A stretch of 37,098 nucleotides of DNA from NCBI GenBank assembly GCA_015067435.1, contig SVMM01000025.1, positions 1 through 37,098 on the forward strand, written 5' to 3'. Below the pieces are notes generated by a model. That model did not search any database and was not told where the DNA came from. It worked only from the letters and a program-made list of their open reading frames with translations. The number at the start of each line of letters is the position of its first letter. The stretch's first letter is position 1. The translations under genes and the position numbers were made by a program. Positions 1 to 37,098 of the stretch are shown piece after piece. This stretch comes from Oscillospiraceae bacterium. Its GTDB lineage: Bacteria; Bacillota; Clostridia; Oscillospirales; Oscillospiraceae.

Positions 1-570
1 CGCCGCGATCTCGTCCATCGGCTTGCCCTCGCCGACCAGCGTGATGACCTCGCTCTCGGCAAACACCGTGCACTGCGCCGTGATGGGGATGACGTTCTTC
101 GCCGTGAGGCTCAGCTTCGAGAACTCCGGCAGCGACATCTCGAACGAGCGCGCCATCGCCTCATAGAAGCGCCCCGTGCCCGCCGCGCACTTGTCGTTCA
201 TCGCGAAGTTCTTCACCGTGCCGTCCGTGTCGATGCTGATGCCCTTCACATCCTGTCCGCCGATGTCAATGATCGCCTTTACGTCCGGATTCGTGATGTG
301 CACGCCCATCGCGTGGCACGAGATCTCCGAGATGTTCTCGTCCGCGAACGGCACCTTGTTGCGCCCGTAGCCCGTGCCGATCAGGTATTCCAGCTCCTTC
401 GAGTCCTTGAGGCCCGCCGTCTTGCAGACCTCCTCCATCGCGAGCGTCGCGCTCACCTCAGAGTTGATTTTGCTGCGGATCGTCGTATCCGCGACGATCT
501 TCCCCGTCTCGTCCAAAATGATCGCCTTCGTGTAGGTGGACCCCACGTCGCAGCCGCCATAGTATTTCAT
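1..570 (-). CDS. 2-hydroxyacyl-CoA dehydratase activase (partial, runs off left edge)
   Basis: The start codon is at 570 behind a GGGGG ribosome binding site, and the 3' end lies outside the window, so only the first 190 residues are visible. They show an ASKHA-type ATPase fold of the BadF/BadG/BcrA/HgdC family: phosphate loop 'CDVGSTYTKAIIL', 'GTGYGRNKV', 'DIGGQDVKGI' and 'KCAAGTGRF'. The two cysteines that hold the bridging 4Fe-4S cluster of the activase homodimer are both present, in 'KCAAGTGRF' and 'AQCTVFAESE'. Known family role: ATP-driven injection of one low-potential electron into the dehydratase (HgdC, FldI). It is the last visible gene of the minus-strand operon, 75 bases after the dehydratase subunit, which is presumably its partner. 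The substrate cannot be told from the sequence. Confidence 0.9.
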   Translation of the reverse strand, partial: MKYYGGCDVGSTYTKAIILDETGKIVADTTIRSKINSEVSATLAMEEVCKTAGLKDSKELEYLIGTGYGRNKVPFADENISEISCHAMGVHITNPDVKAIIDIGGQDVKGISIDTDGTVKNFAMNDKCAAGTGRFYEAMARSFEMSLPEFSKLSLTAKNVIPITAQCTVFAESEVITLVGEGKPMDEIAA

Positions 571-620
571 AGTATGTTTCCCCCAATTATGATTAAAAAT
601 AGTATTTTTTGATTGGTTTG

Positions 621-653
621 CGTGGTAAAACAGCCTCCGGCTGTTTTACCACG
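621..653 (-). terminator. 15-bp perfect hairpin at the dehydratase/activase junction
   Basis: Arms 621-635 and 639-653 pair perfectly around a 3-base loop and include the TAA stop of the upstream dehydratase gene (646-648). No U-run follows directly on the minus strand, so this may be an RNA-stability or partial-termination element that sets the subunit to activase ratio rather than a full terminator. Confidence 0.5.
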
Positions 654-2430
654 TTGCGTCGTCCTCAAAATCGACGAGCGACGGGTCGACGGGCGTCGCG
701 CCCATAACGGTGAACATGAACTCGTTGATCTTGTCGCGCATGGCGCGGCGGGACACGGTGCGCGGGTCCATCAGATCGTGCTCGATCCAGATCATCTTGT
801 AGTTCTTCTGACGCGCCTGCTCGTCCAGAATGCCCTGCAGCGTCGCCATGTTCTTGCACGCGACGTTCTGGTACATGAGGATGAGGTCGATCTTCCAGAT
901 CTCGCACTGGCGCCACAGCTCGTTGACGACGTTGTGGTAGCCGCCGTTGGTGTGGCGGCGCATGACCATGCGCTCGTAGAGGCGGGCGAGGTCCTGCAGC
1001 GCAAGCTCCTTATCCTCGGTCTCCAGCGGGCGGGTAAAGTTGAGACTCTCCATCTCCACCAGCACATCCACGCCCCAGCAGTTCGCGATCCAGTTGGAGA
1101 GGTTGGCGTAGTAATGCGCGGGGCACGACCACACGATCGCGCGGTACTTCATCTTGCCGCGCCAAGCCTCTTCGCGCTTCTCGTACGCGCGGAGCATGAT
1201 CTTGTTGACCTTCTCGAAGGTCTTCATCACGCGCGTGTCGGCGCCGCCGTCCATCTCATAGTTCCACTTGCGGAACAGCTCGTAGCACGGGCCGATGATC
1301 TGCGGGTACGGGGTCTGGTTGACCTCCCACTTTTGCAGCTCGAAGCTGGTCTCGCGGTTGAAGCGCTTCATCTGCGTGAAGTAGGCGTCCCAGTTCCAGC
1401 GCGCGCCGGTGGTCTCCTCGATGAACTTGATGCAGTGCTTGATGTCCTCCGCCGCGTCCTCGACGGTCTCCTCATACTCGTAGCGCACGGGGAAGGTCAG
1501 GTGGAACACCGGAAGATCCGGGAAGCGCCGCGACATATACTCCGACGCCATGGTCGAGCCGTCGCAGGGCATGGAACTCGAAATAAAGCACGCGCCCATG
1601 TGCGGCAGCGCGTCGGTGACGATGGCGCCGCACTCGCTCGACGGCACTGGGCAGGTGTCCGCCGGCAGGCCGAAGCTCTCGATCGCGTCGATGTACGGAA
1701 CACACGTAAGCTGGTCGACCTCGGAGACGAGGAACACGGGCAGCAGCTGGTACGGGATGCCGAGAAGATCCGGGAAGCCCGCCATGATCTGGCCCATGGT
1801 CATCTCGTCGAAGAGCACGACCTTCTTGTTCAGCTCCGTGGCGTTGCCGTTCTTCGCGTCGCACTTGGCGAGGAAGACCAGATTTTCCGCCACATAGCGG
1901 AAGATGTCATAGATCATCAGGTGGCTCATGCGCAGCGCGCTGCCGCGCTGGCCGAGGGTGTTCTTGTCCATGAACGAGTGCGCGCAGAAGTACGAGATCA
2001 TCCAGCGGTAGTAGAGCGTCGCGTTCAGCGCGGGCACCAGATCCCTGCCGAACGTCGTGAGGAACATGCCCCACATCTTCACCCACTCATAGAAATCGTA
2101 CGCCGTGTCGTTCACGCCACGCCACTCGCGGCGCACCGTCGCCATACAGCCGGAGCGGTAGAGCTTGCCGAGCTGCTTTTCACCGTTTTTGATGAGGTCG
2201 ATGCGCTCGGCGTTCGTCATCTGCGCAAACGCCTTCGCCTCGTCCACGATGCGGTCCTTCGTCAGAGAGAGATTTTTCTTCTGACGCGCGGCAAAAGCGG
2301 CCCAGTCGGTTTCCTTAATCATTTCGCCGACGATGCCGGCGACCTCCTTGAGGTTCTGACCCTGCGCCTTCCAGTCAATGTGGTCCTTGTAGCGCCAGAA
2401 CGCGGGGTTGGGGAATTTCGCCTTAGCCAT
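646..2430 (-). CDS. 2-hydroxyacyl-CoA dehydratase / benzoyl-CoA reductase family subunit, large (594 aa)
   Basis: HgdB/BcrB/FldB-type fold with many cysteines available as 4Fe-4S ligands, for example 'DTCPVPSSECGA', 'MGACFISSSMPCDGST', 'WSCPAHYY' and 'NCWGVDV'. At 594 residues it is clearly longer than the usual ~380-440-residue subunits because of an N-terminal extension of about 150-200 residues. Start ATG 2430 has an AAAGGAGG site inside the preceding gene and overlaps its stop by 8 bases, so the two subunits are probably translationally coupled. The downstream activase supports an ATP-dependent, radical-type dehydratase or reductase. Alternatives inside the family are a benzoyl-CoA reductase-like enzyme or a double-cubane-cluster reductase. 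Family confidence is high, substrate unknown. Confidence 0.85.
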   Translation of the reverse strand: MAKAKFPNPAFWRYKDHIDWKAQGQNLKEVAGIVGEMIKETDWAAFAARQKKNLSLTKDRIVDEAKAFAQMTNAERIDLIKNGEKQLGKLYRSGCMATVRREWRGVNDTAYDFYEWVKMWGMFLTTFGRDLVPALNATLYYRWMISYFCAHSFMDKNTLGQRGSALRMSHLMIYDIFRYVAENLVFLAKCDAKNGNATELNKKVVLFDEMTMGQIMAGFPDLLGIPYQLLPVFLVSEVDQLTCVPYIDAIESFGLPADTCPVPSSECGAIVTDALPHMGACFISSSMPCDGSTMASEYMSRRFPDLPVFHLTFPVRYEYEETVEDAAEDIKHCIKFIEETTGARWNWDAYFTQMKRFNRETSFELQKWEVNQTPYPQIIGPCYELFRKWNYEMDGGADTRVMKTFEKVNKIMLRAYEKREEAWRGKMKYRAIVWSCPAHYYANLSNWIANCWGVDVLVEMESLNFTRPLETEDKELALQDLARLYERMVMRRHTNGGYHNVVNELWRQCEIWKIDLILMYQNVACKNMATLQGILDEQARQKNYKMIWIEHDLMDPRTVSRRAMRDKINEFMFTVMGATPVDPSLVDFEDDATW

Positions 2431-3637
2431 TGCTCACCGCCTCCTTTCCCTGATGGATGCGCTTGATCTCCAGCGACTCGACAAACGCCTGGAAGCGCGT
2501 GCGGAGCTGTCCGGAGGTACGGGCGTTGTATGGGCGGTCGATGGAGAGCACCGGCCAGCCGTACTCCTCGTTCATGATATGGCTGACGAGCGCGCGCTCG
2601 AAACCCCAGTAGTCGCAGAACTTCATCTGCTCGTAGATGATGCCGTCTGCCTTAAACTTCTTCGCGAGCCTGTCCGACGTCTCGCGGCGCTGGAGCACCT
2701 TGTCGTCGGCAATGTAGCGCGCGCACTCGGCGGTCTTCATGTAATGCGTGCAGATCTGCGTCAGCACGTCGTCGGTATCGTTGAGGACGATCTCCTCGCG
2801 TCCCGGCGTCGAGCCGTAGCAGAAGCGGTCGGACACAACGAACGCGCCCGCGTCCTCGATCATCCTGGTGAGCGACGGGTCGTCGATCTCGCTGCCGACG
2901 ATGGCAACGCGCGCGCGGTACCAAGGCTTGGGGTCCAGCTCGCGTTTTTTGATCTCCTCCAGCGTCTCGCGCAGCTTCGGCAGGATCAGGTACTTCGGGC
3001 AGCAGTAGGTCACGAGATTGAGAATGTGGAACTCGTAGCCCGTGATGGGGGCGTTCTCCTGCGCGCGCAGCTCGCCGATCTCGCTGATGATGCGGCAGAC
3101 CTCGTTGTGCTCCTCCACCGCCTTGCGCATCGCCGCGTCCGAGGTGTCGACGCCGTAGTTGTCCTCCATGTAATTGAGCAGGCGGTGCTTCATCTGCTTG
3201 ACGTACTGGCGGATGGTGTAGTCCTCCACCTTGAACGGGATGTCGACGTGCGTGACGAACATCTTCGGCTTTTCGTTGAGCTTCAAAAGCTCGAAATGCT
3301 CATAGAAGCGGTTCATCATCGAACATGCGTCCACGCCGGCGAGCCCGTCGAGGAAGTTGTAACCGCCCTCGATGCCGCGCTCCAGCAGGGCGCGCGCAAA
3401 CTCGCAGGTGTAGTTCGACATGTAGTACGTCGCCATGTCGATCGACCCCGTGCGCGGCGCGCGCAGCCTGACGGAGAAGCAGTTGTCCAGATTGAGCAGA
3501 ACCTCCGGGATGTGGTAGCAGGTGTAGCCGATGGCGAGCTTGCCCTCCGCCTGCGCCTGCTGTACCAGCTCATTGTTTGCCTCTTCGAGCAGGTTTTCAA
3601 AGTAGATCAGATGCTTGAGATCCTTCAAATGGTACAC
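2423..3637 (-). CDS. 2-hydroxyacyl-CoA dehydratase family subunit, small (404 aa)
   Basis: Typical-length HgdB/FldC/BcrC-like protein. Visible signatures are the N-terminal 'GYTCYHIPEVLLN', a middle 'VTYCCPKYLILPK', 'VVSDRFCYGSTPGR' and the C-terminal 'EQMKFCDYWGFE', whose cysteine corresponds to the conserved cluster ligand near the family's C-terminus. The best start is GTG 3637, seven bases after GGAAG; no in-frame ATG lies nearby. It sits 12 bases after the CooC-like ATPase and overlaps the large subunit, so the two proteins likely form a heterodimer, each carrying one 4Fe-4S cluster as in HgdAB/FldBC. Reaction inferred from the family: reversible, irregular syn/anti elimination of water from a 2-hydroxyacyl-CoA, or a related low-potential reduction. 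Confidence 0.85.
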   Translation of the reverse strand: MYHLKDLKHLIYFENLLEEANNELVQQAQAEGKLAIGYTCYHIPEVLLNLDNCFSVRLRAPRTGSIDMATYYMSNYTCEFARALLERGIEGGYNFLDGLAGVDACSMMNRFYEHFELLKLNEKPKMFVTHVDIPFKVEDYTIRQYVKQMKHRLLNYMEDNYGVDTSDAAMRKAVEEHNEVCRIISEIGELRAQENAPITGYEFHILNLVTYCCPKYLILPKLRETLEEIKKRELDPKPWYRARVAIVGSEIDDPSLTRMIEDAGAFVVSDRFCYGSTPGREEIVLNDTDDVLTQICTHYMKTAECARYIADDKVLQRRETSDRLAKKFKADGIIYEQMKFCDYWGFERALVSHIMNEEYGWPVLSIDRPYNARTSGQLRTRFQAFVESLEIKRIHQGKEAVSNG

Positions 3638-3649
3638 CTCATTTCTTCC

Positions 3650-4396
3650 TTAAAGATCGATTAACGAGACCGCTTTCCGCGTCCCCTGGATCACATTGGA
3701 ATCGTCGGGCAGATCGAACACGCTCCCGCCCCGCACGTCGTTTTTCGCCTGCATCGGGTCCGGTCCGATTACCGCCAGCACCGGCGCGCCCGCGATCTCC
3801 GGGTCCGTGACCAGTTCCGGCCGCGTCGCGCGGTTGATGATGACGCCGCAGCTCTCGTACATCACCAGCTCGTCCGCCACGCGCTTGACCGTCTCGATGA
3901 CCTGATAGCCCTTGCGGCTCTGGTCGGTGATGAGCAGCAGGTGCGTCACCTTCTCCATCACGCGGCGGTTGATCTGCTCGATGCCCGCCTCGCCGTCGAT
4001 GACGACGTAGTCGAAGTCGCCCGCCAGCAGGCTGATGACCTCCTTGAGGTAGCCGTTCACCGTGCAGTAGCAGCCCGCGGTCTCCGGCCGCCCGATGGCG
4101 AGGAACGCGAAGCCGCGCGTCTCGACCATGGCGTCGAACAGGCGGAAGCGCGCCTCGGCGGTCAGCTCGTCAGGGCTTGTCTTCACGGCGTCGCCCGCGA
4201 GCGACTTGCGGATGTCGTCGAGCGTCTGCGGCGGCTCGACCCCCAGCGCCGTGGCGAGCCCCACCGCGGGGTCCGCGTCGATGGCGAGTATTTTGGCGTC
4301 CGGATGCCGCGCGACCAGCTCCCGCAGCACCGCCGCGGAGATCGACGTCTTGCCGACGCCGCCCTTGCCCGCGACCGCGACGATCTTCGCGCGCAT
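3650..4396 (-). CDS. CooC/MinD-family P-loop ATPase (248 aa)
   Basis: Deviant Walker A motif 'VAGKGGVGKTSISAAVL' at the N-terminus, 'ILAIDADPAVGLATALGV' (switch I/A' region), 'DYVVIDGEAGIEQINRR' (Walker B) and 'VIINRATRP'. This is the SIMIBI class that includes CooC, AcsF, NifH and MinD. CooC-type members load metal into Ni/Fe enzymes. ATG 4396 is preferred because GGAGGGGGG lies six bases upstream; a TTG 36 bases further up and ATG 4402, which abuts the site, are poorer. It is the first gene of the dehydratase operon, so it may mature a metal cluster or act as a second electron or energy donor. That role is inferred from position only. 'GCYCTVNGYL' gives a Cys-x-Cys that could bind metal. 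Confidence 0.8.
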   Translation of the reverse strand: MRAKIVAVAGKGGVGKTSISAAVLRELVARHPDAKILAIDADPAVGLATALGVEPPQTLDDIRKSLAGDAVKTSPDELTAEARFRLFDAMVETRGFAFLAIGRPETAGCYCTVNGYLKEVISLLAGDFDYVVIDGEAGIEQINRRVMEKVTHLLLITDQSRKGYQVIETVKRVADELVMYESCGVIINRATRPELVTDPEIAGAPVLAVIGPDPMQAKNDVRGGSVFDLPDDSNVIQGTRKAVSLIDL

Positions 4397-4452
4397 ACGC
4401 ATCCCCCCTCCGGGACGCACCGCGCCCCACAATACACCGATTATACATGGTC

Positions 4453-4481
4453 ATTCTACCATGGAACCGGTGGTTTTACAA
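4453..4481 (-). promoter_or_regulatory. Sigma-A promoter of the dehydratase operon
   Basis: On the minus strand the -35 TTGTAA (4476-4481) and -10 TAGAAT (4453-4458) are separated by 17 bases, with TGG directly before the -10 (extended -10). It lies 57 bases upstream of the CooC-like start. Confidence 0.65.
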
Positions 4482-4513
4482 CATCATTTTAGGGACATCC
4501 CACAATTTTTTTG

Positions 4514-4542
4514 TTGATTCCTGCCTTCCGGTATGGTAAACT
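4514..4542 (+). promoter_or_regulatory. Sigma-A promoter of the flavoenzyme gene
   Basis: -35 TTGATT (4514-4519), 17-base spacer, -10 TAAACT (4537-4542) with an extended TGG. It is back-to-back with the operon promoter, the two -35 boxes being only 32 bases apart, so one regulator bound between them could control both units. Confidence 0.65.
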
Positions 4543-4615
4543 AAACTGAAGAGAGTATGCGCGAAAAAGTGCGCTCCGAGTGACGAAACAATCAGAATGA
4601 AAGCGAGGACAGACC

Positions 4616-6889
4616 ATGAAAACAGACGCATTGGTGCAGCAGCTGATCGACAGCTACGGCAACTGGTTTGAGACGAACGCCGAGAACCGTGCCGGCGGCG
4701 CCGCCCGCATGACGCAGGAGCTCTACCCCTACGACCACATCTTCTCCCCCATCCAGATCAACAAACTCAAGGTGAAGAACCGTCTGGTGATGGCGCCGAT
4801 GGGCAACTGCCAGATGGCCGAGGAGACGGGCCGCCCCAACCAGAAGATGCTGTCGTACTTCTTCGCCCGCGCTGAGGGCGGCATCGGCCTGCTGACCACC
4901 GGTCTGATCCCCGTCAGCCACCACATTGACGCCTCCGTCACCGAGAAGGGCAACTTCTCCTACTTCCCGCGCATCGACGGCACGCGCACCAACTTCATGG
5001 GCTGGCGCGATCTGGCGCAGGGCGTGCACGCCCGCGGCAGCCGCATCTTCATCCAGCTCACGCCCGGCCTCGGCCGCGTCGGCAACCCCCAGTGCCTGCT
5101 GACCAAGTACCAGCTGCCGGTCTCCGCGTCGTGGAACCCCAACTTCTATCTGCCTGACGTTCCCTGCCGCCCGCTGCTGGACGTTGAGTGCGACAGGATC
5201 ATCAGGAACGCCGGCCAGGCGGCGATGGACGCCAAGGTCATGGGCATGGACGGCGTGTATCTGCACGGTCACGAGGGGTATCTTCTCGACCAGCTGACCT
5301 CGCCCGCGTTCAACCGCCGCAAGGCGGGCAAGTACGCCGACTGGCAGCGCTTCGGCATCGACCTCATCAAGCAGATCCGCAAAAAGGTCGGCCCCTACTT
5401 CCCCATTATGTACCGCATCGACCTGTCCCTCGCCCTCAACGAAACCTACGGCAAGCGCATGGAGACGGTCAAGAGCCTCAAGGGCTTCCAGAACGGCCGC
5501 ACCGTCGCCGACACGCTCAACTACATGGAAAACCTCGTCCGGGCTGGCGTCGATATGTTCGACGTCGACCTCGGCTGCTATGACAACTGGTGGCTGCCGC
5601 ATCCGCCCGCGGGTATGCCCGCCGGCTGCTTCCTCGACGTCTCGAAGGTCGCCAAGGAGTACTTCTCGGCGCGCGGCGTCAAGTCCAACGTCGGCGTGGA
5701 CGTCCCCATCGTCGCGGTGGGCAAGCTCGGCTATCCCGACCTCGCGGAGCAGGCGCTGCGCGACGGCAAGTGCGACATGGTCATGCTCGGCCGTCCGATC
5801 CTCGCCGACCCGGAGTGGGCGAACAAGGCGTACGCCGGCAAGGTCAGCGATATCCGCCCCTGCATCGGCTGCCAGGAGGGCTGCGTCAACGAATTTGTTG
5901 AGGGCGGCCATCCCCAGTGCGCCGTCAACCCGCGCACCGGCTTTGAGGAGATCGTTCCCAGAAGCTTCCCGAAGGCGGAGGTGTCCAAGCGCATCGCCGT
6001 CGTCGGCGGCGGATGCAGCGGCATGAACTTTGCCCTCGTAGCCGCCTCGCGCGGCCACAAGGTCGAGATCTTTGAGAAGGACGACAAGCTGGGCGGCAAG
6101 CTCTGGCCCGCGTCCACGCCGATGGTCAAGTACGACATGATGAACTACACCAAGTGGCTCATCGCGCAGGTCGAAAAGGCGGAGGGCGTGACCGTCCACC
6201 TCAAGAAAACCGTAGACAACAAGTTCCTCAAGAAGGAGAAGTTCGACGTCGTGGTCTACGCCGGCGGCGCGCAGGGCGGCGACAAGCTCCCGCCGATCCC
6301 CGGCATCGCGGACGTCAAGACCGTCGAGGGCACCGACCTTCTCGTCAAGCCCGAGCTTCTGAACGGCGCGAAGAAGATCGTCGTCATCGGCGGCGGCGCC
6401 GTGGGCATCGAGACCGCCTACTGGCTGCAGTACGAGCAGAAGTGCGACGTCACCGTCGTCGAAATGCTCCAGTACATGATCGACGGCGCGTGCACCGCCA
6501 ACCGCGGCCACCTGATCCACTACTTCGAGGAGGCGGGCGGCAAGCTCATCAACTGCGCCAAGGTCGTCGGCTTCGGCTCCGGCAACTCGGTCAAGATCGA
6601 GCGCAACATCTCCAAGGGCGTGCCCGATCCGTACTGCACGTGGACGCCGATCATCCCCAAGAACGTCGAGAACCCGCTCGCGCCCAAGATGGGCCCCGAG
6701 AGCCTGATCGAGACCATCCCCAGCGACCTGATTGTGCTGTGCATGGGCCGCGCCGCCAACGACGCGCCGTACTACGACGCCGTGGCGCAGCACGTCGCGC
6801 CCGAGATCTACAACATCGGCGACTCGCTGCAGGCGGGCAACCTGCTCACCGGCAACCGCGCCGCGTGGCACATCGCCGCGAAGGTATAA
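4616..6889 (+). CDS. FMN/FAD/4Fe-4S old-yellow-enzyme-type enoate reductase (757 aa)
   Basis: Domain order: an OYE-like TIM barrel (about residues 38-420; 'NRLVMAPMGNCQ', 'HGHEGYLLDQLTSPAFNRR' with the histidine pair expected near FMN, 'MVMLGRPILADPEW'), a 4Fe-4S motif C-x2-C-x3-C-x11-C ('CIGCQEGC' then 'PQCAVNP'), a first dinucleotide fold 'AVVGGGCSGMNFALVAASRGH', and a second 'VVIGGGAVGIETAYWLQ'. This is the architecture of 2,4-dienoyl-CoA reductase, clostridial enoate/cinnamate reductases and bile-acid BaiCD/BaiH. At 757 residues it exceeds the usual ~640-680, from a ~38-residue N-terminal extension and longer loops in the barrel. Divergent position next to a dehydratase system suggests it reduces the double bond that the dehydratase creates; that is inference. 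Start ATG follows GCGAGGA. Confidence 0.85.
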   Translation: MKTDALVQQLIDSYGNWFETNAENRAGGAARMTQELYPYDHIFSPIQINKLKVKNRLVMAPMGNCQMAEETGRPNQKMLSYFFARAEGGIGLLTTGLIPVSHHIDASVTEKGNFSYFPRIDGTRTNFMGWRDLAQGVHARGSRIFIQLTPGLGRVGNPQCLLTKYQLPVSASWNPNFYLPDVPCRPLLDVECDRIIRNAGQAAMDAKVMGMDGVYLHGHEGYLLDQLTSPAFNRRKAGKYADWQRFGIDLIKQIRKKVGPYFPIMYRIDLSLALNETYGKRMETVKSLKGFQNGRTVADTLNYMENLVRAGVDMFDVDLGCYDNWWLPHPPAGMPAGCFLDVSKVAKEYFSARGVKSNVGVDVPIVAVGKLGYPDLAEQALRDGKCDMVMLGRPILADPEWANKAYAGKVSDIRPCIGCQEGCVNEFVEGGHPQCAVNPRTGFEEIVPRSFPKAEVSKRIAVVGGGCSGMNFALVAASRGHKVEIFEKDDKLGGKLWPASTPMVKYDMMNYTKWLIAQVEKAEGVTVHLKKTVDNKFLKKEKFDVVVYAGGAQGGDKLPPIPGIADVKTVEGTDLLVKPELLNGAKKIVVIGGGAVGIETAYWLQYEQKCDVTVVEMLQYMIDGACTANRGHLIHYFEEAGGKLINCAKVVGFGSGNSVKIERNISKGVPDPYCTWTPIIPKNVENPLAPKMGPESLIETIPSDLIVLCMGRAANDAPYYDAVAQHVAPEIYNIGDSLQAGNLLTGNRAAWHIAAKV

Positions 6890-6917
6890 GCGCCATACGC
6901 ACCATATCGCAACAAAG

Positions 6918-6945
6918 CGGAGCCTTGCCGAAAGGCAGGGCTCCG
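6918..6945 (+). terminator. Hairpin after the flavoenzyme gene
   Basis: 12-bp stem (6918-6929 / 6934-6945, one G-U pair) with a GAAA tetraloop, followed by only a short T-poor tail. It lies between the flavoenzyme stop and the peptidase ribosome binding site, so it may be a weak terminator. Confidence 0.5.
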
Positions 6946-6962
6946 TTCCGTCGGAGGTATCT

Positions 6963-8717
6963 ATGAAGCATTTCACCCGCTCCGCCGCGCTCGCGGCGGT
7001 ATGCGCCCTTGTGCTTGCCGTGCTTGCGCCCTGCGCCGCGGCGTCGCATTACGAGGCGTTCGACCACCCGGATGTCGCCTACGCCGACATGGCGTACACC
7101 GGCATCGACCTCTCAGCCGTCGATGCGTTTCTGGAGCAGTTCGCGCGCGACCCCCTTGGGAAGTACGACGAGCTCATCGCGCTGTACGACAAGCTGAGCA
7201 CGCAGTCGACGCTCGCCGAGATCGAAAGCTGCCTCCACGCCGGCGACGAGGCCGCCAGCGCCGCTTATGAGCAGGCAACGAACGATTTTACCGAGGCGTC
7301 CGACCGGATCTTTCAGGCAATCAGCGACGCGCTTGACTCCCCGCAGGGCGGCGCGCTGCGCGCGCTGATACCGGAGGACGAGGAGGACAGCTTCGTCGAT
7401 TACGAGGCGGCGAGCGAGGAGGATTTCGCCGCCGTCGCGCAGGAGGCATCTCTGGTGCAGCAATACTACCTGCTGCCCGACGACGACAATTTTGCGGACG
7501 CCGCCGCCGGGATCTATCTCAAGCTCGCCGCGCTCCGCCGCGCGGAGGCGCAGGAGGCGGGCTACGACAGCTTCGCGGAATACGCCTACGAAACGACCTA
7601 TGCGCGCGAGTATGTTCCGGAGGACGCGCAACAGCTGGAAAGCGTGGTCAAGTCCCGCATCGCTCCGCTCTACGTGAAATGCATGATCGCCCTCTCGGGC
7701 TGTGACCTTCCATGGAACGACGAAGCCGTGCCGGACGAGGCGACGATCATCGACACGATCGCAGCGCACATCGGCGACGTTTCGCCGGAGCTGAACGAGG
7801 CGATGGACTTCCTGCTGCGCAACCGCCTGTACCGCATCGGCAGCGGCGATGACCTGCAGGACATGGGCTTCACCGTTTCGCTGCCCTCCTACCGCTCCGC
7901 CTATCTGTTCAACAAGGTCGTCACGCGCTATGACGCGTTCGAGTCCACCGTGCACGAGTTCGGCCACTTCAACGCCGCCTACCACGACCCCACGCCCATG
8001 CTGTTCCAATACTCCAACATCGACGTCAGCGAGATCCAGTCGCAGGGGCTTGAGCTGCTGTTCATTCCAAGCTTGCAGGGCATCCTCGCGGACGAGACGG
8101 ACGAGGCGCAGCGCAACGCGGTCACGCTCTACGTCGTCACGAATATCCTCTCCAGCGTCGTGGATGGCTGCATGTACGACGAGTTCGAGCAGGCGGTCTA
8201 CGCCGACCCGGACATGACCGTGGAGCGTCTGCATCAGCTGGAAGCAGACCTCACCGCGGAATACGGGCTCGACGAGATCTACGAAGCCGGCGTCTACTGG
8301 CCCTACATCACGCATCTGTTCGAGCAGCCCTTCTACTACATCTCCTACGCCGCCTCCGCCCTGCCGTCGCTGGACATCTGGCTTCAGTCGCTGGACGACC
8401 GCGCCGCGGCGGTCGACACCTACCTGAACGTCTCCGCCGTGCGCACGGGCGAGTGGTTCCTCGACGTGCTGGAGGACAACGGCCTGTGCGACGTCACCGT
8501 GGAGGGCGACGTTCGCCGCGTCGCCGACGCGCTGGAGGCAAGGCTCGACCCACTGATGGAAAACCTGCCCGCCTCGACGCTGGGCATCGTTCTGTTTCTT
8601 CTTGTCTGTCTCGCGGTCGTCGCGCTGATCGTCGTCGTCATCGTGATCCTCGTGCGCCGCGGGAAGAAAAAGCGCCGCGAGCGCGCGGCGCGGCAGGAGC
8701 CCCCCACGCTTGGCTGA
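6963..8717 (+). CDS. Secreted, membrane-anchored M3-like zinc oligopeptidase (584 aa)
   Basis: An N-terminal signal peptide (basic 'MKHFTR', hydrophobic 'AALAAVCALVLAVLA', possible AxA cleavage near residue 27) is followed by a long helical acidic domain. The gluzincin motif 'VHEFGHFNAAYHDP' (about residue 325) carries the HExxH zinc ligands and catalytic Glu, and 'EIQSQGLELLF' some 25 residues later provides the third ligand. A C-terminal hydrophobic segment 'IVLFLLVCLAVVALIVVV' ends in a Lys/Arg-rich tail, so the catalytic domain would face outward. The fold resembles M3 oligoendopeptidase F, which is normally cytosolic, so the secreted, tethered form is notable. ATG 6963 is chosen for GGAGGT four bases upstream. 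It is followed by the L,D-transpeptidase gene, likely in one transcript. Confidence 0.75.
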   Translation: MKHFTRSAALAAVCALVLAVLAPCAAASHYEAFDHPDVAYADMAYTGIDLSAVDAFLEQFARDPLGKYDELIALYDKLSTQSTLAEIESCLHAGDEAASAAYEQATNDFTEASDRIFQAISDALDSPQGGALRALIPEDEEDSFVDYEAASEEDFAAVAQEASLVQQYYLLPDDDNFADAAAGIYLKLAALRRAEAQEAGYDSFAEYAYETTYAREYVPEDAQQLESVVKSRIAPLYVKCMIALSGCDLPWNDEAVPDEATIIDTIAAHIGDVSPELNEAMDFLLRNRLYRIGSGDDLQDMGFTVSLPSYRSAYLFNKVVTRYDAFESTVHEFGHFNAAYHDPTPMLFQYSNIDVSEIQSQGLELLFIPSLQGILADETDEAQRNAVTLYVVTNILSSVVDGCMYDEFEQAVYADPDMTVERLHQLEADLTAEYGLDEIYEAGVYWPYITHLFEQPFYYISYAASALPSLDIWLQSLDDRAAAVDTYLNVSAVRTGEWFLDVLEDNGLCDVTVEGDVRRVADALEARLDPLMENLPASTLGIVLFLLVCLAVVALIVVVIVILVRRGKKKRRERAARQEPPTLG

Positions 8718-8754
8718 GCGGCGCGCAGCAGCGCAAAACCGTGCCGAAAGGGAG

Positions 8755-10182
8755 ATGGATGCTTCCGTGCAACAGAAAAAGAGCATTGTTCTGCCCATCG
8801 CGCTGGGCATTCTGGGCGCCCTGCTCGCGCTGCATCTCGGTTTCGCCGCGTGGCTGCGCATCGACGGACGTTTTCCGTTTCGCACGCAGATCAACGGCGT
8901 CGACGTGTCGCTCCGGCGCGCTTCGGAGGTGCAGCGCACTTGCATGGACGGCTACTATCCCAACATGAGCTTCACCATCCGGGCGCGCGACGCCCAGCCC
9001 TACGCCGTCATCCCCGAATCCTTTGACTTCTCGGACGCGGCGCGTGTCGAAAGCTTTCTGCCGAAAAACACGCTGACATGGCCGTGTTCTCTCTTTACCG
9101 ACTCGGTCTACACCACCTCGGACGGCAACGCCATCGACAAGCTGGCGGCGCAGATCGAGGCGCTCTCGCCCGCCTTCCGCGAAAGGAACATGCTGGAGCC
9201 GGAAAACGCCTATCTCGCTTACAATGAGGCAGAGAATACATTTTCCGTCGTGCCGGAAACCGCCGGCAGCGCGATCGACACGCAGAAGTTCGAATCTGCG
9301 CTGACTTACCATATCCTCTACGGCAGCGGTGACTTTGACCTCTCCGCCGAGGGCGTGTACCGCAGCGCTGACATCCGGGGCAACTCGGCGGCGCTGCTGG
9401 ACGTCGAGGAACGGCTCAACCGCTTTCTCGCCGCGGAGGTCGTCTACGAGGAGGGCGACTTGCGCATGAGCTTCCCCGCGCGCACGCTCGTGCCGTATCT
9501 CCGCGTCGACCGCGACACGCTCGACGTGTCCTGCGACACCTCCGCCGCCGCGGCGGACGGCGTGTTCGACGCGTTTGCCGCGGAGCTTGCCGCGGCGCTG
9601 GACTCTGACGGCGGGCAGCATGATTTCGTCGCGCACGACGGCTCGGTCATCCCCGTCACGGAAAAGACGTGGCGCGAAAAGCTGGACGTTGCCGCCACGA
9701 CGGAGGCGCTTGCCGCGCTGGACTTTGAGGACTATTGCGCCGCGGAGGACGCGCCGCTCGCCGGAACGCTCGTCTGGGAGCGCGCGGCGCTGGACGCGCT
9801 GACCGACTACGTCGAGGTCGACCTCACCAACCAACGGCTGTATCTCTACACCGGCGGCGAGCTGGCGCTGGAATCGCCTATCGTCTCCGGCTGCGTCGCG
9901 CAGCGCCACACGACGCCCGGCGGCGCGTTCTCGCTGATCGGCAAGTACCGCAACGTCACGCTGACCGGTCCCGGCTACGAGAGCTTCGTGCGCTACTGGA
10001 TGCCGTTCAACAACAAGATTGGACTGCACGACGCGAGCTGGCGCGGCAGCTTCGGCGGCATGATCTACCTGACAAACGGCTCGCACGGCTGCATCAATCT
10101 GCCGCGCAGCGCGGCGGAGACGCTCTTCAACACCATCGACGAGCATTACGCCATCGTCTGCTACTGGCGGCCGTCGGCGTAG
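8755..10182 (+). CDS. Membrane-anchored L,D-transpeptidase, YkuD family (475 aa)
   Basis: A short cytosolic tail is followed by one membrane helix ('VLPIALGILGALLALHLGF'), a long extracellular stalk with a region like the PG_binding_4 domains of Gram-positive L,D-transpeptidases, and a C-terminal YkuD domain. The YkuD domain starts with 'VEVDLTNQRLYLYTGGE' and holds the catalytic 'GLHDASWRGSFGG' and 'SHGCINLP' (Cys nucleophile). Known role: 3-3 cross-linking of peptidoglycan or attachment of proteins to it. The start is uncertain: ATG 8755 abuts AAAGGGAG, GTG 8767 has better spacing, and TTG 8710 would overlap the peptidase stop. Adjacency to the peptidase suggests a cell-surface module. Confidence 0.85.
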   Translation: MDASVQQKKSIVLPIALGILGALLALHLGFAAWLRIDGRFPFRTQINGVDVSLRRASEVQRTCMDGYYPNMSFTIRARDAQPYAVIPESFDFSDAARVESFLPKNTLTWPCSLFTDSVYTTSDGNAIDKLAAQIEALSPAFRERNMLEPENAYLAYNEAENTFSVVPETAGSAIDTQKFESALTYHILYGSGDFDLSAEGVYRSADIRGNSAALLDVEERLNRFLAAEVVYEEGDLRMSFPARTLVPYLRVDRDTLDVSCDTSAAAADGVFDAFAAELAAALDSDGGQHDFVAHDGSVIPVTEKTWREKLDVAATTEALAALDFEDYCAAEDAPLAGTLVWERAALDALTDYVEVDLTNQRLYLYTGGELALESPIVSGCVAQRHTTPGGAFSLIGKYRNVTLTGPGYESFVRYWMPFNNKIGLHDASWRGSFGGMIYLTNGSHGCINLPRSAAETLFNTIDEHYAIVCYWRPSA

Positions 10183-10201
10183 AAAAGCAGCCTCATTACG
10201 A

Positions 10202-10237
10202 CAAAAAAGGAACGCACGAGCGTGCGTTCCTTTTTTG
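10202..10237. terminator. Bidirectional intrinsic terminator between L,D-transpeptidase and rplL
   Basis: Perfect 17-bp inverted repeat (10202-10218 / 10221-10237). The A6 on one side and T6 on the other give a U-run after the GC stem in both directions, so it ends both the plus-strand transpeptidase transcript and the minus-strand rplJL transcript. Confidence 0.9.
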
Positions 10238-10250
10238 TTTGAAAAGCTGA

Positions 10251-10622
10251 TTACTTGAGCTCGACCTTGCCGCCGGCCTCTTCGACCTTCTTCTTGAGCT
10301 CCTCGGCCTCGTCCTTCGCGACGCCCTCCTTGAGAGCCTTCGGCGCGGACTCGACGAACGCCTTCGCCTCGGCGAGGCCCAGGCCGGTGATCTCGCGGAC
10401 GACCTTGATGACCTTGATCTTCGCGGCAGCGTCGAAGCTGGCGAGGACGACGTCAAAGTCGGTCTTCTCCTCGGCGGCGGGAGCGGCAGCACCGACAGCG
10501 GGAGCAGCCATCGCGGCGGCGGAAACGCCGAACTCCTCCTCAAGGGCGTGAACGAGCTCGGAGAGCTCCAGAACGGTCAGAGCCTTGATCTCTTCGATCA
10601 TAGCAGTCACTTTCTCAGACAT
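10251..10622 (-). CDS. rplL: 50S ribosomal protein L7/L12 (123 aa)
   Basis: Typical length and features: an N-terminal dimerisation helix ('[20 protein letters not shown]'), an Ala-rich hinge ('[18 protein letters not shown]') and the C-terminal factor-binding domain '[20 protein letters not shown]' with '[11 protein letters not shown]'. It forms the ribosomal stalk that recruits translational GTPases together with L10, encoded just upstream. It is the last gene of its transcript; the next gene is convergent, so rpoB does not follow as it does in most bacteria. Confidence 0.98.
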
Positions 10623-10679
10623 GGTAAAGTTCCTCCTGATAAGAATTTTGTTGTTTGTTTGATAGTTGGCTTTTGCCGC

Positions 10680-11219
10680 TTACTCGGCGGCGGGGGCTTC
10701 GGCAGCGGCCTCCCCGGCGGGAGCACCCTGCTTCTCGGCGATCTGCTTGAGCACGACGGCGAGGCCGGTGATGGGCGCGAGCATCGTGCCGAGCACCTGC
10801 GCCTGCAGAACGGGCAGCGCGGGGATCGAGGCGAGGGAGTTGATGGTGGCCATGTCGATGACCTTGCCATCCATGAATCCGCCCTTGATCTCGAACTTGC
10901 CGTCGCCGAGCTTCTTGGCGTAATCGGCGATCACACGCGCGGGCGCCACGGGGTCGCTCGCGATGGCGAGGGACGTGGTGCCGTTGAGCTGGTCGTCCAG
11001 CGCTTCGAGACCGACGTTGTTGAACGCGCGGCGGAGCATGGTGTTCTTGATGACCGCATACTCGACCTGGTTCTCACGGCAGTCCTTGCGCAGGGCGGTG
11101 TCCTCAGCCACGGTAATGCCCTTGTAGTCGACGATGACGCCGGCCGCGGCATTCTTCAGCTTTTCGCTGAGGCTCTCCACGATCGCCTGCTTTTCGGACA
11201 GGACTTTTGCGTTAGGCAT
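10680..11219 (-). CDS. rplJ: 50S ribosomal protein L10 (179 aa)
   Basis: Stalk-base protein that binds 23S rRNA and the L7/L12 dimers. It begins 'MPNAKVLSEKQ' and contains the conserved 'VEYAVIKNTMLRRAF' and 'NGTTSLAIA' regions; the C-terminus ends in an Ala/Glu-rich tail. ATG 11219 is chosen over upstream in-frame starts because GGAGGTG lies nine bases before it. It is preceded by its own promoter and a structured leader, so rplJL can be transcribed and regulated apart from rplKA. Confidence 0.97.
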   Translation of the reverse strand: MPNAKVLSEKQAIVESLSEKLKNAAAGVIVDYKGITVAEDTALRKDCRENQVEYAVIKNTMLRRAFNNVGLEALDDQLNGTTSLAIASDPVAPARVIADYAKKLGDGKFEIKGGFMDGKVIDMATINSLASIPALPVLQAQVLGTMLAPITGLAVVLKQIAEKQGAPAGEAAAEAPAAE

Positions 11220-11222
11220 TCT

Positions 11223-11366
11223 TGGTTTCACCTCCATAGGAATTTGGGGTGCGTTCAAAAGGAAACTGTCCCCACGTCAAAGGACATGAGGACAGTAAGA
11301 AGCAATATAACTTGCCATCCTCGGCAGGATTTACGCGGCGTGCCGCACCTGCTGTCTTTGGAACGC
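11223..11366 (-). ncRNA. Putative L10 leader (autoregulatory 5' UTR of rplJL)
   Basis: A ~145-base untranslated region runs from the predicted rplJ transcription start to the rplJ ribosome binding site. It contains several hairpins, including a 12-bp stem with two G-U pairs at 11265-11276 / 11285-11296 followed by U-rich sequence. In many bacteria this leader binds free L10(L12)4 and represses rplJL. Assignment is by position and fold, not by a covariance model. Confidence 0.65.
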
Positions 11367-11372
11367 TCCGCT

Positions 11373-11401
11373 ATTATATTCAGGCTGGGCAGTGTTGTCA
11401 A
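11373..11401 (-). promoter_or_regulatory. Consensus sigma-A promoter of rplJL
   Basis: Perfect -35 TTGACA (11396-11401) and perfect -10 TATAAT (11373-11378) with an optimal 17-base spacer on the minus strand, 31 bases after the rplA stop. Confidence 0.9.
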
Positions 11402-11432
11402 GCCCAAATATCAAGTTTTTTCGCTGTCTGAA

Positions 11433-12122
11433 TTACAGCTTCGCGGTGCTCATCTTGACGCCGGGGCCCATGGTGGAGGCGACGACGCAGGACTTGATAT
11501 ACTGACCCTTGGCGGCGGCGGGCTTCGCCTTGATGATGGCGCCCATCAGCGCGTCGAAGTTCTCGTTGAGCTTCTCCGGGCCGAAGGAAACCTTGCCGAT
11601 CGGGCAGTGGATGATGTTGGTCTTGTCGAGACGATACTCGACCTTACCGGCCTTGGACTCCTGCACCGCCTTGGCGACGTCGGGGGTCACGGTGCCGGCC
11701 TTCGGGGAGGGCATGAGGCCCTTGGGGCCGAGCACCTTACCGAGACGGCCGACCACGCCCATCATGTCCGGGGAGGCGATGACGACGTCGAAGTCGAACC
11801 AGTTCTCCTTCTGGATCTTCTCAACGAGATCCATCTCGCCGACGTAATCCGCGCCGGCTTCCTTGGCGGCGTCCGCCTTGTCGCCCTTCGCGAAGACGAG
11901 CACGCGGGCGGTCTTGCCCGTGCCGTTCGGCAGGACGATGGCGCCGCGGACCTGCTGGTCGGCGTGACGGGAGTCGACGCCCAGCTTGACGTGCAGCTCG
12001 ACGGTCTCGTCGAACTTGGCGGAAGCGGTCTTGCAGATCAGGCCGAAGCCCTCTGCCGGCTCGTACTGAGCATTCTTATCGATCTGCTTGGCAGCGTCCT
12101 GATACTTCTTACCTCTAAACAT
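11433..12122 (-). CDS. rplA: 50S ribosomal protein L1 (229 aa)
   Basis: Standard length. Starts '[15 protein letters not shown]', with conserved '[20 protein letters not shown]', '[12 protein letters not shown]' and '[20 protein letters not shown]' (rRNA-binding and signature region). L1 forms the L1 stalk at the E site and in many bacteria represses its own operon. It lies 14 bases after rplK in the same transcript; the rplJL promoter follows. Confidence 0.98.
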
Positions 12123-12136
12123 TGCTCAATACCCCC

Positions 12137-12562
12137 TTACTCTTCCACCGTGACGCCCATGGAGCGCGCGGTGCCCGCGATCATGCTCATCGCCGCCTCA
12201 AGGCTGCCGGCGTTGAGGTCGCGCATCTTCATCTCGGCGATCTTCTGGATGGACGCCTTGGAGATCTTGGCAACCTTCTCCTTGTTGGGCACGCCGGACG
12301 CCTTCTCGATGTTGCACTCCTTCTTGATGAGAACGGCGGCGGGCGGCGTCTTGGTGATGAAGCTGAAGGAACGGTCCGCGTACACGGTGATGACGACGGG
12401 GATGATCAGGCCCATGTCGTTCTTCGTGCGCTCGTTGAACTCCTTGGTGAACGCGGCGATGTTGATGCCGTGCTGGCCGAGCGCGGGGCCGACCGGGGGA
12501 GCGGGCGTTGCCTTGCCCGCGGGAATCTGCAGTTTGACGTAACCGACTACTTTCTGTGCCAT
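12137..12562 (-). CDS. rplK: 50S ribosomal protein L11 (141 aa)
   Basis: Canonical 141-residue L11: N-terminal proline-rich '[20 protein letters not shown]', '[17 protein letters not shown]' and a C-terminal RNA-binding domain ending '[13 protein letters not shown]'. It forms the GTPase-associated centre with 23S rRNA. ATG 12562 has AAGGAGG eight bases upstream; a GTG nine bases earlier is poorly placed. Confidence 0.98.
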
Positions 12563-12597
12563 GAATGGCACCTCCTTCTATAAATGTGGTAACGAGC

Positions 12598-12659
12598 GAG
12601 ACGCAAGCTCCTGCGTCTCTCCCACTGTGCCGCTTGCGCGGCTCATCGCGTTTAGCGAT
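12598..12659 (-). other. Three tandem hairpins between nusG and rplK
   Basis: Stems at 12598-12605/12612-12619 (8 bp), 12629-12633/12638-12642 (5 bp) and 12645-12649/12655-12659 (5 bp) fill most of the 109-base gap. None has a U-run. They could be a leader or L1-binding region or an mRNA-stability element ahead of rplKA. Confidence 0.4.
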
Positions 12660-12671
12660 ATTTGCGGGGTT

Positions 12672-13199
12672 TCAGCGGTCCACGACCTCCACCTGATCGA
12701 GCTCCAGCTCGACCGGCGTTTCGCGCCCGAACATGGACACGACGACGCAGACCTTGTTCTTCTCGGCGTCGATCTCGTCCACCGTTCCGATGAACGTGGC
12801 GAGCGGCCCGTCGGTGATCTTGACCTGATCTCCGACCTTGTAGAGCACGACGATCTCGTGCTTCTCCATGCCGAGGGCCTGCACCTCCTCCTCGGTGAGG
12901 GGGATGGCGTTGTTGGCGGAACCGACAAAGCCGGTCACACCGCGGATGTTGCGGATCAAGTGCCAGGTATCGTCCGTCATAATCATCTTCACGAGCACGT
13001 AGCCCGGGAAGACCTTGCGCTCGACCTGCTTGGAGTCGCCCGACTCGGTGATCTCGGTCACCGTTTCCATCGGGATCTGGATGTCCAGGATCTTGTCCTC
13101 CAGGTGGCGGTTGACGACGAACTTTTCGATCGCGGTCTTGACGGCGTTTTCATAACCGGAGTAGGTATGGGCGACATACCATTTTGCGCTCTCAGCCAT
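12672..13199 (-). CDS. nusG: Transcription elongation/antitermination factor NusG (175 aa)
   Basis: NGN domain 'KWYVAHTYSGYENAVKTAIE', the conserved 'VFPGYVLVKMIM' and 'IRNIRGVTGFVGS', then a C-terminal KOW domain 'VGDQVKITDGPLATFIGTVDEID'. It binds RNA polymerase and, through KOW, ribosomal S10 or Rho. The MAESAKW start at 13199 fits family length; the reading frame stays open 27 codons further up into secE, but that part is not conserved. Follows secE by 14 bases. Confidence 0.97.
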   Translation of the reverse strand: MAESAKWYVAHTYSGYENAVKTAIEKFVVNRHLEDKILDIQIPMETVTEITESGDSKQVERKVFPGYVLVKMIMTDDTWHLIRNIRGVTGFVGSANNAIPLTEEEVQALGMEKHEIVVLYKVGDQVKITDGPLATFIGTVDEIDAEKNKVCVVVSMFGRETPVELELDQVEVVDR

Positions 13200-13213
13200 G
13201 ATGTAAGCCTCTC

Positions 13214-13426
13214 TCAGCCCGCGAGGCCGATCAGCAGATGCACTGCCGAAACGGCGGCATAGTCGAAGATCCAGATGCACGCGCCGACGACCAGCGAGAA
13301 CATCAGCACCGTGCCGGTGTCTTTCAGCGTCTTCTTGGGCGCGGGCCAGACGACCTTCTTCAGTTCGCTTTTCATTTCACGGAACCATCTGCCGCGATCC
13401 TTTTTTTCCTTCTTTTCTTCTGCCAT
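13214..13426 (-). CDS. secE: Preprotein translocase subunit SecE (70 aa)
   Basis: Short protein with a charged N-terminus, the family's amphipathic 'REMKSELKKVVWPAPKKTLKDT' region (conserved K-V-x-WP) and one membrane helix ('VLMFSLVVGACIWIFDYA'). It clamps the SecY channel. Position between rpmG and nusG is the classic order. Confidence 0.96.
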   Translation of the reverse strand: MAEEKKEKKDRGRWFREMKSELKKVVWPAPKKTLKDTGTVLMFSLVVGACIWIFDYAAVSAVHLLIGLAG

Positions 13427-13446
13427 GACTTTCTACAACCTTTCGC

Positions 13447-13596
13447 TTACTTCGTCTCGCTGTGAACGGTATGCTTCCTGCAGAAGGGACAATACTTGTT
13501 CAGCTCCAGCTTGTCCGGGGTGTTCTTCTTGTTCTTCACCGTGTTGTAGTTTCTCTGCTTGCACTCGTTGCACCTCAGAGTGACCTTCACGCGCAT
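13447..13596 (-). CDS. rpmG: 50S ribosomal protein L33, zinc-binding form (49 aa)
   Basis: 49 residues with two CxxC pairs, '[10 protein letters not shown]' and 'KYCPFCRKH', so the C+ (zinc-binding) type. GGAGG sits eight bases before the ATG at 13596. First gene of the rpmG-secE-nusG transcript. Confidence 0.97.
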
Positions 13597-13711
13597 ATGC
13601 GGCACCTCCTCTTTCGATTGCCTCCCTGTTTGGATTAAAGAGCGGATTTTCCCGTGCGTGAAAAGCGAAAAATGCGCACAAAAAGAAAGCCCTCTTTCAC
13701 AGGTAATCGGT

Positions 13712-13740
13712 ACTATACCATAGCACCCGCGAAAGGTCAA
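13712..13740 (-). promoter_or_regulatory. Promoter of rpmG-secE-nusG with upstream A-tracts
   Basis: -35 TTGACC (13735-13740), 17-base spacer, -10 TATAGT (13712-13717) with an extended TGG on the minus strand. Directly upstream are A-tracts (13743-13749 and 13755-13760) spaced about one helical turn, which could act as an UP element. The second A-tract lies inside the 14-bp repeat that bounds the mobile element. The ~115-base leader holds no tRNA gene. Confidence 0.85.
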
Positions 13741-13751
13741 GCTTTTTTTCA

Positions 13752-13765
13752 CGGTTTTTTCGATT
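13752..13765. repeat. Left 14-bp direct repeat (attL-like)
   Basis: CGGTTTTTTCGATT, identical to 24864-24877. It lies 50 bases past the transposase stop and abuts the rpmG promoter's A-tracts, as expected for the left junction of a site-specifically integrated element. Confidence 0.75.
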
Positions 13766-13815
13766 CGCAAAATGCAAGGGTAAACGTGAAGATTATGTAT
13801 GAAGATTTTTAATCG

Positions 13816-14889
13816 TTATATCGCAACCGATAAATTGATTCCCTCCCTGCAAAGCGCGTCCTGCCACATCCTCTCCGGCGTGTTTCCGCCCAGCCTCCGG
13901 CGCGCGTAGCCGTTCATCCATCGCGCCGCCTCGATGAAGTCCTCGTCCGGTATGGCGTCGAAGTCCGCGCCCTTCGGCAGCTTGCGCCGCAGCATCCCGT
14001 TCTGGTTCTCGTTGGTGCCGCGCTCGTAGCTGCTGTACGGATGCGTGTAGTACACCTTCGTCCTCTTCGTGCCGTCCTTCGACGTTTCCATGCCGGCGCA
14101 GTCCTGAAACTCGCTGCCGTTGTCGAAGGTGATGCTCTTGAACACGCGTGGGAAGTCCGCGCCCAGCTTCGCCTCCAGCTCGTCCAGCGCCTTCACGACC
14201 TCCGCCTTCGTGCAGGCCGCGAGCGGCAGCACGATTTCCTTTGTCATCACGCGCTCCGTCAGCGTCAGCGCGCACTTGCGGTTCGTCTTCTTGCCCTTCA
14301 CCGTGTCGCCCTCCCAGTGGAACGGCTCGCTGCGGTCATTGATATTCTCCGGTCTCTTCTCGATGCTCTCGCCCTTCGGCACATGCGCGTTCGCTGTTAC
14401 CTTCGTGTACTTCTGCTTCGACTTGCCCTTGCGCGGCAGCGCCTTCATGGTGAGATGCAGGAACACGTCGTGATGAATCCAGTTGTACAGCGTCTTCTCG
14501 CACACCTTCGTCTGGAACTCCATTCCCTCCAGCTCGATGTCGCGCAGGATGGTGTACGGGCTTTTGTTCTCGTCGATGGCCTTGTGCTCCACATAGTCGT
14601 GGAAGGCGTAGTCGCTGCCCAGCTTAATCGGACGGCCCTTGCCGCGTTTGTTCTCCTCGTACTGCGCCTGCGCCTTGTCCGCGCTGTACCTCTCCTCCGT
14701 CGTCAGGTCAGAATTGAGATGCGTATAGGTGACGTTCGGACGGTGAAGCTCGCGCCATACCGTCTGATATGTCGTGCGCAGCGCGTCCGCGATTTCCTGA
14801 ATCTTCGCGCCTTCGTTCAGCATCTTCTCAATTTTTCTCCTGTCGTTGTGTGTCAGGTGGTGGAAGTAGCCGCAAACCTTCTTCGCCAT
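13816..14889 (-). CDS. IS30-family DDE transposase (357 aa)
   Basis: An N-terminal HTH ('LTHNDRRKIEKMLNEGAKIQ', 'IADALRTTYQTVWRELHR') is followed by a DDE catalytic domain: 'HWEGDTVKG' (first Asp), 'SITFDNGSEF' (second Asp) and 'YERGTNENQNGMLRRKLPKG' (Glu). All three catalytic residues are present and the length is typical, so it should be active. ATG 14889 has AAGGAGG eight bases upstream. It sits at the element's edge next to the repressor gene, the position of an integrase in a prophage. Either it is a plain IS that landed there or it is the element's own integration enzyme; no convincing short IS terminal repeats were found right around the gene. Confidence 0.92.
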   Translation of the reverse strand: MAKKVCGYFHHLTHNDRRKIEKMLNEGAKIQEIADALRTTYQTVWRELHRPNVTYTHLNSDLTTEERYSADKAQAQYEENKRGKGRPIKLGSDYAFHDYVEHKAIDENKSPYTILRDIELEGMEFQTKVCEKTLYNWIHHDVFLHLTMKALPRKGKSKQKYTKVTANAHVPKGESIEKRPENINDRSEPFHWEGDTVKGKKTNRKCALTLTERVMTKEIVLPLAACTKAEVVKALDELEAKLGADFPRVFKSITFDNGSEFQDCAGMETSKDGTKRTKVYYTHPYSSYERGTNENQNGMLRRKLPKGADFDAIPDEDFIEAARWMNGYARRRLGGNTPERMWQDALCREGINLSVAI

Positions 14890-14923
14890 CCTCTTCGCCT
14901 CCTTCTGTTTTGTGTGGATTTTT

Positions 14924-14953
14924 ATTCTAAAGGCGATTATCTCGATTTGTCAA
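14924..14953 (-). promoter_or_regulatory. Promoter of the IS30-type transposase
   Basis: -35 TTGACA (14948-14953), 18-base spacer, -10 TAGAAT (14924-14929) on the minus strand, downstream of the xre terminator, so the transposase is independently transcribed. Confidence 0.7.
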
Positions 14954-14959
14954 GATAGC

Positions 14960-14988
14960 AAAACCGCCCGCCTCCACCGGCGAGCGGT
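14960..14988 (-). terminator. Intrinsic terminator of the xre gene
   Basis: 10-bp GC-rich stem with one G-U pair (14963-14972 / 14979-14988) followed on the minus strand by TTTT. It begins at the last base of the xre stop codon. Confidence 0.8.
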
Positions 14989-15230
14989 CAATCTTTATCC
15001 AGCAGCCATGCCGTCGTCACGTTCAGCGCCTCCGCCAGATACGGCAGCTCGAAGTCCGGCACGATGCGCTTGCCGATTTCAATGCGGCTGACAGCCAGCT
15101 GCGACAGCGGCAGGCCCGTGACCTGCAACCGTGCCGCCAGCTCTTCCTGCGTCAGTTCCGCCCGCAGTCTTGCCTCGCGCACACGCTCGCCGCAGCGGTT
15201 CAGTTTCCCGTCCGGCAGGAATATCTTCAC
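14988..15230 (-). CDS. XRE-family HTH repressor (80 aa)
   Basis: Compact Cro/CI-type helix-turn-helix: 'CGERVREARLRAELTQEELA' and 'LSQLAVSRIEIGKRIVPDFE', ending 'LAEALNVTTAWLLDKD'. This is the common short phage and ICE repressor of Clostridia, whose members begin with a hydrophobic-'LPDGK'-like segment. GTG 15230 is preferred because GGGAGG lies eight bases upstream; a longer frame from 15275 has no such site. It likely binds the palindrome at 15287-15303 and controls both its own promoter and the divergent one. Confidence 0.85.
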   Translation of the reverse strand: MKIFLPDGKLNRCGERVREARLRAELTQEELAARLQVTGLPLSQLAVSRIEIGKRIVPDFELPYLAEALNVTTAWLLDKD

Positions 15231-15262
15231 GCGCCCCGCCTCCCTTAATCGTCTTTTGCATA

Positions 15263-15321
15263 TTGACGATACCACTTTCCCGTGCTATCTTTAGTCTAAA
15301 GATGAATAAGACGTAAGTAAA
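15263..15321. promoter_or_regulatory. Divergent overlapping promoters with shared operator palindrome
   Basis: The plus promoter has -35 TTGACG (15263-15268) and -10 TATCTT (15286-15291), spacer 17. The minus promoter for xre has -35 TTTACT (15316-15321) and -10 TAGACT (15293-15298), spacer 17. A 17-bp palindrome, ATCTTTAG-T-CTAAAGAT at 15287-15303, covers both -10 boxes. This is a classic layout for a lysogeny-type switch; the XRE protein is the obvious binder, though binding is inferred. Confidence 0.75.
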
Positions 15322-15348
15322 CGTAACTTTGAAAGGAAGGTGCTTTCC

Positions 15349-15729
15349 GTGGATTATGTCGGCGTTGTCATTTTGGCGTACCTCGCCTATGTGGTTTTTG
15401 ATATTCTGTTCCTTAAGCCGCGCCGCGAACGCGCAGTTTTTCGTGAGCGCGTCTATGGTTTTGCCTCCTGCGTTGCATCCTGCGATGTCGGTGGCGGCAT
15501 ATACCTTGGCGACTTCATGGACCTTGTTGATGCAAACCTCTCTCGCGTCGAAAAACCGCAGTCCTCCGACGACCCTTTGTATGGTAAGTCTGCGCCGGAG
15601 TACGCCGTTTTATTGCTTGAATTCTATGCCGAGCAGGAAGGCTTGCTTCGCCTGCGCAGTTATTGTTCCGAGCTTCAGCGCGGCATCGAGCGCCTGTGTG
15701 TCTACAGCAACGCCCGCAGCTTGGTTTGA
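15349..15729 (+). CDS. Small membrane-anchored protein of unknown function (126 aa)
   Basis: GTG start eight bases after GGAAGG; a GTG nine bases earlier abuts the site and is less likely. One N-terminal membrane helix ('VGVVILAYLAYVVFDILFL') is followed by a basic stretch 'KPRRERAVFRERVYGF', then a soluble domain with several Cys ('ASCVASCDVGG') and 'YAEQEGLLRLRSYCSELQ'. I do not recognise a family. It is the first gene behind the repressor-controlled plus promoter, so it would be made when the repressor is released. A phage conversion or exclusion protein is possible but unproven. Confidence 0.6.
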   Translation: MDYVGVVILAYLAYVVFDILFLKPRRERAVFRERVYGFASCVASCDVGGGIYLGDFMDLVDANLSRVEKPQSSDDPLYGKSAPEYAVLLLEFYAEQEGLLRLRSYCSELQRGIERLCVYSNARSLV

Positions 15730-15755
15730 CTTCCCACCTTCTCGCGTGCTATACT
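15726..15755 (+). promoter_or_regulatory. Promoter of the 82-aa membrane protein gene
   Basis: -35 TTGACT (15726-15731), 18-base spacer, -10 TATACT (15750-15755), just 24 bases ahead of the start codon. It overlaps the end of the preceding gene, so the 82-aa gene has autonomous expression. Confidence 0.7.
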
Positions 15756-15778
15756 CGCCATCGAAAGGTGGTGCTTCT

Positions 15779-16027
15779 ATGGCCGTTCCGTATCTGGTCG
15801 TCCTCGTCTCCTCGTTCCTCGCCGTCTTCACAAGTCAAAGTCGCGGCTCCTATTTTCAATCGCCGACCGTGAAATTTGCGTTTGTCGTTCTGCATCTCCT
15901 GTGCGTCATCGGCGCAATCGTCTATCTCTGCATCCACTTCAGTTTGTGGCATATTCTCTTTGTCCCGTGCTGTGCTCTCGTCTTTGACTGGATATTTGCC
16001 CTCGTACTTCACTCTCTGTTCAAATAA
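15779..16027 (+). CDS. Small integral membrane protein of unknown function (82 aa)
   Basis: ATG 15779 follows GAAAGGTGG by seven bases. About three hydrophobic segments ('YLVVLVSSFLAVFT', 'FAFVVLHLLCVIGAIVYLCI' and 'HILFVPCCALVFDWIFALVL') occupy nearly the whole chain. No family recognised. With its own promoter and a strong terminator directly behind it, it is a self-contained unit transcribed against the rest of the element, as phage moron genes are. Superinfection exclusion or a small toxin are guesses only. Confidence 0.65.
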   Translation: MAVPYLVVLVSSFLAVFTSQSRGSYFQSPTVKFAFVVLHLLCVIGAIVYLCIHFSLWHILFVPCCALVFDWIFALVLHSLFK

Positions 16028-16042
16028 AGCTCTCACACAGCA

Positions 16043-16074
16043 GGACCGCACCGGCTCCCCGGTGCGGTCCTTTT
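16043..16074 (+). terminator. Strong intrinsic terminator after the 82-aa gene
   Basis: Perfect 12-bp GC-rich stem (16043-16054 / 16059-16070) with a 4-base loop and TTTTCTGTT behind it, four bases before the convergent giant gene's stop codon. Confidence 0.9.
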
Positions 16075-16077
16075 CTG

Positions 16078-19000
16078 TTACCCTCTCGGAAGCATGGTGT
16101 TTCCGCCGCGCGTGTTCCACGGTGCCTTGTCGATTGTGCTCTGCGAATAGCCCGCGTCCAGCGCCAGCGCGTCCTTCTGCGCCAGCGTCAGCTGCAATCC
16201 GTCGATGTAGTCGAACACCTTGTCCCTCTTGGAGTTCTGGATGACCTTGCCGTCTTTGTCGTGGTCTGCCGTGAAGCTGTTGACCTCGTTATGGTAGCGC
16301 ACCGCGTCGTCAAGGTCGATGCCCACCGCCGTCAGGTTGTCCACCTTTGTCGAAGACTTCGCCTCGTAGTCGTCGAACAGCGCTCCCTTTGCCTTCTCCG
16401 CCGCGTAGTCGTACACCTTGTCGATCATCTTGGCCTGCTCCTCCGGCGTCGCCTGCCGGTAGATGCCGGAGCTCGTCAGATCGTCCAGCGCGCGCTCGAC
16501 GTTCGCGCTCCACACCAGGTCATAGGTCTGTCGCTGGTATGCGTTGAGATTCCTGTCCTCTCCGTTGACCGTGATGCTGCTCGGCGTGTCGGGAGGAATG
16601 GACGTTTTCTGTCCCGCCTCGTAGAGCTCGGCCAGGGCCGCCGCCGTCTCGTCGCTAATTTCGACGCCGCGCGCTTTCAGGATGTGGTCCGCGCGCGTTG
16701 CCAGCGCGTCGCCGCTCAGCCCTTTCAGGTCGTTCTTCGTCGGCGTGTCGAAGATGTCCTCCATGCCGGCGTACAACTCCGGGGAGATCGTCTGCACGGC
16801 TCCCAGGATGTACTTCTCGACGTTCTGCACCGGAAGTCCGCCCAGGTACATAGCCAGCTTCTCGGCCAGCTCCTTCGCCGCGCCGGAGTAGTCTCCCGCG
16901 TTCCTGCGGAAATATTCGCCCAGGTCTCCGCCGTTGGCCAGAATGTTCGCGCCTTCGGTGATGATCTTCTGGATCGTTCCGGCCGCGCCGCCCGCCGCGT
17001 CAATGATGTCTTGGTCGTACTCGATGCGGTATCCCTCTGCATAGTCGCTGCTCCACCGCTCCTCCTGCATCCACCCCGGCGTCCACGCCAGCCACTTGTA
17101 CCCGTCCTCCGCCGCGCGGCGCAGCAGGTCCTTCAGAACATACTCGTGGTATGTCTTCTGGAACGGCGCATCCGGCGTTCTTCCGACTTCCCTGCTCAAC
17201 TCTGTGAATCGGTTGAAGTCGTCAATGAACTCTTCCGCGAATTTCCGCTCGCCCTCTGTCAGTGTTGCCCCGTGCTCACGCTCTCGTTCTGTGATTTCAT
17301 AATACCGGTCTTGCCTTTTTGCGAGTGTGTCTTCAAGCCTCTTTGCTTCCTCCCGCTTTTCGGCAATTTCCTTTGCTCCGCCCTGCTGATAGCCGCTCTT
17401 CTGTCCCGCGTTGTGCCAGTCGCTTTGAATCTCGTCGATGAACAGCACCGGCTCGCCGCCGTGCTTGAAGTCCTGCACGCGCGCGTGCGCCAGCACGCCG
17501 CGCTCGCCCCAGTGCGCTTGCATCGCGTCGTTTGTGTAGTCGCTCCCCGGCATCTTGAACAGCAGCTCCCGGTAGTCCTCGCCGCCGTCCAGCTTGTATT
17601 GGTTCCAGTGCGTCTTCGACGTGTTCACGCTGCGCGCCCTGCCACGGTCAGCGATGTCGTCCAGTCTCCAGTCAAGGCTCCGCAGCTCGTCCGGAATGTC
17701 GCGGTACAGCTCGCGCTCCACCGGCGTCAGCGTGTTGATGCCCGTGAAGCCACGGATGCCGCCGTGCCGGTCGATGATGGCGCGCGTCAGCGCGTTTGCT
17801 GTGTTGTCCGCCAGAATGATTTCGTCCGGCACGATTTCGTTGTAGGCTTCCTTCCACAGCTCCGACACGCGGTCGTACAGTCGAGACTTTTCCTCCGTGA
17901 TGCGGTCAAGCTCCGCCGTCTCCTCCGGCGTGTACTTCGTGCGGCCCTTCTCGTCGCGGATTTCCTTGTCCTCGATGTCCAACCGGTTCTCACGCAGGAA
18001 GTCCAGCAGCTCGTCTTTGTCCACGGACCGCTTGCCCTCCAGAAACTGCTCGATGCCGCTCCACTTGATTTCCTCGTCCTTCACGCCGTGCCCCTTCAGG
18101 TACGGCATGACGGACGCCGCACCCATCTTCTGCCCTCTGAAGTTTTCTACTTCGCGCTCCAGCTTCGAGTAGAAGTAGCCCTCGCGTCTCCTGCGGTCCA
18201 TCTCCTGCGTCACGTCCTCCGTGAACGCCTCGTCCACGTCGTCGATGCTGAATCGCGCGTCCGGGATGCTGTTGATAAGCTCGCGCCGCTGGTCCTCGTT
18301 CCCGGCCTCGTAGGGGATGACCTGCTGGAAGGTATCGCGCGCCCACTTCCTGATGTCCTCCGGCGCATCCGAAGGCTCCAGCAGCGCCAGCGCCTCGCTG
18401 AACGGCACCACGCGCTTCGGCTTCGCCTCGAAGTAGCCCGTCGGGATTTCCGCCGCGTGGTTGTACATCTCCACGATGTCCTCCGCCGTGCCGTACTTGA
18501 TGGCGTAGCCCTCGCTCTGGAAGGCGCGCTGCACCGCCTCCGGCGTGCGTTTGCCCTGCGCCGCTTCCATCAGGATGTCGCCGATGATTTCGTTCTCCTC
18601 GAACGTGTTGTCCGCGTGGTGTTTGGTCGTGCTTCTGATTTCATCGACCACCGCTTCGATTTCCTTGTCCAGCGCCTCGAAGCGCGCCGCGTGCTCCTCC
18701 TCGCTCTCTTGGCGCAGTCTCCCTTCCTCTGCGTGCATCTGGCCCACGTTTCTGAAGTCCGTCGTCGCCACCGCGTGCATCCCCGGCGCGCCAAACCCGA
18801 AGTAGCCCGCGCCTCTGTCGTTTGCAAGGTTCATCGCCCGCACGATGTTCTCCGCCGTCACCGGCCAATGCAGCTGTTTGAAGCTCCTGCGGTTGCCGCG
18901 CGTGTCGAATATCTCCTTGCCGTTCCAGATTCCGCGCTCTCCCAGCAGGCCGTCCAGCTCGCCGCGAATCCACGCCTGCACATCCTTGTCGTTCACGCGC

Positions 19001-22000
19001 CTGCTCAATGCGTCGCTTGTCGCCAGCACGTCGTTCTCGCCCTTGGTCTGTCCGCCGTCCTCGTACATCGCCCACGCATCCTTGGCAAAGTCCTCGATGG
19101 TGAAGATGCTGACGTTTTTTGCCATCGTGTCGTCGATGCGTTTCTCGCGCTGCTCCGCCATCTCTTCCGGCGTCCATCCCTTGCGCTGCGCCATCCGTTG
19201 CAGGTAGCCCTCGTCCCGGTTCGCGTAGTATTCGCGGATGATTTGCTGGATGGTGTCGTACTCCTTGCCCAGCGCCTCTTTCGTGCTCTTGCCTTCCCAC
19301 AGGTCCGCGCTGATTTGCGCCAGTCTCTGCGGTCCCACTTGGTCTAGGAACATCCGAAGGTAGTCGTTGCCGTACTTGTTCCACTCCTTCGCCCGCTTGA
19401 CAGGCTCCAGCGTCTCGCCCTGCGCCGCGAGGTATGCCGCGCGCACCGCGTCCTCGCTTGCCAGCCGCTCCGCGATGTCGTCCAGCGTCATCTCCGTTTC
19501 GTCTCCGAGGAACATTTCCAGCGTGCTCGACTTGCTGAAGATGCCGTCCGCGATTTTGTCGCTCAACTCCTTGATGCGGTCGTCGATGCGCCACATCGCC
19601 TCGCTCTTGACTTCGCTCTCCACGCGCGCGTTGCTGTGCGTCGGCGTCCATGCGTCGCTTCCGTACACCTTGTTCCGCCGGTCCGCTTCCGGGTCGATGG
19701 TGCTGCGCGGGAACACGATGGAATACGGGCCGTACATCGCGTGCCCTTGGTCCGCCCGCACGACCGCGATGGAAGGCGAGGGGATAGCGCCCAGCTCCAT
19801 CATCCGGCGCATCTTGTCGTCGTCAAGGTTGTGCTGCGCCACCAGCGTCTTCGTCATCTCCACCGGCTCGTCCAGTGAAAAGCGGTCTTTGGCCTCGATG
19901 TTCCCGGCGTCGTTGTCGGAAACATCCGCCTCCGCCGCCGTCGGAAGCTCCGTCTTCGGCACGTCATCGAAAATCCCGCGCTTGACTTCCGGCTCGCCTT
20001 CTGCTATTCTGTCTGCGGAGCGGTCGGTTCCTGTTCGCCCGATTACGTCATCGGCATCGTTCAGGAAACTGGCCGCTCTGTTTTCGTCAAACACATGAAG
20101 CGTTCCGCCGTTCCTTCTCTGGTTGTCCATCCACGCCTGCGGGTTATCCAGCCCGTAGGCGCTTTTTATGCGATTGACGCGCTCGTTGTCCAGCATCACG
20201 TTTTTGTGTATTCCGATAAGCAGCGGCTTTCCGTCCGCATCCACGTCCTTCGTGAGTATGCCCACTTCGTTTCCGTTCTCCCACGCAAGAATCGGGTCTT
20301 CCATCAGCTCCGTCAGCCGCGTCATCGCGCGGTTTGGCACGCTGTGCTTCTGGTCTCTCGACTTTTTGTAGTCGGATTGCGAAAGCACAAGCGGCAGCTC
20401 CTCCAGTCCAGCATCTCCCAATACGCGCGGCGTGCTTCCATAGTAGAACTCGTCGTACCTCGTCATCCTGCCAGCTCTGTATTCTTTCAGCTGTTCGCGG
20501 ATTCCCATATCTCTCGTGTTGTTGATGCTGAATCTCTCCGGCGGTCCGGTCATCCTGTCCGTCGCCGCCGCGTTCTGCGTGTTCGGATAGTGTCCGCGCT
20601 CCGTCATCACGCCGCGCACGCTGTCGTGGAACTGGTCCGCGTGATAGCCGAACCAATTCAGCGCGCCGTTCGCGTCGCCGAAAACTTCGTCCAGCGCATA
20701 GTTGATGGCCTCTTCCACCTGCTCCGGCGTCGCGTCCTCCGGCAGGTTGATGATGCCGCGCAGCTTTTGCAGGTACTTCTCGTAAACCGTCCGCAGCTCC
20801 TCCGGGCTGTATTCCTGCTCGATGCGCTCGCGCACGCTCTCTCGCAGTCCGGGGTCCCTGTCTGCCGCGTCGTGGTAGTATTCGTGCCCCCACAGCTGCT
20901 CCGGCGACGCGCGCAGGTTGTCCGCCTGAATTGCCACTTTGCCCGGTGCCCAAATCGCGCGGGCATATCCCGTGGTTCCATTCTCTGCCACTTCCTGCCT
21001 TCCGAGGAAGAACGTCACATCCAGCCCTGTCTCTTCCTTGATTGTCTGCCCCAGCGTGCGCAGGCCGTCGTCCCACATCTCCTCCGGCATCACCTGCACG
21101 CTCTTTGTCTCCGTTGCCTTCTCGAACCCGTAGTCCTTCAGGCTCTCTTTCGGAAGGTTCTTTCCAGCATTTTGTCGAGCACTTGCTGCTCTGCTCTGTT
21201 CAGCGGCGCTTCGTGGTCCGCCCTCCGCCATGCTTCCATCTTGTCTTCCGGCACCCACACCAGCGTCCCGTCTTCCGTCTCCATCGTATAGCGCGTTTGC
21301 CCCTGCGCCGTCGGAAGCTCCCGCCGTTGCTCCGATGCTGTTGGCAGCATCACCATATTGTCCGCCATTGTCCAGCCCTCCGTTCATCATTGTGTTGTTC
21401 TGCGGTTCCGCGAAGATGTCTTTCTGCGCCGCCCGCGTTTTCTCCAGCGCGCTCTGTGCCAGCGCGTTCACGCCCGCTTCGATTTCATTCTCCGGCGCGC
21501 CCGCCTGTCTCGCCGCCGTCACGAAGTTTGTTATCTCTTCCAGCGCCCCGCTCTGCCGGATGCTCGTCGCATACTCCTTCGCCTGTTCGGGCATATATCT
21601 TCCTTGCTCGTCCACGAAGGTCCGCTGTGCCCACTCGTTCATCATTTGGCGTGCTTCCTTTTGTGCTGGCAGTCCCGGCTTCTCTTGTGCCGTCGGTTCC
21701 TGCGCGCTTGCAGTCGGAAGCTCTGCGCCCTGCTCCGCAGTCGGTGCCATGATGCGCGGTCTTTCGTTTTCCGCCGTCGGATTCTGCGTCATCGGCGTAA
21801 CTTCCGGTGTTCCTCCCCCGGATGTCGCGCTCGTCATCCCTGTCGCCTGTGCCGTCGGTGCCCCTTGCTGTTGCGCCGCCTGCCCAGCTATGTTTCCGCC
21901 CGTCGGCACCAGTCCCGTCGGCATCGGTCCGATGCTTGCCGCGTTCGTCGCCGTCGTGTACGGTTCCATCTCCGCCTTCATCGCCGACAGGAACCCGCGC

Positions 22001-23700
22001 GCGGCGTCGATTTCTTTCTGCGCGCCCACGATGTACAGGTCGTCCAGCCTTGTGTTCATGCCGTCCACTGCGTCCATCACGCTCTGCGCGCCGCGCGCCT
22101 TGTCCGCCGTGCTCACTCCCGGATTGTCCAGTATGCTCTTCGCGTATTCGTACCGGCGCTTCAGCTCGTCCAGCTCCTGCTGCATCGCCGCTTTGTTTTG
22201 CCCCGACGTTGCTGCGATGCTCACGAAGCGCGACAACGCTCCGAAGACGAAGCCGTTCAGCTCCGCCTGCCCGATTGCTGTCCAGTCCGGCGTGTAGTGC
22301 TCGTCCGTGATGGCCTTGCCCAGCTCGCTCATCGCCGTTTCGCCGGTCGCATAGCTTAAACCGGAAATTCCGCCCAGCCCCACGTTCGGCAGGATGAGGT
22401 TCTGGATGTCCTGTCCCTTGAACTCCGCAATGTGTGCCAGCGCCAGCGCCTCTCTGTCGTGGCTCGTTACTGTGTGCATCGGCTCTCGGACGTCCAGCGG
22501 GTTTCCGTTTCCGTAATACTCGGTCAGCTGCGCCGCCACCATCGCGTACCTGTTCGATGCGTCCACCGTGTTAATTGGCGCGTCCAGCCCTGACGCCCGC
22601 ACGTTCTCCGTCTGCTCTGTGTGATATTGGATAAGCTGCGCCATCGACATCAGCTGTCCGCCTCCGCCGCCCGTGCGAATTGTGTGCATCGGCTGGTCCG
22701 CAGGCGCTCCCACCGATGCGTTCGTGTTGCTGAAGGTTATCGGTGCCATCAGCGGCTCGCACACGTTGTGCTTCACGGTCGAAACCACCGTCGGCACAGG
22801 CTCGTCTACGTCGTGTACGCGCGGTGCCTGCCCCTTCCGCTCCCCGTACCCCACCGGCACAATGAACGGCTTGCCGCTCCGTATGGTGAATTTATCGACG
22901 CCGCGTATCACGCGCCGCTGCGTGTTTCTTGCCAGTGGTCGCACGGCCTTCAGTCCGTACTTCGCCTCGATTTCTTCCTTCGTCTCAAAGATGGAAGGGC
23001 ACGGCAGGCTCCAGTCGATGATTTCCGCCGCGCTCCTCCACGGCTTGCATCTCCCGCTCCGCACTTCCTCGCTGTCTCGCGGCGCGTGCGTCCGCTCCGG
23101 CCATACGATTTGCTTCCCGTCGCACCGCGCGATGATAACCAGGCGCTTGCGCGTCGTCGGCGCGCCATAGTCCGCCGCCGTCAGGATGCGCCATTCCACG
23201 GCATATCCAAGATTTTCCAGCTGTGTCCGCCACTTCTGAAACGTCTCCCCGGATTTGCGCTTCATCGGCTTTCCTTTGCGCACCGGCCCCCACGTCAGGA
23301 ACTCCTCCACGTTCTCCGTAATCATCAGGTCAGGCCGCACCAGCGCCGCCCAGCGCAGCTCTATCCACGCCAGCCCCCGGATGTTCCGGTCCACCAGCGC
23401 CGCGCCCTTCGCTTTGCTGAAGTGCTTGCAGTCCGGGCTGAACCACGCCAGCGCAACGTGCCGTCCTCTGCATACCTCCACCGGGTCCACATCCCACACG
23501 CTCGCTTGCAGGTGTTCCGTGTGCGGATGGTTTGTCTTGTGCATCAGAATTGCCGCAGCGTCGTGATTGATGGCGATGTTTACGATTCGTCCCGTCGCCA
23601 GCTCTATCCCGGTTGAAGCGCCTCCGCCGCCTGCGAAGTTGTCCGTGATGATTGGCTCCAGCAGGCTTTCCTGTGCGAACAGGCTCCGCGTCCTCTTCAT
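16078..23700 (-). CDS. Giant fusion: truncated cytosine-5 DNA methyltransferase joined to a phage polyvalent protein (2540 aa)
   Basis: ATG 23700 lies seven bases after AAGGAGG; an ATG 30 bases earlier is worse. Residues 20-190 are a C5-methyltransferase: 'FAGGGGASTGIELATG' (SAM site), 'FSPDCKHFSKAKG' (Cys91 nucleophile), 'ITENVEEF' and 'DYGAPTTRKRLVIIA'. The target-recognition repeats run to about residue 430, then stop at 'HIAEFKGQD'. The late motifs (LQGFP-type and the final G-N-x-V) are missing. From 'NLILPNVGLGGISG' on, the protein is phage-like: a Pro/Gln/Ala-rich linker (~590-820), a zincin-like 'HEYYHDAADRDPG' (~938), a nuclease-like domain with 'LGDAGLEELPLVLSQSDY' (~1087), 'AIPSPSIAVVRADQGH' (~1300), 'FIDEIQSDWHNAG' (~2090) and the usual C-terminus 'LTLAQKDALALDAGYSQST'. 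I infer an in-frame deletion fusion. Confidence 0.8.
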   Translation of the reverse strand: MKRTRSLFAQESLLEPIITDNFAGGGGASTGIELATGRIVNIAINHDAAAILMHKTNHPHTEHLQASVWDVDPVEVCRGRHVALAWFSPDCKHFSKAKGAALVDRNIRGLAWIELRWAALVRPDLMITENVEEFLTWGPVRKGKPMKRKSGETFQKWRTQLENLGYAVEWRILTAADYGAPTTRKRLVIIARCDGKQIVWPERTHAPRDSEEVRSGRCKPWRSAAEIIDWSLPCPSIFETKEEIEAKYGLKAVRPLARNTQRRVIRGVDKFTIRSGKPFIVPVGYGERKGQAPRVHDVDEPVPTVVSTVKHNVCEPLMAPITFSNTNASVGAPADQPMHTIRTGGGGGQLMSMAQLIQYHTEQTENVRASGLDAPINTVDASNRYAMVAAQLTEYYGNGNPLDVREPMHTVTSHDREALALAHIAEFKGQDIQNLILPNVGLGGISGLSYATGETAMSELGKAITDEHYTPDWTAIGQAELNGFVFGALSRFVSIAATSGQNKAAMQQELDELKRRYEYAKSILDNPGVSTADKARGAQSVMDAVDGMNTRLDDLYIVGAQKEIDAARGFLSAMKAEMEPYTTATNAASIGPMPTGLVPTGGNIAGQAAQQQGAPTAQATGMTSATSGGGTPEVTPMTQNPTAENERPRIMAPTAEQGAELPTASAQEPTAQEKPGLPAQKEARQMMNEWAQRTFVDEQGRYMPEQAKEYATSIRQSGALEEITNFVTAARQAGAPENEIEAGVNALAQSALEKTRAAQKDIFAEPQNNTMMNGGLDNGGQYGDAANSIGATAGASDGAGANALYDGDGRRDAGVGAGRQDGSMAEGGPRSAAEQSRAASARQNAGKNLPKESLKDYGFEKATETKSVQVMPEEMWDDGLRTLGQTIKEETGLDVTFFLGRQEVAENGTTGYARAIWAPGKVAIQADNLRASPEQLWGHEYYHDAADRDPGLRESVRERIEQEYSPEELRTVYEKYLQKLRGIINLPEDATPEQVEEAINYALDEVFGDANGALNWFGYHADQFHDSVRGVMTERGHYPNTQNAAATDRMTGPPERFSINNTRDMGIREQLKEYRAGRMTRYDEFYYGSTPRVLGDAGLEELPLVLSQSDYKKSRDQKHSVPNRAMTRLTELMEDPILAWENGNEVGILTKDVDADGKPLLIGIHKNVMLDNERVNRIKSAYGLDNPQAWMDNQRRNGGTLHVFDENRAASFLNDADDVIGRTGTDRSADRIAEGEPEVKRGIFDDVPKTELPTAAEADVSDNDAGNIEAKDRFSLDEPVEMTKTLVAQHNLDDDKMRRMMELGAIPSPSIAVVRADQGHAMYGPYSIVFPRSTIDPEADRRNKVYGSDAWTPTHSNARVESEVKSEAMWRIDDRIKELSDKIADGIFSKSSTLEMFLGDETEMTLDDIAERLASEDAVRAAYLAAQGETLEPVKRAKEWNKYGNDYLRMFLDQVGPQRLAQISADLWEGKSTKEALGKEYDTIQQIIREYYANRDEGYLQRMAQRKGWTPEEMAEQREKRIDDTMAKNVSIFTIEDFAKDAWAMYEDGGQTKGENDVLATSDALSRRVNDKDVQAWIRGELDGLLGERGIWNGKEIFDTRGNRRSFKQLHWPVTAENIVRAMNLANDRGAGYFGFGAPGMHAVATTDFRNVGQMHAEEGRLRQESEEEHAARFEALDKEIEAVVDEIRSTTKHHADNTFEENEIIGDILMEAAQGKRTPEAVQRAFQSEGYAIKYGTAEDIVEMYNHAAEIPTGYFEAKPKRVVPFSEALALLEPSDAPEDIRKWARDTFQQVIPYEAGNEDQRRELINSIPDARFSIDDVDEAFTEDVTQEMDRRRREGYFYSKLEREVENFRGQKMGAASVMPYLKGHGVKDEEIKWSGIEQFLEGKRSVDKDELLDFLRENRLDIEDKEIRDEKGRTKYTPEETAELDRITEEKSRLYDRVSELWKEAYNEIVPDEIILADNTANALTRAIIDRHGGIRGFTGINTLTPVERELYRDIPDELRSLDWRLDDIADRGRARSVNTSKTHWNQYKLDGGEDYRELLFKMPGSDYTNDAMQAHWGERGVLAHARVQDFKHGGEPVLFIDEIQSDWHNAGQKSGYQQGGAKEIAEKREEAKRLEDTLAKRQDRYYEITEREREHGATLTEGERKFAEEFIDDFNRFTELSREVGRTPDAPFQKTYHEYVLKDLLRRAAEDGYKWLAWTPGWMQEERWSSDYAEGYRIEYDQDIIDAAGGAAGTIQKIITEGANILANGGDLGEYFRRNAGDYSGAAKELAEKLAMYLGGLPVQNVEKYILGAVQTISPELYAGMEDIFDTPTKNDLKGLSGDALATRADHILKARGVEISDETAAALAELYEAGQKTSIPPDTPSSITVNGEDRNLNAYQRQTYDLVWSANVERALDDLTSSGIYRQATPEEQAKMIDKVYDYAAEKAKGALFDDYEAKSSTKVDNLTAVGIDLDDAVRYHNEVNSFTADHDKDGKVIQNSKRDKVFDYIDGLQLTLAQKDALALDAGYSQSTIDKAPWNTRGGNTMLPRG

Positions 23701-23804
23701 CTCCGTGCCTCCTTCGGCGTGTCCAGCCATACGATGAACCGCATCAGCAGGGAAGAGCGCCAGCCCACTCCCGCCACGGTAAAGAACAATGTCCAGCCTG
23801 TCAT
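23697..23804 (-). CDS. Small ORF coupled to the methyltransferase start (35 aa)
   Basis: GAGGAGG lies five bases before the ATG at 23804. The peptide has a short hydrophobic N-terminus ('GWTLFFTVAGVGW') and a basic tail. Its TGA overlaps the methyltransferase ATG as ATGA, so its main role may be translational coupling. No family recognised. Confidence 0.45.
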   Translation of the reverse strand: MTGWTLFFTVAGVGWRSSLLMRFIVWLDTPKEARR

Positions 23805-23814
23805 GTCGTCCTCC

Positions 23815-24240
23815 TCACCACGGCAGCGCCGCGTCCTCCGGCAGCAGCGCGAACCCGAAAACGCTCACGCTCTCCTCCTCGTCCGGCGTCTCGTCCGGCA
23901 CACTCGGCATCTTCCCGCCGTGCGTGCCGACAGCACGTTCCTCTGCTGTCGGCAGGTAATTCTTGCCGAACTCCAGCCGGAAGTCCTCGATGTCCCAGCC
24001 GAAGCGGTCCATCGCCAGCTTCTGTCCGTACTCGTGCAGGCGCTGCATCGTCTCGCTGTTCCTGTGCACCGCCTCCGGCCCGAAGATGTGGCAGTCGTGA
24101 TGGCACAGCCAGACGACCAGCCCCAGCTTCTCGCTCTTCTCGCGGAAGGCTCCGCCGAAGATGTGGTGCTTGTCCAGCACGTCCGCGCATCCGTTGCGCC
24201 CGCACAGCCAGCACGCTCTTTCCGCTTCATACCGCTTCAT
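23815..24240 (-). CDS. HNH-like zinc-binding phage protein (141 aa)
   Basis: 'CWLCGRNGCADVLDKHHIFGG' gives a CxxC pair and the His-His of an HNH/beta-beta-alpha metal site, followed by 'LVVWLCHHDCHIFGPEAVH' with further Cys/His ligands. The second half ('AMDRFGWDIEDFRLEFGKNYL') is a segment I associate with small proteins in phages of gut Firmicutes. The C-terminal ~45 residues are acidic and unstructured. ATG 24240 has AAAGGTG seven bases upstream. Likely role: a DNA-binding or nicking HNH protein; catalytic ability is uncertain. Confidence 0.7.
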   Translation of the reverse strand: MKRYEAERACWLCGRNGCADVLDKHHIFGGAFREKSEKLGLVVWLCHHDCHIFGPEAVHRNSETMQRLHEYGQKLAMDRFGWDIEDFRLEFGKNYLPTAEERAVGTHGGKMPSVPDETPDEEESVSVFGFALLPEDAALPW

Positions 24241-24532
24241 CTTCAAACACCTTTGACCTTCCGCGCCCGTTGTTCACGCGCCCGTCGTCCTCGCGCAGCT
24301 TGCATCCCTTGCGCAGCTGCGCCTCCGCTGCTACCGTCTCGCCCTTCTTCGGGTCGTACACGAAGCGCCCGTTGCGAACCTCGTCCGTGCGTCCGCGCCG
24401 CAGCTCCCTGTATATGGTCTGCTGCGTCGTACCCAGCGCCGCCGCGATGGTCTCGACGTTCGCGTCCTCGCGGTTGTACATCCTGTCGATGACCGTGCGC
24501 AGCCCGTTCGTCATCCTGACCGGTCTCTTCAC
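24227..24532 (-). CDS. Small helix-turn-helix protein (101 aa)
   Basis: GTG 24532 has AAGGGGGG seven bases upstream. A clear HTH, 'VETIAAALGTTQQTIYRELRRGR', is followed by 'GRFVYDPKKGETVAAEAQLRKG' and a basic tail. The HTH resembles the DNA-binding N-terminus of IS30-type transposases, including the one in this element ('IADALRTTYQTVWRELHR'), but no catalytic domain follows. Probably a phage regulator. Its end overlaps the HNH-like gene's start by 14 bases. Confidence 0.7.
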   Translation of the reverse strand: MKRPVRMTNGLRTVIDRMYNREDANVETIAAALGTTQQTIYRELRRGRTDEVRNGRFVYDPKKGETVAAEAQLRKGCKLREDDGRVNNGRGRSKVFEDEAV

Positions 24533-24546
24533 GTTCTCGCCCCCCT

Positions 24547-24780
24547 TCAGTTTTCCGTTGCGCTCTCGATGTAGCCGACAGCCTCTTCCAAGCTGTCTAT
24601 TGCCGATTCGATGCTGCTCACCGCTTCTTCCGCCGCCTCGTACCTCTCGCTTCCTTGCAGGTTCTCCGGCATATTGTCCATGTACTCCTGCTCCTCGTCC
24701 CGAAGGCTTTCCAGCTCATCTCGCAGCTCCTCGATTTTCCCCGATATCATTTCGAGCGTGTTTCTTCTTGCTTTATTCAT
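24547..24780 (-). CDS. Small acidic coiled-coil phage protein (77 aa)
   Basis: ATG 24780 lies eight bases after AAGGAG. The whole chain is an acidic helical repeat ('GKIEELRDELESLRDEEQEY', 'AAEEAVSSIESAIDSLEEAV'), with 'MDNMPENLQGSERYE' in the middle. This design is widespread among small proteins of phages in gut Clostridia, with no function known to me. It is the first gene of the element's minus-strand operon and lies at the right end. Confidence 0.7.
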   Translation of the reverse strand: MNKARRNTLEMISGKIEELRDELESLRDEEQEYMDNMPENLQGSERYEAAEEAVSSIESAIDSLEEAVGYIESATEN

Positions 24781-24804
24781 GGGCGTTTCTCCTTTTTGGC
24801 ATAA

Positions 24805-24853
24805 AAAATCAACCGTAAGAAAACGTACTTCACGTTTCTTTACGATTGATTTT
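24805..24853 (-). repeat. Long imperfect inverted repeat at the right end of the element
   Basis: 22-base arms (24805-24826 / 24832-24853) match at 19 of 22 positions around a 5-base centre. On the minus strand it is followed by TTT after the T-rich arm, so it could terminate transcripts coming from rnc. It also contains AAACGTGAAG (24828-24837 complement), which recurs inverted at 13782-13791 near the other end, so a recombinase-binding role is possible. Confidence 0.55.
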
Positions 24854-24863
24854 ACAGGTAGCC

Positions 24864-24877
24864 CGGTTTTTTCGATT
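24864..24877. repeat. Right 14-bp direct repeat (attR-like)
   Basis: Identical to 13752-13765. It lies between the element's terminal inverted repeat and the rnc terminator, and is followed by a T7 tract that would have continued the phased A/T tracts of the intact site. Confidence 0.75.
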
Positions 24878-24913
24878 TTTTTCAGTGGCGCGTCCCGACA
24901 GGCGCGGGCAGGG

Positions 24914-24938
24914 AAAAAGCGGCTCCCCGAGAGCCGCT
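24914..24938 (-). terminator. Intrinsic terminator of the acpP-rnc transcript
   Basis: 8-bp GC-rich stem (24918-24925 / 24931-24938) with a 5-base loop and a U-run read from 24918-24914 on the minus strand, directly after the rnc stop. Confidence 0.88.
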
Positions 24939-25625
24939 CTACACGTCGCCGCCGAGCTTTTCCAGCGCGTCCCGCGCCGCCATCTGCTCGGCCTCCTTCT
25001 TGCTGCGTCCGCTGCCGCTGCCCGCGACCTCGTCGCCCAGCAGAACCGAGACGCTGAACGTCTTGGCGTGATCGGGCCCCGTCTCGCCGGTGAGGCGGTA
25101 GACGACGGTCCTGCCCGGCTTGCGCTGCACGAGCTCCTGCAGCGCGGTCTTGTAGTCGAGGCGCTTTTCCGCTGCGCGCACCTCGGTCGCGTCGTCGAGC
25201 AGCAGCCGGTGGATCAGCGCGCTCGCCGCCTCGATCCCGCCGTCGAGATACACCGCGGCGATCACCGCCTCGGTGGCGTCGGCAAGGATGGACGCGCGCT
25301 CGCGCCCGCCGCCCGCCTCCTCGCCGTGGCCGAGGCAGAGGTATCTGCCCAGATCGATGCGCTGGGCGACCTCGTAGAGGCTCTCCTCGCACACGAGGCG
25401 CGCGCGGATGCGCGTCAGCTCGCCCTCGGGCGAATCCGGGCGGCGCCGGAAGAGGAACTCCGCGGTCACGAATCCGAGCACGCTGTCGCCCAGAAACTCC
25501 AGACGCTCGTTGCTCGTCGCCTCGGCGCCGCGGTGCTCGTTGGCATAGGAGCTGTGGCGCAGCGCCTCGCGCAGAAGCTCCTGATTCTCGAACCGGTAGC
25601 CCAGCGCGTCCTCCAATGCCCGCAT
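24939..25625 (-). CDS. rnc: Ribonuclease III (228 aa)
   Basis: Catalytic endonuclease domain with the signature 'NERLEFLGDSVLGFVTAEFL', 'HSSYANEH' and the second metal-binding region 'ILADATEAVIAAVYLDGG'. It is followed by a double-stranded RNA-binding domain ending 'GSGSGRSKKEAEQMAARDALEKL'. It processes rRNA precursors and structured mRNAs. In many Firmicutes smc and ftsY follow; here the next thing is the terminator and then the integrated element. Confidence 0.97.
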   Translation of the reverse strand: MRALEDALGYRFENQELLREALRHSSYANEHRGAEATSNERLEFLGDSVLGFVTAEFLFRRRPDSPEGELTRIRARLVCEESLYEVAQRIDLGRYLCLGHGEEAGGGRERASILADATEAVIAAVYLDGGIEAASALIHRLLLDDATEVRAAEKRLDYKTALQELVQRKPGRTVVYRLTGETGPDHAKTFSVSVLLGDEVAGSGSGRSKKEAEQMAARDALEKLGGDV

Positions 25626-25655
25626 GACTTCCCCTCCCCTGCAAATAATGATTTT

Positions 25656-25679
25656 GATGCCCCGCTTTCGCGGGGCATC
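25656..25679 (-). other. Hairpin between acpP and rnc
   Basis: Perfect 10-bp stem (25656-25665 / 25670-25679) with a GAAA loop on the minus strand and no U-run. It lies on the message upstream of rnc, so it could be an RNase III autoregulatory cleavage site or a stability element for acpP mRNA. Confidence 0.5.
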
Positions 25680-25687
25680 TTCACGTG

Positions 25688-25936
25688 TTACTGATTGAGC
25701 TTACCGCTTAAAAATTTCACACAGTCGCCGACCGTCTTGAGCTGCGCGAGGTCGTCCTCCTGAATCTCGTCGAGATCAAATTCCTCCTCCATCGCCATCA
25801 CGAGCTCCACCAGATCGACGGAATCCGCGCCGAGGTCGTCCGTGAACGAGCTCGACATGGTAATCTCCTCCGCGTTGAGCGCGAACTGCTCTGCGATCAA
25901 GCTCTGAAGCGTACTGAAAATCTCTTCCGGGGCCAT
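25688..25936 (-). CDS. acpP: Acyl carrier protein (82 aa)
   Basis: Small acidic protein with the phosphopantetheine attachment motif '[20 protein letters not shown]' (Ser in DSVD). It carries growing acyl chains in fatty acid synthesis. It lies between plsX and rnc, as in many Firmicutes, and has its own strong promoter. Confidence 0.96.
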
Positions 25937-25983
25937 TGGAATCTCCTCCTGACAGGAATTGGTTTTGCCTTTCTATGCCCCTG

Positions 25984-26012
25984 ATGGTACAACAAAGAAC
26001 AGGATGTGTCAA
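25984..26012 (-). promoter_or_regulatory. Promoter of acpP-rnc
   Basis: -35 TTGACA (26007-26012), 17-base spacer, -10 TACCAT (25984-25989) on the minus strand, in the 108-base gap after plsX. Confidence 0.8.
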
Positions 26013-26044
26013 TAGCCTTTCGCAAAAAATGTCACACCTTTGTA

Positions 26045-27082
26045 TCAGCCATTCTCCCGCGCCCTGTCCGGCCGCATTTTGTCAATATCGCGCGCGATAT
26101 CGTCCGCGATGCCGCTGCGCGCGACCTCGACCGCCTGGCGCACCGCGTTGCAGAACGCGGTCTCGTTCGACGAGCCGTGCGCCTTGACGACGGGTTTGGA
26201 GATGCCCAGCAGCGCCGTGCCGCCGACCTCGTTGGGGTCGAGCGTCTTCTTAAAGTCCGAAAGGCCGCCCTTGAGCAGCAGCGCCGCAAGCTTCGTGCCC
26301 GCGTTTTTGAGCAGCATGCCCTTGAGCATCCCGCCCAGCAGCTTGCCCGCGCCCTCGATGGTCTTGAGCATGACGTTGCCGGAGAAGCCGTCGCAGACGA
26401 TGACGTCGCACGCGCCGAGCAGCGCCTCCTTCGCCTCCACGTTGCCGACGAAGTTCAGATTGCCGTTCTCATGCGCCTCGCGGAGCTTCTGATACGTCTC
26501 GCGGCGCAGCGCGTCGCCCTTCTCCTCCTCCGCGCCGATGTTCAAGAGGCCCACGCGGGGCTTCTCGACGCCCAGCACCTTTGCGGCATAGTAGCTGCCG
26601 AGATACGCGAATTGCAGCAGGTATTCCACCGTGCACTCCGCGTTCGCGCCGCAGTCCAGCAGCACCGCGCGCCCCGTCGCCGTGGGGATCGTGGGCGCCA
26701 GCGCCGCCCTGCGCAGGCCGCGCACGCGCTTGACCACCAGCGTCGCGCCGGAAAGCAGCGCGCCGGTGCTTCCGGCAGAGACGAAGCCGTCCGCCTCGCC
26801 GTCCCGCACCATGTTGAGGCCCACGGTCAGCGAGGAACCCGGCTTTTTCTTGAACGCCGTCGCGGGATCGTCCGCGATCTCCACGACCTCCGTCGCGTTC
26901 CGCACCGTCACGCCCGCGGGCAGGGCGCTCTGCCCCGCCTGACGCAGCGCGTCCGTGATCGCGCTCTCGCGCCCGACGAGGACGATCTCCACATCGCCGT
27001 ATTTCTCCCGCGCGAGCAGCGCGCCCTTCACGGGGGCGAGCGGCGCGAAATCGCCGCCCATCGCGTCGATGGCAATTTTCAT
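26045..27082 (-). CDS. plsX: Phosphate acyltransferase PlsX (345 aa)
   Basis: Begins with the family signature 'MKIAIDAMGGDFAPLAPVKG' and contains 'GFVSAGSTGALLSGAT', 'VLLDCGANAECTVEYLLQFA' and 'GFSGNVMLKTIEGAGK'. It converts acyl-ACP to acyl-phosphate, the first step of the PlsX/PlsY phospholipid route, at the inner face of the membrane. Standard length, AAGGAGAG before the ATG, 34 bases after trmFO and followed by acpP, whose product supplies its substrate. Confidence 0.97.
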   Translation of the reverse strand: MKIAIDAMGGDFAPLAPVKGALLAREKYGDVEIVLVGRESAITDALRQAGQSALPAGVTVRNATEVVEIADDPATAFKKKPGSSLTVGLNMVRDGEADGFVSAGSTGALLSGATLVVKRVRGLRRAALAPTIPTATGRAVLLDCGANAECTVEYLLQFAYLGSYYAAKVLGVEKPRVGLLNIGAEEEKGDALRRETYQKLREAHENGNLNFVGNVEAKEALLGACDVIVCDGFSGNVMLKTIEGAGKLLGGMLKGMLLKNAGTKLAALLLKGGLSDFKKTLDPNEVGGTALLGISKPVVKAHGSSNETAFCNAVRQAVEVARSGIADDIARDIDKMRPDRARENG

Positions 27083-27116
27083 ATGTACTCTCCTTACCGG
27101 CGCGGCGCGCCGTCCT

Positions 27117-28447
27117 TCACTCCGTTACGTCCGCCAGCACGTCCTCGCGCATGGCGTCGATGATCGTCAGCGAGCGGCGGGACAGCTCCGCGTTTTTGTT
27201 GCGCTTGCCCTTGACGCGGCAGCCCAGCGGCGGAATGATGCCGAAGTTGATGTTCATCGGCTGGAAATCCGCCACGCCCTGATTGCTGACGTACAGCCCC
27301 AGCGCGCCGATGGCGGTCTCCTGCGGGAAGTCGAGCGGCTCCCGCCCCTCCATTCGGCGCGCCAGCTCCACCGCGGCGAGGAAGCCGGACGCCGACGACT
27401 CGACGTAGCCCTCCACGCCGGTCATCTGCCCCGCAAAGACGATGCGCGGCTCGGCAACCAGACGGTAGTAGCGGTCCAGCAGGCGAGGGGAGTCAAGATA
27501 GGTGTTGCGGTGCATGACGCCGTAGCGCACGAACTCCGCGTCGTGCAGCGCTGGGATCATGGAGAACACGCGCCTCTGCTCCGAAAAGCGCAGATGCGTC
27601 TGGAAGCCGACGAGGTTATAGACGCTGCCGTCGGCGTTGTCGCGGCGCAGCTGCACCACGGCGTACGGCTCGCGCCCCGTCTTCGGGTCCTTGAGGCCGC
27701 GCGGCTTGAGCGGACCGTAGCGCAGCGTATTTTGCCCGCGGCGCGCCATGACCTCGACGGGCATGCAGCCCTCGAACACCTGCTTGTCCTCAAAGCCGTG
27801 GACGGGCGCTTCCTCCGCCGTCGTCAGCGCCACCCAGAACGCGGCATACTCCTCCTCGCTCATCGGGCAGTTTACATAATCCGCCGTCCCGCGGTCGTAG
27901 CGCGAGGCAAACCACGCGAAGTCCATGTCCACGCTCTCAAACGTGACAAGCGGCGCGGCTGCGTCGAAAAAGTGCAGGGTGTGCTCCTCCCCGCCGCCGA
28001 TGCGGCGCACGATGGCGTCCGCCATCGCGTCGCTCGTCAGCGGGCCGGTGGCGACGATGACCTCGCCCTGTTCGGGAATCTCCGTCACCTCGCCGTCGAC
28101 GACGGTGATGTTGGGGTGGCTGCGCAGGCGCTCGGTCACGCGCCGCGAAAAGCCGTTGCGATCGACGGCGAGCGCGCCGCCCGCCTCGACCCGCGTTTCA
28201 TCCGCGCATTGCAGGATCAGGGAATCCAGCCGGCGCAGCTCCTCCTTGAGGAGGCCCACCGCGTTTTCCAGCTGATCCGAGCGCAGGGAGTTGGAGCAGA
28301 CCAGCTCCGCGAAATCGTCCGTATGGTGCGCGGGGGTGCGCTTGTGCGGCTTCATCTCCATCAGCGTCACGGCAACGCCGCGCCGCGCCAGCTGCCACGC
28401 GCACTCGCTGCCGGCGAGCCCCGCGCCGATCACTGTTGCTTCTTTCT

Positions 28448-28451
<4 letters not shown>
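27117..28451 (-). CDS. trmFO: Methylenetetrahydrofolate-tRNA (uracil-54-C5)-methyltransferase TrmFO (444 aa)
   Basis: FAD-binding GidA-like protein: 'ATVIGAGLAGSECAWQLARRG' at the N-terminus, then 'HHTDDFAELVCSNSLRSDQL', a TrmFO hallmark with the active-site Cys, and 'GCMPVEVMARRG' and 'GQMTGVEGYVESSASG'. It makes ribothymidine-54 in tRNA with folate as carbon donor. The start overlaps the topA stop as ATGA (28448-28451), so it is translationally coupled to topA, a common pairing in Firmicutes. Confidence 0.97.
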
Positions 28452-30769
<2,318 letters not shown>

Positions 30770-30778
30770 AACGGTATC

Positions 30779-31990
30779 CTACTCCTCAATCAGTTCTACA
30801 TTCAATGAAAAGCGCTTGCCGCCGCTCTGGGCGACATAGCCCTCGATTTCCAGCATGGTCAGCGCGGAGAGCACGCGCCGCGTGGGCAGCTCCGCCGCCT
30901 CGATCAGGTCGTCGACCTGCATCTCGCCGTCGCGCAGCGTCTTGACGATGCGCACCTGATCGTCCGTCAGGTCGGTCTTTCCCGCGCGCACGTCCAGCGT
31001 CGGCAGCTTCTCCCGCTCCGCCTTCGCCTCCGCCCTGGCCTCCTCGTCCTCCCGGCGCGCCTGATAGCCGAGGGAATGGGGCAGTTCGACGCGCGTACAG
31101 CGCAGCTTGTGTGGGAAGCGCGCCTCGTACGCCCACAGTATGTCCCCGCTGTCCGCGACCAGCGCCGCCGCGCCGTCCGCGATCAGGCGGTTGCAGCCGC
31201 GGCTCGCCGGTGCATTGATGGCGCCGGGCACGGCGTAGACGTCGCGCCCCTGCTCCAGCGCGGTGCGCGCGGTGATGAGCGCGCCGCTGCGCTCCGGCGC
31301 CTCCACCACAACGGTCGCGAGGCACAGGCCGCTGATGATGCGGTTGCGCACCGGGAAGTGCGCGCCGACGGCGGCGGTTCCCGGCGGATATTCGGACACC
31401 AGCGCGCCCGCGGCGGCAATGTCGCGGTAAAGCCCCGCGTTCTCGCGCGGGTAGACCACGTCGACGCCGCAGCCCAGCACCGCCACGGTCTTCCCGCCGG
31501 CGCGCAGCGCGCCGCGATGCGCCGCGGAGTCGATGCCGCTGGCGGCGCCGGAGACGATCAGCGCCCCCTGCTTCGCCATCTCATAGGCGAGCGTCTCCGC
31601 CGTGGCGATGCCGTAGGGCGTCGCGCCGCGCGTGCCCACCATCGCGATGGCGGCCTCCTCGTCGACAAGCGGCAGCCGCCCCTTGACGTACAGTAAAACC
31701 GGCGGCTCGTAGATGTTGCTCAGGCGCACGGGATAGTCCGCGTCCTGCATCGTCAGGATGCGCACGCCCAGACGCTCGCACTCGCCGAGGATGCGGTCCG
31801 CCTCCGCGGTGCTCTTGTCCGAGAGCGCGTCCGCCAGCTTCGGCGTCATACCCTCGGCGAGCAGCAGATCGTCCCGCTCGGCGTACCAGATGTTCTCCGG
31901 GTCGCCGAAGTGCTGCAAAAGCCGCAGCTTCATTCCCGTCGGCAGCCCCTTGCATTCGCTCAGCCACAGCCAGTATTTGATACCCGCCAT
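30779..31990 (-). CDS. dprA: DNA processing protein DprA/Smf (403 aa)
   Basis: Central Rossmann-like domain with 'AMVGTRGATPYG', 'IVSGAASGIDSAAHRGAL', 'GCGVDVVYPRENAGLY' and 'HFPVRNRIISGLCLATVVVE', preceded by a helical N-terminal region. A C-terminal winged helix is present ('VDDLIEAAELPTRRVLSALT'). It loads RecA on incoming single-stranded DNA during natural transformation and is widely kept even in non-competent species. Same transcript as the RNA methyltransferase (13-base gap) and topA. Confidence 0.95.
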   Translation of the reverse strand: MAGIKYWLWLSECKGLPTGMKLRLLQHFGDPENIWYAERDDLLLAEGMTPKLADALSDKSTAEADRILGECERLGVRILTMQDADYPVRLSNIYEPPVLLYVKGRLPLVDEEAAIAMVGTRGATPYGIATAETLAYEMAKQGALIVSGAASGIDSAAHRGALRAGGKTVAVLGCGVDVVYPRENAGLYRDIAAAGALVSEYPPGTAAVGAHFPVRNRIISGLCLATVVVEAPERSGALITARTALEQGRDVYAVPGAINAPASRGCNRLIADGAAALVADSGDILWAYEARFPHKLRCTRVELPHSLGYQARREDEEARAEAKAEREKLPTLDVRAGKTDLTDDQVRIVKTLRDGEMQVDDLIEAAELPTRRVLSALTMLEIEGYVAQSGGKRFSLNVELIEE

Positions 31991-32003
31991 TGCATCCTCC
32001 GTT

Positions 32004-32765
32004 TCACCGAACCATTTCCCACAGCATGATCGCCGCCGCGGTCGCGGCGTTGAGCGATTCGCAGCGCGCGCTCATGGGGATGCGCGCCGTCCGGTCGCAC
32101 AGCGAGAGCACCGCCTCGCTCAGTCCGCGCCCCTCGCTGCCGACGGCGACCGCGGCGCGCGAGAGGTCAAGCTCGCGCAGGGAGACCGTGTCCCCACGCA
32201 GCGCCGTGCCGTAGAGCGGGATACCGCTCGTTTTCAGCAGCGCGGCAAGCTCCTCCGCCGTACAGCTCCACACGCTCGCGCGGAACACCGCGCCCATCGT
32301 GGCGCGCACGGTTTTGGGGTTGTAGAGGTCGGCGCAGCCGTTCAGCAAAAACACGCCTTCGCAGTCGAAGGCGTCCGCCGTGCGCAGGATCGTGCCGACG
32401 TTGCCGGGGTCCTGCACGCCGTCGAGCACAAGATAGCGCGAGCCGTCCAGCCGCTCGGGCAGGGCGGGGCGTTGCAGCGCCGCGGTGAACAGCGCGCCCT
32501 GCGGCGTCTCCGCCGGACTGACCGAGCGCATCAGCTCGTCGCTCACGCGCACCGTGCGCACGCCCTCCGGCAGCTCCGGCAGCGTCACGCCCTCCGCGAC
32601 GACGACGGTCTTGAGCGGCGCGTTCCACCTGACCGCCTCGGCGAGCAGCTTGACCCCGTCGCCGAGATATTCTCCGCACCCGTCGCGGTACGCGCGGGAG
32701 GAGGCGAGCTTGCGCAGATGCGTCAAAAGCGCGTTGTGACGGCTCGTGATGACCTCGATCGGCAT
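32004..32765 (-). CDS. SpoU/TrmH-family RNA 2'-O-methyltransferase (253 aa)
   Basis: An N-terminal substrate-binding domain (to about residue 100) is followed by a SPOUT trefoil-knot domain with motif 1 'DGVQDPGNVGTILRTADAF', motif 2 'VAVGSEGRGLSEAV' and motif 3 'IPMSARCESLNAATAAAIM'. The Asn and Arg of motif 1, Glu of motif 2 and Asn of motif 3 are all present. It methylates a ribose 2'-OH in rRNA or tRNA. It resembles RlmB/YsgA-type enzymes, but the target cannot be assigned by eye. First gene of the dprA-topA-trmFO-plsX transcript. Confidence 0.88.
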   Translation of the reverse strand: MPIEVITSRHNALLTHLRKLASSRAYRDGCGEYLGDGVKLLAEAVRWNAPLKTVVVAEGVTLPELPEGVRTVRVSDELMRSVSPAETPQGALFTAALQRPALPERLDGSRYLVLDGVQDPGNVGTILRTADAFDCEGVFLLNGCADLYNPKTVRATMGAVFRASVWSCTAEELAALLKTSGIPLYGTALRGDTVSLRELDLSRAAVAVGSEGRGLSEAVLSLCDRTARIPMSARCESLNAATAAAIMLWEMVR

Positions 32766-32788
32766 GGTCTCCGCTCCTCCCCCGATAC

Positions 32789-32817
32789 ATTATAAAATAA
32801 GCTAAACAAAGAGACAA
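32789..32817 (-). promoter_or_regulatory. Promoter of the SpoU-dprA-topA-trmFO-plsX operon
   Basis: -35 TTGTCT (32812-32817), 17-base spacer, perfect -10 TATAAT (32789-32794) on the minus strand, 23 bases ahead of the start codon, so the leader is very short. Confidence 0.82.
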
Positions 32818-32884
32818 TAGCACAAGACTTTTTCAAATGCAAGAACAAATTGCGCGCATCGGCAAGATTTCTCCGCAAAAAGCG

Positions 32885-32916
32885 TCAAAAACGGCGAGCC
32901 TCGCGGCTCGCCGTTT
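32885..32916 (-). terminator. Intrinsic terminator of secG
   Basis: 12-bp stem (32889-32900 / 32905-32916) with a GCGA loop; the minus-strand transcript ends in TTTTT. It lies 15 bases after the secG stop. Confidence 0.88.
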
Positions 32917-32930
32917 CAGATTGTCGGGAA

Positions 32931-33158
32931 TCAGATCATGTTGAGGATCAGCGTCAGGATGATGAACACCGCGCCGACCCACTTCGTGGCGCGCGCAAGC
33001 TTCGCGTCGAGCGACTTCGCCTTGTTCTTGGACATAAAGCTGTCCGCCACACCGCCGATGGCGCCGGAAAGACCCGCGGACTTACCGGACTGGATCAGCA
33101 CAACGGCGATCACGAAAAGGCCGCACAGCACCTGCAAAATCATCACAAACAGTTTCAT
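32931..33158 (-). CDS. secG: Preprotein translocase subunit SecG (75 aa)
   Basis: Two membrane helices ('FVMILQVLCGLFVIAVVLIQ' and 'VGAVFIILTLILNM') joined by the typical 'SGKSAGLSGAIGG' Gly/Ser loop and a 'DSFMSKNKAKSLDAKLARAT' cytosolic stretch. An accessory SecYEG subunit that assists protein export. It is a single-gene unit with its own promoter and terminator. Confidence 0.95.
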   Translation of the reverse strand: MKLFVMILQVLCGLFVIAVVLIQSGKSAGLSGAIGGVADSFMSKNKAKSLDAKLARATKWVGAVFIILTLILNMI

Positions 33159-33221
33159 GGAACGCTAACCTCCGTTATTTTGACCATGCGGATAGACCCC
33201 GCATTTTTAATCGCAGGGGAT

Positions 33222-33250
33222 ATGCTAACACATCTTTTTCGGAAATGCAA
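33222..33250 (-). promoter_or_regulatory. Promoter of secG
   Basis: -35 TTGCAT (33245-33250), 17-base spacer, -10 TAGCAT (33222-33227) on the minus strand, 63 bases before the secG start. Confidence 0.72.
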
Positions 33251-33292
33251 GAGTTATTTTCGAAATTTCGGCGTTTTCGGCGCGTTTCGGCG

Positions 33293-33892
33293 TTATTCCT
33301 CCGTCTGCTCCTCCGCCGCGGCGGCCGCCTCCGGCTGTTCTCCGTCCTCGGCGTCCTCCGGCTTCGCGGGATCGCCGCTTTCCAGCTCGGCGATGATCTC
33401 CTGCGAGCGGCGGATGGCGCGCACGATGTCCGCCACCGCCTCCGGCGCGTCGTCGCCGCATTTCGCGGCGTACCACTCGCCGAGCGCCTGGCAGTTTTTC
33501 TCCATGCTCCGCTTCTCGCTGAGGATCGTGAGATTTGCCTTGGCGCTGTCCTTGAGCGCGCCTGCCTTCTCGCCGGCGCGGTCGATCAGCGCGCCGGCCT
33601 TGCCGCCCGCGACGTTTCTCAGCGCCGCAGCCTTCCCGCCGGCATAGTCCATCAACGTGCCCGCCTTATCGCCCGCGTAATCCTTGAGCGCGACCGCCTT
33701 TTCGCTGGCGCGGTCGATCAGCGCGCCGGCCTTGCCGCCCGCGTAATCCTTGAAAGCGACCGCCTTTTCTCCTGCGATCTCCATAAACTCCGCCGTCTTG
33801 CCGCCCGCGGCGTTCGCGGCGTCCTGCGCCTTCTCCGTGGCGTTGTAGGCGGCGTTCTGCGCCTTGCGCTTGAGCTCTTCCAAATTCGGCAT
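33293..33892 (-). CDS. Hendecad-repeat (LEA-like) helical protein of unknown function (199 aa)
   Basis: ATG 33892 follows AAAGGAG. After a short 'MPNLEELKRKAQNAAYNATE' start, eight consecutive 11-residue units can be read with consensus G-x-K-A-x-A-L-x-D-x-A: GGKTAEFMEIA, GEKAVAFKDYA, GGKAGALIDRA, SEKAVALKDYA, GDKAGTLMDYA, GGKAAALRNVA, GGKAGALIDRA, GEKAGALKDSA. The 33-base DNA units are partly near-identical (for example around 33580 and 33711), implying recent duplication. A helical domain ('EKNCQALGEWYAAKCGDD') and a Glu/Ala-rich acidic tail follow. Such hendecads make right-handed or amphipathic helices, as in LEA group 3 and apolipoprotein-like proteins that coat membranes or proteins. 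No signal peptide. It lies 16 bases after glpK, so is likely co-transcribed. Function unknown. Confidence 0.75.
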   Translation of the reverse strand: MPNLEELKRKAQNAAYNATEKAQDAANAAGGKTAEFMEIAGEKAVAFKDYAGGKAGALIDRASEKAVALKDYAGDKAGTLMDYAGGKAAALRNVAGGKAGALIDRAGEKAGALKDSAKANLTILSEKRSMEKNCQALGEWYAAKCGDDAPEAVADIVRAIRRSQEIIAELESGDPAKPEDAEDGEQPEAAAAAEEQTEE

Positions 33893-33908
33893 CGTCTGTC
33901 CGCTCCTT

Positions 33909-35420
33909 TCAGTTCTTTTCCACCCAGCCGCAGGCGCATTGCACCGCGCGCTTCCAGCCGCGATAGATCTCCTCGCACTCAAACTGCTCGCGCTGCGGAC
34001 GGAACACCTTCGCGCTCTCGCGCACCGCGCGCACCTCGCCCGGATCCTTCCACAGCCCGACCGCGAGGCCCGCCAGCGCCGCCGCGCCGAACGCCGTCGT
34101 CTCCACCATGGCGGGACGGTCGACGGGGATGCGCAGCAGATCGGCCTGGAACTGCATCATCAGGTCGCTGACGCTCGCGCCGCCATCGACGCGCAGGATC
34201 GAGATCTCGCAGCCCGCGTCCTGCCGCATCGCGGTCATCAGATCCGTCACCTGATAGGCGATGGATTCCAGCACCGCGCGGGCAAAGTGCGCGCGCGACG
34301 TGCCGCGCGTCATGCCCACGACGCAGCCGCGGGCGTACATATCCCAGTACGGCGCGCCGAGGCCGGTGAACGCCGGCACAAGGTAGACCCCGCCGGTGTC
34401 CGGCACGCTCTCGGCGAGGGTATCGCACTCCGGCGCGCTTGAGATCAGGTGCATCTCATCGCGCAGCCACTGGATCGCGCTGCCGGCGTTGAACACGCTG
34501 CCCTCCAGCGCGTAGGTCGTCTGCCCGTTCACGTTCCACGCGACGCTCGTCACCAGGCCCGCGCGGGATCGCACCGGCTTGTCGCCGACGTTCATCAGCG
34601 TGAAGCAGCCCGTGCCGTAGGTGTTCTTCGCCTGCCCGCGCTCGTGGCAGCCCTGTCCGAACAGCGCGGACTGCTGGTCGCCCGCCGCGCCGCACACCGG
34701 CACGCCCGCAAGGTCCTCCAGCCCCTCCACGCCCTCGGCGACGACGCCGTAGACCTCGGAGTTGCCCACGGGCTTCGGGAGCATGGACATCGGGATGTTC
34801 AGGAGCCTGCACAGCTCCTCGTCCCACGTGAGCGTGTGGATGTTGAAGAGCATCGTGCGCGAGGCGTTGGAGTAGTCCGTGACGTGCGCCTTGCCGCCGG
34901 TGAGCTTCCAGATGAGCCACGTTTCCACCGTGCCAAACAGCAGCTCGCCGCGCTCCGCCTTCTCGCGCGCGCCGGGCACGTTGTCCAGCAGCCACTTGAT
35001 CTTCGTGCCGGAGAAATAGGCATCGATCAGAAGCCCCGTCTTCTCCGCCACCAGCTCGCTCACGCCGTGATGCTCGCGCACGAGCGCGTCGCAGATGTCC
35101 GCCGTGCGGCGGCACTGCCAGACGATGGCGTTGTAAATGGGCTTGCCCGTCGCCTTTTCCCAGACGATGGTCGTCTCGCGCTGGTTGGTGATGCCGATGC
35201 CCGCAACCTCGTCGGCAAGGCCGGACTCCCGCAGCGCCTGCGCCGCGACCATGCGCTGCGTGCCCCAGATCTCCAGCGGGTCATGCTCCACCCAGCCGGG
35301 CTTGGGGTAGATCTGCGTGAAATCGTGCTGCGCCTTGGCGACGATTTTCCCCGCCTTGTCAAACAGGATCGCGCGCGAGCTGGTCGTGCCCTGATCGAGA
35401 GCCAGAATGTACTTTTTCAT
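33909..35420 (-). CDS. glpK: Glycerol kinase (503 aa)
   Basis: FGGY-family kinase of normal length. '[20 protein letters not shown]' (phosphate loop), '[19 protein letters not shown]', '[16 protein letters not shown]', '[16 protein letters not shown]' and '[20 protein letters not shown]' are all characteristic of GlpK. It phosphorylates glycerol to sn-glycerol 3-phosphate in the cytosol. ATG 35420 is preferred (AGGGGG six bases upstream; gives the standard N-terminus) over an ATG 18 bases earlier. No glpF or glpD neighbour is in the window. It is divergent from a lipase-like hydrolase whose product could be glycerol. Confidence 0.97.
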
Positions 35421-35503
35421 GGATTTCCCCCTGTTCATTTATAAGAATCTGTGATAAAATGGCTTAGTTGGAATGATTATAACACAAGGAGGTACATATT
35501 GCT

Positions 35504-36433
35504 ATGGCAAATCGCAAAGAATTTTATTTCCCCTCCTCCGATGGAAAAACGTCCATCCATGCGGTCGAGTGGACGCCCGACGGCGAGGCCCGCGGCGTGT
35601 ACCAGATCGCGCACGGCGTGGCGGAGTACGCGCTGCGCTACGAGCCGTTCGCCGAGTTTTTGGCGGACAAGGGCTTTGTCGTCGTCGCCAACGACCACAT
35701 CGGCCACGGGCAGAGCGTGGCGGAGGGCGCCGCGCCGCTCTATTTCGGCGAGAAGGACGGCTGGATGCATGTGGTGGACGACATGCACGCCCTGCGCAAT
35801 CTCACGGCGCAGAAGTACCCCGGCCTCCCCTATTTCCTGATGGGGCACTCGATGGGCTCGTTCCTCGCGCGCACCTATCTCATCCGCTATCCCGGCACGG
35901 TCAGGGCGGCGGTCATCATGGGCACCGGCCAGCAGCCGGGGTACATGGTCGCGGGAGGCAAGCTTGCGGCTGCCATCTTCGGCAGGAAGTCCGGCTTCGA
36001 CAAGTTTGACGCGACGGTGGACAATCTCGCCTTCGGCGCGTACAACAAGCCTTTCGAGCCCAAGCGCACAAACTACGACTGGCTCAGCGTGAATACTGAA
36101 AACGTGGACGCCTACATCGCCGACCCGCTCTGCGGCGGTCAGGCAACGGTGGGTCTGTTCCGCGACATGCTCGGCGGCATCGGCTTCATCAGCAAGGCGT
36201 CCAACCTCGCGCAGATGGACATGAGCACGCCCGTCCTCTTCATCTCCGGCGCGATGGATCCCGTCGGCGACCTCGGCAAGGGCACGACGAAGGCGTACGA
36301 GAGCTTCAAAAAGGCGGGCGTGAAGGACGTCACGCTCAAGCTCTATCCGAATCTGCGCCACGAGATCCTCAACGAGAAGGAAAAAGATCAGGTCCGCGCC
36401 GACATTCTGGCGTGGGTCGAGCAGCACATGTGA
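35504..36433 (+). CDS. Alpha/beta hydrolase, monoacylglycerol-lipase-like (309 aa)
   Basis: Serine hydrolase of the Hydrolase_4 / lysophospholipase group. Nucleophile elbow '[20 protein letters not shown]' (Ser in GHSMG), oxyanion region '[20 protein letters not shown]', Asp in '[13 protein letters not shown]' and His in '[13 protein letters not shown]' complete the triad. No signal peptide, so cytosolic. ATG 35504 follows AAGGAGG at a long spacing of about 11 bases. The family cleaves monoacylglycerols or lysophospholipids; adjacency to glpK makes a lipid-to-glycerol scavenging role attractive but unproven. Confidence 0.85.
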
Positions 36434-36443
36434 GGGCGGCGCG

Positions 36444-37019
36444 ATGGCGGATACTTGGGAAGCGCTGGAAAAGGAATGTCTCGCCTGTCGGGAATGTTCG
36501 CTGTGCGAGACACGGAAAAATGTCGTGTTCGGCGTGGGCAGCCGCGAGGCGGAGGTGCTGTTCATCGGCGAGGGTCCCGGCGCGAACGAGGACGAGCAGG
36601 GCGAGCCCTTCGTCGGGCGCGCGGGCAAGCTGCTCGACGACATGCTCGCGATCATCGGGCTGGAGCGCAAGGATGTGTACATAGCGAACATCGTCAAATG
36701 CCGCCCGCCGGAGAACCGCGACCCGCTCGGCGTCGAGCAGGACGCCTGCATCGGGTATCTCCGCCGTCAGGTCGCGCTGCTGCGCCCGAAGATCATCGTG
36801 TGCCTCGGGCGCATTGCGGCGATGCGCATCATCCGTGAGGATTTCAAGATCTCCCGTGAGCACGGCCAGTGGTTCGAGAAGGCGGGCGTGCAGATGATGG
36901 CGGTCTTCCACCCCGCGGCGCTGCTGCGCGACCCGCGGCGCCGTCCGGAGGCGTTCGACGACTTCAAGGCGTTGCAGGCGAAAATCAACGAGCTGTGCGA
37001 GCACACAAGGGCGGAATAA
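36444..37019 (+). CDS. Family-4 uracil-DNA glycosylase, 4Fe-4S type (191 aa)
   Basis: Removes uracil from DNA in base-excision repair. Four cluster cysteines are visible: 'CREC' near residue 15, one in '[12 protein letters not shown]' and one in 'EQDACIGYL'. Active-site motif 1 '[17 protein letters not shown]' and motif 3 '[10 protein letters not shown]' are present. It lies 10 bases after the hydrolase gene and is probably co-transcribed. Confidence 0.93.
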
Positions 37020-37051
37020 ACGAAAAGGGCGCGTTGCAAAATAGCGCGCTG

Positions 37052-37095
37052 AAAAAAGACGAGGTCAGGAGCCCAAAAAGGGTTTCCTGACCTCG
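37052..37095. terminator. Terminator hairpin at the right edge
   Basis: 11-bp perfect outer stem (37060-37070 / 37085-37095) with an inner GCCC/GGG pairing. The A6 at 37052-37057 gives a U-run on the minus strand, so it ends at least a convergent gene beyond the window; the plus-side U-run would lie outside. Confidence 0.7.
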
Positions 37096-37098
37096 CCT

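Follow-up and report, generated by a model that had tools for sequence, protein, structure and literature searches.

A 2550-codon methyltransferase-polyvalent protein fusion in a remnant prophage, very probably left by two recent microhomology-mediated deletions

The fused reading frame and its domains

The window analysed here is the whole stretch of DNA presented above, 37,098 bp in length, and constitutes an entire contig (G000:C3) of a 3.34 Mb genome assembled in 36 contigs and 96% complete (G000). It includes a very long ORF, which the first-pass annotation described as an in-frame fusion of a DNA methyltransferase to a phage polyvalent protein. This is borne out almost to the base: the frame is 2550 codons long from its first ATG, and 2540 from the second (residue 11, nt 23700), where that annotation had placed the start. 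The ORF is located in a remnant prophage, whose features are listed in Table 1.

Table 1. Window positions of the fused ORF, its parts and the surrounding prophage features
Feature	Position	Strand	Remarks
Fused ORF	16078-23730	-	2550 aa from first ATG; methyltransferase residues 1-441, polyvalent-type residues 442-2550
Truncated DNA cytosine-5 methyltransferase	22408..23730	-	N-terminal 441 of the intact gene's 591 residues, counted from the same ATG; late motifs lost
3' part of polyvalent-type phage gene	16078..22407	-	HEYYH, MuF_C, PBECR5; 561 first codons lost at A, 1248 more at B
Deletion junction A	22405..22407	-	3-bp microhomology ATC, codon 442; 27,832 bp missing relative to IMGVR_UViG_3300019371_000012
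Deletion junction B	17005..17010	-	6-bp microhomology GACATC; 3,744 bp = 1248 codons missing relative to IMGVR_UViG_3300019371_000012 (L040) and G013:C38 (L021)
Remnant prophage	13766..24863		11,098 bp; right end is the end of the IMG/VR contig match, itself the contig's end
Left copy of 14-bp target duplication	13752..13765		CGGTTTTTTCGATT; repeat comparison
Right copy of 14-bp target duplication	24864..24877		CGGTTTTTTCGATT; repeat comparison
IS30-family transposase	13816..14889	-	Intact frame; its 3' end is 50 bp inward of the left prophage boundary

Profile matches were obtained for both halves. The Pfam family DNA_methylase matches residues 30–208 (3.5e-17), and PHROG methyltransferase families cover the ORF up to residue 435. 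In the second half, MuF_C (residues 1122–1219, Pfam, 7.2e-13) and the PBECR5 nuclease (residues 1282–1491, Pfam, 1.1e-51) both score above the gathering score, and the long phage family phrog_22978 begins at residue 1050. Zincin-like and nuclease-like domains had been proposed for this region. A zincin-type HExxH motif, HEYYH, is found at residue 949; no Pfam zincin model matches the ORF at E 0.01. Several conflict-type domains (MuF_C, PBECR5 and HExxH) are combined here in one very long phage protein, as in the phage polyvalent proteins described in PMC5512222; by its domains this half would belong to that class, for which packaging and injection are predicted. It differs from those proteins in being cut by 561 N-terminal and 1248 internal codons, and in being fused to a truncated methyltransferase.

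An intact counterpart and two deletions

I scanned IMG/VR and a genome collection for near-identical DNA, and located the same phage on the IMG/VR contig IMGVR_UViG_3300019371_000012 (41,865 bp; loci L040 and L041). The common DNA is 99.9–100% identical and in the same gene order, with 2 mismatches in 2,436 bp for window 14575–17010 (99.9%), none in 5,403 bp for 17005–22407 (100%) and 2 in 2,459 bp for 22405–24863 (99.9%), which amounts to four differences in about 10.3 kb. Its transposase is the same as that of the window over residues 1–105, where the contig ends. Unlike in the window, the methyltransferase and polyvalent genes are full length and separate on this contig. A search for prophages with both genes intact had been proposed as a check of the deletion model, and this phage contig, in which neither gene is broken, supports the model.

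Two segments of the intact contig, hereafter stretches A and B, are missing at junctions A and B, respectively. Junction A lies between residues 441 and 442 of the fused protein; its nucleotide position agrees with the range 22405–22415 given previously, whereas the residue had been placed at about 430 in the 2540-residue numbering. Junction B, inside the polyvalent half, was missed in the first-pass annotation, as were both ends of the prophage and its integration gene of IS30 type. The intact polyvalent frame is 3918 codons long (TTG start as listed), and neither Pfam nor PHROG profiles give a methylase match in it. The codons before junction A and those that remain after it, once the loss at B is subtracted, add up to the observed frame (441 + 2109 = 2550).

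Deletion A took the methyltransferase late motifs, the terminase, portal, internal virion protein and tail fibre genes, and 561 polyvalent codons. These genes are present in stretch A of the intact contig, where matches were found in L041 for the terminase large subunit (Pfam, 4.6e-47) and the portal (phrog_156, 2.9e-21), and in L040 for the internal virion protein (phrog_511, 3.8e-72) and the tail fibre (phrog_5668, 1e-13), this content being read from about 20 of its 27.8 kb, with about 7.8 kb outside the analysed loci. The missing DNA had been expected to hold terminase, portal and capsid genes; the first two are indeed there, but capsid genes were not identified in the analysed ~20 kb of the 27.8-kb stretch, in which they are presumed to lie.

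The methyltransferase has lost 150 residues from its C-terminal end. The intact frame is 601 codons long (GTG start as listed), and the earlier remark that the fusion has no late motifs is confirmed by comparison with it. A weak DNMT1 alignment (residues 527–578 of 601, 3.9 bits) falls beyond the break, in a late stretch that I take to be motifs IX and X. The expression GN[AS]V.PP (GNAVCPP-type) matches the intact frame and is without a match in the methyltransferase part of the fusion, though it is not universal, being present in 20 of 46 relatives' frames. Pfam and PHROG matches also reach further in the intact protein, with phrog_116 and phrog_23072 extending to residues 580 and 586, against 362 and 435 in the fusion. 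A functional C5 DNA methyltransferase has motifs through IX and X, which the methyltransferase part of the fused ORF does not; because these late motifs are gone, this half should be inactive.

Insertion site, transposase and related phages

The prophage is inserted between rnc (24939–25625) and a gene that reads by eye as rpmG, upstream of nusG. The identity of the window to L021 ends at 13764. Between 60-base flanks, the left one ending at 13761, the longest repeat is 10 bases, a length reached in 1 of 500 mononucleotide shuffles; the full repeat is 14. When the flanks were joined on one repeat copy, G000 matched this construct in two parts (1–465 and 452–888), while eight of the 17 other genus genomes (G002, G003, G004, G006, G007, G009, G010, G014) matched it in one piece, over 885 or more of its 888 bases. 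G001 is a ninth, crossing the empty site with bases 163–888. The two sides are on one contig in G008, 208 bp apart, and on different contigs in five genomes (G005, G011, G012, G015, G016); the joined flanks found no match in the remaining two, G013 and G017. The locus has the characteristics of a defective prophage, with recognisable ends and insertion site, and without the structural and packaging genes present in the near-identical phage.

The IS30-family transposase is the sole integration-type gene recognised in the remnant. It scores 208.7 bits against NF033563 (cut-off 80) and lies at the prophage end, and integration by this enzyme is predicted. It is 46% identical to that of the Faecalibacterium phage FP_Lagaffe (MG711461), a temperate phage for which an IS30-type integrase, acting as its integration enzyme, and flanking direct repeats have been published (PMC5883640). 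In contrast to the remnant, FP_Lagaffe is intact and makes virions, and the available part of that report mentions no such fusion. The remnant might still be mobile, because both ends and the transposase are kept. It also retains, by eye, an XRE-like repressor (14988–15275(-)), a small HTH protein similar to the N-terminal part of IS30 (24227–24532(-)) and an HNH-like protein (23815–24246(-)).

IS30-type elements mostly give duplications of 2–3 bp, with some longer exceptions. Here, immediately downstream of rnc, the target duplication that flanks the prophage and its IS30-family transposase is 14 bp long. As a side result, this locus is a clean added case of a phage combining such a transposase with a 14-bp duplication; a literature search on IS30 target duplications returned nothing evidently on topic, from which I make no claim of absence from print.

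The same phage DNA is also found in the MAG SIG461 (SVKM01000030; G013:C38), which is identical to the window at 100% over 3,247 and 1,814 bp and contains stretch B entirely (3,721/3,721 queried bases at 100%). Neither G013 nor G005 matched the stretch-A query, and G013 shows only the polyvalent side of an intact phage, on an 18.7-kb contig. The phage would have moved very recently, since two species of the genus share its DNA at 100% identity (G013:C38 and window 13764–18818), with different left flanks. In a more distant relative (G011:C99), the methyltransferase, terminase-side and polyvalent matches lie apart in the same order, over 33 kb.

The intact edges of both deletions recur among viral contigs. 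The right edge of A is found in two (IMGVR_3300019371 and IMGVR_3300021326_000062), as is the right edge of B (IMGVR_3300019371 and IMGVR_3300033463_003250), and both left edges in IMGVR_3300019371 only. Exact-match scans found the fused junctions in no viral contig of a collection from which records close to the window's genome may be absent. A 300-bp query of junction-A DNA matched only G000 among 18 genus genomes, at a sensitivity that misses diverged relatives such as G002 and G011, whose methyltransferase is at 52–62% protein identity.

A wider search gave a match to the fusion in 442 of 50,697 phage records, none of which has one place covering 80% of the query. Among the 40 matches listed, 39 cover the front only, ending at residues 407–473, and one (H6) the second half. 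The best-scoring named methyltransferase match among these, in Dulem virus 34 (PP511788; 63.6%), comes from a phage with a related transposase (46%, annotated as RNAseH protein); unlike in the window, its methyltransferase is a separate 1,737-bp gene, and terminase, portal and capsid are present. The fused frame was also absent from all 46 methyltransferase loci compared, where the longest frame is 769 codons, in a set with some duplicate loci, where the locus end truncates three of the frames.

A further phage, L045, which across a large part of the polyvalent protein has only about 71% resemblance, shares 654 bp with the window at 97.9% (L045 18479–19132, window 16357–17010), ending exactly at the edge of junction B. 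This likeness is a mosaic exchange at the 3' end of the polyvalent gene. In L045, DNA resembling the region upstream of the methyltransferase lies past a stretch resembling a transposase, as would be seen if the genome were circular or permuted.

Origin of the open frame

Both deletions keep the frame, and the ORF is open over 7.65 kb. The naive expectation is 33% per event, or 1 in 9 for two joins. The joins were however made at microhomologies in codon-biased DNA, where 15 of the 16 occurrences of GACATC in the polyvalent gene share a frame, as do all 4 in the methyltransferase. The probability of an in-frame join at A is 61% given the shared ATC (43% for any shared 3-mer), and at B 88% given GACATC (62% for any shared 6-mer), so that both joins are in frame 27–54% of the time. 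If break points are placed at random inside the two genes, the chance of a microhomology of at least 3 (A) is 0.071, and of at least 6 (B) 0.0038. As microhomology and codon bias make in-frame joins likely, selection need not be invoked. The first-pass annotation had proposed that the ORF may be selected or recent; the few differences from the intact contig support the latter, and the former is not needed. Neither selection nor function follows from the open frame, because of these odds and of the little time available for decay. More generally, an in-frame rate of 43–88% per microhomology deletion in codon-biased DNA, against the naive 33%, weakens arguments that an open frame implies selection. 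A literature search found no paper on cryptic prophages in which microhomology had fused genes in frame, which is not a claim of absence from print.

Judged from sequence comparison, the ORF very probably arose as a side effect when two microhomology-mediated deletions recently occurred in a temperate phage that carries an IS30-family transposase. The phage is inserted between rnc and the rpmG-like gene of an Oscillospiraceae-type bacterium; comparison with the intact contig shows that deletion A removed 27.8 kb, from the interior of the methyltransferase gene to the interior of the polyvalent gene, and deletion B 3.7 kb within the latter. The joined frame would have remained open since the microhomologies correspond to Ile and Asp-Ile codons, mostly in the same frame in these genes, and since there has been no time for decay yet. 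The remainder would be a truncated effector that this prophage can no longer package, because the terminase and portal genes are gone. The locus is a deletion derivative of a temperate phage, ordinary in kind and very recent, and the fused ORF is most likely a genetic scar and not a new kind of protein. It illustrates how a very large multidomain phage protein that seems novel in a genome database can result from a fresh deletion.

The fused junctions are known from one assembly (G000) alone, and it could be argued that the organism has an intact prophage and that they arose in the laboratory or computer, as a chimera of assembly, scaffolding or amplification. Amplification chimeras also use short homologies, which fits the junctions. 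However, overlaps of 3 and 6 bp would be far too short to confuse an assembler, the assembly has the two host flanks as well as the 14-bp duplication, and the deleted DNA that was searched (19.8 of 27.8 kb of stretch A, L040:1–9900 and L041:2460–12400, and 3.7 of 3.7 kb of stretch B, L040:15425–19145) is absent elsewhere in this 96% complete genome, bar three short weak matches, although an intact copy in the cell might have been expected to show there. For stretch A, one query gave two matches, of 114 bases at 70% and of about 60 bases at 77%, and the other, which does match G011 and G002, gave no match, an empty answer that is uninformative by itself; for stretch B, 29 bases at 93% were found. 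A second intact copy in G000 thus has no support, and I consider an artefactual origin improbable.

Two other explanations take the protein itself as meaningful. It could be a functional chimera maintained by selection, such as a polyvalent effector bearing a module derived from a methyltransferase, as the two in-frame joins and the open frame might suggest; polyvalent proteins with adenine methylase domains have indeed been described (PMC5512222), although where the available part of that paper names the methylase type, adenine methylases are meant. In-frame joining is nonetheless expected 27–54% of the time, four substitutions are too few for a selection test, the late motifs are missing and none of the 46 methyltransferase loci is fused, all of which make this very unlikely. 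It could also be a natural form of polyvalent protein, shared across phages, that has a methyltransferase at its N-terminus. The length of polyvalent-type proteins does vary, with open frames of 1739–4008 codons around the matches, some cut by contig ends, but the genes lie apart on the near-identical phage contig, and the intact polyvalent frame has no methylase match. The first-pass annotation had considered that many intact phages might share the full-length architecture, which neither the 442 records (at 80% cover) nor the 46 loci contain. A natural fusion is refuted for this phage by the intact contig (L040/L041), and the probability of this explanation is close to nil.

The break edges show an additional likeness. 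Both left edges read CA[AG]GACATC, in frame CA[AG] GAC ATC, and are identical at 8 of 9 positions (window 22405–22413(-) and 17005–17013(-)). Three of the four edges are GACATC and the fourth is AAAATC; all end in ATC, which the pairs share by microhomology. In a post hoc comparison, 0.08% of random same-frame edge pairs match as well as the two left edges. Simple random deletion does not predict this likeness. The deletions might be non-random, with a sequence-guided process (such as template switching or the action of a nuclease that prefers these edges) repeatedly reducing the phage to a mobile derivative of 11 kb that bears the transposase and produces a chimeric effector, but this appears highly improbable.

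Elsewhere in the window, long ORFs are open on both strands, at 646–2430(-)/613–2466(+), 4592–6976(-)/4616–6889(+) and 28448–30769(-)/28436–30808(+). Every pair has a Pfam match on one of its strands; the other strand, scanned for the middle pair, has none. Such pairs are probably the usual effect of high GC content and codon bias.
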